Below, one piece after another: positions 1 to 64,000 of a DNA stretch of 64,000 nt. The translations under genes and the position numbers were made by a program. Source of the DNA: Martinezella tropici (GTDB lineage: Bacteria; Pseudomonadota; Alphaproteobacteria; Rhizobiales; Rhizobiaceae). The stretch's first letter is position 1, and each line of letters opens with the position of its first letter. The stretch is taken from contig NZ_QMKK01000054.1 in NCBI RefSeq assembly GCF_003287875.1, forward strand, positions 744,001 through 808,000. Direction: 5' to 3'. Under the pieces are notes generated by a model. The model did no database searches. It worked only from the letters and a program-made list of their open reading frames with translations, and was not told the origin of the DNA.

Positions 1-245
1 GTCTCCGCTTCGAAGGCATTGATAGCCTGCCGCGCGGCCTCATGATCGGTGGCATCGAATGCCAGCTGATACACCTTGCCCTCGAAGTTTTCGGCCGCCT
101 TGGCGAGCTTCTCCTTGTCGCGGCCGTTGAGAACCGGTTCGGCGCCTGCTGCCGCCAATCCTTTCGCCAGCGCAAGCCCGATGCCTTGGGAAGAGCCCGT
201 GACCAGGGCACGCCGCCCTTTCAGATCGAAGAGGCCAAGAGACAT
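1..245 (-). CDS. SDR-family oxidoreductase, gluconate 5-dehydrogenase-like (partial, N-terminal part)
   Basis: This is the first 81 or so residues of a short-chain dehydrogenase; the rest lies beyond the window. The start is the ATG at 245, preceded by a strong ribosome site (GGAGGAAACG). A Rossmann glycine motif (TGSSQGIG, about residues 17-24) and the NGRD sequence after the second strand are visible, as in gluconate 5-dehydrogenase (IdnO/Gno) proteins. That enzyme interconverts 5-keto-D-gluconate and D-gluconate in the cytosol. The pairing with an L-idonate 5-dehydrogenase-like gene across a GntR/IdnR-type operator supports this, but SDR substrates cannot be fixed from sequence alone. It is transcribed divergently from the 2-hydroxyacid dehydrogenase. 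Confidence 0.85.
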   Translation of the reverse strand, partial: MSLGLFDLKGRRALVTGSSQGIGLALAKGLAAAGAEPVLNGRDKEKLAKAAENFEGKVYQLAFDATDHEAARQAINAFEAE

Positions 246-290
246 CGTTTCCTCCGTTTTTTATCTCGACAATGATTGCCTTCCCCGTTT

Positions 291-306
291 ATGTTATCGA
301 TAACAT
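291..306. promoter_or_regulatory. Palindromic operator, GntR/IdnR (LacI-family) type
   Basis: ATGTTATCGATAACAT is a perfect 16-bp palindrome between the divergent SDR and hydroxyacid dehydrogenase genes. It matches the ATGTTA-N4-TAACAT form bound by enterobacterial GntR and IdnR. The 14-bp core recurs at 2836-2849. No cognate regulator gene is inside the window. Confidence 0.75.
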
Positions 307-331
307 TCGATGTCAAGGGAGGACATGAAAG

Positions 332-1279
332 ATGGACAAGCCGTCAATTCTGCAGATTGGCCCCTATCCGCAATGGGATCAAGAACCGCTCGATGCGGCA
401 TTTCAGGTTCATCGCTATTTCGAGGCCGGCGACAAGGCGAAACTGCTTGCCGACGTCGGACCATCGATCAGGGGCATTGCCACACGCGGGGAACTCGGCG
501 CCAACCGGGCGATGATCGAAGCCTGTCCGAATCTTGAGGTCATTTCGGTCTATGGCGTGGGCTTCGATGCCGTCGACCTGCAGGCCTGCCGCGAGCGCGG
601 CATTCGCGTCACCAACACACCCGACGTCCTGACCAATGATGTCGCGGATCTGGGGATTGCCATGATGCTCTGCCTGTCGCGCGGCATGATTGGTGCCGAA
701 ACCTGGGTGCGCGATGGCAGCTGGGCACAAAAGGGGCTCTACCCCCTCAAGCGGCGCGTCTGGGGTAGGCGTGCTGGTGTGCTCGGCCTCGGCCGCATCG
801 GCTTCGAAGTCGCCAAGCGCCTGAAGGGTTTCGACATGCAGATCGCCTATTCCGACGTCGAGGCCAAACCTTATGCATCCGACATGACCTTCGTGGCCGA
901 TCCGGTCGAGCTCGCGAAGCAATCGGATTTTCTGTTCGTCACGCTCGCCGCCTCGGCAGCGACCCGGCACATCGTCGGCCGTGAGGTGATCGAGGCGCTC
1001 GGCCCGGAAGGCATGTTGATCAACATTTCCCGAGCCTCCAATATAGACGAAGAAGCGCTGCTCGACGCGTTAGAGGCCGGCAAGCTCGGATCGGCCGCGC
1101 TCGACGTCTTCGAAGGCGAGCCGAAGCTCAATCCGCGTTTCCTGGCGCTGAACAACGTGCTGCTGCAGCCCCACCATGCCTCCGGCACCGTGGAGACGCG
1201 CAAGGCGATGGGGCAGCTGCTGCGTGACAATCTGGCAGCCCACTTCGCCGGCCAGGCTCTGCCGACACCCGTTCTTTGA
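332..1279 (+). CDS. D-isomer-specific 2-hydroxyacid dehydrogenase (GhrB/2-ketogluconate reductase-like)
   Basis: A 315-residue NAD(P)H-dependent 2-hydroxyacid dehydrogenase. The C-terminal Rossmann domain has GLGRIG near residue 150. The catalytic triad can be placed as Arg in NISRAS, Glu in DVFEGEP and His in QPHHASG. The family reduces glyoxylate, hydroxypyruvate or 2-ketogluconate. Context with idnD and an SDR favours 2-keto-gluconate or 2-keto-gulonate reduction; this is an inference. The ATG at 332 follows GGGAGGACATGAAAG. It sits 10 bp ahead of idnD, so the two are probably co-transcribed from the operator-bearing promoter upstream. Confidence 0.9.
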   Translation: MDKPSILQIGPYPQWDQEPLDAAFQVHRYFEAGDKAKLLADVGPSIRGIATRGELGANRAMIEACPNLEVISVYGVGFDAVDLQACRERGIRVTNTPDVLTNDVADLGIAMMLCLSRGMIGAETWVRDGSWAQKGLYPLKRRVWGRRAGVLGLGRIGFEVAKRLKGFDMQIAYSDVEAKPYASDMTFVADPVELAKQSDFLFVTLAASAATRHIVGREVIEALGPEGMLINISRASNIDEEALLDALEAGKLGSAALDVFEGEPKLNPRFLALNNVLLQPHHASGTVETRKAMGQLLRDNLAAHFAGQALPTPVL

Positions 1280-1289
1280 GGAGGAAAAG

Positions 1290-2321
1290 ATGAAAGCCAT
1301 CGTCGCTCACGCCGCCAAGGACGTGCGGATCGAGGATCGTCCGGAGGAAGAACCAGGCGCGGGAGAAGTGAAGCTGAAGCTCGCAACCGGCGGCGTCTGC
1401 GGCAGCGACCTGCATTACTATCATCACGGCGGCTTCGGCACCGTGCGCCTGAAGGAGCCGATGATCCTCGGCCACGAAGTCAGCGCCACCGTCATCGCTC
1501 TCGGCTCCGGCGTGCAGGGCCTTGAGGTCGGACAGCTCGTTGCCGTCTCCCCTTCCCGCCCGTGCCGAACCTGCCGCTACTGCCTGGAGGGATTGCCCAA
1601 CCAATGCCTCAACATGCGCTTTTATGGCAGCGCCATGCCCTTCCCGCATATCCAGGGCGCATTTCGCGAGACGCTCGTCGCCGACGCCATCCAATGCGTG
1701 CCGGCCGATGGCCTGACGCCGGGCGAAGCGGCGATGGCGGAGCCGCTGGCCGTCACGCTCCATGCCACGCGACGCGCGGGCGAGATGCTCGGCAAGCGCG
1801 TTCTCGTCACCGGCTGCGGCCCGATCGGCGTCCTGTCGATCCTTGCCGCGCGCCGGGCGGGTGCTGGCGAGATCGTGGCCACCGATCTTTCCGATTTCAC
1901 CCTATCGCTTGCCAAGCAGGCAGGCGCCGACAGGATCATCAATACGAAGAATGAGCCGGAAGCTCTAGCCGCATATTCCGCCGACAAGGGCACCTTCGAT
2001 GTCCTGTACGAATGCTCGGGAGCCGCTGCCGCACTGGTCGGCGGTATTGCAGCGCTTCGCCCGCGCGGCATCATCGTGCAGCTCGGTCTCGGCGGCGATA
2101 TGAGCCTGCCGATGATGGCGATTACCGCCAAGGAATTGGAGCTGCGTGGCTCCTTTCGCTTCCATGAGGAGTTTGTGGTCGGCGTCGATCTGATGCGCAA
2201 GCGTCTTATCGATGTGCGGCCGCTCATCACGCATACCGTGCCGCTTGCCGAGGCGATCAGCGCCTTCGAGATCGCCTCGGATCGAAGCAAGGCGATGAAG
2301 GCGCAGATCGTCTTCGCGTGA
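1290..2321 (+). CDS. idnD: L-idonate 5-dehydrogenase (zinc-dependent MDR family)
   Basis: A 343-residue zinc-containing medium-chain dehydrogenase, the usual IdnD length. Catalytic-zinc ligands are seen in GGVCGSDLHYY (Cys) and GHEVSA (His-Glu). The structural-zinc cysteines lie in CRTCRYCLEGLPNQC. The nucleotide-binding motif is TGCGPIG near residue 175. It oxidises L-idonate to 5-keto-D-gluconate. The ATG at 1290 follows GAGGAGGAAAAG immediately after the upstream stop; longer readings starting inside the hydroxyacid dehydrogenase gene are not supported. A terminator-like hairpin follows at 2340. Confidence 0.88.
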   Translation: MKAIVAHAAKDVRIEDRPEEEPGAGEVKLKLATGGVCGSDLHYYHHGGFGTVRLKEPMILGHEVSATVIALGSGVQGLEVGQLVAVSPSRPCRTCRYCLEGLPNQCLNMRFYGSAMPFPHIQGAFRETLVADAIQCVPADGLTPGEAAMAEPLAVTLHATRRAGEMLGKRVLVTGCGPIGVLSILAARRAGAGEIVATDLSDFTLSLAKQAGADRIINTKNEPEALAAYSADKGTFDVLYECSGAAAALVGGIAALRPRGIIVQLGLGGDMSLPMMAITAKELELRGSFRFHEEFVVGVDLMRKRLIDVRPLITHTVPLAEAISAFEIASDRSKAMKAQIVFA

Positions 2322-2339
2322 TCGTTTGCGATTGTGCGA

Positions 2340-2370
2340 CCTCCCTTGGATCGGCGAGATCCGAGGGAGG
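2340..2370. terminator. Hairpin between convergent idnD and HbpS/GlcG-like gene
   Basis: CCTCCCTTGGATC and GATCCGAGGGAGG form a 13-bp stem (one G-T pair) with loop GGCGA. It lies in the 60-bp gap between two convergent stops and could end transcription from both sides. There is no long T run, so it is weak by the classical rule. Confidence 0.6.
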
Positions 2371-2380
2371 CGTCATCCTG

Positions 2381-2800
2381 TTAATCGAGATCGGCGCCGA
2401 TTGCCTTGAGGGCAGCGCGTGCCACCTGCTCGTCCTGTTCGCTGGAACCCGATCCGACGCCGATGCCGCCGACAAGCACGCCTGAAACGCGGATCGGCAA
2501 GCCGCCGCGCAGGCCCGTCATCCCGCCATGCGTGGCAATCGCCAGCGGCACACTGGCATGCTCCGGCAAGGAATGGCTTGGCGCACCGATGGAGGCGGCG
2601 GTCTGCGCCTTGGCCGCGGCACTTTTCCGCGACTGGAAGCGTGAACCATTCATGCGGAACGAGCCCAGCGTCACGCCGGACTGATCGACGATAACGATAC
2701 ATTGTGGTTGCCCCATCTCGGTGGCAGCGGCGATGGCCGCCGTCAACAGTGTCATTACGCCTTCGTCGCTCAAGACACTCGACGTCAGAATATGGCTCAT
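2381..2800 (-). CDS. GlcG/HbpS family protein
   Basis: A 139-residue protein of the GlcG/HbpS (former DUF336) family, recognisable by the VDQSGV strand, the KAQTAAS helix and the repeated Gly pattern GLRGGLPI...GVLVGGIGVGSG near the C-terminus. Members bind haem or act as poorly defined accessory proteins in glycolate and sugar-acid operons. The reading starts at ATG 2800, preceded by an AGGATAG-like ribosome site. It is divergent from the SMP-30 lactonase gene and shares the operator at 2835-2850, so it is likely induced with the idonate genes. Its biochemical role here is unknown. Confidence 0.85.
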   Translation of the reverse strand: MSHILTSSVLSDEGVMTLLTAAIAAATEMGQPQCIVIVDQSGVTLGSFRMNGSRFQSRKSAAAKAQTAASIGAPSHSLPEHASVPLAIATHGGMTGLRGGLPIRVSGVLVGGIGVGSGSSEQDEQVARAALKAIGADLD

Positions 2801-2834
2801 GCAACTATCCTCCCGCTTGCGGACTCAATTTAGT

Positions 2835-2850
2835 ATGTTATCGATAACAC
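2835..2850. promoter_or_regulatory. Second GntR/IdnR-type operator
   Basis: ATGTTATCGATAACAC contains the same 14-bp palindromic core (TGTTATCGATAACA) as the site at 291-306. It lies between the divergent HbpS/GlcG-like and SMP-30 genes, which suggests that one regulator controls all five genes of the block. Confidence 0.75.
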
Positions 2851-2890
2851 ATCGGTCTCCAGATGTAACCTTATGGGAGGTATTGTCACA

Positions 2891-3781
2891 ATGTCGTTCT
2901 TCGAGATCATCGATCCGGCCTTCGGGAAATTCATCCTCGGCAACGCCCCCGTCAAGCAGATCGCCACCGGGTTCGACTGGTTGGAAGGGCCTGTCTGGTT
3001 CGGGGATCTGAATTGCCTGCTCTTTTCCGACATTCCCAATAATCGCATCATGCGCTGGGTACCGGGCGTCGGCGTCAGCATCTTTCGCGAGCCTTCGAAT
3101 TTTTCGAATGGTCATACGCGCGACCGGCAGGGTCGGCTCGTCAGTTGCGAGCATGGCGGCAGGCGGGTGACGCGTACCGAATATGACGGATCGATCACGG
3201 TCATTGCGGACAGCTATCAGGGCAAGCGGCTGAACTCGCCGAATGACGTGATCGTTGCCTCGGACGGCGCCATCTGGTTCAGCGATCCGCATTATGGCAT
3301 TGCGACGGACTATGAAGGTCATAGGAGCGAGCAGGAACTGCCCTGCAATGTCTATCGTGTCGACCCCTCCGGCACGGTCACCGCCGTCCTGACGGATTTC
3401 AATTGCCCGAATGGACTGGCATTCAGCCCCGACGAGAAAAAGCTCTATGTTGCCGATACCGGCCGCATGCACGGCAACGACCCGCAGCACATTCGCGTCT
3501 TCAATGTCGGCGAAAACTGGCAGTTGTCCGGCGGCGAAGTGTTCCACGCGATTTCACCGGGTTGCGCCGATGGCATGCGCCTCGACAGCGACGGTAATCT
3601 CTGGTCTTCAGCCGCCGATGGTGTGCATTGCATCGCGCCCGATGGTCATCTTATGGGCAAGATCCTGGTGCCGGAGACCGTCTCCAATCTATGCTTCGGC
3701 GGCCGTGGCAGGCACAAGCTCTTCATCACGGCGACAACCAGTGTCTATGCGATCTCGCTCAATCGGAGCGGAGCGCTCTGA
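2891..3781 (+). CDS. SMP-30/gluconolactonase/LRE-family lactonase
   Basis: About 296 residues, a six-bladed beta-propeller sugar lactonase. Family features are EGPVWF near residue 36 (metal-ligand Glu), LNSPNDVIVASDG (metal-ligand Asn/Asp), FNCPNGLAFSPDE and a late CADGMRLDSDGN. It would hydrolyse an aldonolactone such as gluconolactone or idonolactone to feed the neighbouring dehydrogenases. I chose ATG 2891 because GGGAGG lies 10 nt upstream; the in-frame ATG at 2873 has no ribosome site and overlaps that GGGAGG. Confidence 0.88.
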   Translation: MSFFEIIDPAFGKFILGNAPVKQIATGFDWLEGPVWFGDLNCLLFSDIPNNRIMRWVPGVGVSIFREPSNFSNGHTRDRQGRLVSCEHGGRRVTRTEYDGSITVIADSYQGKRLNSPNDVIVASDGAIWFSDPHYGIATDYEGHRSEQELPCNVYRVDPSGTVTAVLTDFNCPNGLAFSPDEKKLYVADTGRMHGNDPQHIRVFNVGENWQLSGGEVFHAISPGCADGMRLDSDGNLWSSAADGVHCIAPDGHLMGKILVPETVSNLCFGGRGRHKLFITATTSVYAISLNRSGAL

Positions 3782-3851
3782 CGGCAGGCGCAACGCGTTG
3801 CGAAAAACGAGAGTGGGAACGCTCGAAACAGGCAAAACCAAGTCGATACTA

Positions 3852-4070
3852 TCAGCGCAAATCGATCCGCGGCACGGAGGGCGTGGCTACGTGCGCAATC
3901 GGTGCAATGTTGGCCGATGCAAGATTGGCCGACAAGGCAAGCGCCTGCCTGCGGGCAGCATTATGAAGCAGGTTTTCCATCCTGGAGACGGATATGCGAT
4001 CTGCGCGCATGACCTGGCGGATCAGCGGATCTTTGAGAACTTCGGCGATCGTCAAGTCCCTATGGGTCAT
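3852..4070 (-). CDS. Small conserved hypothetical protein (72 aa)
   Basis: A short cytosolic protein starting MTHRDLTIAEVLKDPLI with an excellent ribosome site (GGAGGTAACC directly before ATG 4070). The longer in-frame reading to 4298 crosses the promoter region and lacks such a site. It is mostly helical in appearance and has no enzyme motif or membrane segment. It reads like one of the small alphaproteobacterial proteins of unknown function. It is divergent from the NolR-like regulator, which could control it. Confidence 0.65.
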   Translation of the reverse strand: MTHRDLTIAEVLKDPLIRQVMRADRISVSRMENLLHNAARRQALALSANLASANIAPIAHVATPSVPRIDLR

Positions 4071-4397
4071 GGTTACCTCCTGTTCGCTGAAGCAGAAGAT
4101 AAACAGTTTAATTAGCAGCGCGATGTCAAAAGACGGACAAAAACAAGGCAGTTCGTTCGATTTTGTTACAGAATAATTGCAAAACGAAAGGTGGAACATA
4201 TTCCCAAACCGCAACAGGACCCTAGTTGTCGGTTGTAGAAAGGTCGATCGGTGGCGATCGGCCTGGATGGGAGGTCCGTTTGCTCCGCGAAGGTGCAACG
4301 TTTTTGCAATAATTTAGGCCATAATTTTGCAACTTTTGCGTTTATCATCGCGCGGTGCCGGGGCTCTGCAGTTTAAACATCAACGATCGGCCGCGCC
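4071..4397. promoter_or_regulatory. Divergent promoter region with three TTGCAA elements
   Basis: A 327-bp AT-rich gap between the small protein and the ArsR-type regulator. TTGCAA occurs at 4177-4182, 4304-4309 and 4327-4332, each beside an ATAAT or AATAATT stretch. These look like repeated regulator sites. No further gene is visible. Confidence 0.4.
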
Positions 4398-4754
4398 ATG
4401 TATTCAGATCAGACCACAGAAGATGAGCGTCTCATCTATCATGCAGATCTTCTCAGTCAGCTTTCCAATCCCAAACGCCTCGAGGTTTGCATTCATCTCT
4501 CACGCCAGGAAGAGGATGTGAACAGCCTGGCCAAGAAGCTGGGAATATCGCAATCGGCGCTAAGCCAGCATCTGACGCGACTGCATCATTCCGGTATCGT
4601 AAAGGTGCGCCGTCAGGCGCAATTCAGATATTATACCTGCGATCACCCCGGCGTTCACCAAATCTTGAAAACATTGTCGAAGCTGTTCGATGCCGAACTC
4701 GGGCCAATGTCGCCAGGTGCCGACGACAAGGATGCTCAAGGCAAGAAGTCGTGA
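4398..4754 (+). CDS. ArsR-family winged-helix regulator, NolR-like
   Basis: A 118-residue HTH_5 repressor. The recognition helix region is LAKKLGISQSALSQHLTRL near residues 47-65, closely resembling rhizobial NolR (GLSQSALSQHL). The cysteine box used by metal-sensing ArsR proteins is replaced by QEEDVNSL, so this is probably not a metal sensor. NolR proteins regulate nodulation and growth-phase genes; whether this paralogue does so is unknown. The C-terminus is a short polar tail. Self-regulation through the TTGCAA elements upstream is plausible. Confidence 0.82.
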   Translation: MYSDQTTEDERLIYHADLLSQLSNPKRLEVCIHLSRQEEDVNSLAKKLGISQSALSQHLTRLHHSGIVKVRRQAQFRYYTCDHPGVHQILKTLSKLFDAELGPMSPGADDKDAQGKKS

Positions 4755-4817
4755 TGGCAGCTTGTGGCCCTTAAGGCTGCAAGGCTCAAGGGTGAGGAAT
4801 GGCCAAAGCCCAACGGC

Positions 4818-5546
4818 TCAAACGCCGCGCTTGTTGCCCCAAATCAGCACGTGCAATTGCGGCAACACTCTCGCTTCGAACCATCGGTCGCTGCTGACCT
4901 TGTCCACGAGCCAGCGCATGCGCTCGACGATGCCCTCGATATCGACGATAGCATCATCGGCTTCCGGCGGTGGCGGCGTGTGATTGCCGGGTTGCAGATA
5001 AAGCGGCAATTCAGGATAGCGCGATGCGGCCTCCCGCGCATAGGCGTAATCGACGTCGTCGAACACGACGATCTTCAGCGCGACCTGCGGCTTGCCAGCC
5101 GCCATGCGCAGACAGTCGTCGAATGCGCCCCAATCCGTTGCCATGCCGCTCGACGGCGGCTTCGGGCTCAGCACCAGCACATCCAGTTCCGCGAACCAAT
5201 CCTTCGCCAGGCTCCCCTGCGTTTCCAACGCGAAACGATAGCCTTCGCCATGACCACGCGCGATCAGCGGGCCGAGGGGTTGGATTGCGGGGTTGCCGCC
5301 GGAAAGCGATATCGTCAACGGCTTGCCGCCGGAAAGCCGCGTCACGTCCGACCAGATCTCATCAACCGACATCGGCAGCCACTGATCGCGATACTCGCTA
5401 TCGACTGCGTGCAGCGTATCGCACCAGGAACAGCGGTAGTCGCAGCCGCCGGTGCGCACGAAGATCGTCGGAAGGCCGATCAGAATACCCTCGCCCTGGA
5501 TCGTCGGCCCGAAGATCTCGCTGACGCGAATGCGCACTTCGCTCAT
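4818..5546 (-). CDS. queE: 7-carboxy-7-deazaguanine synthase (radical SAM)
   Basis: A 242-residue QueE. It converts 6-carboxytetrahydropterin to 7-carboxy-7-deazaguanine using SAM and a [4Fe-4S] cluster. The N-terminus has the family sequence [11 protein letters not shown], then the cluster motif CDYRCSWC (C-x3-C-x2-C) about residues 31-38. The glycine-rich SAM-binding segment is LSGGNPA. The start at ATG 5546 overlaps the queD stop by ATGA, so translation is coupled; in-frame residues upstream of it belong to queD DNA. It is last of the queC-queD-queE operon. Confidence 0.93.
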
Positions 5547-5899
5547 GGCCGGTATTCCGCCCAGGTCTTCGGCGTCTCGCTGACGCGCACCGCCGATGTC
5601 TCGGGCAAGCGGGACTTGCACCAGTCGTAGAAATGCTTGGCCAGATATTCCGAAGTGACGCGGTCGTGGCCGAGCACGTCGTTGAGATGACGATGATCGA
5701 ATTCACTGTCGATATAGCGCTTCAGCGGCTGCAGTTCATGATAGTCGCGCACAAAGCCGTTTGCGTCGAGCTCGGCGGCGGAAAGCTCCACCACGACGAT
5801 GTAGTTATGCCCATGCATGCGCGCGCACTGATGGTCGTCAGGAAGATGCGAGAGCTGATGCGAGGCGGAGAAGTGAAACTCCTTGGTGATGCGGAACAT
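5543..5899 (-). CDS. queD: 6-carboxy-5,6,7,8-tetrahydropterin synthase
   Basis: A 118-residue QueD of the PTPS fold. Zinc ligands are His in FSASHQL and the HGHNY pair. The C-terminal part carries VRVSETP, with the family glutamate. It converts dihydroneopterin triphosphate to 6-carboxytetrahydropterin. The ATG at 5899 is preferred (GGAGG 7 nt upstream); a GTG one codon earlier is also possible. The start shares one base with the queC stop (TGATG), a sign of coupling. Confidence 0.93.
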
Positions 5900-6609
5900 C
5901 ACTTTACCTCCGCCGCGACGAAACCCGACGTCGCCGATACCCAGAAATCCGGGTCTTCATAATCGGTGGGATCCGCGATGCCGGCGATATGGAAGGCTTC
6001 GCGCCGCTCGACGCAGGTGCCGCAACGGCCGCAATGGCGTTCGCCGCCCTTGTAACAGGACCAAGTCTCGGCAAAGGGTGTTTGATGCCGTGCGCCATCC
6101 ATGACGATATCCGCTTTCGAGATGGTCACATAGGGTGCGTAGAGGGAAACGTTTGCATAACCATCGAGTGCGTGGTTCTGCATCTGCTGAAATGCATCGA
6201 TGAAACCGGGACGGCAATCCGGATAGATGAAATGGTCGCCGCCATGAACGGCAACGGCAACCGCATCCGCCTTCTGAGCGGCCGCGAGCCCGAAGGCGAT
6301 CGCGAGCATGATCGCGTTGCGGTTCGGCACGACCGTCGCCTTCATGGTTTCTTCGGCATAATGCCCGTCCGGCACGTTGACGTCATCGGTCAGCGCCGAT
6401 CCGGTGAGATGTCTGCCGATTCCGCTGATATCGATGATCTGGTGAGGGACGCCGAGGCGTGCTGCGCAAGCAGCGGCAAAGTCGAGTTCCTTGCGATGCC
6501 GCTGGCCGTAGTCGAAGGAGACGAGGCCGATAAGCTGGTGTTCGGCTGCGACCTTATGGACGAGCGAAACGGAGTCCAATCCGCCGGAGCAGATGACGAT
6601 AGTCTTCAT
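5899..6609 (-). CDS. queC: 7-cyano-7-deazaguanine synthase
   Basis: A 236-residue QueC that uses ATP and ammonia to make preQ0. The PP-loop SGGLDS is at residues 8-13 and the zinc-binding cysteine cluster lies in CYKGGERHCGRCGTC near residue 200. The start ATG 6609 directly precedes KTIVICSGG; the upstream in-frame extension is leader DNA. It is first in the que operon. A possible preQ1-I riboswitch-like element lies in its leader (see 6617-6652). Confidence 0.94.
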   Translation of the reverse strand: MKTIVICSGGLDSVSLVHKVAAEHQLIGLVSFDYGQRHRKELDFAAACAARLGVPHQIIDISGIGRHLTGSALTDDVNVPDGHYAEETMKATVVPNRNAIMLAIAFGLAAAQKADAVAVAVHGGDHFIYPDCRPGFIDAFQQMQNHALDGYANVSLYAPYVTISKADIVMDGARHQTPFAETWSCYKGGERHCGRCGTCVERREAFHIAGIADPTDYEDPDFWVSATSGFVAAEVK

Positions 6610-6616
6610 AAAACAG

Positions 6617-6652
6617 GATCCCTTGTTTTGACCGGGTGGGCTGCGACCGGAT
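6617..6652 (-). promoter_or_regulatory. Candidate preQ1-I-like riboswitch in queC leader
   Basis: On the minus strand the leader has a CCGG...CCGG stem enclosing a CCC-rich loop with CACCC, followed by CAAAACAAGGGA. This recalls the preQ1-I layout of a short stem, CACCC, then an A-rich tail with a purine-rich ribosome site. Pairing of loop CCC with tail GGG could make the pseudoknot. Only part of the consensus is present, so this is tentative. Confidence 0.28.
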
Positions 6653-6776
6653 TTCTTGGCTCTTTCGAAGCCATGGCGGGTCTGTAGCAGCAGAACTCGG
6701 AGGAAACAAGGCACCGATAATATTTCACGACAACACGCCGGCGAATGCCGGCGCGCTGGTGGCAATTGCCAGGGAG

Positions 6777-7883
6777 TTAGCTGACGCCGGCAAATTGGCC
6801 GGAGATATTCAGGTCCGGATAGTAATCGGCGGGCTTGCCTCCAACCGTCTGGCCGCCGGTGAGGCCGCCTTGGACCTCCGGCCCGAAGAACGAATAGGGA
6901 AAGCTCGGCTGCAAGGCGCTGATCTCGTCGAGACGGCGGCGCAGCTCTAACGGTATCGTGAAGTCCAAGGCGCCAAGATTGTCGTTCAATTGCTCAAGCT
7001 TCGTGGCGCCGACGATGATGGAGGCTATTCCGGGTTGAGTCATCGCCCAGTTGACCGCCACCTGCGCCATGCTGCGCCCAAGTTCTGCCGCCACCTTCTC
7101 CAACTCGGCAACGATGGCCCAGTTGCGATCGGTAAATTTTTGAAAACCGGGATTGGTGGTGCCGCGGACCGTCTCGAGGCGGCCCGCCGTCTCTCCCTCG
7201 CCGCTGGGGCGATATTTGCCGCTCAAGAGGCCGCTTGCCAGCGGGCTCCAGGCCATGATCCCCGCGCCATAGCGTGTGCCGAACGGCACGAACTCGTTCT
7301 CGATATTGCGCTCAGCCAGTGAATATTCGAGCTGCAGCGCCGAAATCGGCTCATAGCCGCGATGCTCGGCAACTGCCTGGGCACGGCTGGCGTACCAGGC
7401 GGGCACATCGGACAGGCCGACATGAAGTACCTTGCCGGAGCGAACGAGATCGTCGAAGGTGCGCATCACCTCCTCCGGCGGGGTCAGGCGATCCCAGCAA
7501 TGCAGGAGATAAAGATCGATGTGATCCGTATTGAGCCGCTTCAACGAGCCTTCGACGGCCCGAAGTATGTTCTTGCGGCCATTGCCGGCCGCGTTCGGCG
7601 TACGGGCGGTCAGGTTCATGGTGAACTTGGTTGCGATCACCGCATCATCGCGCAAGCCCCGTTCAGCGATGAATTCGCCAAGCCACGTTTCCGACGTGCC
7701 GCCCGTATAGGCATCGGCCGTATCGAAGAAATTGCCGCCGGCATCGACATAGGCATTGAAGATGGCGCGTGCCGCCGCCTTGTTCGAACCCCAGCCCCAT
7801 TCCGTGCCGAACGTCATGGTGCCAAGGGCAAGCCGCGTCACTTTCAGGCCGCTGTTGCCAAGTGTGTAAAACTCCATGCTCAT
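6777..7883 (-). CDS. Aldo/keto reductase
   Basis: A 368-residue NADPH-dependent aldo/keto reductase with the (beta/alpha)8 fold. The catalytic tetrad is visible: Asp and Tyr in FDTADAYTGG, Lys in IATKF and His in LYLLHCWD. The C-terminal cofactor-binding segment is SIIVGATKLEQL. The family reduces aldehydes and ketones, often sugars or xenobiotics. The ATG at 7883 follows AAGAGGAG; longer in-frame starts to 8000 cross the LysR operator. It is divergent from a LysR regulator, its likely controller. Residues after about 345 (QGGLTGGQTVGGKPAD) are unusual for the family. Confidence 0.88.
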   Translation of the reverse strand: MSMEFYTLGNSGLKVTRLALGTMTFGTEWGWGSNKAAARAIFNAYVDAGGNFFDTADAYTGGTSETWLGEFIAERGLRDDAVIATKFTMNLTARTPNAAGNGRKNILRAVEGSLKRLNTDHIDLYLLHCWDRLTPPEEVMRTFDDLVRSGKVLHVGLSDVPAWYASRAQAVAEHRGYEPISALQLEYSLAERNIENEFVPFGTRYGAGIMAWSPLASGLLSGKYRPSGEGETAGRLETVRGTTNPGFQKFTDRNWAIVAELEKVAAELGRSMAQVAVNWAMTQPGIASIIVGATKLEQLNDNLGALDFTIPLELRRRLDEISALQPSFPYSFFGPEVQGGLTGGQTVGGKPADYYPDLNISGQFAGVS

Positions 7884-7998
7884 CTGTATGCTCCTCTTTG
7901 ACACCAGTCCGAGTTCGATGATCGAATGAATGGGCTGTAATTTGTGATGCATCCAATTTCGCTGCTTTTTGGTCATTCGATAAGGCCGTTCAATTTGC

Positions 7999-8021
7999 AT
8001 GCATTATGCGATATCATGCAT
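7999..8021. promoter_or_regulatory. Putative LysR-type operator
   Basis: ATGCAT repeats at 7999-8004 and 8016-8021 are separated by 11 bp, within a broader TGCATGCAT...ATCATGCATGA symmetry. It abuts the LysR start codon at 8024, fitting autoregulation plus control of the divergent reductase. Confidence 0.5.
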
Positions 8022-8023
8022 GA

Positions 8024-8935
8024 ATGGACCGGGATCTGCTGCCACATCTGCCTATTATCGCCGCGGTTGCACGCCGGGGTGGATTCGCGGCAGCTGCCAG
8101 TGAGCTGGGAATGAGCGCATCGGCCGTCAGCCATGCAGTGCGGCTGGTGGAGGAAAGGCTCGGACAGCCGCTTTTTGCCCGCACGACGCGCAGCGTGGCG
8201 TTGACCGAGGCAGGCAGGAGCCTGATTGGCACCATCACCCCGGCGCTGCAGGACATCCATGAGCGCATCGAGCGCATAAAGGCCGTCAAGGGAAGGCCAA
8301 GCGGCCTCTTGCGCATCAATGCATCGCGCGTTTGCCTGCCGCTTGCGCTCACCTGCGTGATAGCCGCCATGGCCGAGCGCTATCCGGAAGTCGAGATCGA
8401 GGTCTTCTCCGATGAGCGGCTGACCGACATTGTCGCCGAGGGTTTCGATGCCGGCATACGCGTCGGCGAAATGATTGCACAGGACATGGTGGCCGTGCGC
8501 CTCACCCCGCCTTTCCGATCGGTCATCGTCGCCTCCCCCGGCTACATCGCACGTTTCGGCCGCCCGAATACGCTTTCCGATCTTTCCAACCATAATTGCA
8601 TTGGCTATCGCCTCATGCGTTCCGGCGGTCTCTATCAATGGGAATTCATCGAGAACGGGCAGGATGTAGCGGTTGCGGTGAGCGGCCAGGCCATCGTCAC
8701 GGAATCGCATTCGGCAATCGAACTGGCATTGGCCGGCGTGGGGCTGGCCTATGTCTTCGAACCGCTGGTGCAGCCGGAAATCGGATCCGGCAGGCTTGTT
8801 CAGCTTTTGAGCGACTATGCCGTCACCGAGGCCGGCCTTTTCCTTTACTTCCCGCGTCGCGCCGAGCTGGCGCCAAAGCTCCGGGCCTTCATCGACACGG
8901 TGCGGCAGATCGGCCGCGAGTCGCCCGCTCGTTAG
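8024..8935 (+). CDS. LysR-family transcriptional regulator
   Basis: A 303-residue LTTR. The N-terminal winged helix includes GGFAAAASELGMSASAVSHAVRLVEERLG (residues about 19-47), followed by the LFARTTR wing and a linker helix. The C-terminal type 2 periplasmic-binding-like domain contains FDAGIRVGE and the VVASPGY-like segment IVASPGYIA, typical of the LTTRs that control dehydrogenases and reductases. It is divergent from the aldo/keto reductase, with an operator-like repeat touching its start codon. No ribosome site precedes the ATG clearly, so initiation may be inefficient. Confidence 0.9.
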   Translation: MDRDLLPHLPIIAAVARRGGFAAAASELGMSASAVSHAVRLVEERLGQPLFARTTRSVALTEAGRSLIGTITPALQDIHERIERIKAVKGRPSGLLRINASRVCLPLALTCVIAAMAERYPEVEIEVFSDERLTDIVAEGFDAGIRVGEMIAQDMVAVRLTPPFRSVIVASPGYIARFGRPNTLSDLSNHNCIGYRLMRSGGLYQWEFIENGQDVAVAVSGQAIVTESHSAIELALAGVGLAYVFEPLVQPEIGSGRLVQLLSDYAVTEAGLFLYFPRRAELAPKLRAFIDTVRQIGRESPAR

Positions 8936-9177
8936 GCGGGAGCGCTTTTCAGCCTCAGCCTTCCAGGGAATAGCCAGATTGCGCAGATATTGTACCGAAT
9001 GCGCACCAAACGGATGGTTCTGCCTCTATCGAGGTGAATTGACGTTGCCGTTTTTGATGACACCCGGCAGTCATAAACGGAAGGCTCGCCAAGAATCCGA
9101 TTAAGAAGTTTCGCGGCCTCCATCCATCGGCTCCCCAGGTTTGATGGGCGGTTTCACGGTCAAGACATGAGGAACCA

Positions 9178-9585
9178 GTGCAAGACAGCCCTAAAGGAAA
9201 ACTCCCCAGTCCCATCGATGTAGAAGTTGGCAAGCGCATCCGCGCGCAACGCCGCCTGCTAGGCATGAGCCAATCGGCATTGGCCGAAAAGCTGGATCTG
9301 ACGTTCCAGCAAGTGCAGAAATATGAGAAAGGCACCAACCGCGTCGGCGCAAGTCGCCTTCAACGCGTGGCGGAGAGCCTCGGCGTTCCGATCTCGCATT
9401 TCTTTGACAATCCGACATCGGACGGCCATGCTTCGACGCATGAGGCGCACGCGCTCAAGAACGACCTCGTCAGGTTCCTTTCATCCGAAGAGGGCGTCGA
9501 ACTCAACCGCGCCTTTGCAAAGATCAAGGATGCAAGGACACGTCAAAAGATCGTGGGCCTGATCAAATCGCTTACCCTGGCCTAG
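9178..9585 (+). CDS. XRE-family HTH regulator (rhizobial PraR-like)
   Basis: A 135-residue DNA-binding protein. The HTH_3 domain spans about residues 15-70 with MSQSALAEKLDLTFQQVQKYEKGTNRV split over helices 2-4, close to the conserved block of rhizobial PraR/SinR-like regulators. The C-terminal 60 residues are helical, with FLSSEEGVELNRAF typical of this subgroup. The start is GTG 9178 after GAGGAACCA; no ATG fits. It is monocistronic and convergent with the VWA gene. Its target genes are unknown. Confidence 0.85.
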   Translation: MQDSPKGKLPSPIDVEVGKRIRAQRRLLGMSQSALAEKLDLTFQQVQKYEKGTNRVGASRLQRVAESLGVPISHFFDNPTSDGHASTHEAHALKNDLVRFLSSEEGVELNRAFAKIKDARTRQKIVGLIKSLTLA

Positions 9586-9622
9586 ATCGTTCTTATGTCC
9601 CAGGCGATCGCGGTCCCTGTCG

Positions 9623-10957
9623 TCAGCTCGTAATGCGTGGTGTGCGAATGACTTTCAGGAACAGGGCGTTCATGGCGTCGGAAATGCCCTGTGTCGGGCT
9701 GACTTCGAAGTAGAGGCCAGGCGAGGCGCAGTTCTGCAGATTGGTCCCGATCTGCGATTGGAAGGGCGCGATCCATTGATTGTACCAGCCGTTGGTCGGC
9801 AGGGGAAAATAGGTCGTGTAGAGGATGGCGATCTTGATGTTCTGATTCTTCAGCGGCTGGCAGAAGGCAGTGGCGAGCGGCTCCTGGCAACGCCCGTTCG
9901 TGGTTGGCTTGGTGCAGGTGGTGGGCTTGTTGCTGTCGCCGACGCCGTCAGTGACAAGAAAAAGAACCTTCTGACGATCGGAACCGGTTTTACCGCTGCC
10001 GCCGTTGCCGATGATCGGCGCGAGCTGCGTCAGCATCGTATCGAAACTCGTATCCTGGTCGTTGTTATAGCCTTGTTTGGGAACAGCCATCAGGTCTACC
10101 GCACTGGTGGCTTTGCTGACCTGCGCCATATCGGATAAGAGCGGCGATACATTGGTCAAGCCAATTTGCGTGGCGTCAGGACCGAACGTATAGACGGCCA
10201 TTCTGTATTGATCGGATGTTACTCGGTTCCTCACGGCAGTATCGGTCAGAGACTGCGTCGCCTGACGAACGACGTCGATACGCGTATTGATCTTCAGTAC
10301 ATTCTTCGCAAGATTGTAATAATCGTTCGTTGAATTTTGAATATGGCACGCAAAGGCGCAGCTATCCGGCGTGTTTGTCACCATCTTTTGAATATCGCCC
10401 AGGGTAGCGCCAATACCCATGGAAGGCGTATTGTCCAGCAACATGTAGAAATCCATGAAATTCGCCGTCTGATACTGCGCGGATGCCGAACCGCTGACGG
10501 AAATGGATGTCTTGCCGATGACCTGACTGAGCGTAGTCGGCACGTTCGTAGAAAAATTGACCGTCGAAGAGACGATATTGCCGGTGCGCGTCACCGCAGC
10601 GCTGACGTTGACTGATATGGCCTGAAGATCGCTGGATGTTTGGCCGAAGAAGAGCTTGTTGGCATCATCCTGACCGATCGTGACGGTGCCGTCCTTCGTC
10701 ATGGCCATGGCAGCCGCGACTGCCGGGGATGAATCTGCGATTGCGCCGACTGCGGCTGCATCCGCAGCGTTTTGCAATTCCGTCCTGACGAGCATGGCAT
10801 TGGTGACATCAAGCGCCAAGCCGCCTGCCGCGATCAGCGGAACAGCGACCAGGGCAGTCGTCATCCCAAAGTTGCCCGATCTCTCTGCGAGCAATTTTCG
10901 CAAAAGCCTATGCGTTGCATCGAACGACTGCGAGCGGATCCAGAATTTCCTCACCAA
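9623..10957 (-). CDS. TadE/TadG-like protein with von Willebrand factor A domain
   Basis: A 444-residue pilus-assembly-type protein. The N-terminus has a TadE/G-like segment: basic residues, then a membrane helix (MTTALVAVPLIAAGGLALDV, about 31-50) and the ALQNAADAAA-type helix. A VWA domain starts about residue 170 at MLLDNTPSM. Its MIDAS motif is D-N-T-P-S, a variant of DxSxS. Later VWA elements LFLVTDGVGD and KIAILYTTY are visible. Such proteins are anchored in the inner membrane and linked to Flp/Tad pili, but no other tad genes are in the window. It stands alone. Confidence 0.85.
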   Translation of the reverse strand: MVRKFWIRSQSFDATHRLLRKLLAERSGNFGMTTALVAVPLIAAGGLALDVTNAMLVRTELQNAADAAAVGAIADSSPAVAAAMAMTKDGTVTIGQDDANKLFFGQTSSDLQAISVNVSAAVTRTGNIVSSTVNFSTNVPTTLSQVIGKTSISVSGSASAQYQTANFMDFYMLLDNTPSMGIGATLGDIQKMVTNTPDSCAFACHIQNSTNDYYNLAKNVLKINTRIDVVRQATQSLTDTAVRNRVTSDQYRMAVYTFGPDATQIGLTNVSPLLSDMAQVSKATSAVDLMAVPKQGYNNDQDTSFDTMLTQLAPIIGNGGSGKTGSDRQKVLFLVTDGVGDSNKPTTCTKPTTNGRCQEPLATAFCQPLKNQNIKIAILYTTYFPLPTNGWYNQWIAPFQSQIGTNLQNCASPGLYFEVSPTQGISDAMNALFLKVIRTPRITS

Positions 10958-11410
10958 GCAAGCTCTCTATTATAAAAGTTGCATTCTCAAAATATTCGCC
11001 AACTTCAAGTATTATCATTTTCAGATATACTAATTAATAGTATCGCATGGAAATATTGAAATTCCGATAAAAGCTATATCTCTATTTTATATTGTTAACC
11101 TCCACGGAAAATTTACCAAAACCCGAATTATGTTTGCGAAACTACCTGACGGAAGAACGAAATAAAAATCTCTTTTGTCCGGAAATGATGCCCGCTTGAA
11201 CTGCAATCGGTGGCTCCGCGAAAAAATAGTATAGCCAAGGTTGAAAACCCGGGTAGAGCTGATCGTGGAATAACGCCCCTGTTGCAGTCTTGATGAAAAT
11301 ATCTTTACCCGATTTTCAGTATTCACCCGCGAAAGCAGTCGCGTTGATTTTAGACGGGCGCTCTGGTTGAGGGCTCCCCTCACCTATTGACCATAATTGG
11401 GATTTTTTGC
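10958..11410. promoter_or_regulatory. AT-rich intergenic region, divergent promoters
   Basis: About 450 bp between the VWA gene and the MHYT-GGDEF-EAL gene. The part 10958-11100 is strongly AT-rich (for example TATACTAATTAATAG), unlike flanking coding DNA, and should hold both promoters. No gene, repeat or defined operator is seen. Confidence 0.5.
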
Positions 11411-13486
11411 GTGCGCGTTCTTTCCTGCATTTTCACGGAACACAATCTGTGGCTTGTCCTTCTTGCAGCATTTGTCTGCGTCAGCGGCGGATGGATTACG
11501 TTCGGCCTGCTGCGGCAAGCGGGAAAGACGCGCGAACTTCAACGGGGCGGATGGATTTTCCTGACAGCCGTCGCGGCAGGCTCCTCGATCTGGTGCACGC
11601 ATTTTATCGCCATGCTGGCCTATCAGGTCGAGGCGCCGGTCACCTTCGATCCGATCCTCACCATGGCCTCCTTTCTCCTGGCCGTGATCGGCTGTGCCTT
11701 CGGTTTCGCAATCGCCCTGTCCAGCCTGCCGCGGGTGGCGCCGGAATTTGGAGGTGCCATCGTCGGCCTTGCGATCGTCGCCATGCATTACACCGGTATG
11801 ATGGCCTATCACGTCGATGGCATTGTTGAGTGGAACGAGGGTTATGTCGTCGCCTCCGTCGTGCTTTCGGTGATCTTCGCTGCGCTGGCCCATCATCAGG
11901 CGATCCGCCGTCCCTGGCATTTTTCGGGATTTGCGGCACTTATCCTCTTCGTCGTTGCCATCGTGTCGCTTCACTTTACGGCGATGACAGCCGTATCGGT
12001 CACACCGCTGGCAACCGGCGCGGGACTTGCTGATTCCTATGCGCTGAAGGCCATGGCCGTGGCGGTTGCCGGCGGCGGGCTCATCATTATCGGCACGGGC
12101 GTCGCAAGCTATATGATCGATGAGCGCGCCTCGCGTGAATCCATCCAGAAGCTCCAGCATATGGCACTGAATGATCTGCTGACCGGCCTGCCCAATCGCG
12201 GCAGCTTCGCCGATTATCTTCAGGGCGAAATGCAGCATGCCGAAGAAGACGGCGCAAAGCTTGCCGTGATCGGCATCGATCTCGACCGCTTCAAGGAAAT
12301 CAACGACCTGCGCGGCCACAAGGCCGGCGATCAGGCCCTCAAGGCAATCGGTCGGCGGCTTGCGCGTCTCGTCAAGGATGGAGAGTTCGTCGCGCGTGTC
12401 GGCGGCGACGAGTTCGCAGCAGCCAAGCGGTTCCGGAGCCAAAGCGAGCTTCTGGATTTCGTGGCTCGCCTGGAAAAGACCCTGTTCGAGCCCATCCGCA
12501 TCGATGATTTCGAAACGGCGACCGGCGCGAGCATCGGCGTCGCCATCTATCCAGATGACGGCATCGATCAGGAGCGCCTGGTCAGCAATGCCGATCTCGC
12601 CATGTACCGCGCCAAGGCCGATGTCGGTCGTGCGGTCTGCTTCTACGAGTCCAAGATGGACGAGGCGGCGCGCGCCCGGCACACGCTGGCGCAGGATCTG
12701 CGACGCGCCGTCGAGTTGGATCAACTCGAACTGCATTATCAGGTACAGACCTCGGTCAGCACCGGCGAGATCTGCGGCTATGAGGTTCTGGTCCGCTGGC
12801 ATCATCCTGAGCACGGCGCCGTGCCACCCTCGGAATTCATTCCGATCGCGGAAGAAAGCGGCACGATCCTTATCATCGGCGAATGGGTGCTGCGCACCGC
12901 CTGCAAGGAGGCTGCATCATGGGACAAGCCCTACAAGATCGCCGTCAATCTCTCGCCGGTACAATTCGCCCACGCGGATCTTGCCCGGCTGGTTCACTCG
13001 ATCCTTCTCGAAACCGGCCTGTCGCCGACGCGGCTGGAGCTGGAAATCACCGAGTCCACCATCATCGCCGACAAGAGCCGCACCCTGCATGTGCTGCGGC
13101 AGATTCGGGCGCTCGGCGTCACCATTGCCATCGATGATTTCGGAACCGGATATTCGTCGCTCGACACACTGCGCTCGTTCCCATTCGACAAGATCAAGCT
13201 CGACCGGTCCTTCATGAACGAAGTGGACCAGAGCATACAGGCAAAGGCGATCGTTCGCGCCGTGCTGACACTCGGCAAGAGCCTCGAGATTCCGGTTTTG
13301 GCGGAGGGCGTGGAAACCGATCACCAGCTGGAAATCCTGCGCGTTGAAGGCTGCGACGAAGCGCAGGGCTTCTTCCTTGGCCGCCCAAAACCCGTCGCAC
13401 AGATCTTTCAAATGACGGCCGCCGACGAGGACGAAGCATCACGATTTTCCGGCCGCGTCCCGCCACAACGCATGCGTCGCCGTTAG
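11411..13486 (+). CDS. MHYT-GGDEF-EAL cyclic-di-GMP signalling protein
   Basis: An inner-membrane protein of about 691 residues. The N-terminal MHYT sensor has seven helices with the repeated motif as CTHFIAM, MHYTGMM and LHFTAM. Residues about 250-410 form a GGDEF domain (RVGGDEFAA), and the rest an EAL domain with YEVLVRW in place of EAL, NLSP, EITES, DDFGTGYSSL and LAEGVET. The GGDEF signature is complete, so both synthesis and breakdown of c-di-GMP are possible. MHYT is thought to sense gases such as CO, NO or O2 via copper. GTG 11411 is preferred over TTG 11387 because family members begin just before LTEH/FTEHN; the ribosome site is weak for both. Confidence 0.9.
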   Translation: MRVLSCIFTEHNLWLVLLAAFVCVSGGWITFGLLRQAGKTRELQRGGWIFLTAVAAGSSIWCTHFIAMLAYQVEAPVTFDPILTMASFLLAVIGCAFGFAIALSSLPRVAPEFGGAIVGLAIVAMHYTGMMAYHVDGIVEWNEGYVVASVVLSVIFAALAHHQAIRRPWHFSGFAALILFVVAIVSLHFTAMTAVSVTPLATGAGLADSYALKAMAVAVAGGGLIIIGTGVASYMIDERASRESIQKLQHMALNDLLTGLPNRGSFADYLQGEMQHAEEDGAKLAVIGIDLDRFKEINDLRGHKAGDQALKAIGRRLARLVKDGEFVARVGGDEFAAAKRFRSQSELLDFVARLEKTLFEPIRIDDFETATGASIGVAIYPDDGIDQERLVSNADLAMYRAKADVGRAVCFYESKMDEAARARHTLAQDLRRAVELDQLELHYQVQTSVSTGEICGYEVLVRWHHPEHGAVPPSEFIPIAEESGTILIIGEWVLRTACKEAASWDKPYKIAVNLSPVQFAHADLARLVHSILLETGLSPTRLELEITESTIIADKSRTLHVLRQIRALGVTIAIDDFGTGYSSLDTLRSFPFDKIKLDRSFMNEVDQSIQAKAIVRAVLTLGKSLEIPVLAEGVETDHQLEILRVEGCDEAQGFFLGRPKPVAQIFQMTAADEDEASRFSGRVPPQRMRRR

Positions 13487-13524
13487 CAATATTCCGGATG
13501 TAACGGCATGCGAGCCGGTCGTCC

Positions 13525-13545
13525 GGAGCGCATGTTTTGCGCTCC
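13525..13545. terminator. Hairpin between convergent EAL and GH3 genes
   Basis: GGAGCGCA and TGCGCTCC form a perfect 8-bp stem around loop TGTTT, in the 97-bp gap between two convergent stop codons. A weak intrinsic terminator is the likeliest role. Confidence 0.45.
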
Positions 13546-13583
13546 ATCGCTATCCCGGGGCTACACGCCGCCGCCCGGCAACG

Positions 13584-16055
13584 TCAAATCGAACGATCGC
13601 CGGTTTCGCCGATCCATTCATCTGCGAGCTCGATCGCCACGGCGGAGCGTATATCGGCGGCATTGGCGGCAGCAAGGAGCTCGTAGCGGCCGGCGGGCGC
13701 GCGGAAGGTCTTCGTTGCCTCATCGAAATAGCTGAGGTCACGAAACCGTACGACCAGCGACGCCGTGCCCGTTTCGCCGGGCGCCAATCGCAGCTTGGCA
13801 AAGGCACGCAGCTCCTTTTCCGGGCGTTCGATCAGGGAATCGATTGCCCGCACATAAAGCTGCACGAGTTCCGAACCCGTTCTCTCGCCGATATTGGTGA
13901 CGTCGATCGTAACGGCGATACCTTCTGCGCCCATCTGCGTTGCCGAGGCTTTTGCCTTGCCCCAGGAAAAGCGTGTGTAGCCGAGACCGAAGCCGAAAGG
14001 AAACAGAGGTTCGATACCGCGCGTATCATGATGACGGTAGCCCACGAAAACGTCTTCGGCGTATCGCACATGCCCGTCCTTTCCGGGATAAACCTGCGGA
14101 TCTCCAACCATGGCGCAATTGTCCGACAGGCGCTTCGGGAAAGTCTGCGGCAGGCGGCCGCCCGGCTCGACATCGCCGAACAGCACGTCGGCAACGGCAT
14201 GCCCCAGCTCCTGGCCGGGATACCACATCTGCAACACGGCCCTGACCTTGTCGATCCACGGCATTTCGATGGGACCGCCTGTCTGCAATACGACGACGAC
14301 GTTGGCGTTGACGGCCGCCACGCGCTCGATCAGTTCCTCCTGCCGGCCGGGCAGGCGCATATCGGGCAAATCGAGCCCCTCGGTATCCCACTCGCCGTCA
14401 CGACCGACAAAGAGCAGGGCGATATCCGCATCCTCGGCCTTTGCGACAGCATCCAGCATATCGGCTTCACCGAGCGGCTTTTCGACGCCGAAACGGACCG
14501 CCGTCAGGTTGATCCCCTCCTCGCTCGTCGCCGGCGAACAATATTCGACGATTATCTGGTATCGCTGGCCGGCCTCAAGATGAACAGCCTGCCGCTGCTC
14601 GACATTGGCCGTGCCGAAATAATTGTCGCCGCGCGACCAGCCGTCATGGCCATTCACGACGAGCTTGCCGTCGACATAAAGCCTGGCGAGGCCCGCGTTG
14701 GTCATGCCGAATAGATGCTCGCCGCTTTCCGTCGGAATGTAGGAAGCTGTCATGCGGGCGGAGAAATCGCTGGAATCGAGTTCCGAAGACGGCAGCTCGA
14801 ACCAGAAGAACTCGCCCTTGTTTGCCGTTTCGCTTGCCATTACCGGGCCGGCGAGATCGCGGCCCTTGAAATATTCCACCCGCATCTCGCCGGAAAAGAC
14901 GTTGATCAGCCGATTGTTGCGGCAGGCTGCTGCATAATGAATGCTGTTGGCATTCGACAGCGCCTCGCGGATACCCTCAAGCGGGCTGACTTTATAATGC
15001 GCGGCAATCTGGGCGCTGCCGCCGCCCATGACGCGGGCTTCGGCCGCATTCGCTCCGATGACTGCCAGATGCCCGAGCCCTGCTTTCTGCAGGGGAAGAA
15101 TGCCGTCGTTCTTCAAAAGGACTGCACCTTCGGAGCCGAGCTGACGGATCAGAGCCCTGTCCTCCGGTAAATCCAGCGCATGCTCGCTCAAATCGGGTGC
15201 CTTTTCAAAAGCGCCTACACGCTCGAGCAGCATCAGAATGCGGCGAGCGGCTTGGCGCACCGTCTCCGCCTTGACCTCGCCGTTGCGCACAGCCGCCACA
15301 AGCTTGTCGCCGCGGTCGCGCGTCGGGCCCGGCATTTCCAGATCGAGCCCTGCATTGACCGTTGGCGCCGTCGAATGCGAGCCGAACCAGTCGGACATGA
15401 CGATGCCGTCGAAGCCCCATTCTTCCCGCAGAACCTTGGTCAACAGCCAGGGATGCTCGCTGGTATAGGTGCCGTTCAGCCTGTTATAGGAGGACATGAC
15501 CGCCATCACCCCCGCCTTTTTCACCGCCTGTTCGAAGGGCGGCAGATAGATTTCGCGAAGCGCTCGCTCACCGATATCCGACGACATCGTCTGCCGCTCG
15601 ATCTCGGATTCATTGCCCGCGAAATGCTTGATGGTGGCGGCGACACCCTGGCTCTGCACGCCCTGGATATAGGCGACGGCGAGTTCGGCCGTCAGCACTG
15701 GATCTTCCGAATAGCATTCGAAATTGCGGCCATTCAGGCCGGACCGGTGAATATTGACCGTCGGTGCCAGGAGCACCGATGCACCCTTGCTCTTGGCCTG
15801 ACCGGCGAGCGCCACGCCCATGCGCTGGACGAGCGCCGGATTCCATGTGGCGCCAAGCGCAATGGCGACGGGAAAGCAGGCGGCGTTGACGCCTGCGACC
15901 AGCGAGCCCGCACCGCGCGCGCCGTTCGGGCCATCCGTGACCTTGATCTTCGGAACACCAAGACGCTCGACCGGCACCGTGGTCCAGAAGTCGGCGCCCG
16001 ACAGCAGCGAAACCTGCTCTTCAAGCGTCATCCGATCGAGGATATCGTCAATCAT
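13584..16055 (-). CDS. Beta-glucosidase, glycoside hydrolase family 3
   Basis: An 823-residue GH3 enzyme, similar in length and order to Agrobacterium Cbg1. The (beta/alpha)8 domain holds the nucleophile Asp in VMSDWFG near residue 228 and the KHF(A)GNESE segment. A PA14 domain interrupts the second domain (about 390-530, with GEHLFGMTNAGLARLYVDG). The alpha/beta sandwich follows with VGRDGEWDTEGLD, and a fibronectin III-like domain ends the protein. It hydrolyses beta-glucosides such as cellobiose or plant glucosides. There is no signal peptide, so it is cytosolic. The start ATG 16055 follows GGGAGGTTTT. Confidence 0.93.
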   Translation of the reverse strand: MIDDILDRMTLEEQVSLLSGADFWTTVPVERLGVPKIKVTDGPNGARGAGSLVAGVNAACFPVAIALGATWNPALVQRMGVALAGQAKSKGASVLLAPTVNIHRSGLNGRNFECYSEDPVLTAELAVAYIQGVQSQGVAATIKHFAGNESEIERQTMSSDIGERALREIYLPPFEQAVKKAGVMAVMSSYNRLNGTYTSEHPWLLTKVLREEWGFDGIVMSDWFGSHSTAPTVNAGLDLEMPGPTRDRGDKLVAAVRNGEVKAETVRQAARRILMLLERVGAFEKAPDLSEHALDLPEDRALIRQLGSEGAVLLKNDGILPLQKAGLGHLAVIGANAAEARVMGGGSAQIAAHYKVSPLEGIREALSNANSIHYAAACRNNRLINVFSGEMRVEYFKGRDLAGPVMASETANKGEFFWFELPSSELDSSDFSARMTASYIPTESGEHLFGMTNAGLARLYVDGKLVVNGHDGWSRGDNYFGTANVEQRQAVHLEAGQRYQIIVEYCSPATSEEGINLTAVRFGVEKPLGEADMLDAVAKAEDADIALLFVGRDGEWDTEGLDLPDMRLPGRQEELIERVAAVNANVVVVLQTGGPIEMPWIDKVRAVLQMWYPGQELGHAVADVLFGDVEPGGRLPQTFPKRLSDNCAMVGDPQVYPGKDGHVRYAEDVFVGYRHHDTRGIEPLFPFGFGLGYTRFSWGKAKASATQMGAEGIAVTIDVTNIGERTGSELVQLYVRAIDSLIERPEKELRAFAKLRLAPGETGTASLVVRFRDLSYFDEATKTFRAPAGRYELLAAANAADIRSAVAIELADEWIGETGDRSI

Positions 16056-16354
16056 AAAACCTCCCGAACTATGGCTGGTCGCTTCCTCGCCACGGATTGG
16101 CGGAGACTCGCGTTTAAGGCAAACAAATCATAAACGCGCCCGATGATCTTCTAATCTGATATGCTGATGAAACAACACATCTTTTTCATCCCTGGTCAAC
16201 GTCATAACAGCCAGAGATCATAAATTCTGCGGCTGGATCGGACGCCTTCGTCCGCACAACGGCCAAAAGAACCGGTTCGCTAAAATGCGAATAATCTTCT
16301 TTCGAATAAATTTGACCGCATCGGATTTCATGAGCCCAGTTCATGGAGCCGAGT

Positions 16355-17029
16355 ATGCGTTCGTTCCTAGTCGCTGCAAGCTTTCTCTTTATTACCGGTC
16401 TGTTGTTTTCGACGGCCACAACTGCGAAATCTGTGGCAAACATCACGACCGTGCACCCGCACCAGTTCGCCCGTGTGGCGGCAGATGCAAGCGTGCCGGT
16501 CGGTTGGGCCAGCTTCTGCAAGGCTCAACCCGCAGAATGCGAAGCTGGCCGGAAGAGCGAAGAAACCGTCGCCATCGACAGCCAGCTCAACGAGCAGCTG
16601 CAGCAGATCAACAGCCTGGTCAATCGCGAAATCCAGGGCATCGGCGATAACGACCATTACGGCATCTACAAGCTCGGCATCATCAACTGGTGGACCTATC
16701 CGGACGACGGCGCCGGCAACTGCAATGACTATGTCCTGCTGAAGAAGAAACTGCTCGTGGAGGCCGGCTGGCCGCGCTCGGCCCTTCTGCTGACGGTCGT
16801 TCTGGACACGCATAATGAAGGACATCTCGTGTTGATGGCCCGCACGAATGACGGCGACCTGATCCTGGATAATCTCACCGATACGATCAAAGCCTGGGAC
16901 GCCACGGGCTATACCTTCATCAAGCGCCAGTCTGCCGATGATCCAAACAAGTGGGTTCGGCTTGAATCAGGCCGCACGCCCGAAGCGCTCGCAATGATCA
17001 GCAAGGCGCTGGCCGCTCATTCGCAGTGA
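16355..17029 (+). CDS. Transglutaminase-like cysteine peptidase (BTLCP family), secreted
   Basis: A 224-residue exported protein. A signal peptide (MRSFLVAASFLFITGLLFST, cleavage near residue 24) precedes a bacterial transglutaminase-like cysteine proteinase domain. The triad is seen as Cys in GNCNDYVLLKK, His in EGHLVLM and Asp in LILDNL. Relatives accompany LapD/LapG-like or surface-protein processing in proteobacteria, but no partner is here. ATG 16355 has GGAG six bases upstream; the ATG at 16343 lies in that ribosome site region. Its 3' end overlaps the next convergent gene by 13 bp. Confidence 0.85.
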   Translation: MRSFLVAASFLFITGLLFSTATTAKSVANITTVHPHQFARVAADASVPVGWASFCKAQPAECEAGRKSEETVAIDSQLNEQLQQINSLVNREIQGIGDNDHYGIYKLGIINWWTYPDDGAGNCNDYVLLKKKLLVEAGWPRSALLLTVVLDTHNEGHLVLMARTNDGDLILDNLTDTIKAWDATGYTFIKRQSADDPNKWVRLESGRTPEALAMISKALAAHSQ

Positions 17030-17358
17030 TTGGCAGACCAATAGGTATCGACAAGACTTTTGCCGTCCTGGTCCAGGATGGCGAAATCCCCTGGGATGAT
17101 CACGAAGAAACGTTGACCAATCTTGGGACTTCCGGCGTCATCACCCGCTGAAGGGTCGATCCGCCCGCAAACGACGAAGCCGGGCATTCGTTCGCTTGGT
17201 TTGGCCGCCAATATGTGAATGGCAGCGGGCGGCACATCTATTCGTCGCGCGACCGCCGCCCTGGCCAGGTCTGGTGCATCGGCCATCGTCGGCACTGCAT
17301 CACCCGGCGCGGCCGCAAGCAGAATGCTGCCTGCCATGACGAGATGTTTCACCAGCAT
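17017..17358 (-). CDS. Small secreted hypothetical protein (113 aa)
   Basis: A short protein with a probable signal peptide (MLVKHLVMAGSILLAAAPGDA). The mature part has two cysteines, one in FVVCGRI and one in the C-terminal NHCE, that could form a disulfide. The segment RFFVIIPGDFAILDQDG looks like a beta-rich fold. I do not recognise the family. The start is uncertain: GGGAG lies only one base from ATG 17358. It is convergent with, and overlaps, the transglutaminase-like gene by 13 bp. Confidence 0.6.
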   Translation of the reverse strand: MLVKHLVMAGSILLAAAPGDAVPTMADAPDLARAAVARRIDVPPAAIHILAAKPSERMPGFVVCGRIDPSAGDDAGSPKIGQRFFVIIPGDFAILDQDGKSLVDTYWSANHCE

Positions 17359-17552
17359 TCTCCCGCACCCAGAATGACGCGGCTGCAACCCGTTGCGGTG
17401 AGATCGCCGCAGGTCTCTACAGCCGCCAGCTGCTCTGCGGAAAGTTTATTGTGATTCGCGGGGCGGCAGAAGAAGCCGCGCTTGTCTTCGCATCTCGATC
17501 GCGTATGAAGATTGTCCCCGTGCCGGGGAACATTTTGAAAGTCATCTTGCGA

Positions 17553-18521
17553 ATGCGAACACGCCTGTCGACACTCCCGGCACTCGGTTTCCTTTTTGTC
17601 CTCGCCCTGACGAATGCCTGCTTCGCGTATGAGCTCGTGCGCGTTCCTCCGGGCAATCGCAACAATGTTCAGCCCCCCATACCCAACACCTCGGTGCTGC
17701 GGGCCAAGGCGTTCAACACGACCTATGAGGAAAAATACCAGAAGATCGTCGGCGTGCTGCGTGAGGACGAGAACCTGATGGCTTCGATCAAGAAGGCCGC
17801 GGCAGCCTATCAGATCGATCCTATCCATATTGTCGGCGCGCTTGTCGGCGAACATACCTACAACATCACCATCGTGAACAGGGTGAAATCCTATTACATC
17901 AAGGCGCTTGCCTATTCGCAATCCGACTTCAAGTTCGCCTACAAGGACGTGACCGTCCAGACTTTCCTGAAGAAGCCGGAATTCGCCCATTGCGATGCCT
18001 TCACGGGTAGCGCCGAACTCTGGGAATGCCGTGACGAAACCTGGGACGAGAGTTTTCGCGGCAAGGTCATCGACGGCGTCACCTATGAGAACATGACCTT
18101 CCAGCGCGCCTTCTTCCAGCCGTTCTTCGCGGGCCAGACCTTCGGTCTCGGCCAGATCAGCCCGCTGACCGCGCTCGAGGTCACCGATCTCGTGCATGCC
18201 ACCAGCGGTTTGCCGAAACTGTCTGTCGACGACCCTCAGGCAATCTACCGAGATATCATGGACCCCGATCGCAGCGTGATCTATATCGCCGCGATCGTCA
18301 GGGACGCGATCGATGCCTATCGCGCCCAGGGTTTCGACATCACCGGCAATCCCGGTTTGACGGCAACGCTCTATAATGTCGGGCAGCCGCGACGCCGCGC
18401 ACTTGCCTTGCGGCAGGCCGCGGACGCTTCAGGCGGCAAGAAGCTGCCGGAAGAGAATTATTATGGCTGGCTTGTAAACGACCGGCTGCCGGAACTGCGC
18501 GGCTTGCTGGGAGTGCATTGA
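17553..18521 (+). CDS. DUF1402 family protein, exported
   Basis: About 322 residues, of a family known mainly from Rhizobiales. A signal peptide (residues 1-23, RTRLSTLPALGFLFVLALT, then CFA) is followed by a helical domain with YEEKYQKIVGVLREDENL and DPIHIVGALVGEHTYN. FGLGQISPLTALE and TATLYNVGQPRRRA recall lysozyme-like lytic transglycosylase folds (a Glu after an aromatic-rich helix and a GxGQ loop). A peptidoglycan role is therefore possible but unproven. Alternative starts exist at 17505 (ATG) and 17547 (TTG); ATG 17553 places the signal peptide at the N-terminus. No strong ribosome site is visible. Confidence 0.78.
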   Translation: MRTRLSTLPALGFLFVLALTNACFAYELVRVPPGNRNNVQPPIPNTSVLRAKAFNTTYEEKYQKIVGVLREDENLMASIKKAAAAYQIDPIHIVGALVGEHTYNITIVNRVKSYYIKALAYSQSDFKFAYKDVTVQTFLKKPEFAHCDAFTGSAELWECRDETWDESFRGKVIDGVTYENMTFQRAFFQPFFAGQTFGLGQISPLTALEVTDLVHATSGLPKLSVDDPQAIYRDIMDPDRSVIYIAAIVRDAIDAYRAQGFDITGNPGLTATLYNVGQPRRRALALRQAADASGGKKLPEENYYGWLVNDRLPELRGLLGVH

Positions 18522-18570
18522 TCGCGGGAGAGGTCTCGCAAAGTTCTCGAATCTGATCGCATCGGATAGC

Positions 18571-19188
18571 TCACGCGAGCAGGGTGACGCGGCCGTTGGC
18601 GATCTTGTTTTGGACCCAGAGCCGCTCGTTCTGCCAATCGTGCCGCTTCCATCCTTGCCAGCTGAAGCCGCACAGTTTGACGTCCCAATCGGACAGCGGA
18701 AACTTCGCGAGCGTATAGCCAATGCCGAGGAAACCCGTGCTGGGAAAGACTTCGCGCATCCGAGGTCCGGCAATGCCGAGTTCGTTGCAGCCTTCGACAT
18801 AGGTCTGTGGCGGCATGATGCGGATTTCCTTGCCGACATTGCCCATCCGTTCGATCGCCTGCATCGTCCAATCGGCCTTCTGGCCCCGCAGGCGCTGAAA
18901 TATGTTCGGGCGCGGATGATATTTGCGAATGATGTTCGGATGATAAGCCAGCATCAGCACCTTGGCTGCCTTCAGTGCCGCATTGTCCAGGAAGCCGGGA
19001 TCGAGCAGCCGCCGATACAGGATCTTGCTCGACGCGGCCATCATGATCATATCGGTGCGCTCGCCGCTCATGCCCCCGGCAAGGTTCGGCTCGTTGAAGC
19101 GCATCACGAATTGCGCGTCGTCCACGACCCCTGAGAGATCGCGCTCGAGCTCAGCATTCCCAACGATGATTGCAGTCTTGCGCGCCAA
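18571..19188 (-). CDS. Glycosyltransferase family 29-like protein ('urease operon accessory protein' type)
   Basis: A 205-residue protein opening with TAIIVGNAELERD and VMRFNEPN. This is the nucleotide-binding pattern of the sialyltransferase (GT29) family, where a glycine/asparagine loop and R-(F/L)-N segment form the L-motif. Rhizobial homologues carry the odd label 'urease operon accessory protein', yet no urease gene is near. GFLGIGYTLAKF and the DVKLCGFSW segment match the small-motif region. Function is probably transfer of a sugar to a surface glycan, which is an inference from the fold. It stands alone between unrelated genes. Confidence 0.7.
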   Translation of the reverse strand: MARKTAIIVGNAELERDLSGVVDDAQFVMRFNEPNLAGGMSGERTDMIMMAASSKILYRRLLDPGFLDNAALKAAKVLMLAYHPNIIRKYHPRPNIFQRLRGQKADWTMQAIERMGNVGKEIRIMPPQTYVEGCNELGIAGPRMREVFPSTGFLGIGYTLAKFPLSDWDVKLCGFSWQGWKRHDWQNERLWVQNKIANGRVTLLA

Positions 19189-19410
19189 TGCGGTTGTCCA
19201 GCGAAATACGGCCGTGAATTAGCAATGCCGTCTGACAGAGCCCTGAAACATTGATGATACGGAACTGAAATCAAATTTGAGCTGTTTGCCAAATACGCAC
19301 GTTTACCGCCCCCGCCGGCCAACGATAAGAAGAGAGGCCTTCTGGCAGAACTCGCCAAAGCTCCGTAAACTGTCGCTTTCAATGCCGGAGCTAGTTCGGG
19401 TGGACAGTTT

Positions 19411-19788
19411 ATGAAGCAAACGGATCGCATGAACTCGGCGTCCAACATCTGGGAGGCTGATCCATGTGATGCTTCCGACAAGCTGGCGGATTTACAATTC
19501 GCCGGATTTGAGGACAGGGCAGCCAAGGCGATTAACTGGGCTTCGATACTCGATGCCGGCCAGTCGGTATTCGGCACCGAAATAGGAGACCTTCGCGGAT
19601 CAGATGTTGAATTTTATGCGACCTGCGACGGTGAAGACATGCTTTTGATGCGGCTGATGTGGCATGGGTTTCCCGATCCCCCCGAATGGAGGTTGGCGAC
19701 GCGACCCAGCAACAGAAATGATCTCCCTTGGGCCTCGTGGGGTTATTTTGCCGACTTACCGGAAAGATGGCGAATACCGAATATGTAA
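19411..19788 (+). CDS. Hypothetical protein (125 aa)
   Basis: An acidic, tryptophan-rich protein (WEADP, NWASIL, PPEWRL, LPWASWGYF) with no membrane segment or family that I recognise. GGTGGA lies about six bases before ATG 19411. Overlapping antisense ORFs look less protein-like. The preceding gap 19189-19410 holds nothing identifiable. It could be an orphan or a recently acquired gene. Confidence 0.45.
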   Translation: MKQTDRMNSASNIWEADPCDASDKLADLQFAGFEDRAAKAINWASILDAGQSVFGTEIGDLRGSDVEFYATCDGEDMLLMRLMWHGFPDPPEWRLATRPSNRNDLPWASWGYFADLPERWRIPNM

Positions 19789-19852
19789 GCGGCATCACTC
19801 CGGTAATCCCGCATGAATACGCCGAAAGATAAATCAGCCTTCTTCGCCAAGC

Positions 19853-20980
19853 CTACAGGAAATACCGGAACTTCAACGGCAGCAGCGCCGTACCGATCGC
19901 GCTGGCATCGCCCCGCGTTTCGCTGAGAACCAGCCGCGGCCCATGCGGCGCAATGCCGTAACGATGCGGGCGTTGCGAGGGCAGATTCACGCGCTCGATC
20001 ATCATCCGTCCGAGGGCCGGCGGCAGCTGGCCGCCGAAGACGATCGACTGCGGATCGATTACTGCGGTCAGGGTGGCAATCAGGCGATCGAGCATCGGCA
20101 TGGTTTCGGAAAGCCAGCTCTCCACGCCCGGCCAGGAAGGATCGAAGGCTTGCTTCAGTTCCTCAACCGAGCCTATCTCGATACCGTTCTCGCGCAATCT
20201 GCGGATAAGATATTGCAGAGCTGGCCGTCGCGGCGCCTCATCCGGGTTGTAGATGACGCTGAACTCGCCTGCATTGCCGTGGAAACCGAAATAAGGCCTG
20301 CCCTCAAGAACAAGACCGCCGCCAAATCCGTAGTTGAAAGACAGATATGCGAAGGTCGGGCACCAGCGCCCGACGCCACGCAGGCTTTCGCCGATAGCGC
20401 CGGTCGTCGCATTGTTTTCCAGCCAAACCGGAAGTCGGAACACATCCTCGAGCTCCGGCTGCAGATCGATCAGCGACCAGTCCCGCAAAGGTTCCGGCGC
20501 ATTGAAATGACGATCATCGCCGACGAAGAAGCCGGACATGGCGAAGCCGAGGCCGATAAGGCTTTCGCGCGGTATTTCGCATCGCGTCAGGATCGAGTTC
20601 AGTTTTCGGGCAAGCGCAGTCAGCGTCGCCTTGCGGTCACCAGGCACTCCCTGAAGCGTCTCCTGACCGACAATATCGCAGCCGAAATCGGCAACCGACA
20701 GTATTACGGCGTCGGTATTGACGGAAATGCCGATCGAGTAAGCAGCCTGCCTTGCCAATTCGATCGTCGGGCTCGGTTGCCCGCGCGTGCCCTTGAGAGG
20801 CGCACCGGCGCGGAGCAGACCCCGCGCCATCAAGGTTTCGACCAGGCGGTGCACCGATTGCTGTGTCAGATTGGTGTGGGCCGTTATGGTCGCGCGCGGG
20901 ATCGGCTCATGCCGGCGAACGATATCGAGGATGAGGCGTTCGTTTCCGCTTGCCAGTGGGGATTTCTCAAGCACTGTCAT
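19853..20980 (-). CDS. ROK-family transcriptional regulator
   Basis: About 375 residues. An N-terminal winged helix (ITAHTNLTQQSVHRLVETL, about residues 25-45) precedes a ROK sugar-kinase-like domain with GIGFAMSGFF-like, ENNATTGAIGE and FNYGFGGGLVLEGRPYFGFHGNAGE. The usual ROK zinc cysteine cluster after GEF is replaced by YNPDEAP, so it probably lacks that zinc and kinase activity, like other repressor ROKs. ATG 20980 is chosen; in-frame starts up to 21070 run into the promoter. It is divergent from the GDPD gene with a palindrome between. Confidence 0.85.
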   Translation of the reverse strand: MTVLEKSPLASGNERLILDIVRRHEPIPRATITAHTNLTQQSVHRLVETLMARGLLRAGAPLKGTRGQPSPTIELARQAAYSIGISVNTDAVILSVADFGCDIVGQETLQGVPGDRKATLTALARKLNSILTRCEIPRESLIGLGFAMSGFFVGDDRHFNAPEPLRDWSLIDLQPELEDVFRLPVWLENNATTGAIGESLRGVGRWCPTFAYLSFNYGFGGGLVLEGRPYFGFHGNAGEFSVIYNPDEAPRRPALQYLIRRLRENGIEIGSVEELKQAFDPSWPGVESWLSETMPMLDRLIATLTAVIDPQSIVFGGQLPPALGRMMIERVNLPSQRPHRYGIAPHGPRLVLSETRGDASAIGTALLPLKFRYFL

Positions 20981-21076
20981 GACTGCGATTCCAACCCCTT
21001 TGACCTCGCCTTCCCTCTTATATCCATGCCCGCAATCCGGCCCATCCGGCATATTCGAGGCAGCCGTCATAAATAT

Positions 21077-21091
21077 TACACTTTATGTGTA
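21077..21091. promoter_or_regulatory. Palindrome in ROK/GDPD divergent promoter
   Basis: TACACTTTATGTGTA is a 15-bp dyad (arms TACAC/GTGTA) in an AT-rich stretch between the two start codons, a likely operator for the ROK regulator. Confidence 0.5.
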
Positions 21092-21113
21092 TTAATAGCC
21101 ATGGAGGCGACCG

Positions 21114-22073
21114 GTGCCAATGGGCATCGCGTCGGCGCGTAGCCAACGGCGTCTGCATTCCATGACGGACATCACGCGGCGCATTCCGTCAGAACGATCA
21201 CGAAAGCCACCCCCCATGCACACTGCCGCCTCGCCCTCGCCCCGTCTTTCGGATATCTATGATCTCCTGTCCCGGGCCAATCCGGACATTCTGACGATCG
21301 CGCATCGCGGTCTTTGGTCGGCGGCGCCGGAAAATTCGCTGGCATCAATCCGCGCCGCCGCCGAACTTGGTGTTGAATTCGTCGAAATCGATACGCAGAC
21401 AACAGCCGACGGCCATCTTGTCGTCATCCACGACAAGACGCTGGACCGCACCACGTCGGCCAAAGGTGTCGTTGGCGCAAGCACATTCGCGATGGTCCGT
21501 GACGCGCGGCTGCGCGCCGGCGCGGGTGGGCAAACCGCTCACGTGACGGATGAGCGTGTGGCGACGCTCGAGGAAGCACTTGAAGAGGCGCGCGGGCGCG
21601 TCTTCGTCAATATCGACACGAAGTTTCCGCGTGAATTACCGCTGGTCATTGCCGCCGTTCGACGCCTCGGCGCCGAGGATCATGTCATCATCAAATCGGA
21701 TGTCGAGCCGCAGAGCGACAACTTCCCGGTTCTCAATGCCGATTGGTTCGGCTCTATTCCGCATATGCCAATGTTTCCAGTCCGTCCCGGGAAGTTCATC
21801 GAGGATCTGCGGGCAATCGAAGCACTGCGTGCGCCGATGATCGAGGTGAAGTTTACCGACATCGCAGATCTCATCGCGGGCCGCGACGAGCTGGAACGCC
21901 AGAACATCAGACTGTGGGTCAATACGCTCGACGTCTCCTACAATCTCGACTTCAATGACAGCCGCGCGCTTGAAGACCCCGAAGGCGTCTGGGGAACGCT
22001 TATCGCCGCCGGCGTCGGCGCGATCCAGACCGACACGAATGTCGAATTCAAACGCTGGCTGGCGGGCCGTTAA
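21114..22073 (+). CDS. Glycerophosphodiester phosphodiesterase family protein
   Basis: About 319 residues. The GDPD TIM-barrel core runs from IAHRGLWSAAPENSLASI (catalytic His-Arg, then Glu-Asn) through FVEIDTQTTADGHLVVIHDKTLDRTT (metal ligands Glu, Asp and catalytic His). It would hydrolyse glycerophosphodiesters to sn-glycerol 3-phosphate and an alcohol. GTG 21114 has GGAGG six bases upstream; later ATGs (21162, 21216) lack ribosome sites. The N-terminal 50 residues before the barrel are polar and have no signal peptide, so it is probably cytosolic. Transcription is divergent from the ROK regulator. Confidence 0.88.
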   Translation: MPMGIASARSQRRLHSMTDITRRIPSERSRKPPPMHTAASPSPRLSDIYDLLSRANPDILTIAHRGLWSAAPENSLASIRAAAELGVEFVEIDTQTTADGHLVVIHDKTLDRTTSAKGVVGASTFAMVRDARLRAGAGGQTAHVTDERVATLEEALEEARGRVFVNIDTKFPRELPLVIAAVRRLGAEDHVIIKSDVEPQSDNFPVLNADWFGSIPHMPMFPVRPGKFIEDLRAIEALRAPMIEVKFTDIADLIAGRDELERQNIRLWVNTLDVSYNLDFNDSRALEDPEGVWGTLIAAGVGAIQTDTNVEFKRWLAGR

Positions 22074-22094
22074 GCCGGAGCAGATAGAACCACG

Positions 22095-23609
22095 CTAGTC
22101 GCAACCGGCGCCGACCAAGCCCAGCCCCACCTGCGCGAGATAGGTCTCCAAGGTCTCCATATCTGCGCTCGCGACGATGGCACCAATGTAGCCATCCGGA
22201 CGTACCAGTATCCAATCGCCGGCGGCAGGGGCATAGGCGTCACGGAAGTGACCTTCGTCATCGAACATATCACCCTTCGAACCGAATATGTGAATATGCA
22301 TGCCCCGACGCGGAGGCACGGCCCCTCGCTCTACCTCATAGCCGAGCAACGTCCAGTGCGCCCCTTTCAACAAATCGAACAGCCGAATGCTTTGGCCTGC
22401 TGCACCCCGGATCGGTGCATCCGGCGCACGGTCGCCGGCAAGGAGACCGCCAATCCGGCTTGGCTGCTCCAGCGCAAGCGAGGATTCGGGATAACCGATA
22501 TCGAGTTGATGGACCTCGCGGCTACGACGCATGTCGCCACGCTTTAAGGCATCGAGAAGTTTTGTCGCCAGGCCGAGCATTGCTGCGGCGACCGGCCTGC
22601 ATTCCTCTTCATAAGTGTCGAGCAGTGTCTCAGGCGCGCCGTCGGCGACCGCGGCCAGCTTCCAGCCCAGATTATAGGCATCCTGGATGCTGGTGTTGAG
22701 GCCTTGACCGCCAGTCGGTGGATGAATGTGAGCGGCATCGCCGGCGAGGAACACGCGACCAACGCGGTAGCGATCGGCCAACCGTGCATTCATGCTGTAT
22801 GCCGATGCCCAGGACACGGATTGGATATGAATATCATTGCGATTGGTGCGCTCCGCCACCATGGCCGCCAGCCCTTCGACGGAAAGATCGATATCGCCTT
22901 CGAGAGGGATCGGGCCTTGAATCTGAAACATCCCAGTCCCGGCGAGCGGACAAAATGCTATCTGCCGCGCCATGTTTCCTTCATTGAAACGATGCCAGGC
23001 GTCGCGAGTGAGACCTGTCAGCACGACATCAGCCACGATGGCACGCACACCCAGGGTCTTGCCCGGGAAATCGATGCCAAGCACATGGCGCACGAAGCTG
23101 CGGCCACCATCGGCGCCAACGAGCCAGCGCACGCGCAAGATCTCGTCGCCGGCCGTGCCCGCAACATGCGCCGTCACACCATCCGCGTCCTGTCCGAAGC
23201 CGACCAGTTCCCGGCCGAATTCGGGTCGATGACCCAGTTCCTCCAGGCGTTCGCGCATCAGGCCTTCGGTCAGAAACTGAGGCACCATCAGCGGAAGATG
23301 GTAAGGCTCGGAGGCCGTCGGGGGCTCATGCGTCATCGCGTCGGAGTCGACATAGCTGCCGTCATCGCGATGTCGCCGTTCGGGCGGATACGATCCGCCG
23401 ATCGCGACGAGCCTGTCGAGGATACCGAGATCTTCGAATATTTCCTGCGTTCGCGGCTGAATGCCCTTGCCGCGCGAGCCGTGGAACGGGCCACCCATCT
23501 TCTCGATCAGGCGGAAGGAAATGCCTCTTCGCGCCAGGTCGATCGCCAGCGCCAGACCGGCTGCGCCCGCACCGCAAATCAGCACATCGGCTGCAAATTC
23601 CTCTGTCAT
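22095..23609 (-). CDS. FAD-dependent aromatic monooxygenase/hydroxylase
   Basis: A 504-residue flavoprotein of the FAD_binding_3 group (PheA/MhpA/RdmE-like). The N-terminal dinucleotide motif is LICGAGAAGLALA, the DG motif region is GADGGRSFVRH and the GD motif is RVFLAGDAAHIHPPTGGQGLNT. The C-terminal thioredoxin-like tail (from about 400) is typical of polyketide or phenol hydroxylases. It would hydroxylate an aromatic or polycyclic compound with NAD(P)H and O2. ATG 23609 follows GGAGGGCGAA. It is divergent from a MarR regulator that probably senses its substrate. Confidence 0.9.
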   Translation of the reverse strand: MTEEFAADVLICGAGAAGLALAIDLARRGISFRLIEKMGGPFHGSRGKGIQPRTQEIFEDLGILDRLVAIGGSYPPERRHRDDGSYVDSDAMTHEPPTASEPYHLPLMVPQFLTEGLMRERLEELGHRPEFGRELVGFGQDADGVTAHVAGTAGDEILRVRWLVGADGGRSFVRHVLGIDFPGKTLGVRAIVADVVLTGLTRDAWHRFNEGNMARQIAFCPLAGTGMFQIQGPIPLEGDIDLSVEGLAAMVAERTNRNDIHIQSVSWASAYSMNARLADRYRVGRVFLAGDAAHIHPPTGGQGLNTSIQDAYNLGWKLAAVADGAPETLLDTYEEECRPVAAAMLGLATKLLDALKRGDMRRSREVHQLDIGYPESSLALEQPSRIGGLLAGDRAPDAPIRGAAGQSIRLFDLLKGAHWTLLGYEVERGAVPPRRGMHIHIFGSKGDMFDDEGHFRDAYAPAAGDWILVRPDGYIGAIVASADMETLETYLAQVGLGLVGAGCD

Positions 23610-23626
23610 TTCGCCCTCCATATGTG

Positions 23627-23642
23627 TAATATGCACATATTA
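23627..23642. promoter_or_regulatory. MarR-type operator
   Basis: TAATATG-CA-CATATTA is a perfect 7-bp inverted repeat between the monooxygenase and marR. The half-site CACATATTA is repeated exactly at 23694-23702 inside the marR 5' coding end, suggesting cooperative autorepression. Confidence 0.7.
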
Positions 23643-23664
23643 AGAGAGACATGAGCGGGCGTCA

Positions 23665-24147
23665 ATGGAAAAGGTGCAAAATACACATATTAGCGCTCAA
23701 CTGCGTGAGCTTCATAGTGCGCTGATCGAAATCGTCGGCGTCATGAACCGGCCTCAGCGTGACGAAGCGATGGTTCGCGAGGCGGGGATATCGCTCGACC
23801 GTGCCCTATTCCCGCTGCTTGTTCTGGTGGAGAGGCTCGGCCCCATCGGAGTTGTCGAACTGGCCGACCGCGTGGGACGCGACTACACCACCGTCAGCCG
23901 ACAGGTTGCCAAGCTGGAGAGCCTCGGGCTGGTCGACCGCCAGGAAAGCACACAAGACCGCCGCATTCGCGAGGCCGTCATTACCGGCCAAGGAAAGGCA
24001 ATGACTGATCGTGTCGACGCGGCGCGTGAGAGAATTGGTTTGGCCATTTTCGCCAATTGGAACGAACGGGATATCGAAGACCTGGTGCGGCTCATGCGCA
24101 AATTCGCTGATGACATCAAAGACGACGCATCGGGCGCGCCCAGATAG
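23665..24147 (+). CDS. MarR-family transcriptional regulator
   Basis: A 160-residue winged-helix protein. The HTH spans GVVELADRVGRDYTTVSRQVAKLESLGLV (about residues 60-90), with the wing DRQESTQDRRIREAVIT. It is divergent from the FAD monooxygenase and has a perfect palindrome in the shared promoter, so it probably represses that gene until an aromatic ligand binds. A second half-site overlaps its own codons 10-13. Its stop faces the rpiB stop across a terminator hairpin. Confidence 0.9.
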   Translation: MEKVQNTHISAQLRELHSALIEIVGVMNRPQRDEAMVREAGISLDRALFPLLVLVERLGPIGVVELADRVGRDYTTVSRQVAKLESLGLVDRQESTQDRRIREAVITGQGKAMTDRVDAARERIGLAIFANWNERDIEDLVRLMRKFADDIKDDASGAPR

Positions 24148-24187
24148 CCTTCGATAACAGACGTGCGAGGATCGCCTAGATACGGAC

Positions 24188-24217
24188 AGCCCGGCCGATC
24201 GGAGGGATCGCCGGGCT
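24188..24217. terminator. Bidirectional terminator between marR and rpiB
   Basis: AGCCCGG pairs with CCGGGCT, extended inward by CGATC/GATCG-type pairs with one bulge, in the gap between convergent genes. On the plus strand TTGTCTG follows, a short T-containing tail. Confidence 0.6.
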
Positions 24218-24238
24218 TGTCTGCGTCTTGGGACTGGC

Positions 24239-24694
24239 TTAACGGGCGTTGTACTTCGCATCGACCTCGTTGATGGCCTTGACGTTGCCGGCCGAGCGGC
24301 CGTTTTCGTCGAAGGTCTGCGCCAGGAAAGCGTCGGCGATGGCCTTGGCAAGTTCGGTGCCGATGACGCGAGCGCCCATGGTGATGATCTGGGCGTTATT
24401 TGAAAGAGCTGCACGTTCTGCCGAATAGGTGTCGTGGGTCAGCGCCGCACGGATGCCCGGCACCTTGTTGGCCGAGATGCAGACGCCGATGCCGGTGCCG
24501 CAGACAAGGATCGCCTTGTCATAGGTGCCGTCGATGACGCCGGAAGCCACGCGGTCAGCGAGATTGGCATAAAATGCATCGGGACCTTCATCAGTGCGCG
24601 ACACTTCGCTCACCTCGAAACGATCCTTCAGATGGTCGGCAAGAACCTTGGCGAGGCCCTCGCCGGCGCTGTCTCCAGCAATAGCAAGCTTCAT
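24239..24694 (-). CDS. eryI: RpiB-family isomerase, D-erythrulose-4-phosphate isomerase (EryI type)
   Basis: A 151-residue RpiB/LacAB family enzyme. Family signatures are IAGDSAGE at the N-terminus, the catalytic Cys segment [15 protein letters not shown] and [16 protein letters not shown], followed by [14 protein letters not shown]. In erythritol loci this protein converts D-erythrulose 4-phosphate to D-erythrose 4-phosphate rather than acting on ribose 5-phosphate. ATG 24694 follows TGAGGAG. It lies 11 bp beyond tpiB and is last in the minus-strand ery operon. It is also called rpiB in rhizobial literature. Confidence 0.85.
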
Positions 24695-24705
24695 GAGATG
24701 TCTCC

Positions 24706-25476
24706 TCAGAGTTTGGCGGCGCACTTGGCGAGGATGTCGAGATAGCCTTCGACGTTCCAGGCTGAGCGGCCGATGAAGAGCCCGTCTACGTTCGGGCAGG
24801 ATATGAGTTCTTCGCAGTTTTGCGGATTGACCGATCCGCCGTAGAGGCACGGAATTTTGCGGCCGAGCATATCCTGCGCGACCGCGACGATCTCGGCCTG
24901 GCGTGCATCGGCATAGGAGGGTTCGGCCGGAATCCCCTTTTCGCCGATCGCCCAGACCGGCTCATAGGCCAGCAGGATTTCAGCCTGCTTCTGGGCGTCG
25001 GAGAGCTTCGATAGCGCGCCGATAACCTGCTCGCTCAGGATCTCGGTTGCACGACCGCTTTCGCGATCTTGCAGCGTCTCGCCGATGCAGATGAGCGGGA
25101 TCAACCCATGACGGACGGCCGCCTCGGTCTTCAATCCGACGGTCTCATTGGTCTCGCCGAAATGCTCGCGACGCTCGGAGTGGCCGAGTTCGACGATGTC
25201 GAGATTGCAATCGTTCAACATCAGCGGCGAAATCTCACCCGTCCATGCACCCTGGTCGGCCCAATGCATGTTCTGGGCGCCGACCTTGACGGAGCTGCCC
25301 AAAAGGATCGACTTGACCTCACGCACCGCAGTGAACGGCGGAATGATGAAACGCTGGATGCGGGCATCGCGCAAGGTATCGGCAGCGCGCAGGGCCTCGG
25401 CGAAAGCACGCGCCTCGGCCAGCGTCTTGTTCATCTTCCAGCTCGTGCCGATCCAATAGCGAGGCTTGTCTGTCAT
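24706..25476 (-). CDS. eryH: Triose-phosphate isomerase-like L-erythrulose-1-phosphate isomerase (EryH/TpiB type)
   Basis: A 256-residue TIM-barrel isomerase. Catalytic residues are Lys in GTSWKMNK, His in LGHSERR and Glu in [12 protein letters not shown]; the phosphate loop is LYGGSVNP. In erythritol operons this TpiA paralogue isomerises the tetrulose phosphate, not triose phosphate. The start ATGA overlaps the eryR stop by 4 nt, so the two are translationally coupled. It is known as tpiB in rhizobia and eryH in Brucella. Confidence 0.87.
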
Positions 25477-26249
25477 GTCATATCCTGGTTCGAGGCAATG
25501 GTGAGGGTGATACCGTCCCGGCGGAATTGCGCGAGAATGGCGTCGTCCGGCGCGTGATCGGTAATCACGGCGTCGAAATCGGTAAGGTCGGCCATCACAT
25601 GCAGGGCCGTGTGCCCGATGCGCTGATGGCTGACGAGCAGACAGCTCCTGGTCGCCGACGCAATCATCGCCCGCTTCGTGCGCACGACGTTATCGTCCAT
25701 ATGATAGGCGAGCCTGCCGGAAACGGCCGGCGTCGACAGGAAGGCGATATCGGCCCGCAGGCGCGACAGTGCTTCCTCGGTGACGACGCCGAGAAAGGCA
25801 TTGAACTTGGCGGAATAGACGCCGCCGAGCGCGATCAGGGTAATGCCGCTTTCGTTCTTCATGCGGTCTATGATCGCGGCGTTGTTGGTGATCAGCGTCA
25901 GCGGCCGTTTCTGCAGCAGCATCTCGCCAAGAACGGCCGCCATCGAGCCGTCATTGATCATGACGGTCATGCCGGGCTCGACAAGATCGAGTGCTGCGCG
26001 CGCCATCGCCAGCTTTTCGTCATGGCCTTGACGCTCGCGGAAGCGAAAATCACTTTCGAACTGTGTCCCGGCATCGATGGTCGCCCCGCCGCGAACCTTG
26101 CGCAACACACCGGCCTGCTCGAGATCATCGAGATCGCGATGGATCGTCATCTTCGACACGGTAAAGCGGTCGGCCAGATCGTCGAGATCGACGGTCTTGT
26201 GCTCGATGAGCAGATTGATGATCGATTGCTGACGCTCTTCCCGTTTCAC
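25473..26249 (-). CDS. eryR: DeoR-family regulator of the erythritol isomerase genes
   Basis: A 258-residue DeoR repressor. The N-terminal HTH (VDLDDLADRFTVSKMTIHRDLDDLEQAGVLRKVRGGA) is canonical, followed by the phosphosugar-sensing domain with MINDGSMAAVLGE and LIALGGVYSAKFNAFLG. The GxGG-like sugar phosphate loop is present. The gene position, first in an eryR-tpiB-rpiB unit, matches other rhizobial erythritol loci. The ligand is probably a tetrulose phosphate, by analogy. Confidence 0.87.
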   Translation of the reverse strand: MKREERQQSIINLLIEHKTVDLDDLADRFTVSKMTIHRDLDDLEQAGVLRKVRGGATIDAGTQFESDFRFRERQGHDEKLAMARAALDLVEPGMTVMINDGSMAAVLGEMLLQKRPLTLITNNAAIIDRMKNESGITLIALGGVYSAKFNAFLGVVTEEALSRLRADIAFLSTPAVSGRLAYHMDDNVVRTKRAMIASATRSCLLVSHQRIGHTALHVMADLTDFDAVITDHAPDDAILAQFRRDGITLTIASNQDMT

Positions 26250-26369
26250 TTTACACTCCGGCCACCAGTCCGAAAGGAACTAGAGAAAATATAACATCCA
26301 AATCTCACAATTCAACATTTTATTTGTTACGTTGAGATGATTTTATGTTTCCGTGCAGATCGCAATGGC

Positions 26370-27308
26370 TCAGGCTTTCAGCAGCGCCTTCGCCGTTTTC
26401 TCATCGGTAATCAGCCCATAGAGACAGCGGCTCTTGAGGACGGCGCGAATGGCTTCGACCTTGGGCAATCCACCGGACAATGCGACCAGCCGCTCGCCCT
26501 TCGTCCGCGGCAAGGAGGCGGACAACGTGCGCGCCGTCAGCGTTGTCTCGAGGATTTTGCCATCGACATCGAAGAAATGACCCAGAATTTCGCCGACGCC
26601 GCCGGCCGCGGTGATCTCCCTGATCTCCTTCGGCTCGACCATGCCGGATAAGACCAGTTGTGCGTCTGTATCGACCGTACCGAGACCGACGAGCTTGAGA
26701 TCGGCGCCGTTTGCGAGATCGAAGACTTCCTTGACGCCGCGCTGGGCGAGCAGCACGTCACGGTCTTCGCGCGTATTGGCGAAGAAAGGCACCGGCATCA
26801 CATGCGACTGCATGCCGGTCTTTTCGGCGATGCGATGCATCACGTCATAGGGATTGGCCGCATAGTTTCGGGTCAGACCACCGAGCAGCGAGACGAAACG
26901 CAGATCCTTGCCACTGACGCGCGACAGGTGATGAACCGCGGAAGAGAGTGTCCGCCCGTGACCGAGGCCGATGACCTTGTTGTTGCCGCTCTCGATTTCG
27001 CGCCGCAGAAAGCCGGCTCCTGCCTGGCCGAGCGCGCGAAACTCGAAGCCTTCTTCACCGAGGTCGGGCGCGACCTCGCAATATTGCAGGCCGAAACGTG
27101 CCGAAAGCTGCGTTTCAAGCTCGACGCATTCGACGATATCGCCGTCGATCGTCACCTTGACGACGCCCTCGGCGACCGCGCGCGCGATCAGGCGATGCGC
27201 TTTCACCGAGGGAACGCCGAGACGTTTTGCCACCTCGGACTGCGTCAGCCCGCCGGCATAGTGCAACCAGGCCGCCCGCACGGCGAGCGAAGCATCCGCA
27301 TCCGTCAT
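26370..27308 (-). CDS. eryD: SorC-family erythritol regulator
   Basis: A 312-residue protein of the SorC/DeoR sugar-binding family. The HTH lies at GGLTQSEVAKRLGVPSVKAHRLIARAVAEG (residues about 20-48). The effector domain has the GLGHGRTLSSA phosphosugar loop and VSLLGGLTRNYAANPYDV. EryD represses the ery operon in Brucella and rhizobia and is relieved by erythritol. ATG 27308 is preferred over the TTG one codon upstream; AAGGGA lies about nine bases before it. Confidence 0.92.
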   Translation of the reverse strand: MTDADASLAVRAAWLHYAGGLTQSEVAKRLGVPSVKAHRLIARAVAEGVVKVTIDGDIVECVELETQLSARFGLQYCEVAPDLGEEGFEFRALGQAGAGFLRREIESGNNKVIGLGHGRTLSSAVHHLSRVSGKDLRFVSLLGGLTRNYAANPYDVMHRIAEKTGMQSHVMPVPFFANTREDRDVLLAQRGVKEVFDLANGADLKLVGLGTVDTDAQLVLSGMVEPKEIREITAAGGVGEILGHFFDVDGKILETTLTARTLSASLPRTKGERLVALSGGLPKVEAIRAVLKSRCLYGLITDEKTAKALLKA

Positions 27309-27434
27309 CAACCGTTCCCTTTCATTTCGTCACGCATGGCCCCTCGCCTGCTTTTTATCTGACCATGCCCCCGAATCCACAGTCCTCTCGCAAGGATAAG
27401 CTCAGGTGGAATCGAGACTCGGCCATTCCGGCAG

Positions 27435-28367
27435 CTAGATATGCAAGTCGCCGGCACCGGTGTCGATATGAGGCGCCCAAAAGGCGATGCTTTCGGCAAT
27501 CTGCGAGATGACCTGGCGATCGTTGGGCTCACGCTCCTTGAACGACAGTTCCAGGCAGATTTCGTTGTCCTTGGCACCACCTTCGGCAAATGCCTTCAAC
27601 AGCGGTTCCGGCTGGATGCGGCCCTTGGCATTGAATTCCGCAGTGAAGGGGCGATGGCCGCCCTTATCCATCAGGCTCTGCTTGATGTGAATGATCGGAG
27701 ACACCTTCGGCACGACACGCGCCCAGGCATAGGGATCATAATCGTCGGGATTGGACGAGGTGACATCGCCATGATCGATATCGGCCATCATCCACATCGG
27801 AATGGCGAACGGCGCCTTCGTTAGTCTGTCCTGCAGGGAAAGGCAGGCATTGATCGTCTCGCCGAATTCGCGGCCGATGCTCATCGGCTCCCAGAAGATG
27901 TAGGAGAGGCCGGCAGCCCGTGCGTGTTCGGCCACCTCGCCCCAACAATCGATCGCGATCTCGATCAATTCCTGGCGGCGGACCGGATCGTCATAATCCT
28001 TGTAGGTGAAGATCGCGAACTGCGTACCGACGGAATGACCGCCGAGATCGGCAGTGATATCGGCAAAGGTCTTGAACCAGTCGATATAATAGCGGCGAAC
28101 ATCCTTGTCCGGATGGCCGAAATGATTGAGACGGCCGTAGGGGCCGGTCATGCCCGACGTGACGCGAACGCCGGTGCGCTTCAGTGCCGCCTGCATATCG
28201 CGCGTCAGGCGGCGAATGACCGGCGCCTGCCAGCTCGGATTGATGAATTCGTGCGTCAGCTGCAGATCGCGGATGCGCAGGTCACGCGCAACCGTCTCGA
28301 TCAGGTCGGCCGGCTCGGCAAAGCGATTGACAAGCGGGTTGGTGTTGAGTGAAAGCGTCAAGGGCAT
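27435..28367 (-). CDS. eryC: Erythritol catabolism protein EryC, tetrulose-phosphate epimerase/isomerase (xylose-isomerase-like)
   Basis: A 310-residue protein with the AP-endonuclease-2/xylose-isomerase-like TIM barrel. It starts MPLTLSLNTNPLVNRF, characteristic of EryC. Metal-binding acidic and His residues appear in YIFWEPMSIGRE (Glu), MADIDHGD (Asp/His) and HIKQSL (His). In the Brucella and rhizobial pathway it acts between the EryB ketone product and the two isomerases, changing the configuration of the tetrulose phosphate. It lies 27 bp after eryB. Confidence 0.92.
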   Translation of the reverse strand: MPLTLSLNTNPLVNRFAEPADLIETVARDLRIRDLQLTHEFINPSWQAPVIRRLTRDMQAALKRTGVRVTSGMTGPYGRLNHFGHPDKDVRRYYIDWFKTFADITADLGGHSVGTQFAIFTYKDYDDPVRRQELIEIAIDCWGEVAEHARAAGLSYIFWEPMSIGREFGETINACLSLQDRLTKAPFAIPMWMMADIDHGDVTSSNPDDYDPYAWARVVPKVSPIIHIKQSLMDKGGHRPFTAEFNAKGRIQPEPLLKAFAEGGAKDNEICLELSFKEREPNDRQVISQIAESIAFWAPHIDTGAGDLHI

Positions 28368-28394
28368 GCGTATTCTCCGGCAAGATCTGGTGGT

Positions 28395-29906
28395 TCAGGC
28401 GGCCAGCGCCAGTTCGGCATCGAACCAGGCGGCGAAAGCCGCCTTTTCCTCAGCCGTCATGCGCAGACCTTCCTTGGTGCGTCGCATCAGGACGTCGTCG
28501 GGCGCCTGGGCCCATTCGGAAGCGACGAGATAGCGGACTTCGGCCTCATAGAGATTGCCGCCAAAATGCCTGCCGAGGTCCGCCAGCGACGTGGCACTGC
28601 CGACGATCTGCCTGCTGCGGGCGCCATAGAGATGGCCGTAGTGATTGACGAGCGCACGTGGCATCCAGGGATAGGCCGCCCGCAGCGTATCGGCGAAGGC
28701 GACGTAATCGGCATTCGGGATTTCGCCGCCCGGAAGCGTGGCGCCCCGCGTCCAGTCGCCGCCCATCTTCGGAAAGAATTTTGCAAGCCGCTGCATTGCG
28801 TGTTCCGAGAGCTTGCGGAACGTCGTGATCTTGCCGCCGAAGACGCTCAAGAGCGGCGCACCGCCGGTCTCGTCGAGATCGAAGACGTAATCGCGCGTCA
28901 CGGCCGAAGGGTTGCCTTTGCCATCATCGAACAGCGGGCGGACGCCGGAGAAGCTTTCAAGCACGTCAGACCTGCGCAGCTTCTCCTTGAAGTAGCGATT
29001 GACCGCCGTGATCAGGTAATCGATTTCCTTCTCGTCGGCCGTTACTTCTTCCGGCTTGCCGTCATAGGGAATATCCGTCGTGCCGATCAGCGCCTTGTCA
29101 CCTTCATAGGGGTTGATGAAGATGACGCGCTTGTCGTGGTTCTGGACGAGATAGGCCTGCTGGCCAGCCCAGAATTTCGGGACGATGATGTGGCTGCCCT
29201 TGACGAGCCGGACGCTGCGCTGGCTGTTTGAGCCGACGACACGGCCGATAACGTCATTGACCCAGGGGCCGGCGGCATTCACCAGCACACGGGCGCGAAC
29301 GGTCCGCACTTCGCCGGAACGCTGGTCGCGCGTCTGGACGACCCAGTTGCCCTGATCGCGTCGCGCGCTGACGCAAGCTGTGCGCGTCAGGATCTGTGCG
29401 CCCTTGGCGGAGGCATCGAGAGCGTTGAGAACGACGAGCCGGGCATCATCGACCCAACAGTCGGAATATTCGAAACCCTTCGAATATTGGTCGAGGATCG
29501 GAGCGCCTTCCGGATCGCGATGAAGATCGAGCGACCGCGTGCCCGGCAGCTTCTTGCGGCCACCGAGATGATCGTAGAGGAACAGGCCGAGGCGAACGAG
29601 CCAGGCCGGACGATCCGTCGGGCTGTGCGGCAGCACGAAGCGCATCGGCCAGATGATATGGCTTGCCGAGCTCAACAGCACTTCGCGTTCGATCAACGCT
29701 TCGCGCACCAGACGGAATTCGTAATATTCAAGGTAGCGCAGGCCGCCATGCACCAGCTTGCCGGAGCGCGAAGAGGTGCCCTCTGCCAGATCGCCCTTCT
29801 CGCACATGACAACCGAAAGACCCCGGCCGGCCGCGTCGCGGGCGATGCCGGCACCATTGATGCCTCCACCGATCACGAAAAGATCAAAGATTTCCGGTTC
29901 CATCAT
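28395..29906 (-). CDS. eryB: Erythritol-4-phosphate dehydrogenase (FAD, GlpD family)
   Basis: A 503-residue flavoprotein. FAD binding is shown by VIGGGINGAGIARDAAGRG at residues 11-29, EGTSSRSGKLVHGGLRYLE follows, then NAAGPWVND and FSGVRPLFDD. It oxidises erythritol phosphate to the keto form, delivering electrons to the membrane quinone pool like GlpD. ATG 29906 follows GGAGCATGAC. It is 104 bp after eryA; that gap contains a 14-bp tandem repeat. Confidence 0.93.
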   Translation of the reverse strand: MMEPEIFDLFVIGGGINGAGIARDAAGRGLSVVMCEKGDLAEGTSSRSGKLVHGGLRYLEYYEFRLVREALIEREVLLSSASHIIWPMRFVLPHSPTDRPAWLVRLGLFLYDHLGGRKKLPGTRSLDLHRDPEGAPILDQYSKGFEYSDCWVDDARLVVLNALDASAKGAQILTRTACVSARRDQGNWVVQTRDQRSGEVRTVRARVLVNAAGPWVNDVIGRVVGSNSQRSVRLVKGSHIIVPKFWAGQQAYLVQNHDKRVIFINPYEGDKALIGTTDIPYDGKPEEVTADEKEIDYLITAVNRYFKEKLRRSDVLESFSGVRPLFDDGKGNPSAVTRDYVFDLDETGGAPLLSVFGGKITTFRKLSEHAMQRLAKFFPKMGGDWTRGATLPGGEIPNADYVAFADTLRAAYPWMPRALVNHYGHLYGARSRQIVGSATSLADLGRHFGGNLYEAEVRYLVASEWAQAPDDVLMRRTKEGLRMTAEEKAAFAAWFDAELALAA

Positions 29907-29924
29907 GTCATGCTCCTTCGGATA

Positions 29925-29952
29925 CCCTCGTTCGAATGCCCTTGTTCGAATG
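29925..29952. repeat. Two tandem 14-bp units in eryB leader
   Basis: CCCTCGTTCGAATG and CCCTTGTTCGAATG are adjacent (29925-29938, 29939-29952), one mismatch, between eryA and eryB. Its meaning is unknown; it could be a replication slippage product or a regulator site. Confidence 0.75.
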
Positions 29953-30010
29953 TTCCGGGCATCATCAAATCAATCTTCCTGGGCGACGCTCTCGCCGGCC
30001 GGCAACGAGG

Positions 30011-31561
30011 CTAGCGCTCGGCCAGCTTGTCCCAGGCAGGCGCAATCGCCTGCCGCACGTCCTTGTAGGCATCGAACAAACGGTCGTAGCGCTCAACGTT
30101 TTCCGGATCCGGCGCCTCTGCCGCCCCGAGCAACGGCGTCACCCAATCGGCAATGCAGCTATCCATGTCCTGATAGGCGCCGATGGCGACGGCGGCCATC
30201 ATCGCGACACCGGCCGCACCCGCCTCTTCCCGGTCCGAAATACGCACCGGCGCCTTGACGGCGGCAGAGAGCGAACCGCGCAGCGCATGCGAACGCGCGG
30301 CTCCTCCGGTGATGCGCAGTTCTGAGGGCATGTCGCCCATAGCGGTGTAACAGTCTCGCGTTGCCATACCGAGCCCTTCGACCACGGCCCTCAGCATGTC
30401 GGCAAAGCCATGCCGCGTCGAAAGCCCGGTGAAGCCGGCGCGCGCATGCGCATTGACGAAGGGACCGCGCTCGCCCGCCTCGGAAATATAGGGGTGATAG
30501 AGAAGGTTCGTCGGACGTGCCTCGGCAAACCAGGCATCGATGCGTGGAATGAGATCCGAATAGGAGACCTTGTTGCCGCCCGCGGACATCAGATCGGCTG
30601 CGATCTCCAGGATCCAGTCGATATTGATGGTCGCACCCATATTGGTCTGGACCTGCGTGACGATACCGGGAATCGGCAGGGCGATCACGTAGCCGGTACC
30701 CTCGTCGTTGAGCTGAACATCGCGCACGGCCTTGGCGCGCATATGCACGCCCGTCGATCCGATCGTCGAGCAGGCCGCATTCAGGCCGCCGGTGCGAATG
30801 CCGGCGCCGAGCGCGGTCATGACCATATCGACATAGCCGAGGCAGACCGGCGTTCCGGCAAGCAGCCCGGCAGCCTTGGCCGCCACCTCCGTCAGGGGAT
30901 GACTAATCTCTGTTCCATCGAGAATATCGGGCAGAAGAAAACGCCGGCGGGCGAGCCCGAGCGCATCGATGACAACAGGATCATACTGGCGATTGCGGAA
31001 ATTACCAAAGGTGAAACTCGCCTCAGACGGATCGGTCGCCCGTACGCCGGTGAGGTTCAGATAGAGCCAGTCCTTGCAGTGCAAGGCGGTTTCAGCCCGA
31101 TCGAGCAGCTCGGGCATGAAACGGTCCATATGGGCGAGCTGCGCACCTTGCTGGCAGGTATTGAGACCCGTGCCGGTCGCCTCGAAACGCGCGCGGTTGC
31201 CAGCCATGGCGCTCAGCCGCGTCACCGTCGATGCGGCCCGCGCATCGAGCCATAGCCAGGCATCGCCGACCGGAGCATTGCAGGAACCCACAAGCCATGT
31301 TCCGTCACCCTGGCCTGTGACCGCGATCGCGGCCGTTCGGGCGGCAAGATGCTCGACCTTCTCGCCAAGGCCGCGCAACGCACTGACGCAATCCGACCAT
31401 GTTTGGTCGAGCGACTGCGTGACCGAACCGTCTTCCCCCGTCGCATAGCGATTTCGCACCGACGCGGAAGCGATCTGCTTGCCGGACAATTCGAAGGCAA
31501 CCGCCTTCAGAACGGAGGTACCCGCATCGATGCCGATGATGATCCCGTCACCCTTAGGCAT
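30011..31561 (-). CDS. eryA: Erythritol kinase (FGGY family)
   Basis: A 516-residue carbohydrate kinase. The N-terminal phosphate-1 loop is IIIGIDAGTSVLKAVAF, the central GDAWLWLDARAAS and DPSEASFTFGNF are FGGY-type, and the C-terminal ATP-binding segment is LRITGGAARSHALRGSLSA. It phosphorylates erythritol to L-erythritol 4-phosphate, the committed step. It is first of the minus-strand ery genes, with the long regulatory gap upstream. A ribosome site GGAG lies 10 bases before ATG 31561. Confidence 0.93.
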   Translation of the reverse strand: MPKGDGIIIGIDAGTSVLKAVAFELSGKQIASASVRNRYATGEDGSVTQSLDQTWSDCVSALRGLGEKVEHLAARTAAIAVTGQGDGTWLVGSCNAPVGDAWLWLDARAASTVTRLSAMAGNRARFEATGTGLNTCQQGAQLAHMDRFMPELLDRAETALHCKDWLYLNLTGVRATDPSEASFTFGNFRNRQYDPVVIDALGLARRRFLLPDILDGTEISHPLTEVAAKAAGLLAGTPVCLGYVDMVMTALGAGIRTGGLNAACSTIGSTGVHMRAKAVRDVQLNDEGTGYVIALPIPGIVTQVQTNMGATINIDWILEIAADLMSAGGNKVSYSDLIPRIDAWFAEARPTNLLYHPYISEAGERGPFVNAHARAGFTGLSTRHGFADMLRAVVEGLGMATRDCYTAMGDMPSELRITGGAARSHALRGSLSAAVKAPVRISDREEAGAAGVAMMAAVAIGAYQDMDSCIADWVTPLLGAAEAPDPENVERYDRLFDAYKDVRQAIAPAWDKLAER

Positions 31562-32426
31562 TGCGCGCCGGCTCCACCATCATGCGCCCCACGATAGGGA
31601 CTTTAGCGTACATCACGAACATCTTCATTCCTCCCACACGATCACGAGCACAGCTCTGCCAACTCGCGCGCATCGCCGCCACGTCCAAGCCCACGGGAGC
31701 AGCGTGAACGGCCATTCTGCACACTCGACACTCCGAGCACCCGCATCCAACGCAATGGCGATCCATCGGACAACGCATATCTTATAACACAAAGATATCA
31801 CTGCATCAGTAAAATTTTTCTGGTCTTGTAATTTTTTTCATATAAAATGAGCGCTGTCAATTCCACAAGCGCCTACAGCAAGAACCGCGAATGGGAGGAA
31901 ATTCGCACGCCGGCAATCGACAGGCGACGACAGGGCTTTTACCGAATCATCACGGATGAGGTTCCATTATGATTTTTATAATCACATAGTTAGCAAAATT
32001 TCTTTACAGGAATTCGATCTGAGAAATCCCGCGATAAAAGCCTTGAATAGCGCACGCCAAGCGGAAGTTGCGGTTCATCTGAGAAAGAAAACATTGGAGT
32101 GCAGGAAGGCGCATGACAGATACAACATGCCAAACCACAGTTGACAGGTCTGGGAATTTATAACATACAAAACGAAGTTATTAACATACTTATATCACAA
32201 TTGTCGCATACATGCGATGCTTGTGAAGCTGAATTGGGTAACTGGAGGAGACAGCTGCCCGCATGCTGAGGAGGCTCCTGATGTTGAATTTCCATTCCGA
32301 CAGCGCAAGCCGAACGGAGCACCTACAAGCCCCGAATCCGAGGCGCGGCTTCCGCTAACCGGATCACGGCGCCTTTTTCCCCTCTCCATCAGGCAATCCG
32401 GCTGATATGCCGAAGGTCGTTTGAAC
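31562..32426. promoter_or_regulatory. Long divergent regulatory region between eryA and the eryEFG operon
   Basis: About 860 bp, AT-rich in its middle (31780-32230). TAACATAC is repeated at 32161-32168 and 32182-32189, a 21-bp (two-turn) step. CGCATACATGCG (32205-32216) is a 5-bp inverted repeat with a 2-bp spacer. These are candidate EryD or EryR sites. A 62-codon ORF at 31956-32144 is low in coding character. No other gene is visible. Confidence 0.5.
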
Positions 32427-33079
32427 ATGAATACGCAGATTCAATACGCAACCGCCAAACAGGCGGGCTCCAAGTTCAAAATCGCGGCTGGTGTCGCCGC
32501 CGTGGCAATCGTGCTCGGCGCCATCGCGGCCGATACCAAAGTCGTCAAGATCGGCTCCGAACATGACGTACGCGAACAAGGTTTCCAGCCAGAGACTTAT
32601 GGCGCTGCCGAATTCCCGAAGGTGCAGGCGGATGTCGAGAAGCGCGCCGTCGATGCCGTGACGCTCGCCAATGCAGTTCTGGCCGACAAGAAGGCGGCCG
32701 GCACAAAATACGGCGTTGCCACCACCACCGGACCCGTTCTTCCCGTTTCTCTGACCGGCACCTTTGGCGAGCGCAAGGCCAATCTCAACGAGTTCAAGGT
32801 CGACGGCCTGCCTGACGGTGTCACCATCCGGGTACAAACAGGCCCCGCGATCAATGGCACCGATCTTCGCGATGCCACGGGCAAGATCGAATTCGGGCAA
32901 TTCACCAACCAGATCGAATATCAGGACGCCGGTTCCGCCATCAACAACGAGATGAAGAAGGCGACCCTCGGCAGCCTGGACCCCGAAAAGCTCACGGGTA
33001 AGACGGCAACTGTCATCGGCGTTTTCAAGCTCATCAATCCGAAGAACTGGCTCGTCACCCCGGTAAAGGTCGACGTGAA

Positions 33080-33083
<4 letters not shown>
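32427..33083 (+). CDS. DUF2291 family protein in sugar ABC transporter operon
   Basis: A 218-residue protein of the DUF2291 (predicted periplasmic lipoprotein) family. A single N-terminal membrane anchor (KFKIAAGVAAVAIVLGAIA, about residues 17-35) precedes a soluble periplasmic domain. The usual lipobox cysteine is absent, so it is probably membrane-anchored rather than lipidated. Relatives sit consistently in front of ribose-type ABC importers for polyols; the role is unknown. The stop overlaps the eryE start by ATGA, so expression is coupled. ATG 32427 is chosen over the TTG two codons earlier. Confidence 0.8.
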
Positions 33084-34624
<1,541 letters not shown>

Positions 34625-34646
34625 CCGCATTCATGGAGCACTGATT

Positions 34647-35699
34647 ATGTCAGTCACGAACATCACAGAAAAGAAACCAATTTCGAACGGACAGCGGCGG
34701 AATTTCAGTCTCGTGCGGCTGATCCTGGAAGGGCGCGCCTTCTTCGCGCTGATCGTCATCATCGCGGTCTTCTCCTTCCTGTCGCCCTATTACTTCTCGC
34801 TCAGCAATTTCCTGACGATGGCCTCACATGTCGCGATCTTCGGCATCCTCGCCATCGGCATGCTGCTCGTCATCCTCAACGGCGGCATCGACCTTTCGGT
34901 CGGCTCGACCCTTGGTCTTGCCGGCTGTATCGCCGGTTTCCTGATGCAAGGTGTCACGCTGTCTAGTTTCGGCGTCATTCTCTATCCCCCGGTTTGGGCC
35001 GTCGTCGTGCTGACCTGCGCGCTAGGCGCGGTGGTCGGCGCCGTCAACGGCGTGCTCATTGCTTACCTGCGCGTCCCGGCCTTCGTCGCGTCGCTCGGCG
35101 TGCTCTATGTCGCCCGCGGCATCGCACTGCTGATGACCAACGGCCTCACCTACAACAATCTCGGCGGCCGTCCCGAACTCGGCAATACCGGCTTCGACTG
35201 GCTTGGCTTCAACCGCCTCGCCGGCATCCCGATCGGCGTCATCGTGCTTGCCGTGCTTGCGATCATCTGCGGTCTCGTTCTCAGCCGCACCGCCTTCGGC
35301 CGCTGGCTCTACGCTTCCGGCGGCAATGAGCGCGCCGCCGATCTTTCCGGCGTTCCGGTCAAGCGTGTCAAGATCATCGTCTATGTCCTGTCGGGCGTCT
35401 GCGCGGCCATCGCCGGCCTTGTCCTGTCCTCGCAGCTGACGTCCGCCGGCCCAACCGCCGGCACCACCTACGAACTGACGGCGATCGCCGCCGTCGTCAT
35501 CGGCGGTGCCGCCTTGACGGGCGGCCGTGGCACGGTGCGCGGCACCATGCTCGGCGCCTTCGTCATCGGCTTCCTGTCCGATGGCCTCGTCATCATCGGC
35601 GTGTCGGCCTATTGGCAGACAGTCTTTACCGGCGCGGTCATCGTGCTCGCCGTGCTCATGAACAGCATCCAGTACGGACGCCGGACCAAGTCCGGCTGA
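34647..35699 (+). CDS. eryF: Erythritol ABC transporter permease
   Basis: A 350-residue RbsC-type inner-membrane permease with about 10 hydrophobic helices. The EAA-like cytoplasmic loop NERAADLSGVPVKRVK (about 228-243) contacts the ATPase. LNGGIDLSVGSTLGLAG is the highly conserved second-helix motif of the family. ATG 34647 follows GGAGCACTGATT. It functions as a homodimer with EryE and EryG. Confidence 0.92.
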   Translation: MSVTNITEKKPISNGQRRNFSLVRLILEGRAFFALIVIIAVFSFLSPYYFSLSNFLTMASHVAIFGILAIGMLLVILNGGIDLSVGSTLGLAGCIAGFLMQGVTLSSFGVILYPPVWAVVVLTCALGAVVGAVNGVLIAYLRVPAFVASLGVLYVARGIALLMTNGLTYNNLGGRPELGNTGFDWLGFNRLAGIPIGVIVLAVLAIICGLVLSRTAFGRWLYASGGNERAADLSGVPVKRVKIIVYVLSGVCAAIAGLVLSSQLTSAGPTAGTTYELTAIAAVVIGGAALTGGRGTVRGTMLGAFVIGFLSDGLVIIGVSAYWQTVFTGAVIVLAVLMNSIQYGRRTKSG

Positions 35700-35800
35700 C
35701 GCCCGCACGAACTTGTCACCGATCGGTGAAGAGTGCCGATCGGGGAGAGAACCGCCGGTTCGCCGGCATCACCAGAGCTCATCAAAAGGGAGAGAGACTA

Positions 35801-36748
35801 ATGTTCAAAAAAGCTTTGCGTACCGTCATGGCAGCAGTTGCCGTGGCACCGCTTCTGACGGGAGCAGCATGGGCTGCCGGCCAGATGACGGTCATCGTCA
35901 ACGATCCATCCAATCCCTACTGGCTGACGGAAGGCAATGTCGCCAAGGCGACCGCCGAAAAGCTCGGCTATACGGCAACGGTTAGCGCTCACAAGGGCGA
36001 TACCAACACCGAGAGCAACCTGATCGATACGGCAATCACCAACAAGTCGGTTGCCATCATTCTCGATCCCGCCAATGCCGACGGCTCCGTCGGCGCGGTC
36101 AAGAAGGCCGTTGCGGCCGGCATCCCGGTTTTCCTGGTCAACGCTGAAATCAACCAGGAAGGCCTCGCCAAGGCTCAGCTCGTCTCCAACAATGCCCAGG
36201 GTGCCGCTATCGGCGCTCAGCAGTGGGTCGAAGCCGTTGGCGACAAGGGCAATTACGCCGAACTCTTCGGCGCTCCTTCGGACAACAACGCCGCAACCCG
36301 CTCGAACGGCTACGAAACCGTTCTGACCCAGTATCCCGACCTGAAGAAGGTTGCCAAGGAAGTTGCCAACTGGGACCGCACCCAGGGCCACAACAAGATG
36401 CAGTCGATCCTGCAGGCGCATCCGGACATCACCGGCGTAATCTCCGGCAATGACGAAATGGCACTCGGCGCGATTGCCGCACTCAAGGAAGCCGGCAAGC
36501 TCGCCAACGTCAAGGTCGGCGGCTTCGACGGCTCGCCTGACGCTGTTGCCGCCATCAAGGCCGGTGAATTGCAGTACACCGTCCTGCAGCCGGTCGCCAC
36601 TTTCTCGGCAGAAGCCGTCAAGCAGGCCGATAGCTTCATCAAGACCGGCAAGACCGGTGCCACCAGCGAAAAGCAACTCTTCGACTGCATCCTGATCACC
36701 AAGGACAATGTCGACAAGTACACGGCACCCTTCGTTCTGTCCGAATAA
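35801..36748 (+). CDS. eryG: Erythritol ABC transporter substrate-binding protein
   Basis: A 315-residue periplasmic binding protein of the ribose-binding (Peripla_BP_4) class. A Sec signal peptide ends at AWA-A (about residue 25). The ligand-binding fold shows VIVNDPSNPYWLTEG, ILDPANADGSVGAVKKA, SGNDEMALGA and GGFDGSPDAVAAIK. ATG 35801 follows AAGGGAGAGAG. The 101-bp gap to eryF has an inverted repeat (CACCGATCGGTG at 35717-35728), which may uncouple eryG expression for higher yield. A terminator-like hairpin follows. Confidence 0.92.
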   Translation: MFKKALRTVMAAVAVAPLLTGAAWAAGQMTVIVNDPSNPYWLTEGNVAKATAEKLGYTATVSAHKGDTNTESNLIDTAITNKSVAIILDPANADGSVGAVKKAVAAGIPVFLVNAEINQEGLAKAQLVSNNAQGAAIGAQQWVEAVGDKGNYAELFGAPSDNNAATRSNGYETVLTQYPDLKKVAKEVANWDRTQGHNKMQSILQAHPDITGVISGNDEMALGAIAALKEAGKLANVKVGGFDGSPDAVAAIKAGELQYTVLQPVATFSAEAVKQADSFIKTGKTGATSEKQLFDCILITKDNVDKYTAPFVLSE

Positions 36749-36755
36749 TGCGATC

Positions 36756-36780
36756 GGGGGCGCTGGAAGCCGGCGCTCCC
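36756..36780 (+). terminator. Terminator-like hairpin after eryG
   Basis: GGGGGCGCTGG and CCGGCGCTCCC pair over 11 bp (two G-T) with loop AAG, starting 8 bp after the eryG stop. The T tract is poor (ACCCTTTG), so some read-through is likely. Confidence 0.5.
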
Positions 36781-36929
36781 ACCCTTTGACCGCCATCGGC
36801 GACACTCTGCCAGAACATCAGGCAGAACTTGCAGAATTGCCAGCAGCGAATTGCTTTTTATGCCTTTTCCCATAGCATGGCATTCGCTGCGGCAAGGAAC
36901 ATCCGCAAGGCTCAGCGCTAGAGGCCGAC

Positions 36930-37772
36930 GTGACAGATAAGACAAGCCCCGTATCATTCCTGCAAGATGAACTGCCGAGCGACAGCCGGCATTCCCGTCA
37001 GATCGCCCGGCGCCAGATGATCGCCGAAGCCGTGATGGCGGAAGGCTCCATGCGGATCGAGGATCTGACCGAGCGCTTCGGCATCAGCCTGATGACGGCG
37101 CATCGCGATGTCGACGAGCTGGTCAGCCGGGGCCTTTTTCGAAAGACGCGCGGCATCGTTTCCGCCGCTGCCACCAGCCTCATCGAATCCAGCGACGTCT
37201 ACCGCGCCAATCGGCAGGCCAGCGAAAAAAAGATGATCGCGGCTGCCGCAATGCAATTCATCGAGCCCGGTCAGGCGGTCTTTCTCGACGATTCCACCAC
37301 TGTCCTGCAGATGGCTTCGTTGCTGCCCACCAAGGTGCCGCTGACGGCGATCACCAATTCGCTGACACTGATGAACGCCCTGAAGGACATGCATGACGTG
37401 ACGCTTCTGGCGCTCGGGGGGCAATATTATAATTGGTGCAACGCCTTCATGGGCCGCATGACGATCAACGAGATCAATCGTTTGCGAGCCGATGTCACCT
37501 TCATCTCGATGTCAGCCATCATCGACGATGTCGTTTTCCATCAGTCACCCGAGATCGTCGATATCAAGCGCGCAATGTTCGACAGCGCCGCCAAGCGCAT
37601 CTTGCTAATGGATCATACGAAATTCGAACGGCGGGCGCTGCATAGTTTCGCACATCTGAGTGAATTCGATGTCGTCATCGTCGACGAGAAGACACCCGCC
37701 CCGCACCTGGAGCGCATGCGCAACAAGAACATCAATGTGGTCGTCGCCAAAGGCGACGAGAAGCGATCCTGA
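36930..37772 (+). CDS. DeoR-family transcriptional regulator
   Basis: A 280-residue DeoR regulator. The HTH is MRIEDLTERFGISLMTAHRDVDELVSRGLFRK, and the sensor domain includes FLDDSTTVLQ, LLALGGQYYNWCNAFMG and LMDHTKFERRAL. It differs from EryR, so it is a paralogue. The GTG start has AGAGG five bases upstream. It heads a plus-strand unit with an FGGY kinase and a GlpD-like dehydrogenase and probably controls them. Confidence 0.87.
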   Translation: MTDKTSPVSFLQDELPSDSRHSRQIARRQMIAEAVMAEGSMRIEDLTERFGISLMTAHRDVDELVSRGLFRKTRGIVSAAATSLIESSDVYRANRQASEKKMIAAAAMQFIEPGQAVFLDDSTTVLQMASLLPTKVPLTAITNSLTLMNALKDMHDVTLLALGGQYYNWCNAFMGRMTINEINRLRADVTFISMSAIIDDVVFHQSPEIVDIKRAMFDSAAKRILLMDHTKFERRALHSFAHLSEFDVVIVDEKTPAPHLERMRNKNINVVVAKGDEKRS

Positions 37773-37826
37773 CGATCCGGCCCATGCCGCCGGCCCAGGG
37801 ATCGTTCACGATCAGGAGTATCGAGA

Positions 37827-39356
37827 ATGCCGAGTCTGCTCGGAATTGACAGCGGCTTGACCGTCACCAAGGCCGTCATCTTCGACGTCGATGGAACGCC
37901 GCTTGCAGTCGCCCGCCGCCGCGTAACCCAGTTCATGCCGAAAGCCCGCCATGTCGAACGCGACATGGACGAACTCTGGGCCCGGACGGCCGACGCCATT
38001 GCCGAGGCGATCAAGCTCAGCAACCGTCCTGCCAGCGATATTCAGGCGATTGCCGCCACCGCTCATGGCGATGGCATCTATCTGCTGGACAAGACAAGAA
38101 AGCCGCTCGGACGCGCCATCCTCTCTCTCGACAGCCGCGCCGGATCAATCGTGGAACAATGGCTGAAAAGCCCGCTCGCCGACGAAGCCCTGACACTCAC
38201 AGGCCAGATGCCACACGTCTCGGCGCCATCGGCGCTGCTTGCCTGTATCAGGGCCAATGAGCCTGAGCGATTCGCAGCGATAGGACATATTCTAAGCTGC
38301 AAGGACTGGCTCCGCTTTTGCCTGACTGGCGTTGCCGGTACCGACCGTACCGAAGCAAGCACCTCCTTCACCAATGTCTCGACACAGGATTATTCCCCGG
38401 ATGCGCTGAAGCTCTTCGGCGTTGCCGAGGTGACGGGCGCCTTGCCGCCTGTCTCGCGATCCGACGAAATTGTAGGATACGTGACCGAAGCCGTCGCGAA
38501 GCGGACGGGCCTTGCCGAAGGCACGCCTGTCGTTGCCGGCCTGCATGATGTCACCGCCTCTGCGCTTGGGGCCGGCGGCTACGCAGCCGGCGTCGTCGCC
38601 GTCATAGCCGGCACCTATTCGATCAACGAAACGCTTTCCTCAGAACCGCGCGTCGACGGCCGCTGGTTCTGCCGGAACGCCATCGCGCCGGGGCAATGGA
38701 ACAACATGTCGATTTCGCCCGCGTCATCGGCGAATTATGAATGGTTCCTGGACAAGCTCTGTGCCAGCGAAATTGCAAGCGCCGAGGCAGCGGGCCAGTC
38801 GATCCACGCCGTGCTCGGCCCCGAGATCGAGGCAGCGTTCAACCGGCCGTCGAGCGCGCTCTTCCACCCCTATCTCTTCGGCTCGCCCTTTGGTGCCGAT
38901 GCCAGCGCCAGTTTCTTCGGACTTGGTGGCTGGCATGATCGCGGCGACATGCTGCGAGCGGTTCTCGAAGGCATCGCCTTCAACCACAAGATTCACGTCG
39001 ATGCCTTAAGTGACGGTTTTTCCTTCGATCAGGCAAGATTGGCGGGCGGCGTGTCACGCAATCCGATGGTCGTACAGATGTTCGCCGACATTTTCGCCAT
39101 GCCCGTCACCGTGACGGAAACCGATGAAGCTGCGGCCTGGGGTGCTGCCCTTTGCGCCGGCGCCGGTATCGGTGTCTACGCTACCCCGCAGAGCGATCCG
39201 CGCGATGTCGGCAAAATCGCCAGGACCTATCACCCGGACCCGGCCCGTAGCGCCGATTATCGTATCCGTTACGAGCTTTTTCGCGACATCGCCGAAGCAA
39301 TGACACCGCTCTGGCCGCGGATCGGCAATCTCGCAACCCAGCACTCCCAAGGCTAA
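37827..39356 (+). CDS. FGGY-family carbohydrate kinase (L-xylulokinase-like)
   Basis: A 509-residue kinase with GIDSGLTVTKAVIFD at the N-terminus, HGDGIYLLD and LDSRAGSIVEQW in the FGGY_N domain, DRTEASTSFTN, then RLAGGVSRNPMVVQMFADI at the ATP site. The sequence differs widely from EryA. It looks like LyxK-type or polyol kinases; the substrate is unknown. It is 54 bp after the DeoR gene, with AGGAG before ATG 37827. With the next gene it resembles an eryA/eryB-type kinase-dehydrogenase pair. Confidence 0.85.
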   Translation: MPSLLGIDSGLTVTKAVIFDVDGTPLAVARRRVTQFMPKARHVERDMDELWARTADAIAEAIKLSNRPASDIQAIAATAHGDGIYLLDKTRKPLGRAILSLDSRAGSIVEQWLKSPLADEALTLTGQMPHVSAPSALLACIRANEPERFAAIGHILSCKDWLRFCLTGVAGTDRTEASTSFTNVSTQDYSPDALKLFGVAEVTGALPPVSRSDEIVGYVTEAVAKRTGLAEGTPVVAGLHDVTASALGAGGYAAGVVAVIAGTYSINETLSSEPRVDGRWFCRNAIAPGQWNNMSISPASSANYEWFLDKLCASEIASAEAAGQSIHAVLGPEIEAAFNRPSSALFHPYLFGSPFGADASASFFGLGGWHDRGDMLRAVLEGIAFNHKIHVDALSDGFSFDQARLAGGVSRNPMVVQMFADIFAMPVTVTETDEAAAWGAALCAGAGIGVYATPQSDPRDVGKIARTYHPDPARSADYRIRYELFRDIAEAMTPLWPRIGNLATQHSQG

Positions 39357-39415
39357 ACCTAAATTGCACCGCGCAGGCAGCATCTGTCGCGGCAGTTCAC
39401 CAGGACAATGATGTT

Positions 39416-41158
39416 ATGACCGATATGGCCGCCGATCTGAAACAACGCTTCTCTCAACTTCAAGACGGAGATGTCGATGTTGTCATCCTCGGCGCCGGAG
39501 TCAACGGTGCCGGCCTGTTTCGCGATCTGTCGCTGCAGGGCATAAACTGCCTGATCGTCGATAAATCAGATTTCGGCTCGGGAACGAGTGCAGCGCCATC
39601 CAGGCTGATCCATGGTGGCCTGAAATATCTGGAAACCGGCGAATTCGGCCTGGTTGCGCAATCGGCGCTTGAGCGAAACCTTCTGCTCAAGAACGCGCCG
39701 CATTGCGTCGAAGCACTGCCGACCTTCGTGCCGATCTTCTCATGGACACGCGGCATCTGGGCAGCCCTCCGCACGCTGACGGGCTCGGCCACCGCCCCGC
39801 GCAGCCGTGGTGCCTTGCTTATCAAGATCGGGCTTGCGCTCTATGACTTCTTCGGTTCGCGCAACCGTGTCATGCCGCGCCACCGGTTCCTTTTAAAGCG
39901 CCGGGCGCTGAAGGAAATGCCGCATGTGACACCCGAGATCGTGGCGGGCGGCATCTATTACGACGCCAAGATCAGCCGGCCGGAACGGCTGGTCTATGAG
40001 TTGGTCAACGACGGACTGGAGGCGAACAAGGCTTCATTGGCGACAAATTCGACCCGGCTCGTTTCTGCTGCCGATGGCGTGCTGACCTTCCAGCGCGCGG
40101 ACGGCTATGCTTTTTCGGTCAAGCCGAAGCTCGTCGTCAATGCCGCAGGCCCCTGGATCGATCACGTCAACGCCGCTCTCGGCGCACCGGCCCATCTGAT
40201 CGGCGGCACCAAGGGATCGCATATCCTGCTCGACCATCCGGAGCTGGTGCGCAGCCTGAACGGCCATATGATCTATTTCGAAGCCGATGACGGCCGTATC
40301 TGCCTTGTCTACGGCTATCTCGGCCAGGCGCTTGTGGGATCGACCGACATCCCTTGCGACGATCCCGACAATGTCCGCTGCGAAGAGCCGGAGATCGATT
40401 ATTTCCTCGACAGCGTCAGGTCGCTGCTTCCGAGCCTTCGCTTCGACCGCGATCAAGTGACCTACAGCTATAGCGGTATCCGCCCCCTACCCGCCTCGGA
40501 CGCCTCTTCGCCGGGCCTGATCAGCCGCGATCACTCCGCACCGGTCTTCGAGCCGCAGGCCGGACGTCCCTTCCCCATCATCTCTCTGGTCGGCGGCAAA
40601 TGGACCACATTCCGCGGCTTTGCCGAGGAAGTGGCCGATATCGTGCTGGCACGCCTTCAGCGTGGCCGCAAGACATCCACGGAGCGTCTTGCGATCGGCG
40701 GCGGCCGGGATTTTCCGGTCAATTCCAATGAGCGGGCGAGCTGGATCCGATCGGTCGCCGCAAAGACCGGGGCCGAGGCAAGCAGAGTGGATGAGTTGCT
40801 CGGCCGATACGGCACGACGGCAGCGGCAATCCTCGCCTATCCTTCAACCTATAGCGACAGTCAGCGCATCAGCGGCGCGCAACGTCATAGCGCGCTCGAG
40901 ATCGATTGGATCGCCCGGCAGGAGATGGTCGTTCATTTGTCAGATATCGTCTTCCGCCGCACGACCATGGCGATCGAGGGCCTGCTGACCATCCAGGGTT
41001 TACGGGAAATCGGCGCGATCGCCGCAGCCGCCCTGCAGTGGGATGCGCAGCGACTGGCCAAGGAGATCGACGATGTCGTTGTATCGCTATCGAAATTCCA
41101 CGGCCAGACGCTGAGCGAAGACAGCGTGCGCCGGGCGGCAGGCCCGGCTATGCGCTGA
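39416..41158 (+). CDS. FAD-dependent glycerol-3-phosphate dehydrogenase family protein
   Basis: A 580-residue GlpD-type flavoprotein, longer than EryB and with the C-terminal DAO_C domain (about 430-560). FAD motif VILGAGVNGAGLFRDLSLQG at residues 22-41, then GTSAAPSRLIHGGLKYLE, NAAGPWIDH and YSYSGIRPL. It oxidises glycerol 3-phosphate or another polyol phosphate and feeds electrons to quinone. Only 60 bp follow the kinase, so it is in the same operon. It ends 10 bp from the convergent fba gene with no room for a terminator. Confidence 0.87.
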   Translation: MTDMAADLKQRFSQLQDGDVDVVILGAGVNGAGLFRDLSLQGINCLIVDKSDFGSGTSAAPSRLIHGGLKYLETGEFGLVAQSALERNLLLKNAPHCVEALPTFVPIFSWTRGIWAALRTLTGSATAPRSRGALLIKIGLALYDFFGSRNRVMPRHRFLLKRRALKEMPHVTPEIVAGGIYYDAKISRPERLVYELVNDGLEANKASLATNSTRLVSAADGVLTFQRADGYAFSVKPKLVVNAAGPWIDHVNAALGAPAHLIGGTKGSHILLDHPELVRSLNGHMIYFEADDGRICLVYGYLGQALVGSTDIPCDDPDNVRCEEPEIDYFLDSVRSLLPSLRFDRDQVTYSYSGIRPLPASDASSPGLISRDHSAPVFEPQAGRPFPIISLVGGKWTTFRGFAEEVADIVLARLQRGRKTSTERLAIGGGRDFPVNSNERASWIRSVAAKTGAEASRVDELLGRYGTTAAAILAYPSTYSDSQRISGAQRHSALEIDWIARQEMVVHLSDIVFRRTTMAIEGLLTIQGLREIGAIAAAALQWDAQRLAKEIDDVVVSLSKFHGQTLSEDSVRRAAGPAMR

Positions 41159-41167
41159 TCATCTGGC

Positions 41168-42232
41168 TCAGGAGAAAACCGGATCGAGTGAGCCGGACGT
41201 GTAGCGCCTGGCCATCTCGGTGACGGTCAACGGCCGGATGCGCAAGGCGTGTCCGGCTGTTCCGAACTGCTCGAACCGCTCCTTGCAGAGCTTCGTCAAC
41301 GCCGCCATGGCCGGCTTCATATATTTGCGGGGATCGAACTCGCTTGGATCCTCCTGCAGCACCCGGCGGATCTGGCCCGTCATCGCCATGCGGCCATCGG
41401 TGTCGATGTTGATCTTGCGCACGCCGTTCTTGATGCCGCGCTGGATTTCTTCGACCGGCACGCCCCAGGTCGGCTTCATCCGGCCGCCATATCTGTTGAT
41501 GATCTCCTGCAACTCCTCAGGAACCGAGGAGGAACCATGCATGACGAGATGCGTATTGGGCAGCTTGCGGTGGATCTCCTCGATCACGTTCATCGCCAGC
41601 ACCGAGCCATCCGGCTTGCGCGTGAACTTATAGGCACCATGCGAGGTTCCCATGGCGATCGCCAGCGCATCGACCTTGGTCTCGCGCACGAATTTGACCG
41701 CCTCGTCCGGGTTGGTGAGCAACTGGTCGTGGGAGAGCTTGCCTTCGGCGCCATGACCGTCTTCAGCCTCGCCCATGCCGGTCTCCAGCGAGCCGAGCAC
41801 GCCAAGCTCGCCCTCAACGGAAATGCCACCGAGATGCGCCATGTCAGTCACCGTCTTTGTCACGCCGACATTATAGTCCCAATCGGCCGGGGTCTTGGCA
41901 TCCGCCTTCAGCGAACCATCCATCATCACCGACGTGAAGCCAGCCTGGATCGCCGTCATGCAGCTCGAAGGATCATTGCCGTGATCGAGATGCACGCAAA
42001 CGGGAATATGCGGATAGATCTCGACGACGGCATCCATCATGTGCTTCAGCATGATGTCGTTGGCATAGGCCCTGGCACCTCTCGACGCCTGCATGATCAC
42101 CGGCGCATCGACGCCATCGGCCGCTTCCATGATGGCGAGCGCCTGTTCCATATTGTTGATATTGAAAGCGGGAACGCCGTAGCCGTTTTCAGCGGCGTGA
42201 TCGAGCAATTGCCTTAAGGTGATACGTGCCAT
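41168..42232 (-). CDS. fba: Class II fructose/sedoheptulose-bisphosphate aldolase (CbbA type)
   Basis: A 354-residue zinc aldolase of the Calvin-cycle subtype. Zinc ligands and the catalytic Asp appear in [12 protein letters not shown], the metal site continues in [18 protein letters not shown] and [12 protein letters not shown], and the phosphate site [10 protein letters not shown]. It condenses DHAP with glyceraldehyde 3-phosphate, and CbbA types also use erythrose 4-phosphate to give sedoheptulose 1,7-bisphosphate. Location beside an erythrose 4-phosphate-yielding pathway fits the latter. ATG 42232 follows GGGGAGAATTGA. Confidence 0.92.
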
Positions 42233-42705
42233 TCAATTCTCCCCTGGCCCTGATGGGCGGTCAAAATCGCGCGGACAACGCCGGTGAGCGGTTACAGAAA
42301 CAGAATGCCGTCGATACCCGACCTCGTCTCCAAGGATTAACAAACCAGCGCTCCTGCCGCGCCAGCATTCATAACAAATAAAAATAACAAAATCACAGTT
42401 TTTATGACATTTTTTTGTGACTCCATAAGAAAATTGCCTTGGATTATGGCGGCCCATTTCGAATTCCGCGAAGATAGATCACTCGATCTCCCGCCGCGAA
42501 CTCAAGCCGCGACTGGATTCCGCCTGCGCCGCCCTCACTTCAAACGGCGACGTTCCGTCATTTGCTTATCGATATAAAAAACATTTGACGACTGATGGCC
42601 TAGCTGTTTTCTATGGATAAAAAACAAACGCTGACTGGACTGGTGAATATTGGCACTCTCCCATCCAGCGTTATCAATCAACATCGAAGGTAGGAGCAGC
42701 CTGGC
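42233..42705. promoter_or_regulatory. Divergent intergenic region fba/altronate oxidoreductase
   Basis: 473 bp. The part 42360-42425 is very AT-rich (AACAAATAAAAATAAC, then ATTTTTTTGTGAC) and probably holds the fba promoter; a second AT-rich stretch at 42560-42630 should serve the plus-strand gene. I see no clear palindrome or gene. Confidence 0.45.
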
Positions 42706-43842
42706 GTGAGCTCGCGGATCATTCAATTCGGCACCAGCCGGTTTCTGCAGGCCCATGCGGCATTCTTCGTGCATGAGGCAAGACAATCAGGCCAGGATGT
42801 CGGCCCCATCACCGTCGTTCAGGTTTCCGGCGCCAGCAGCCGCAGCGGCCGCGTCGGCGCCTTTGGCAATGCGGAAGGATATCCGGTCATCATTCGCGGC
42901 ATGGAGGGCGGGCAGCCCGTCGATCGCACCGTGCAAGTGACCAGCGTCGATCATGGTCTCTCCGCCCTCGAACACTGGGACGAATTATCGAAGCTCTTTG
43001 CCGAGGAAGCCGAATTCGTCATCTCCAATACCGGCGATACCGGCTACCAGACATGGCCGGAGGAAGATGGTTTCGGCGCGGCTCGTCAGGTGCCGCGCTC
43101 CTTCCCAGCCAAGCTAGCCGCGCTGCTTGTCAAGCGCTGGCAGATATCGGCTCGCCCCCTGGTCATTCTTCCCTGCGAGCTGGTGACAGGCAATGGCCGC
43201 ATCCTGAAGCAGGCGGTGATCGACTGCGCCAAGCTCAACGCTTTACCGGCGGAGTTCTTCACCTGGCTCGACGAGCATGTCGCCTTTGCCGAGACCCTGG
43301 TCGACCGTATCGTTTCCGAACCGATAGAGCCGATCGGCGCCGTTGCCGAACCCTATGCGCTGTGGGCAATCAAGCGCGCCCCGGGCGTCCGCCTGCCATG
43401 CAATCATCCGAGCATCGTGCTGACCGACGATCTTGAGCCCTACGAGCGCCTGAAGCTGCATATCCTCAATCTCGGCCATACCGTCCTTGCCGAAATCTGG
43501 CAACGCGAAAACCGGCCGGCGGACGAGACGGTGCGCGCCATACTGGCCGACAGGGAAATACGCGCAAGGCTGGATGCGCTCTATCAGAACGAAGTGCTGC
43601 CCGGCTTTGCCGCAAACGGCCTGGGTGATGATGCGAAAGCCTATGTGGCAACAACGCTCGACCGCTTCCTCAATCCCTTTCTGGACCATCGCATCGCCGA
43701 CATCGCTCAGCACCACGGCGAGAAAGTGGCTCGCCGCATTCGCACCTTCCTGGACTGGGCGGACAAGGCAGACGAGCCCTTGGATGCGCCTGTGCTTAAA
43801 GAAATCACCGCCCGCTATAGCCCGATTGAAGCGGCGCCATAG
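42706..43842 (+). CDS. Mannitol dehydrogenase family, tagaturonate reductase-like (UxaB-like)
   Basis: A 378-residue NAD-dependent dehydrogenase of the mannitol/altronate/mannonate oxidoreductase family. It begins IIQFGTSRFLQAHAAFF, the typical UxaB-like nucleotide site, and has VISNTGDTGYQ, ILPCELVTGNG and the C-terminal LKLHILNLGHTVLAEIW helix with the conserved Lys/Asn/His catalytic residues. It would interconvert tagaturonate and altronate in hexuronate use. The start is GTG 42706 with TAGGAG upstream. The associated sugar-acid dehydrogenase follows 147 bp later. Confidence 0.85.
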   Translation: MSSRIIQFGTSRFLQAHAAFFVHEARQSGQDVGPITVVQVSGASSRSGRVGAFGNAEGYPVIIRGMEGGQPVDRTVQVTSVDHGLSALEHWDELSKLFAEEAEFVISNTGDTGYQTWPEEDGFGAARQVPRSFPAKLAALLVKRWQISARPLVILPCELVTGNGRILKQAVIDCAKLNALPAEFFTWLDEHVAFAETLVDRIVSEPIEPIGAVAEPYALWAIKRAPGVRLPCNHPSIVLTDDLEPYERLKLHILNLGHTVLAEIWQRENRPADETVRAILADREIRARLDALYQNEVLPGFAANGLGDDAKAYVATTLDRFLNPFLDHRIADIAQHHGEKVARRIRTFLDWADKADEPLDAPVLKEITARYSPIEAAP

Positions 43843-43989
43843 GGTGCGGCAAGCGCTCGAAATAGGCGCAGGCGCCGCGAAGCAATGATGAATGAACCGA
43901 GGACTGTCGGCTCGCCGTTTTGGGAAAGTCGGCAAGCATACATTTAACACCAGCGGCCGGCATCGCCAGCCTTTCGAGAGTGCATTACC

Positions 43990-45000
43990 ATGAAGACATT
44001 GATCTGCAACGAACCCGGCCGGCTCACTCTGATCGAGCGCGATGTTCCGACGCCCGACGAAGGCGAGGTGCTGGTGCGCATCAGACGCGTCGGCATTTGC
44101 GGCACGGATTTCCACATCTATCAGGGCAAGCATCCCTTTCTCGAATATCCGCGCGTCATGGGGCATGAGCTATCCGGCACGGTGGAGGATGCAAATGGTT
44201 CGAGCCGCCTCAAGAAGGGAGAAAATGTCTATATCGTTCCCTATCTTGCCTGCGGCAAATGCATTGCCTGCCGACGCGGCGTGACCAATGCCTGCCAAAA
44301 CATCGCCGTGCTTGGCGTACATCGTGATGGCGGCATGACCGAATTCCTCTGCGTTCCCGAGCGGAATGTCATCTCCGCCGGCAAGGCCTCGCTGGAGGAG
44401 GCTGCGATGATCGAGTTCCTGGCGATCGGCGCCCATGGCGTCAAGCGTGGCGGCATCACCGCCGCCGACCGAGTGCTCGTCGTCGGCTCAGGCCCGATCG
44501 GCATGTCCGCCATCATCTTCGCTAAGGCACGCGGCGCCGACGTCACCGTCATGGATGTCCGCGAAGACCGATTGGATTTCACCACCGCTGCGCTCGGCGC
44601 CGATCGGACACTCATTGCCAATGACGAAGCCGAAGCCCATGCAAAACGCCTCACCGACGGCGATTTCTTCGACGTCGTCATCGACGCAACCGGCAACACC
44701 AAGGCCATGCAACGCGGCTTCGGCTTCGTCGCCCACGGTGGCCGCTACGTCCTCGTCAGCGTCGTGCGCGACGACATAACCTTCTCCGACCCGGAATTCC
44801 ACAAACGCGAAACCACCCTCTTCGCCAGCCGCAATGCGCAACCGGACGATTTCGCCGAGGTCGTGAAGCAAATGGAAAACGGCCGGGTGCCAACGAAAGC
44901 ATTGAACACGCATCGGGGTTCGCTTGATGATGCGCCGACGTTGTTCAACGAGTGGCTGCGGCCTGAGATGGGAGTGATCAAGGCCATAATCGAGGTCTAA
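43990..45000 (+). CDS. Zinc-binding alcohol dehydrogenase, L-galactonate/L-gulonate 5-dehydrogenase-like
   Basis: A 336-residue MDR-family enzyme. Catalytic zinc: Cys in GICGTDFHI and His-Glu in MGHELSG; structural zinc cysteines in ACGKCIACRRGVTNAC. The Rossmann motif is VVGSGPIGMSA near residue 165. It resembles YjjN/LgoD, which oxidises L-galactonate to tagaturonate. That pairs well with the upstream tagaturonate reductase-like gene for a sugar-acid route through altronate. The ribosome site before ATG 43990 is weak. Confidence 0.85.
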   Translation: MKTLICNEPGRLTLIERDVPTPDEGEVLVRIRRVGICGTDFHIYQGKHPFLEYPRVMGHELSGTVEDANGSSRLKKGENVYIVPYLACGKCIACRRGVTNACQNIAVLGVHRDGGMTEFLCVPERNVISAGKASLEEAAMIEFLAIGAHGVKRGGITAADRVLVVGSGPIGMSAIIFAKARGADVTVMDVREDRLDFTTAALGADRTLIANDEAEAHAKRLTDGDFFDVVIDATGNTKAMQRGFGFVAHGGRYVLVSVVRDDITFSDPEFHKRETTLFASRNAQPDDFAEVVKQMENGRVPTKALNTHRGSLDDAPTLFNEWLRPEMGVIKAIIEV

Positions 45001-46549
45001 ATGCTGCTGCTTGGTGGGCTGGTTTTCACCGTTCCAGACGTAATGATGTTGACGCCAATGTTTCACGACAACAAAGCACTGCTTCGCTTCATGACATTTG
45101 GCTCGGTGGATGGTCCACAATCAACACTCACAGGACGCTTTTTACGATACCAAGAGCCTCTTTGACGATGAGCTTTTCAGCTTGAAGCAGGAAAAAGCAC
45201 TGAATAGGCTACGGCGGGCAGTGATATCGACTTTGCACCTGTGCGCGATGGCTTCGATGCGGAGCGCGAACATAACGGCAGAATCAAAAGAAACGCCATG
45301 GTGTAACGGGCTTTCGTTGTGGATCAGCTTGAAAACATCTCGATCGGCTATGATAGCTCGAAAAAGCCGCTTCTCTTTCTGATCCATTAGACCAATAAAC
45401 CAGATCTCTATTTTCGAGTTTCGAGGCTTTTCGGCCAAGTCACGTCTGGAAGTGTCTCGGTGGTTGATGCCGTTACAGTGGCAAAATGCTACTAACAGAC
45501 AACCGGAAGGCGGATTGTCACCTATGATGGGATCAAACCACAGCGGTCGAGCGACAGGCCGTCACGCTCGTATTGATTGACGAACTGGAGATAGCGCACG
45601 AAAATCTGGTGGCATTTTTGGCGGCAAAGCCCAAGTGTGCCGATCAGTCGCGCGAACTGATGCCTGAGGGCGAGTTCGGCGAGCTCTCCGTTGACATTCC
45701 GCTCGAAGAATCCGTGGGGTGCGCCTCAAAGGGTCTAGAAAAAAAGCGGCGGCGGGACAAATACCTAATTTCACCGTCATTACATCGTCATACGAGAGGC
45801 CAAAAAACCGTATACTCGCCTGCGTATTGTTGCCTATAATCCTGTGGATTGGCCCCGCGTCGAAAGCAATCTGATAAAGTGTTGAAATCTCTCAAGTGGC
45901 GGCGGTAGCCACCTTGCCAGCTTCTCGGCAACCCATACGCTTCGACAGTCTGCTGAAGTACGATTTGGCGAGCAGATACTCAAGGCATTGCCCCTGCAGT
46001 CACAAAAGAAAGTCCGACGACCAGAGTTTCTTGTCGGATGACCTTCGCTCGCCATTGTCGCTATCAAGCGACAAGGAAATGGACCAACCCAAAAGTAGTT
46101 CTTCCAGCCCGGTATTCAGTCGCTTTCATCCGTAGTTCGAAATGTCGAATCGGTGACAGCGGGTCCAGTGCGGGCCACGACAGGGCTGGGAACCGCGACG
46201 ATCCGAACGTTTGCTCGAACGCGACCACATGTTCCTAGAAATTAAATAGGTTGGAACTCTTCAGTGCAACTTCATGACTGCCCGCGAAAAAATGCTCGCT
46301 CGTCGCATCATGCTAACGCTTCTGCCAATCTTCGGCGTCTTAAGCATTTTCGCGCTTTTTACGCTGTCCATGATCGGGTAGGTGCAGATTTAAGAACATC
46401 TAATTGCGGCAAAGCGTCATTAAATCCGTCGGCTAAACGCCGTTTTGGGGATAGCAGGGTGACGCTTTGCAAAGCTTTGGATGCTAAGATGGTCTATTGC
46501 CTTGCAAGGCGGCCTCTGACGGCACCTAAAGGCAACGGCATGGCTCTCG
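45001..46549. other. 1.5-kb region with no recognisable gene
   Basis: This gap separates the sugar-acid genes from the siderophore cluster. Short ORFs at 45098-45382, 45142-45438 (minus), 45573-45839 and 45834-46067 (minus) lack ribosome sites and family resemblance. Composition is mixed and overlapping readings are broken by stops, which suits decayed mobile or phage DNA. GCAAAGCGTCA (46409-46419) and TGACGCTTTGC (46460-46470) form an 11-bp inverted repeat 40 bp apart. A possible 35-codon membrane peptide is listed separately. Confidence 0.5.
46274..46381 (+). CDS. Possible small single-span membrane protein (35 aa)
   Basis: The ORF starts MTAREKMLARRIM, then a hydrophobic stretch LTLLPIFGVLSIFALFTLSMI and a TAG stop at 46379-46381. 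The basic N-terminus with one membrane helix is typical of small stress or regulatory membrane peptides. No good ribosome site precedes ATG 46274, and the setting is a decayed region, so chance is possible. Confidence 0.3.
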   Translation: MTAREKMLARRIMLTLLPIFGVLSIFALFTLSMIG

Positions 46550-47794
46550 CTATACCTTCTCCAGCATCAACAGCTCGTCCAACCTCTGCCGCCTACGGAT
46601 CAATCGGTGGGCAGCGCCGTCTATAAGCACCTCGGGTGCATAGAGGCGGCTGTTGTAGTTCGATGACATTGTCGCCCCGTAAGCGCCGGCGCCGTGGAAT
46701 AGGAGATAGTCGCCGACATGGGCTTCCGGGAGATCGCGGGTCTCGACCGTGCCGGTGTCCGTCTGCGTGAAGACATCGCCGGATTCGCACAAGGGACCGG
46801 CAACGACGGTCGGGAAAATTTTGCCTGCAGCATTGCGAGGTGCCTTGCCCGGGATCACCGATATCTCGTGATAGCTGCCATACATGGCCGGTCGGGCAAG
46901 GTCGCTGAAGCCGGCATCAACAAGCACGAAGCGATTGCGGCCCATCATCTTCACCGCCCTCACTTCCGCCAGCAATACGCCGGAATCCGCGGTCAGGAAG
47001 CGCCCGGGCTCGATCTCCAGCCGGATCGGATGGCCGAAATGCGTTTCGATCTCTCGGCGGGCCGCATCCCAGAGCGAGAAATAGTGAGCGGGATCGATCT
47101 CCTCCTCACCCTCTTTGTAGGGCACGGAAAGACCACCGCCGGCCGAGATCGCCTCGATATCGACATCAAGCGCACGACAGAAGCCGACCATCGCACCGCA
47201 GACACGCTGCAGGTGCCCGTAATCGACGCCGGAGCCGATATGCATATGCAGGCCGACCAGTGTCAGGGAATATTGACGCGTCAGGGCCACGGCCTCGTGC
47301 AATTGCTCGAACCAGATGCCGTGCTTGCTGCTTTCGCCACCGGTATTGGTCTTCTTGCTATGGCCATGTCCGAAACCGGGATTGATGCGCAGCCAGACCC
47401 TATGGCCCGGTGAGCGCTCGCCGAGCTGATGCAGCATGTCGATGGAGCCGATATTCACTTCGACCTTGTCGGCAACGACGCGATCAAGGGTTGGCCTGTC
47501 GAAGACATCGGCGGTGAAGACCAGCTCCGCCGCGCCCGAGGCGCTGCCGGCAGCAAAGCCGGCCCGCATCGCCCGCTCGATCTCGCCGAGCGAGACGGCA
47601 TCGACATGCACACCCTCCCTGCGCATTTCCTTCAGGATATGAATGTTGGAACAGGCCTTTTGCGCAAAGCGAATGACGTCAAAAGCGGAGAGTTGCGCGA
47701 TGCGTCGGCGAATTGCGGCAGCGTCGTAGATCCAAAGCGGCGTTCCATATTCGGCGGCAAGCGCGCTTAACGTTTCATTGGAAGGGATGGTCAT
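46550..47794 (-). CDS. Type III PLP-dependent decarboxylase (diaminopimelate decarboxylase LysA-like)
   Basis: A 414-residue alanine-racemase-fold decarboxylase. The PLP lysine is in FAQKACSN, HIGSG and EPGRFLTADSG are phosphate and cofactor elements, and CESGDVF carries the second active-site Cys contributed to the dimer partner. The sequence is LysA-like; members also act on ornithine, lysine or carboxynorspermidine. The position at the end of a siderophore operon suggests supply of lysine or a diamine as building block; this is an inference. It lies 107 bp after the trans-sulfuration-like gene. Confidence 0.85.
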   Translation of the reverse strand: MTIPSNETLSALAAEYGTPLWIYDAAAIRRRIAQLSAFDVIRFAQKACSNIHILKEMRREGVHVDAVSLGEIERAMRAGFAAGSASGAAELVFTADVFDRPTLDRVVADKVEVNIGSIDMLHQLGERSPGHRVWLRINPGFGHGHSKKTNTGGESSKHGIWFEQLHEAVALTRQYSLTLVGLHMHIGSGVDYGHLQRVCGAMVGFCRALDVDIEAISAGGGLSVPYKEGEEEIDPAHYFSLWDAARREIETHFGHPIRLEIEPGRFLTADSGVLLAEVRAVKMMGRNRFVLVDAGFSDLARPAMYGSYHEISVIPGKAPRNAAGKIFPTVVAGPLCESGDVFTQTDTGTVETRDLPEAHVGDYLLFHGAGAYGATMSSNYNSRLYAPEVLIDGAAHRLIRRRQRLDELLMLEKV

Positions 47795-47901
47795 CTTGTC
47801 TCGATCGGGTCAGGGCGGGAATAGATCAACAATGAATAATAATATGGGCGGAGCGGCAGTGCCACTCCACCAGCCTTGCGATGTCAAGGTAAAGAGCCCG
47901 C

Positions 47902-49083
47902 CTAGCGTCTCGTTGCCAAAAGCGCCTGCTCGAGATCGGCAATGACGTCCTTTGCCGCGTGCAGCCCGACATTCAGGCGGATCGTGCGGTCGCTGACGCC
48001 GAAGCGCGCGAAAACATTGGTCTCCGGCGAAATGCTGAGCGCTGCCTTTGCCGGCACCACCAGGCTTTCCGGCCCACCCCAGCTGACGCCGATGCGGATA
48101 AGGCGTAGCGCGTCGACGAAATCGGCAACGTCGATACGCTCGGAAACCTCGAAGGAAAACAACGCCCCGAAACCACTGAAGGTGCGCTTTCCGGGATGAT
48201 CGCCGAGTGCCGGATGCATGACATTGGTGACGTCCCCCTGCGCCTGCAGCCAGGATGCCACCTCCAGACCGGCTTCGTGATGATGGCGCATGCGGAATGG
48301 CAGGGTCTCGAGATTGCGCAGGACAAGCCACGCTTCGAAAGGAGCGAGCTTCGCACCCGTATAGGGGTAAATTTCGCTGTTGATCCGGTCGATATGCACC
48401 TTGGAGCCTACGACGAGACCAGCCACGGTATCGCTCTGTCCGCCAAGATATTTCGAGGCGGCGTGGATGACGATATCGATGCCGACGGAGAGCGGCTTCT
48501 GGTAGAGCGGCGTTGCCCAGGAATTGTCGACCATGGTCACGACGCCATGACGGCGCGCCGCCTCCGCGATGGCGGTCAGATCCTGCAGCTCGAAAACCAT
48601 CGAGGTCGGGTTTTCAAGATAGGCAAGCTTGGCGCCCCGAAGCGCTGCGATCATCGCCTCGGTATCCGTGCCGTCGACATAGTCGACGACGACGCCGAAG
48701 CGCTTCAGGACCTTTTCGAAGAAGCGGAAGGCATCGCTATAAACGTGCCGTACGGTGACTATACGGTCGCCGGGTCCGACGAAAGCGAGAACCGCGGCAG
48801 CAATTGCACCCATGCCGCTCGAAAAGGCACGTGCCTCTTCCGCGCCTTCCATCTCGGCGATCTTGCGCTCCAGAAGCCGCACGGTCGGATTGTCGCCGCG
48901 CGAATAGATCGGCTTCTTCGAACGGCCGGCGAACACGTCCTCCAGCTCCTTATAGCTATCGAACAGAAAGAGCGACGTCTGGTAGATCGGCGGTACTGCC
49001 GCGTCGAACGGATCGTCGCGCGGCGGCATCAGCGCATCTGGAATGGCGTGTCTGTAGGCATCGAATCTCGGCGTCTCGTTCAT
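47902..49083 (-). CDS. Cys/Met metabolism PLP-dependent enzyme (cystathionine lyase/synthase-like)
   Basis: A 393-residue fold-type I PLP enzyme of the trans-sulfuration family. The Schiff-base lysine is in HAASKYLGGQSD near residue 206, PLP contacts in SSGMGAIAA and MVDNSWATPLYQ. Closest family members split cystathionine or make it; substrate residues are not diagnostic here. Some act in natural-product pathways to alter side chains. ATG 49083 follows AGAGGAATGCC. It is third in the minus-strand siderophore operon. Confidence 0.87.
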   Translation of the reverse strand: MNETPRFDAYRHAIPDALMPPRDDPFDAAVPPIYQTSLFLFDSYKELEDVFAGRSKKPIYSRGDNPTVRLLERKIAEMEGAEEARAFSSGMGAIAAAVLAFVGPGDRIVTVRHVYSDAFRFFEKVLKRFGVVVDYVDGTDTEAMIAALRGAKLAYLENPTSMVFELQDLTAIAEAARRHGVVTMVDNSWATPLYQKPLSVGIDIVIHAASKYLGGQSDTVAGLVVGSKVHIDRINSEIYPYTGAKLAPFEAWLVLRNLETLPFRMRHHHEAGLEVASWLQAQGDVTNVMHPALGDHPGKRTFSGFGALFSFEVSERIDVADFVDALRLIRIGVSWGGPESLVVPAKAALSISPETNVFARFGVSDRTIRLNVGLHAAKDVIADLEQALLATRR

Positions 49084-49098
49084 GGCATTCCTCTAGGG

Positions 49099-50466
49099 TC
49101 AGGGTTGAAGTGTCGATTGGCCGGCGAGGCTTGGTACATCCACCGGCAGAATGGCGAGCCATTCCCGCCGGGCGACGAAAAGGCCAAGAACGGCGGCGAG
49201 GATGGCGGCGGCTGCAGGTGCTGCGGAAACACCGTCAAAACCCATCCAAGGCGGCAGCAGAAGAAGAAGCGGGATTAGCAGATAGCCTTGCGGCGCGAGC
49301 CCGACCAGGGCGGACAAGCCGGCCCTGCCCCGCGATTGCAGCATCACCAGCAGTACGGATTGAAAGGCTGCCAGCGGGAAGACCGGAAAGAGTGCTCGCA
49401 GCCACGGCACTGCCTCTTCGACGACCTGCAAACTATCGGTGAACAGGTGTGCGATCGGTTCCGCCGCCAGGAACAGCAAGATGGAATAGAGCAATGCGAC
49501 CGGTATCGTCACAGCCAGCATGAACCGGATGACAGCTTTCAGGCGCTCGGCATCGCCCGCGCCAAAGGCATGACTGACGACACCCTGGGCGCCCAGGCAG
49601 AAGCCGAACAACGGAAGCTGCCCCAGAGTCATCAGGCGGATGGCGATCGCAGTCGCGGCCACACCCGTGTCGCCGCCTTGAACCGCGGCCTCCCGCATCA
49701 GGACGAGAAAACCAAAGCCGGTCATGATGCTGGCGGCGGCGGCGGGAATGCCGATCCTCGCGATCGGCTGCAACAGCTGCCAACGTATCAGGCCGGCGGT
49801 GATGCCAACCGTTCCCCACTTGCGGGCAAAGTAGACAAGATAGCAGGCGAGTGCAGCAATGGACGAAACGACGGTCGCCAGTGCCGCGCCGGAGGCACCA
49901 AGCTTGAAGAGGAAAATGAAAATTGGATCCAGGGCGGCGTTCAGGGCGAAGCTGGCAATCAGCACGATCATCGAGAAGCGTGAATTGCCTTCGGCAATCG
50001 CGATGAAATCGCAGACTGCCTGCGAAAGCCCGAGCGTTACGCCGAAGGCGAGCAGCCGCCCATAGTCCAGCCCCGGGGCAAGAAGATTGTCGCTTGGGCC
50101 GAGTGCACCGACGAAATCGGGCAGCCCGAGATAAATCGGTATGGAGAGGGCTATGCCGAGCGGGATCGTTGCCGCGAGCGCGGTTGTGGCAACCGAGGAA
50201 GCGGCTTTCAGATCGCCTTCGCCGAGATGGCGCGCCAAAAGCGTGGCAAGTCCGATGCCAAGCCCCTGCCCAGCCGCCGCGACAAGCAGGAACAGCGGCA
50301 TGACCAGGCTGATGCCAGCCAGCACATCCGGTCCCAGCGCGCCGAGAAAGATCGCATTGATCGCATGATGGCCGGCGCTGGCGGCCAATCCCGCCACCGC
50401 CGGCAAAGCGACCGCCAGAACGAGCCGCATGATGCGCGGATCGTTCATATCGACGGCTGCCTTCAT
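49099..50466 (-). CDS. MATE-family efflux transporter (probable siderophore exporter)
   Basis: A 455-residue inner-membrane protein with 12 predicted hydrophobic helices in two MatE halves (ASAGHHAINAIFLGALGPDVLAG at helix 1-2; GFCLGAQGVVSHAFGAGDAERLKA near residue 290). MATE proteins use H+ or Na+ gradients to extrude organic compounds. Its operon with an acyltransferase suggests it exports the finished siderophore. The start overlaps the acyltransferase stop by ATGA, showing coupled translation. Confidence 0.88.
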   Translation of the reverse strand: MKAAVDMNDPRIMRLVLAVALPAVAGLAASAGHHAINAIFLGALGPDVLAGISLVMPLFLLVAAAGQGLGIGLATLLARHLGEGDLKAASSVATTALAATIPLGIALSIPIYLGLPDFVGALGPSDNLLAPGLDYGRLLAFGVTLGLSQAVCDFIAIAEGNSRFSMIVLIASFALNAALDPIFIFLFKLGASGAALATVVSSIAALACYLVYFARKWGTVGITAGLIRWQLLQPIARIGIPAAAASIMTGFGFLVLMREAAVQGGDTGVAATAIAIRLMTLGQLPLFGFCLGAQGVVSHAFGAGDAERLKAVIRFMLAVTIPVALLYSILLFLAAEPIAHLFTDSLQVVEEAVPWLRALFPVFPLAAFQSVLLVMLQSRGRAGLSALVGLAPQGYLLIPLLLLLPPWMGFDGVSAAPAAAAILAAVLGLFVARREWLAILPVDVPSLAGQSTLQP

Positions 50467-51620
50467 CGCGCTGCATCTCGCGGCAGCGAACCCAGAACAG
50501 GCCGGCCATCCTCGCTGGAAAGGCCGGTGAGATCGGGCGACAGCAACCGATCCATAAAGAAGCGTTCGCGCAAAAGCATGACCAGAAGCGCCTTCTTGTG
50601 CGGGAACTGGATGTGCTTGACCTTGGCAAAACCCGAACGGTCGAGATTGCGGATCTGCTGAGCATGATGATGGATCGGCTCGCCGACGATGCGCCGGGTG
50701 CGCGGATCGGCGAGAAACATGTAATGCATCAGCGATGGCAGCCAGGCGCTGACGAAGGCCTTTCCGCGGAAATCATCCTCGCCGATGGCCACATGCCAGC
50801 CGCGGTCATAGCCGTCGGCGTCGTAATGCGGTCCGATCCGGTCTTCCTTCGCCCAATAGAGTTCGAAGTAACCGAAGGGCACACCGCCAAACGTTCCGAT
50901 CAGCGGCAGAGTGCGCGGATCGGCAAGGCGGCCCGCGATGAAATCCCGGTGATAGGAAAGATCACCACTATCTTCCCATATCGCGGCGACCCTCGGGTCG
51001 TTCATCCAGCGATGGAAATGCGGAAGATCGGCCTCGACATCGGCGACATGGAAGCCAAGCTGCGTGTTCAGCCAGGGAATGAAGCGGTTATATACGGAAC
51101 CGACGGGCTTCGGCGGCCTTTGCGGATGAAGGACATTGTTTGTCAGGACCGGTACTTCCGGATAGGCAGCGGCTCCGCTTCCAATCCAGGGTCTTGCCTG
51201 CTGAAAGAAAGATTCGGGGCGCACGATCAAGCGATCGCCGCGACGCTCGATCGCGCCCGCTTCTGTGAGGCGCTTCGCAAGGCCGCCGTCCGCAAGCTCG
51301 ATCTCGAAGCAAACCAGGTGCGGATTGCATATGAGAATAGCTTCCAAGACGGCGTTGATGATATCCTCACCGGAAGCAGGCGAAGCGGCTGAAGATATGG
51401 TGTCAAAGACCAACAGATTGGCGGCGGGCCTCGAGAGAAAGCCCGAGGCGACCTCAAGGCCATCTTGCTCGACGCGGAAACTGCCGGATAGCTGCCCCGG
51501 CGACACGATGAGGGGCTGAACACAAGCGCGTGCATGGCTTGCGAACCCCGCTGCCGGCAGGCGCAAATCAAATGATCGCTCCGCCGCCTTTTCGCCCCTC
51601 AATGCCACGGAAGCATCCAT
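50463..51620 (-). CDS. IucB/VbsA-type siderophore N-acyltransferase (GNAT)
   Basis: About 385 residues. The C-terminal 180 residues form the acyltransferase domain found in IucB, RhbD and VbsA: LPHFHRWMNDPRVAAIWEDSG, FGYFELYWAKEDRIG, GWHVAIGEDDFRGKAF and RIVGEPIHHHAQQI. It would acylate an N-hydroxylated ornithine or lysine to create a hydroxamate. The first 200 residues are a less conserved extension. ATG 51620 follows GGAGAGAAAT. It heads the minus-strand siderophore operon. Confidence 0.88.
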   Translation of the reverse strand: MDASVALRGEKAAERSFDLRLPAAGFASHARACVQPLIVSPGQLSGSFRVEQDGLEVASGFLSRPAANLLVFDTISSAASPASGEDIINAVLEAILICNPHLVCFEIELADGGLAKRLTEAGAIERRGDRLIVRPESFFQQARPWIGSGAAAYPEVPVLTNNVLHPQRPPKPVGSVYNRFIPWLNTQLGFHVADVEADLPHFHRWMNDPRVAAIWEDSGDLSYHRDFIAGRLADPRTLPLIGTFGGVPFGYFELYWAKEDRIGPHYDADGYDRGWHVAIGEDDFRGKAFVSAWLPSLMHYMFLADPRTRRIVGEPIHHHAQQIRNLDRSGFAKVKHIQFPHKKALLVMLLRERFFMDRLLSPDLTGLSSEDGRPVLGSLPRDAAR

Positions 51621-51689
51621 ATTTCTCTCCATATTTCGAAAACCGCACACTCTCTAAAGCGGCAAGCCGTACAGGCGTTCATTCCGCAG

Positions 51690-51704
51690 TGACGAACGGC
51701 GTCA
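51690..51704. promoter_or_regulatory. Candidate RirA iron-responsive (IRO) box
   Basis: TGACGAACGGCGTCA fits TGA-N9-TCA, the published RirA core. It is 70 bp upstream of the acyltransferase start, in the promoter region of the siderophore operons. The pattern is short, so chance is possible. Confidence 0.35.
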
Positions 51705-51714
51705 GACAGAATTC

Positions 51715-51737
51715 AAAATATTTTCCGAAAATATTTT
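51715..51737. promoter_or_regulatory. Perfect AT-rich palindrome between divergent siderophore operons
   Basis: Arms AAAATATTTTC and GAAAATATTTT flank a single C, giving a 23-bp perfect dyad 95 bp upstream of the acyltransferase start. It looks like a high-affinity operator or strong hairpin. It does not match the Irr ICE or Fur consensus well. Confidence 0.6.
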
Positions 51738-51853
51738 TTGAGATTCCTCTGAATTTCGCCATCGGCCGTTCGTCATGCAGCTACAACAAGGTAATTTCCG
51801 AAACATCGGAACTTACAGACACAAGAAAGTCAGCATAAGCGGCAAGTTAAACT

Positions 51854-51875
51854 CAATGTCTATTTCAAGACATTG
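51854..51875. promoter_or_regulatory. Inverted repeat upstream of the NRPS gene
   Basis: CAATGTCT and AGACATTG form an 8-bp perfect inverted repeat with a 6-bp spacer, 70 bp upstream of the chosen NRPS start. It is a candidate activator or ECF-linked regulator site. Confidence 0.55.
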
Positions 51876-51946
51876 TTATGCATACGCTATTGTATTCAGA
51901 ATGGCCGGATATGTATTCAGAAATATTGACGGAGAGCGGCGAAGAA

Positions 51947-54900
51947 ATGACCATTCATAATCGGAATGCCAAGGCAATGAATGACTCCGATTACCTCGCA
52001 AAATGCTCGCTGTCACCGACGCAATCGCGCATCTGGCTTCTGTCCGAGACGGGTAACGAAGCCGTCTATGGCCGGCAAATACTCGCCGTCACCTTCCCTC
52101 CAATCTCTCTCGTTTTGGCGCATCAGGCTCTTGCAATGCTTTCGCGCCAGCATCCCCTCATCACATCGGAATTCGAGGCTCGGCCGGGCGGCACCGTTCA
52201 GCAGATCCTGAGGAACGATCGCACGGTCGATATCATCGAGACGGAACTGACTACCGGTGGCGATCTGAACGCGGCGCTGACCGCAGTCGCGACCACCGAA
52301 CAGGCCCGCCCGATCGATCTGACGAAAGGCAATCCGGCGCGCTTCATTCTCGCCGTGCAGAACGGCCAGGCGGTTGGTGCCGTATTTTCGCTGCATGCCA
52401 TCCTTGCCGATGCGGTGACGCTGGATTTGCTGGCAACGGATTTCCTTTGCTATATCGACAGCGGCCGGCCGGCCGGCATCGCCGAAACCACATTGGCCGA
52501 CGCAGCATCGTGGATGACCGGCAATGGCGCACCGCGCAATCCGCCACCGGAGCTGATCGACTTCTGGTTCCAGCGGCTGACAGGGCAGGAGAATATCGCA
52601 TCGCTGCCGCCACAGACGTCGACGGGGAAGAATATAGTCGACGAGGCGTGGTTCGAGCATCTGCTTGAAGTGCCTGTGACGGGGCGGCTTATCCGGACGC
52701 CGGCCACCGCAGAAATCTCCCGAGATCTTCTCGCCGCGCTCGCGATCGCCCTTCGCCGGCATTCGGGCTACGGCACGCAAAGGATCGGCCTCGTCACTCG
52801 GCCGGAAAGTCAGACGGTCGCAGCACGCAGTGAGGATGTGCTGATCCTCACGACAGACCTCAACGGCGCCATGACGCTTCACGAGGTCCGTAAGGCATTT
52901 GCAGAGGAAATCGAGACCGCCGCCCAACAGGCCCTGCCCTTCGAAGCGCTTGCCGATGCCCTGCTGCGCCGGGATGAGCTGTTCGACACGACCGGCCTCG
53001 TCAAGACGCTTCTCGATGTGCGACCTGCCCTGCGCTTCATGAAAGCAACGCCCGATGGCATGGCAAGCCACAGCGTCATGGAGCCCCGGGCGCGCCGCGA
53101 CGCCGAACTGGTCATCACCGTTTCCCCGGCACACAGTGGAACGTTGCGCATCGGCTTCGGTTTCGATCCGCAAAAGCATGACCGAGAGCAAATCCTCCGC
53201 TTTGCCGACGATCTCGCCATCGCGCTAGTGCGGCTGAACACCAGTCCGGACGAGCAGATCAAGCATGTTCCGTTCGTTTCGCCTGAAGAACTGGACAAGC
53301 TCTCGGCGCCCTATCCCGACGCGCCGGAACCGGACGATGGCACGCCGATCCATGAGGTCATCTCCGCGCAGGCGAAACGACGACCGAATGCCTTCGCCGT
53401 GGCCCAGGGCGAAAAATCGGTAACGCATGGTGAGCTCGAGGCAGCCTCCAATCGGCTGGCCCACCGCCTGATGGCGCTGGGTATAGGCCCAGAGAAGCGC
53501 GTCGCCATCGCACTCGAGAAGTCCATCGACGCCATCATCGCCATTCTGGCCGTTCTGAAGTCGGGCGGGGCATTCACACCGGTCGAGCCCGATCACCCGG
53601 AAGCGCGCAATCGTCATATTCTGACGGCGCCGGGGCTCTCGCTGGTCATTTCGCGCGCTCGCCATATCGCAAACCTTCCAAGCGACATTGCGACCCCCTT
53701 CCTCAATCTCGACGCCGTCGACCTTTCCTCGGAAGGCAGCGAGGCGCCTGCTACCGTCATTGCGCCACAGCAGCTTGCCTACGTGATCTACACCTCGGGC
53801 TCGACAGGTGTGCCGAAGGGCGTCGTGGTCGAGCATGGCCCGCTGGCGCATCATTGCAAGGCGACCCTGCGCATCTACGAGATGAGCGAGGAGTCCTGCG
53901 AATATCCCGTTCTTCCCTTTACCTCCGACGGCGGTCATGAGCGCTGGATGGTGCCGCTGATGGCGGGCGGCGGGGTGGTGCTGACACCAGACAAGCTTGC
54001 CACGCCCGAAGATGCCTTCGCGATGATGAAGCGCCATGGCGTCAACAATGCCAGCCTGCCCACGAGCTATGTACGCGGCCTTGCCGAATATGCCGGCGAG
54101 AACAGCGAGATACCCCGACTGCGGCTCTATTCCTTCGGCGGTGAAGCCTTGTCGCAGGCGGTGTTCGATATGATCACCGAGAACCTGAAGGCACAGCTGC
54201 TGATCAACGGCTATGGTCCGACCGAAACGATCATGACGCCGATGATCTGGAAGATCCCTGCTGGAACCCGCTTCGAGGGGACTGTCGCACCGATCGGGCG
54301 CGGCGTCGGCCATCGTCGCATCTATGTGCTCGATGCCGATCTTGCGCCCGTTCCGGTCGGCGTGATCGGTGAGATCTATATCGGCGGCAGCGGCCTGGCA
54401 CGCGGCTATCTCGGTCAGCCGGAGCTGACGGCGGAACGCTTCATTCCGGATCCTTTCACACCGGGCGGACGACTGTACAAATCCGGCGACCTCGGCCGCT
54501 GGCGGGAAGACGGCATCGTCGAATTCGCCGGCCGCGTCGATCATCAGATCAAATTGCGGGGCTTCCGCATCGAGCCGGGCGAGATCGAAGCCGTGCTGCG
54601 CTCTGACCAGCGTGTCGCAGAGGCCGTCATCCTGCTGCACAATGAAGGCGGTCGCAGCTCGCTTGTCGCCTATGTGGTGCCGCGCGAAGGCGAAAGCTTG
54701 AGCGTGACGGAGCTGCGACGTACCGCCATGACGGCCCTGCCCGATTATATGGTGCCGCAAACGATCATGCTGATCGACAAGCTGCCGATGGGACCGAACA
54801 GCAAGCTGGACCGCGCCGCCCTGCCGACACCGCGCATCGAACGCGAGATGGCGCTACCTGCCAATGACAAGGAAAAGGCGATCCTCGACACCTGGAAGGA

Positions 54901-55945
54901 AATCCTCGACATCGGCGACATCGGGGTTACGGAGAATTTCTTCGATATTGGCGGCCAATCGCTGGCAGCCGTGCGCATCGTCTCGCGCCTGAAGATGCGC
55001 CATCCCGAATGGCCGCTGACGATCGCCGATATGTTCAATCATCCCACCGTGCGCGATCTTGCGCTCGCGATCGATGGCAATCGCGACGAGGCCGGCGTCG
55101 ACGTGGTCTATCTTCGGCGAAATGGTGACCGGCCGGTGCTTTATTGCTTCCCGGGGCTTCTCGTCAGCACGCGCGAATATATGCGCCTCGTCGACTACCT
55201 CGGCCCGGAACAACCCGCAACGGGGTTCATCTGCTACTCGCTGACCGAGACCAAGACGCTGAGCACCCGCGTCGAAGATATCACGGCGCGCTACGCCGAG
55301 GCTGTGCGCAGGAAAGCCAAAGGTCGCCCCTGCGCCTTTCTCGGCTGGTCGTGGGGCGGACTGCTCGCCTATGAGGCCGCGCGTCAGCTCGGCAATGACA
55401 TCGACCTGCGCATGATCGGCATGGTCGATGTCTGCGACATGGACGAGGAATTCACCGTCGGCATCATGCCGCGCTTCGAAGACGGTATTCGCGATCGCAC
55501 CCATGCTGCCGTGCAGAGCTGGCTTGCCACCACACCGATGCGCGAGGACTGGAAGAGGCTTTTCGCCGCCATGAACGAGGAGGTTTACGAACAGTTCCTC
55601 CACCATGTCGTCAAGCATAATGTCAAACTGCCGACGGACGGTCCCGATATCGGTTCCGAGGAGCATACGTTCTGGATCCTCATCGACAATGCGATGATCT
55701 TCCGAAACTATCGCCTTCAGCAATCCGATTTCCGCATCCACGCGTTTGCGGCTGAGGATTCCCTTACACGCGCCCTCAATGTCATCGACTGGCGGCGCTA
55801 TTCGCAAAACGCCACGGCCTCGGAGATCGTCACCGGCACAAACCACCTGACGATCATCGGCAAGACGCCCTTTCACCAGCGATTTGCGCGACGGCTCGAT
55901 CACGCTTTTGCACCCGCGCCCCTTCCTGCGGGCATCATCAAGTAA
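51947..55945 (+). CDS. Single-module non-ribosomal peptide synthetase (C-A-T-TE)
   Basis: About 1332 residues. The condensation domain covers roughly 1-440, with the His motif as LHAILAD instead of HHxxxDG. The adenylation domain (about 450-950) shows YTSGSTGVPKG, INGYGPTET, YKSGDLGRW and NSKLDRA; its A4 segment reads FTSDGGHERW. The carrier domain has FDIGGQSLAA (phosphopantetheine Ser). The C-terminal thioesterase has GWSWGG. No epimerase domain. It should activate an N-hydroxy-N-acyl amino acid and oligomerise or release it, as VbsS does in vicibactin. Starts at 51878, 51911, 51947 and 51977 are all possible; 51947 follows GGAGAGCGGCGAAGAA. Confidence 0.9.
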   Translation: MTIHNRNAKAMNDSDYLAKCSLSPTQSRIWLLSETGNEAVYGRQILAVTFPPISLVLAHQALAMLSRQHPLITSEFEARPGGTVQQILRNDRTVDIIETELTTGGDLNAALTAVATTEQARPIDLTKGNPARFILAVQNGQAVGAVFSLHAILADAVTLDLLATDFLCYIDSGRPAGIAETTLADAASWMTGNGAPRNPPPELIDFWFQRLTGQENIASLPPQTSTGKNIVDEAWFEHLLEVPVTGRLIRTPATAEISRDLLAALAIALRRHSGYGTQRIGLVTRPESQTVAARSEDVLILTTDLNGAMTLHEVRKAFAEEIETAAQQALPFEALADALLRRDELFDTTGLVKTLLDVRPALRFMKATPDGMASHSVMEPRARRDAELVITVSPAHSGTLRIGFGFDPQKHDREQILRFADDLAIALVRLNTSPDEQIKHVPFVSPEELDKLSAPYPDAPEPDDGTPIHEVISAQAKRRPNAFAVAQGEKSVTHGELEAASNRLAHRLMALGIGPEKRVAIALEKSIDAIIAILAVLKSGGAFTPVEPDHPEARNRHILTAPGLSLVISRARHIANLPSDIATPFLNLDAVDLSSEGSEAPATVIAPQQLAYVIYTSGSTGVPKGVVVEHGPLAHHCKATLRIYEMSEESCEYPVLPFTSDGGHERWMVPLMAGGGVVLTPDKLATPEDAFAMMKRHGVNNASLPTSYVRGLAEYAGENSEIPRLRLYSFGGEALSQAVFDMITENLKAQLLINGYGPTETIMTPMIWKIPAGTRFEGTVAPIGRGVGHRRIYVLDADLAPVPVGVIGEIYIGGSGLARGYLGQPELTAERFIPDPFTPGGRLYKSGDLGRWREDGIVEFAGRVDHQIKLRGFRIEPGEIEAVLRSDQRVAEAVILLHNEGGRSSLVAYVVPREGESLSVTELRRTAMTALPDYMVPQTIMLIDKLPMGPNSKLDRAALPTPRIEREMALPANDKEKAILDTWKEILDIGDIGVTENFFDIGGQSLAAVRIVSRLKMRHPEWPLTIADMFNHPTVRDLALAIDGNRDEAGVDVVYLRRNGDRPVLYCFPGLLVSTREYMRLVDYLGPEQPATGFICYSLTETKTLSTRVEDITARYAEAVRRKAKGRPCAFLGWSWGGLLAYEAARQLGNDIDLRMIGMVDVCDMDEEFTVGIMPRFEDGIRDRTHAAVQSWLATTPMREDWKRLFAAMNEEVYEQFLHHVVKHNVKLPTDGPDIGSEEHTFWILIDNAMIFRNYRLQQSDFRIHAFAAEDSLTRALNVIDWRRYSQNATASEIVTGTNHLTIIGKTPFHQRFARRLDHAFAPAPLPAGIIK

Positions 55946-55977
55946 TCCCTCTCTCGATATCGTTCTGGAGCTGCATC

Positions 55978-57292
55978 ATGACATCGCACGTGCTCGACCT
56001 CGCCGGGGCCGGAATTGGTCCGTTCAACCTCAGCCTCGCCGCCCAGCTCGACTCCGTCCCGGAACTCGCGGTCCGCTTCTTCGAGCGGCGCCCATCCTTC
56101 GCTTGGCATCCGGGGATGATGCTGCCGGGCGCCGAGATGCAGACGTCCATCCTCAAGGATCTGGTGACCGCGACCAATCCGACAAGCCCCTGGAGCTTTC
56201 TCTCCTATCTTGTTGCTCATAAACGCTTTTATCAGTTTCTTAATGCAGAATACGAAGCCGTTCCGCGCAAGGAATTCGCCGATTATCTTGGATGGGTGGC
56301 ACGCGGACTGACCTCGCTTCGGCGCAAGCGTGCGCGAAGTCCATGCCAATGATGGCTTCTTTTCCATCACGACCGACGATGACGCCATCGGCGCCCGCAA
56401 TCTTTCCGTCGGCGTCGGCAAGGTCCCGGCTCGTCCAGCCTGGGCCGAGCAGCTATCGAGATCCATGACCTTCCACAGCAGCGAAGCGACGCAGCGCCTC
56501 GGCGACGTGAAGGCTCCGCGTGTCGCCGTTATTGGCGGCGGCCAGAGTGGGGCCGAGATCCTCGATGCCCTTCTGGATCTGAATGCCGTTTCGACGTTTC
56601 ACTGGATCAGCCGCCGGCCGAATTTCGAGCCGCTCGATGCCACGCCCTTTACCAATGAACTGTTCACGCCTGGCTATATGGAACGCTTCCATGGGCTGCC
56701 CGAGGAGCTACGCCTCACTCATACGCGCCGGCAGGTGCTGGCGAGCGACGGCGTTTCCGCCTCCACATTGAAAAAGCTCTATCGCCGCCTCTATGAGCGC
56801 AAGCTCGATACCGCAGGCGGCGCGGATCATGGCATCTCTCTGCGTCCCTTCCGAAACGTCGTCGCGGCCGAGCAGGATGGCCCCGAAATACGGCTGACCA
56901 TGCGCAACGGCTTCGACGACAGTATCGAAACGCTTGTTGTCGATATGATCGTCCTTGCGACCGGCTATCGCTTCGTGCTTCCGGAATTTCTGCACTCGCT
57001 CGAAAACCGCATCGAACTGAGCTCCATCGGCGAGCCGGTGCTGGAAAGCGACTTCTCGCTGGCATGGGACGGCCCGCGTGAAAACCGCATTTTCGTTCTC
57101 AATGCCGGCCGCCATAGCCACGGCATCGCGGAACCGCAGCTCAGCCTGGCTGCGTGGCGCAGCGCCGTCATCGCCAATACCCTTCTCGGCCGTCAGCATT
57201 TCAATATCGGCCAGCTCGATCCTATCGTTCAGTGGGAAACGAAGGGGCATTCGTCGGAAATCGCCTCTCATATGGGACAGGCGGCAGAATAA
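55978..57292 (+). pseudogene. L-ornithine/L-lysine N-monooxygenase, frameshifted
   Basis: The gene is read in two frames: 55978-56352 (124 codons) and a frame whose open part runs 56312-57292. Part one has GAGIGPFNLSLAAQL (FAD), SFAWHPGMMLPGAEMQ and FADYLGWVARGLTSL; part two has RFGASVREVHAND, VIGGGQSGAEILDALL (NADPH) and DMIVLATGY. Together they equal a normal IucD/VbsO-like enzyme of about 435 residues. The break lies near 56317-56321 at CTTCGGC, consistent with loss of one copy of a tandem CTTCG (a 5-bp deletion) or another indel. If real, N-hydroxylation would fail. It starts with GGAG seven bases before ATG, 33 bp after the NRPS. Confidence 0.85.
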
Positions 57293-57293
57293 A

Positions 57294-58013
57294 GTGCCTC
57301 CCCTCCGAGAGAGAGAAAGCGTCGCGCAGGTCGAGCTTCACAGCCTGCATCTGCGCGACCGAGTTGATGTCCCGGACTGGATATTAAGTGAACAGGAAAG
57401 ACACCGAGCGGCGGCATTCCGATCGGCCGAAGCGCGGCGTCTTTTTGTTGCCGGACGGTTCCTTTGTCGCCGCATCCTCGGCGATCTGCTCGGCTGCGCG
57501 CCACAGGCGCTCTCCATTGCGATTACACAGTCGGGCAGGCCCTACCTGTCCGATTTTTCCGATATCGACTTCAATATTTCGCATGTGCGGGACCGAGTGG
57601 CTCTCGCGATCTGTCGCGGCGGCCTGATCGGCATCGATATCGAACGCGTCGATGCATTTTCGGAAGAGGAGGCCGGCGAAATCATGCCGATGATCCTTTC
57701 CGAATACGAGTTCGATCAAGTTCGTCAGTTGGACGGGCAATATCGCCGCGATGCTCTTCTCGCCCGCTGGGTTCAGAAGGAGGCTGCCCTGAAATGCCTT
57801 GGCCGGGGCTTCCTCGCCGACCCGCGATGCGTGACGCTCTCACCCGATTATGCAACTTTTGGCAGCAAAAGCCAGCTATCAAGCGAGCCGATTTTCATCA
57901 ATTCCGGCCGGGTCGGCGACGGAGAAATTGGGGATTTCCAATGGGCAATCGCGACATCGAGGCTCGTGACAGAGCCGCAATGGCGGCATCACATAAACGG
58001 GATTTCCTTATAG
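57294..58013 (+). CDS. 4'-phosphopantetheinyl transferase (Sfp type)
   Basis: About 239 residues. PPTase motifs are NISHVRDRVALAI, GIDIERVD (Mg-binding Asp/Glu) and WVQKEAALKCLGRG. It loads coenzyme A-derived arms on the NRPS carrier domain. GTG 57294 begins one base after the monooxygenase stop, so initiation probably depends on translation arriving from upstream; the frameshift there could lower its expression. The in-frame reading from 57078 is antisense-like shadow of the monooxygenase. Confidence 0.88.
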   Translation: MPPLRERESVAQVELHSLHLRDRVDVPDWILSEQERHRAAAFRSAEARRLFVAGRFLCRRILGDLLGCAPQALSIAITQSGRPYLSDFSDIDFNISHVRDRVALAICRGGLIGIDIERVDAFSEEEAGEIMPMILSEYEFDQVRQLDGQYRRDALLARWVQKEAALKCLGRGFLADPRCVTLSPDYATFGSKSQLSSEPIFINSGRVGDGEIGDFQWAIATSRLVTEPQWRHHINGISL

Positions 58014-58092
58014 ATCGCATTGGAAAGTTGAAATAGAATCAGGCGCATACGCCATGATTTAGGAGATGCTGCACTTTTCCACTCCGCTATCT

Positions 58093-58107
58093 TGACTATC
58101 ATTGTCA
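58093..58107. promoter_or_regulatory. RirA-type iron-responsive operator upstream of the ECF sigma gene
   Basis: TGACTATCATTGTCA matches TGA-N9-TCA exactly and lies 72 bp upstream of the rpoI-like start. It fits iron repression by RirA, as known for rpoI in R. leguminosarum. Confidence 0.55.
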
Positions 58108-58178
58108 TGTTTTATAGGTTCCCTCTCAAAAAGAGGGGCACACAGAAATGCAACTTTGGATTTCAGCGAGAGCCCGAC

Positions 58179-58769
58179 ATGATTGCCAACCATTCGCAGT
58201 CGACTTCCAATGAGCAACTCCAAACAGCACTTCACGCCTACCCGAAACTTCTCTCCGTCGCGCGCAGGATCACGGGCTCCATGACCACGGCCGAGGATGT
58301 CGTGCAGGAGGTTCTCCTGCAGCTGGTCTCAAAGCCGCTGGGAGAAGACATAGCGGCGCCTGCGTCCTATGTGATGCGCATGGTGCGCAATCTGGCCACC
58401 GATTATATGCGGCGGCAGCAATATGAACGCGGCCTGTTCGTCGAGGAAGAGGTCGGGGGCAATACCTCGGCCTATGGAAGCCCTGAAGAACATCTCCATG
58501 AGGCCCAAGCCTACAAGGCCTTTCGCTGCACGGTCGAAGCCATGCCTGCCAGAACCCGCAAGTTCTACGAGGAGCACTATTTCGACGACATTCCCCAGAA
58601 CATCATCGCCAAGGAGGCAGGCGTATCCTGCGCCCTCGTCTGCGGCCTTCTGCGGGAGGCGCATTCGCGTTGCCTTGCCGCCATCTCGCTTGAAGCCGAT
58701 CATGATTGTGCCGCCACCAGCAACCACCGCCGCCACCGATCCGCACGGGTTCGGGAAATGCGCGCCTGA
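58179..58769 (+). CDS. rpoI: ECF sigma factor, RpoI-like
   Basis: A 196-residue sigma-70 family ECF. Region 2 has AYPKLLSVARRITGSMTTAEDVVQEVLLQ and YVMRMVRNLATDYMRRQQ; region 4 has ARTRKFYEEHYFDDIPQNIIAKEAGVSCALVCGLLREA. It resembles RpoI/PvdS iron-starvation sigma factors that transcribe siderophore genes. No anti-sigma gene is adjacent, as for RpoI. ATG 58179 is chosen over in-frame starts near 58092 because these overlap the IRO box. Confidence 0.85.
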   Translation: MIANHSQSTSNEQLQTALHAYPKLLSVARRITGSMTTAEDVVQEVLLQLVSKPLGEDIAAPASYVMRMVRNLATDYMRRQQYERGLFVEEEVGGNTSAYGSPEEHLHEAQAYKAFRCTVEAMPARTRKFYEEHYFDDIPQNIIAKEAGVSCALVCGLLREAHSRCLAAISLEADHDCAATSNHRRHRSARVREMRA

Positions 58770-58827
58770 TGGGAATACACCGCCATCTTCTGCCAACAAC
58801 GCTCAACCGACAGGTAAGGAAAAGTAG

Positions 58828-59301
58828 ATGCAGGAAGCTATCGAGATAACCGAATCCAAAGGTGCCATCTGTCGTGACATCATGTCGGAGCTTACGGAGT
58901 GGTTCACCGACCCCAATGTCGTCGAAGCCTGCGCAGGAGCTGTGGAAACCCTGCCGATGTTCGGCTGCGTCGAGACAGACACCGTCTCCGGTTTCGTTTC
59001 GTTGCGTGCGCATCCGCCGGCTGCCATGGAGATCCTGGTGATTGCGACGCGACGCCAATACCATCGCAGCGGCGTCGGCAAGCGATTGCTGGCGGCAGCC
59101 GAGACATTCGCGCGATCTTCCGATTGCAAGCTCTTGACGGTGAAGACGCTTGCGCCGCGCGGCAGAGACGAACCGCAATATGAAAAGACACGCGCCTTTT
59201 ATGACAGGAACGGCTTCATCCGCGCCGAAATATTCCCGACGCTCTGGCGCGAGAGCGATCCATGTCTTTTCTTCGTCAAACCATTGATTCCAATCAATTA
59301 A
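58828..59301 (+). CDS. GNAT-family N-acetyltransferase
   Basis: A 157-residue GNAT. The acetyl-CoA loop is RRQYHRSGVGKRLL (Q/RxxGxG/A) near residue 75, and the C-terminal NGFIRAE is typical. AAGGAAAAGTAG precedes the ATG, 58 bp after rpoI. A role in tailoring the siderophore or in self-modification is possible because of position, but the domain alone does not show it. Confidence 0.85.
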   Translation: MQEAIEITESKGAICRDIMSELTEWFTDPNVVEACAGAVETLPMFGCVETDTVSGFVSLRAHPPAAMEILVIATRRQYHRSGVGKRLLAAAETFARSSDCKLLTVKTLAPRGRDEPQYEKTRAFYDRNGFIRAEIFPTLWRESDPCLFFVKPLIPIN

Positions 59302-59362
59302 CTAAACCGCCCCAGCGGCAGTCGACATGTCAGCGAGCCGCCGGGCTTCAGCAGGAACGATA

Positions 59363-60175
59363 ATGAAAGACGAAACTAGCGCCCGAAACGATCAGCGTCA
59401 TGCAACGGTTTTCAAGACGGAAGGCCTGCGTTTCGAGGTCGATGGCAAAACCATTCTTCACCCGCTCGATATCAGCTTCAATGCCGGCGAGATTTCCGGT
59501 CTGATCGGTCACAACGGCTCGGGCAAATCCACGCTGATCAAGTTGCTGGCCCGGCAGATCCAGCCGACGGGCGGCCGCATTCTATTCGACGGCGTAGCCG
59601 CCGGCTCCTACGACATGCGTGCTTTCGCGCGCGCCGTCGCCTATCTGCCGCAGGACACCACATCGGCTGCCGGCATGAAGGTCGAGGAGCTTGTCGCCTG
59701 CGGGCGCTATCCCTGGCACGGAGCGCTCGGCCGTTTCAGCGATCGCGACCGGGAAAAGGTGGAGACGGCAATGAAGCTGACGCATGTCGATACGCTTGCG
59801 GGGCGGATGGTGGATACACTCTCCGGCGGCGAGCGCCAGCGCGTCTGGATCGCGATGCTGGTCGCCCAGGATAGCCGCTGCCTGCTGCTGGACGAGCCGA
59901 CCTCGGCGCTCGACATCGCCCATCAGATGGAAATTCTCGGGCTTGTGCGGGAGCTTTGCCGGACGAAGGAATTGAGCGTTATTCTCGTCCTGCACGACAT
60001 CAATGTCGCGGCGCATTTCTGCGATCATCTTCATGCGTTGAAGCAAGGACGCCTGATTGCCGCGGGGCCTTCGCCAAGCCTCATGAAAGCCGAGACACTG
60101 CATACGATCTATGGCACCAATATGGGCGTCACGGCCCACCCCGTGCATGGAACGCCGCTCGCCTATGTCATCTGA
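59363..60175 (+). CDS. fhuC: Iron-siderophore ABC transporter ATP-binding protein (FhuC-like)
   Basis: A 270-residue ATPase. Walker A GHNGSGKSTLIK, LPQDT Q-loop, signature LSGGERQRVW, Walker B LLLDEPTSALD, and H-loop VLHDINVA. Its family powers uptake of ferric hydroxamates. ATG 59363 follows AGGAACG. The end overlaps fhuD by 11 nt. Confidence 0.92.
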   Translation: MKDETSARNDQRHATVFKTEGLRFEVDGKTILHPLDISFNAGEISGLIGHNGSGKSTLIKLLARQIQPTGGRILFDGVAAGSYDMRAFARAVAYLPQDTTSAAGMKVEELVACGRYPWHGALGRFSDRDREKVETAMKLTHVDTLAGRMVDTLSGGERQRVWIAMLVAQDSRCLLLDEPTSALDIAHQMEILGLVRELCRTKELSVILVLHDINVAAHFCDHLHALKQGRLIAAGPSPSLMKAETLHTIYGTNMGVTAHPVHGTPLAYVI

Positions 60176-61073
60176 ACGTCGCTTCGAGACTCTGGCATTA
60201 TCCCGTCGCGCGTTGTTTCTTGCCGCCGCTGCACTTTGTGCCGTTCCGCGGGCGGGAATGGCGGCCGAAGCGATATCAGGCCCGATCGTCTCTCTGGATT
60301 ATGGTCTGGCCTCGACACTGCTTGCGCTCGGCGTCACACCGGCCGCTATCGCCTCGCTTGCCGATTGGAATACTTGGGTCGTCGAGCCGAAAATGCCTGA
60401 TGGCGTCATCGACCTCGGCACCACCAGCGAGATCAATCTCGAGGTCCTCGCCAGTATCAAGCCGGCACTGATCCTGACGACGCCCTATCTCGCCCCCCTG
60501 AAGCCGCGGCTGGAAGCGATCGCGCCGGTCATGGAACTGACGATCTATGCCGAGGGCGGCGAGGCACTGCAGCGCTCCATCACGGCGACGCGATTGCTTG
60601 CCGACGCCATCGGCCGTCGGCCACAAGCAGAAGATTTCCTCGCCCGGTCCGAGCAATTCTTCGACGATTGCGCAAACCGGGTGAAGAAGCTCAACCCGCC
60701 GCCTCTGGCGCTGATCAATTTCGTCGACCAGCGCCACGCCCGCATCTATTGCGGCGACGGCCTCTACCAGAACGTCATGACCAGGATCGGCCTGAAGAAT
60801 GCATGGACCGGACCGGGAGACTATTGGGGCTTTGAAGCGATCGGCCTGGAGCAATTGGCAACGCTCGACCAAAGCCTGAGGCTGATCGCATTCGAGCCGC
60901 TGCTTCCGCCCAACGTGCTCGACAACCTGCAGGATAGTCCGCTGTGGACCAGCCTCCCCTTTGTGCGTGCTGGGCGCGTCTCGGTGCTGCCAGGCACCTT
61001 GATGTTCGGCATGGTGCAGGAAGCGGAGCGTTTCGCGCGTATCCTGCTCGATCATCTGGAAACATTCGCATGA
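60165..61073 (+). CDS. fhuD: Iron-siderophore substrate-binding protein (FhuD-like)
   Basis: A 302-residue periplasmic binding protein (class III, TroA-like). The N-terminus has a twin-arginine-like signal, LSRRALFLAAAALC, as in E. coli FhuD. The ligand domain shows VSLDYGLASTLLALGVTPAAIAS, DLGTTSEINLEVLASIKPALIL and FVDQRHARIYCGDGLYQNVM. ATG 60165 starts inside fhuC; the stop overlaps fhuB by ATGA. It receives the ferri-siderophore from the TonB receptor. Confidence 0.9.
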   Translation: MSSERRFETLALSRRALFLAAAALCAVPRAGMAAEAISGPIVSLDYGLASTLLALGVTPAAIASLADWNTWVVEPKMPDGVIDLGTTSEINLEVLASIKPALILTTPYLAPLKPRLEAIAPVMELTIYAEGGEALQRSITATRLLADAIGRRPQAEDFLARSEQFFDDCANRVKKLNPPPLALINFVDQRHARIYCGDGLYQNVMTRIGLKNAWTGPGDYWGFEAIGLEQLATLDQSLRLIAFEPLLPPNVLDNLQDSPLWTSLPFVRAGRVSVLPGTLMFGMVQEAERFARILLDHLETFA

Positions 61074-63055
61074 CCCGCATCGAAGCGAACAATATCCTCG
61101 GCGCTCCGGCTGTGGCGCTGACACTGCTGGCGCTCGCCGGACTCCTTTCCTGGCATCAGCTGGCACCTGATCTCGCACGGCTGACCGAGCAGGAAGCAGG
61201 TAATGATCCGCAGCGTCTGCTGCTGCTCTATTCGACGCTGCCGAGAATCGCGACGGCGTTGCTGGCCGGCGCCGCGCTTTCGCTGTCGGGAAGCCTGTTG
61301 CAGCAGGTGCTGCGCAATCCGCTGGCCTCCCCCTCGACGCTCGGCATTTCCGCGGGTGCCAATCTCGCGCTCGTCACCGTCATGCTCGCCTTTCCCGCTC
61401 TGCAGGGCCTCAGCCGCGATGCTGTCGCCCTGTTCGGGAGTACTGCCGCCGCGGCTATTGTTTTTCTCATCGGCGCGAGACGCGGCTTCTCGCCCTTGGC
61501 ACTCGTCCTTGCCGGACTGATCGTCGGCGTCTGGAGCGGCGCACTGGCCGCCATTCTCGTCTTGATGAACGATCGCTATCTCTCCGGCCTCTTCATCTGG
61601 GGCGCCGGATCGCTGGCACAGCAAAGCTGGACCATTCCGCTGTCTCTCCTCCCGAAAATCGCTGTCCTCTCCGGAGCTGCCCTGTTGATGGCGCAACCGC
61701 TGTCACTCATGGAGCTCGGCGATAGCGGCGCTAGCGGACTTGGCCTGTCGGTGAAGCGCACGCGCATCGCCGCCGTCTGCATTGCGATCGCGCTTGCCGC
61801 TATCGTCACCAGCGCGGTCGGCGTCATCGGCTTCATCGGTTTGATCGCGCCGCGGATCGCCCAGCTTGCCGGCGCCCGGCAGATGAAGAGCCAGCTCGTT
61901 TGGTCCCCCCTCATCGGAGCCGGCCTATTGCTGTTGACGGATGAAGCACTGGTGCTCCTTTCCGGGGCATCCTCGACCTTCCTTCCGACAGGCGCCATCA
62001 CAGCCCTGCTCGGCGCGCCGCTGCTGCTTCTGATGCTGCCGCGCCTGAAGACAGTGCAGCGCAACATTGCGCATCCATCGCAGGATGCGAACCATGCCAT
62101 TCGAACATCGAAAGCGCTGCTGGTTGCTTCAGTTCCGGCGCTCGTCCTTCTGCTGGCCGGTGCGGTCTTCTTCGGGCGCGCACCGGACGGTGCATGGACT
62201 CTCCTCACCTATATGCATTGGCCCGACGTGCTGCCCTATCGGCTGCCGCGCATCGCCGGTGCTTTTGCGGCCGGCACGATGCTGGGCGTGGTCGGCACTA
62301 TCCTGCAGCGGCTGAGCGGCAACGAGATGGCAAGCCCCGAGGTGCTGGGCATTTCCGCGGGCGCCACCTTGGGCGTCACTGCCGCGCTCTTTCTCCTGCC
62401 AGCTCCTGGCATTGCCGCGCAACTCGGCTTCGGCGGTATCGGCGCTTTCACCGTTCTCGTTGCCATTTTCCTTTTCGGCATCCGATCCGGTTTCGCACCC
62501 GAGCGTGTCCTTTTAACGGGGATCGCGCTCGGAGCCATGCTCGATGCCTTCATCAGCGTGCTCGCCGCAGGCGGCGATCCACGTGCGATGATCGTCATGC
62601 AATGGATGAGCGGATCGACTTATCTTGTCGACACGCCAAAGGCAATTTCCGCAACTGCGGCTGCGATAATGGGCCTTGCGCTTGCCTTCCTCGCCCATCG
62701 CTGGCTCGATCTGCTGCCGCTCGGGCCGCAGGCAGCACAAGCGATCGGTATCCGCGTCAATCTCGCCCGCGCTAGCCTCTTTGCGCTGGCAGCAACCATG
62801 ACCGCCGCCGCCACCCTCGTCCTCGGCCCCTTAAGCTTCATCGGCCTCATGGGCCCGCATCTGGCGCGCGAGCTCGGATTGCGCCGCGCCACACCCCAAC
62901 TCGCCGGCGCCGCCCTTGCCGGCGGCGGCCTCACGGTGCTTGCAGACTGGTTCGGCAGAATGATCGCATTTCCCTATCAAATGCCCGCCGGCCTCATCTC
63001 GGCACTCGTGGGGGCGCCGCTGCTGCTGGTGATGCTGATGAAGCGATCAAAATGA
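61070..63055 (+). CDS. fhuB: Iron-siderophore ABC transporter permease (FhuB-like, fused double FecCD)
   Basis: A 661-residue permease made of two FecCD halves, giving about 20 helices. Each half has the LRNPLASPSTLGISAGA/LSGNEMASPEVLGISAGA motif and a conserved Gly-rich loop (GFIGLIAPRIAQLAGAR and FIGLMGPHLARELGLRR). FhuB-type fusions are typical of hydroxamate uptake. It overlaps fhuD. Its 3' end is within a terminator. Confidence 0.92.
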   Translation: MTRIEANNILGAPAVALTLLALAGLLSWHQLAPDLARLTEQEAGNDPQRLLLLYSTLPRIATALLAGAALSLSGSLLQQVLRNPLASPSTLGISAGANLALVTVMLAFPALQGLSRDAVALFGSTAAAAIVFLIGARRGFSPLALVLAGLIVGVWSGALAAILVLMNDRYLSGLFIWGAGSLAQQSWTIPLSLLPKIAVLSGAALLMAQPLSLMELGDSGASGLGLSVKRTRIAAVCIAIALAAIVTSAVGVIGFIGLIAPRIAQLAGARQMKSQLVWSPLIGAGLLLLTDEALVLLSGASSTFLPTGAITALLGAPLLLLMLPRLKTVQRNIAHPSQDANHAIRTSKALLVASVPALVLLLAGAVFFGRAPDGAWTLLTYMHWPDVLPYRLPRIAGAFAAGTMLGVVGTILQRLSGNEMASPEVLGISAGATLGVTAALFLLPAPGIAAQLGFGGIGAFTVLVAIFLFGIRSGFAPERVLLTGIALGAMLDAFISVLAAGGDPRAMIVMQWMSGSTYLVDTPKAISATAAAIMGLALAFLAHRWLDLLPLGPQAAQAIGIRVNLARASLFALAATMTAAATLVLGPLSFIGLMGPHLARELGLRRATPQLAGAALAGGGLTVLADWFGRMIAFPYQMPAGLISALVGAPLLLVMLMKRSK

Positions 63056-63063
63056 TCGCTTCA
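63039..63063 (+). terminator. Intrinsic terminator overlapping the fhuB stop codon
   Basis: TGAAGCGATCA-AAA-TGATCGCTTCA gives an 11-bp stem with a 3-nt loop, then TTCTTTAAA. The stop TGA (63053-63055) lies in the right arm, so transcription ends right at the end of the gene. Confidence 0.8.
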
Positions 63064-63430
63064 TTCTTTAAATTCGATCCAACTCACATGTAAGCTTTGT
63101 AAGATCTCAACGATGGTATGACCTTCTGTAGAAGCTATGCCATTGTCCAACGCAACCGATTTGCAAGTTGAAAGCTGGCTGCAATCCCGCTTAGAGAGGC
63201 GCCGGAAAACTCCAACCACGTTGGCGCAGAAAGCCGACCTTGGCTGAGTTATCAATCTGTTCCGCCTCATCCTTGCCCAGTCCAGAGCCGGTGGAGCACG
63301 GCGAAAAAGGACAGTGGATGCTCAAAATCTTGGCCGCTTCTATAGAATGCAGTTAGCAGTAAGCGACAAATCTCGCCGAATTGGTAGGTACATCAGGCGC
63401 CGCGAAAAAACGCGCGCCTATTACGCAACG
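63064..63430. other. Intergenic region between fhuB and receptor
   Basis: 367 bp between convergent genes. An ORF at 63061-63270 (minus) lacks support. Nothing identifiable beyond the terminator at its left edge. Confidence 0.4.
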
Positions 63431-64000
63431 TTACCACCTGTACCTCAACGACGCCGTGACGTTTCTCCCCTGGCCGAGATAGCAATAACCCTCATTGCAA
63501 ACCGTCAGGCGGCGATTGACGATGTTGCGGAGGTCGACGGAGGCGGTCAGGCCTTTGTATTTCTGGTCGATTGCGCCGAAGTCGTAGGAGAGTGCTGCGT
63601 CCAGATAGAAGCTTGCGTCGTTCTTGGCGGTGTTGGCAGTGCTGGTATAGGTCTCGCCGGTGTAGCGGACACCGGCGCCGACGGTGAGGCCCTTTGCTGC
63701 CGAATCTTCCTGGAAGGTATAGTTCGACCACAGGCTGGCGATGCTCTTGGGCGTCACTGCGGGCGCATTGCCGGCATCGTCACCACGGGTGATTTCGGAA
63801 TGGTTGTATGAGTAGGCGGCAATCACATCCCAGCCGTCGCTGATAGTCGTCTTGGCTTCCAGCTCGATGCCCTTGTTGGTCACCTCGCCGAGCGAGGCAT
63901 AGATGCCCGTTAGCGGATCGACCAGAACGGGCTTGTTCTTCTCGGCGAGATGATAGGCGACGGCCGAGAGCAGAATGTCGGTGCCTGGCGGCTGGTATTT
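63431..64000 (-). CDS. TonB-dependent siderophore receptor, C-terminal part (FhuA/FoxA-like)
   Basis: The last 189 residues of an outer-membrane beta-barrel; the N-terminus is outside the window. Reading continues in frame from 64000: KYQPPGTDILL, then ASLGEVTNKGIELEAK and alternating strands (WDVIAAYSYNHSEITRGD, GAGVRYTGETY, ASVDLRNIVNR). It ends in ...LRYRW, with a C-terminal aromatic as is usual for outer-membrane export. CNEGYCYLGQGRN is the siderophore-receptor end loop. It imports the ferri-siderophore. A start at 63883 would be an artefact. Confidence 0.9.
   Translation of the reverse strand, partial: KYQPPGTDILLSAVAYHLAEKNKPVLVDPLTGIYASLGEVTNKGIELEAKTTISDGWDVIAAYSYNHSEITRGDDAGNAPAVTPKSIASLWSNYTFQEDSAAKGLTVGAGVRYTGETYTSTANTAKNDASFYLDAALSYDFGAIDQKYKGLTASVDLRNIVNRRLTVCNEGYCYLGQGRNVTASLRYRW

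Follow-up and report, generated by a model that had tools for sequence, protein, structure and literature searches.

The siderophore cluster in the window, the 64,000-nucleotide stretch of Martinezella tropici DNA analysed here, is probably a vicibactin-type hydroxamate cluster of a separate type, type A, with a dedicated meso-diaminopimelate (meso-DAP) decarboxylase that would supply L-lysine; we hold this reading with a little better than even confidence. If LysA supplies lysine, the simplest corollary is an N6-hydroxylysine building block, and the product would then be a lysine homologue of vicibactin. Vicibactin is a cyclic trimer of N2-acetyl-N5-hydroxy-D-ornithine and 3-hydroxybutyrate. 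By our own arithmetic, the lysine homologue would have a desferri neutral mass of about 816.41, three CH2 (42.05 Da) above the 774.37 of vicibactin.

In the proposed pathway, the monooxygenase would hydroxylate the side-chain amine of an amino acid, and an IucB/VbsA-like GNAT would acylate the hydroxylated amine. The VbsL-like PLP enzyme would invert this acylated hydroxy-amino acid at its alpha carbon, and a single-module C-A-T-TE NRPS would activate, oligomerise and release the unit. Export would proceed through the MATE protein and import through TonB/Fhu proteins, and the cluster LysA would convert meso-DAP to L-lysine for the siderophore pathway.

Four co-oriented minus-strand genes form a GNAT-MATE-PLP-LysA operon divergent from the NRPS gene. 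The vbsA counterpart (50463–51650), an Acetyltransf_8 GNAT and hydroxylamine acyltransferase, shows 63% identity to R. etli vbsA; it has 395 amino acids against 345 in R. etli, and the matching part starts at residue 148. By ORF coordinates, it overlaps by 4 nt the vbsD counterpart, a MATE-family exporter (49099–50466; 39% to R. etli vbsD), which is followed after 15 nt by the VbsL-like PLP enzyme (47902–49083, 393 aa) and, after a further 107 nt, by the LysA-like protein (46550–47794, 414 aa). The preliminary description of two co-oriented PLP enzymes with an exporter and an acyltransferase is thus exact in its coordinates, and Pfam and NCBIfam agree with it.

The remaining genes lie on the plus strand, across a divergent promoter region (51651–51877) that carries an AT-rich partial palindrome at about 51710–51739. 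These include the vbsS counterpart, a C-A-T-TE NRPS with adenylation code DGESSGGMT (51878–55945), and the vbsO counterpart of the L-lysine/L-ornithine N-monooxygenase family, which a frameshift in the assembly splits into two parts (55978–56352 and 56330–57292). A phosphopantetheinyl transferase (PPTase) gene follows (57078–58013, true start probably further in), with 33–38% identity to the PPTase gene of VbsS-type clusters and an ACPS domain in its orthologue at locus L029. The ECF-type sigma factor gene (58092–58769), with Sigma70_r2 in the L029 orthologue, is only 27–29% identical to the one beside vbsL in VbsS-type clusters. Downstream lie the vbsC counterpart, a small GNAT acetyltransferase (58828–59301; 58% to R. 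etli vbsC), a FecE-like ATPase predicted from sequence motifs and position to serve ferric-siderophore import (59327–60175), a FhuD/FecB-like binding protein (60111–61073; 60% to R. etli fhuD) and a FhuB permease (60944–63055; 59% to R. etli fhuB).

This locus is related to the vicibactin (vbs) cluster of R. leguminosarum and R. etli through its counterparts of vbsA, D, L, S, O and C, the PPTase, the ECF sigma factor and the fhu import genes. Both share the A-D-L operon divergent from the NRPS (vbsS-vbsO) and the same adenylation code. The type-A cluster differs in the E. coli-type lysA after vbsL, which vbs lacks, and in an NRPS only 45% identical to VbsS. Its PPTase and sigma genes come after the NRPS and monooxygenase genes and share their orientation; R. 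etli instead has vbsP convergent with vbsO and rpoI next to vbsL. The FecE-like ATPase gene is a further difference, being absent from the genes listed for the R. etli stretch. Moreover, MbtH (VbsG) was found in 0 of 12 searched type-A genomes, the window's own included, and in 11 of 11 VbsS-type genomes. The antiSMASH rule for vicibactin, as given in the accessible part of PMC12971057, asks for a VbsL-type epimerase adjoining a Condensation/AMP-binding NRPS. The window contains both elements as described, but two further vicibactin features are missing: an MbtH-like VbsG from its genome and an intact VbsO hydroxylase from the cluster.

The third gene of the operon had been labelled trans-sulfuration-like. 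It encodes a fold-type I PLP enzyme that matches Pfam Cys_Met_Meta_PP (E 7.7e-104), and it exceeds the NCBIfam cut-off for the PRK05968 subfamily (635 versus 508 bits). The protein is 58% identical to annotated R. etli VbsL, which in strain CIAT 652 is the third gene of vbsA-vbsD-vbsL, the same A-D-L order. After removal of 14 duplicate or near-duplicate loci, type-A proteins (33 rows) and VbsL (7 rows) formed sister clades, with SH-aLRT support of 88 for the join, subject to a long-branch warning, and 100 for each clade; the exceptions to this grouping are two PRK05968 paralogues, one from Rhizobium and one from Phyllobacterium. The PLP-lysine motif ASKYLGG and further motifs are common to the PLP enzyme and VbsL. 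A real trans-sulfuration or gamma-lyase enzyme in place of an epimerase is very improbable: the Pfam family and the presence of methionine gamma-lyases among the best structure matches would suit it, but the closest solved structure is an L-Ala/L-Glu racemase (9iz5), and among the best 25 of 54 families the named trans-sulfuration models stay under their cut-offs (met_gam_lyase 319 versus 550, O_suc_HS_sulf 296 versus 510, cysta_beta_ly_B 270 versus 366 bits), in addition to the VbsL relationship in sequence, tree and position. By sequence and operon position, the enzyme is a VbsL orthologue and a predicted acyl-hydroxy-amino-acid epimerase; the accessible text of PMC12971057 names VbsL an acyl-hydroxyornithine epimerase. 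As a VbsL counterpart it belongs to the described vicibactin set, so the earlier statement that both PLP enzymes fall outside that set holds for the LysA-like gene, the real addition, and fails for its neighbour.

The LysA-like protein carries Orn_Arg_deC_N (E 5.7e-48) and Orn_DAP_Arg_deC (E 2.6e-21) and passes the TIGR01048 lysA equivalog model (381.9 versus a cut-off of 297.9 bits). In structure-sequence comparison it matches E. coli LysA (PDB 1knw) with 573 bits over residues 7–412, against 99 bits to a D-Orn/D-Lys decarboxylase (PDB 6n2h) and 38 bits to a lysine/ornithine decarboxylase. The cut-off of the D-ornithine/D-lysine decarboxylase model (DokD, NF052544) is not reached (130.4 versus 700 bits). 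Twelve checked positions, in the PLP lysine, EPGR, RP..Y, CESGD and GAY motifs, are as in E. coli LysA in all 30 cluster copies. The cluster proteins form one clade of 30 rows (SH-aLRT 92; 17 duplicate or near-duplicate loci dropped, R. gallicum L027 among them), with six non-cluster rhizobial LysAs beside it. Three of these six were checked, and all lie beside a LysR gene; the window's lysA has no LysR-type gene among its operon neighbours. A seventh non-cluster rhizobial LysA (locus L035, genome G032) sits on a long branch away from the rhizobial group. Unlike E. coli LysA, the window's gene sits in a siderophore operon, and its genome encodes a housekeeping LysA besides, to which it is 34% identical. 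We infer that the last gene of this vbsADL-like operon encodes a genuine meso-DAP decarboxylase of E. coli LysA type. Of the supply roles proposed earlier, lysine is the best reading.

Diamine supply, also proposed, is disfavoured. Four residues are described for an amino-acid substrate that the cadaverine hydroxylase SsDesB lacks. In our alignment reading, the type-A monooxygenase orthologue retains three of them, the Lys, Asn and Ser that bind the amino acid; the fourth, SidA Asn 323, is unmatched both in the type-A hydroxylase and in VbsO. A cadaverine route was rejected on this hydroxylase pattern and the E. coli type of LysA. LysA-family enzymes act on a D-centre, and a re-purposed LysA-like enzyme might decarboxylate a D-configured intermediate, or D-lysine or D-ornithine from the adjoining VbsL-like epimerase, to an amine-ended or diamine unit. 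The D-Orn/D-Lys decarboxylase within the family would suit such a role, yet true LysA is much closer, the checked positions are kept and the hydroxylase residues fit amino-acid enzymes. An adenylation domain, moreover, cannot load a unit without a carboxylate, and we regard this re-purposing as improbable.

The position of both genes in a siderophore operon, as first described, is conserved. A VbsL-like gene lies directly upstream of LysA in 26 of 67 named loci, 25 of these 26 with a detected MATE; the 67 loci were fetched with LysA as query and so cannot give the frequency of clusters without lysA. The same block is present in S. meliloti Ak57 and R. tropici CIAT 899. A sample of 394 Rhizobiaceae genomes is less biased, although relatedness is still present in its counts: E. 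coli-type LysA (E <= 1e-100) occurs in six genomes, all among the eight with a type-A NRPS, and in none of the eight with a VbsS-type NRPS. A point against the lysine reading is that genomes G014 and G032 have E. coli-type LysA without a cluster nearby. LysA and NRPS distances correlate (r 0.957 over 28 loci, a value that none of 500 permutations reached), and lysA is co-inherited with the cluster. Its dN/dS of 0.05–0.13 in five comparisons indicates purifying selection. Type A, as a separate vicibactin-type branch, covers R. rhizogenes, A. vitis, the R. tropici group, and some Sinorhizobium/Ensifer and Shinella.

The main rival is an ornithine vicibactin or a near copy of it, with lysA as a passenger, either a second lysine gene for the lysine need of iron starvation or a neutral co-inheritance. 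We consider it possible but clearly the less probable outcome. Type-A NRPSs and VbsS share one nine-residue code without exception (46 of 46 rows; 39 distinct strains, seven rows being repeats), which favours the same substrate, ornithine; being equal to the VbsS code, it does not discriminate for substrate. Three type-A clusters (G004, G247, G260) lack lysA with that code unchanged, so lysA is dispensable. According to the accessible text of PMC7347517, the orthologous hydroxylase VbsO accepts L-ornithine only and gives no product with lysine. In favour of the lysine reading, the same text describes VbsO as the one ornithine enzyme with a relationship to lysine hydroxylases. Set against this rival are the purifying selection on LysA, its same place across several genera and its absence, at E <= 1e-100, from all other genomes of the 394. 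Furthermore, ornithine synthesis does not need DAP decarboxylase, which would be useless for it. Within the adenylation pocket, 5 of 43 inspected positions separate type A from VbsS without exception (11 type-A and 6 VbsS rows): 213 N to A/S, 233 S to T, 243 N to V, 279 I to L and 282 T to S.

Two further points bear on the lysine-supply reading. The housekeeping lysA could be the lysine source for the pathway, a point against dedicated supply. In all 40 other loci examined, one unbroken ORF encodes the monooxygenase (38 distinct strains, as L114/L065 and L118/L051 are strains fetched twice; L047 is the same genome as reference copy L029), and with the frameshift in the window's strain this cluster copy may make nothing.

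A conserved GC-rich hairpin with a weak terminator-like tail (47847–47871, minus strand), a candidate attenuator or processing site, stands between vbsL and lysA. Its paired cells and covariation score lie above all 500 shuffles. At least as many cells with two-sided changes arose in 9 of these shuffles, at least as many pairs with such changes (two in the hairpin) in 145, and at least as many further pair types in 499. Though lysA is presumably transcribed with the operon, the hairpin may uncouple it, which would suit the passenger role of lysA beside an ornithine product. Rfam gave no match at gathering thresholds in 45000–64000 or in A. vitis L066 9000–10500, and thus no riboswitch known to Rfam precedes lysA. 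One consensus promoter-like signal was found versus 2.0 by shuffling, and three terminator-like signals versus 5.5, neither significant alone. The RirA-type TGA-N9-TCA pattern occurs in 5 of 22 type-A divergent regions, at differing places and including the window (51690–51704), and in 5 of 6 regions of VbsS type; the excerpts taken there are far longer (about 800–920 nt) and so reach into coding sequence. The pattern was set aside as a sign of iron control.

LysA-family decarboxylases within other siderophore clusters include SbnH, PvsE, AcsE and FslC, which act with NRPS-independent synthetases on other substrates; the window's gene is instead a plain LysA beside an NRPS. The hydroxamate siderophore cluster of R. 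tropici CIAT 899 (PMC3557214, locus L026) is the same cluster, at 69–96% protein identity, and the accessible text says only that some of its genes resemble vbs. In CIAT 899, a laboratory symbiont, the copy is intact. Rhizobium sp. 11515TR has the same lysA type (91.5%) and vbsL type (95.0%), and vicibactin is only listed among its predictions in the accessible part of PMC6256449. In those portions of both papers, no discussion of lysA, MbtH absence or the epimerase was found. Within the accessible portions of the openly licensed literature searched, no lysA in such a cluster, no lysine vicibactin and no siderophore structure for the R. tropici group were found.

This analysis re-reads one enzyme, from trans-sulfuration to VbsL epimerase, and singles out one truly additional gene. 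That an MbtH-free vicibactin-type line switched from ornithine to lysine, its operon capturing a foreign-type meso-DAP decarboxylase and wiring precursor supply to iron control, is a tentative history to which we give slightly less than even weight. If the lysine reading is true, the siderophore of a rhizobial and agrobacterial branch with at least one member for which vicibactin is predicted (Rhizobium sp. 11515TR, PMC6256449, in its accessible part) would be a different one, recognisable by a mass shift. VbsS with MbtH and type A without it would then form a natural pair for studying MbtH dependence. The cluster would also clearly exemplify the capture of a primary-metabolism gene by a siderophore operon for its own building block.

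Both reading frames for pyridoxal phosphate (PLP) enzymes described in the preliminary description lie where it placed them, at 46550-47794(-) and 47902-49083(-). Their co-orientation with an exporter and an acyltransferase also holds, as a MATE gene and an Acetyltransf_8 gene lie upstream of both on the same strand. The first product carries both fold-III PLP decarboxylase domains and scores above the lysA equivalog cut-off. The second belongs to the PRK05968 subfamily of Cys/Met-type PLP enzymes. Spacing within this four-gene operon amounts to one 15 nt gap and one 4 nt overlap among the upstream genes, with 107 nt before lysA. A single-module C-A-T-TE NRPS is divergent from the operon, with its start 227 nt away, and is followed by a monooxygenase, then a PPTase, an ECF sigma factor, a small GNAT protein, and Fhu-type import genes. 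A TonB-dependent receptor gene (63431-65656, equivalent to 2432-4657(-) of the fetched locus L036) crosses the right edge of the window and is convergent with the import genes; beyond it lie a putative esterase and then cellulose genes (BcsN, cellulose synthase). An AT-rich partial palindrome (51710-51739, AATTCAAAATATT and onward) lies within the divergent promoter, and 15 of the 28 divergent regions compared share a 12-mer from it.

A search of plasmid records with the PRK05968-type enzyme returned many Rhizobium matches at 56-58% identity, one of which, in R. etli CIAT 652, is annotated vbsL and adjoins rpoI. The annotated order there is vbsP, vbsO, vbsS, vbsG, vbsA, vbsD, vbsL, rpoI, vbsC, fhuD, fhuB, and the operon in the window therefore corresponds to vbsA-vbsD-vbsL plus lysA. 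Compared with its R. etli counterpart, the acyltransferase is 63% identical (C-terminal part), the MATE protein 39%, the PLP enzyme 58%, and the NRPS 45%. A 44-row tree places the enzymes from clusters of the window's branch (type A; 33) and the VbsLs (7) in two fully supported clades, which join each other at 88, apart from two PRK05968 paralogues, under a long-branch warning from the tool. The closest solved structure is an L-Ala/L-Glu racemase, and the accessible text of PMC12971057, citing Heemstra 2009, presents VbsL as an acyl-hydroxyornithine epimerase. The enzyme had been set outside the described vicibactin set; sequence match, gene order, and tree identify it as the VbsL counterpart and hence as a member of that set. 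A second PRK05968-like enzyme, 52% identical, is encoded 108 kb from the cluster (L041; G000:C47:682972-684060), and similar enzymes occur at 51-53% in many other genomes of the genus among the matches listed. On a plasmid of Phyllobacterium sp. T1293 (L046), an enzyme 61% identical to the VbsL-like protein lies outside any siderophore cluster, beside a GntR regulator and sugar/amino-acid transporters.

The cluster LysA matches E. coli LysA (1knw) at 573 bits across 406 residues, compared with 99 bits for the D-Orn/D-Lys type and 38 bits for the lysine/ornithine type of decarboxylase. The housekeeping LysA of the same genome is only 34% identical to it. The 30 cluster LysAs group as a single clade (SH-aLRT 92) in an 86-row tree, beside six rhizobial non-cluster LysAs, and all 36 are supported together at 97. 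The surroundings of this group are mainly beta- and gammaproteobacterial, with some planctomycetes and one Nitrospina. A seventh rhizobial non-cluster LysA (L035) is placed elsewhere on a long branch. In E. coli, lysR and lysA form a divergent pair, and a divergent LysR-family gene adjoins lysA in the three checked of the six non-cluster cases (L034, L071, L073). Genome G014, one of those with a lysR-paired E. coli-type lysA, has a housekeeping lysA as well. The simplest history would be that a beta/gamma-type lysR-lysA pair entered rhizobia and that the siderophore operon then took lysA without the regulator. Twelve conserved LysA positions are identical in 30/30 cluster copies, dN/dS of the cluster gene is 0.05-0.13 against five relatives, and LysA and NRPS distances correlate (r 0.957; 28 loci).

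Among 394 Rhizobiaceae genomes, 6 carry an E. coli-type LysA (E <= 1e-100) and 16 carry the NRPS (E <= 1e-200). By identity to the window NRPS, eight of these are type A (67-100%) and eight belong to the VbsS type (46-47%), the R. leguminosarum/R. etli vicibactin branch. All six LysA-bearing genomes are type A. Type-A clusters without lysA occur in G247 and G260 of this sample and in G004 of the relatives' set; in that set, G014 and G032 have an E. coli-type LysA with no cluster nearby. Since the three lysA-less clusters are scattered in the VbsL tree rather than forming one group, lysA looks ancestral to type A, with at least two, and probably three, losses. Every cluster followed out in both directions from its NRPS contains a VbsL-like gene. 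No MATE match came from the loci of G004, G247 (type A), or G324 (VbsS type); in those of G004 and G247 (L037, L115), which have no lysA match either, the acyltransferase adjoins vbsL. The two branches also differ in MbtH, the protein family of R. etli VbsG. It is present in 11/11 VbsS-type genomes, whereas no match was found in the whole genome of the window or in 11/11 other type-A genomes searched. The type-A NRPS therefore either functions without MbtH or is inactive; it seems MbtH-independent.

The gap between vbsL and lysA holds a conserved hairpin (47847-47871 in the window). Allowing one mismatch, 29/29 loci with such a gap contain a stem of 9 or more pairs; S. meliloti Ak57 has no space between the two genes. 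On 22 aligned rows, 93.9% of stem cells are paired versus 41-55% when slid, and two-sided changes affect two pairs only. Elsewhere in this genome no copy was found under three mismatches, and the two occurrences at three mismatches are close to the backward-control frequency. Because the T-rich tail is weak, the hairpin could cause partial termination, serve as a processing site, or protect the mRNA, and given these possible roles we can only infer iron control of lysA.

The PLP enzymes had been proposed to supply lysine, a diamine, or a modified amino acid. Lysine has a slightly better than even chance of being the amino acid used by the cluster. In its favor, the operon carries an apparently captured DAP decarboxylase, and 5 of 43 NRPS pocket positions are unlike VbsS in all rows compared. 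The hydroxylase family points the same way, as the accessible part of PMC7347517 describes VbsO as the sole ornithine-accepting enzyme close to lysine hydroxylases. The same text reports that VbsO yields no product with lysine, which favors ornithine as the substrate. Ornithine is likewise favored by the nine-residue code DGESSGGMT, which is the same in 46/46 rows of both types (39 distinct strains) and is kept by type-A clusters without lysA. For the diamine, the comparison is with SidA, which acts on an amino acid, and SsDesB, which acts on cadaverine and is described in the available portion of PMC8009421 as lacking the Lys, Asn, and Ser through which SidA binds its amino acid. In alignments read by eye, these three residues are present at the aligned places in the type-A hydroxylase and VbsO, and a fourth, Asn 323, is unmatched in both. 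As far as such alignments indicate, this pattern counts against a diamine.

Related clusters have been noted before. The accessible texts mention some vbs-like genes in the CIAT 899 hydroxamate cluster (PMC3557214), vicibactin among the predicted clusters of the 11515TR genome (PMC6256449), and vicibactin-like clusters in a plasmid survey (PMC10434180). Our literature search found no paper treating the cluster lysA or a lysine product.

In this strain, the vbsO-like monooxygenase is broken by a frameshift into 55978-56352 and 56330-57292, and it is a single reading frame in 40/40 other loci examined (38 distinct strains). The split may be genuine or may come from a mistake in the assembly. If it is real, the cluster probably yields no siderophore in this strain.
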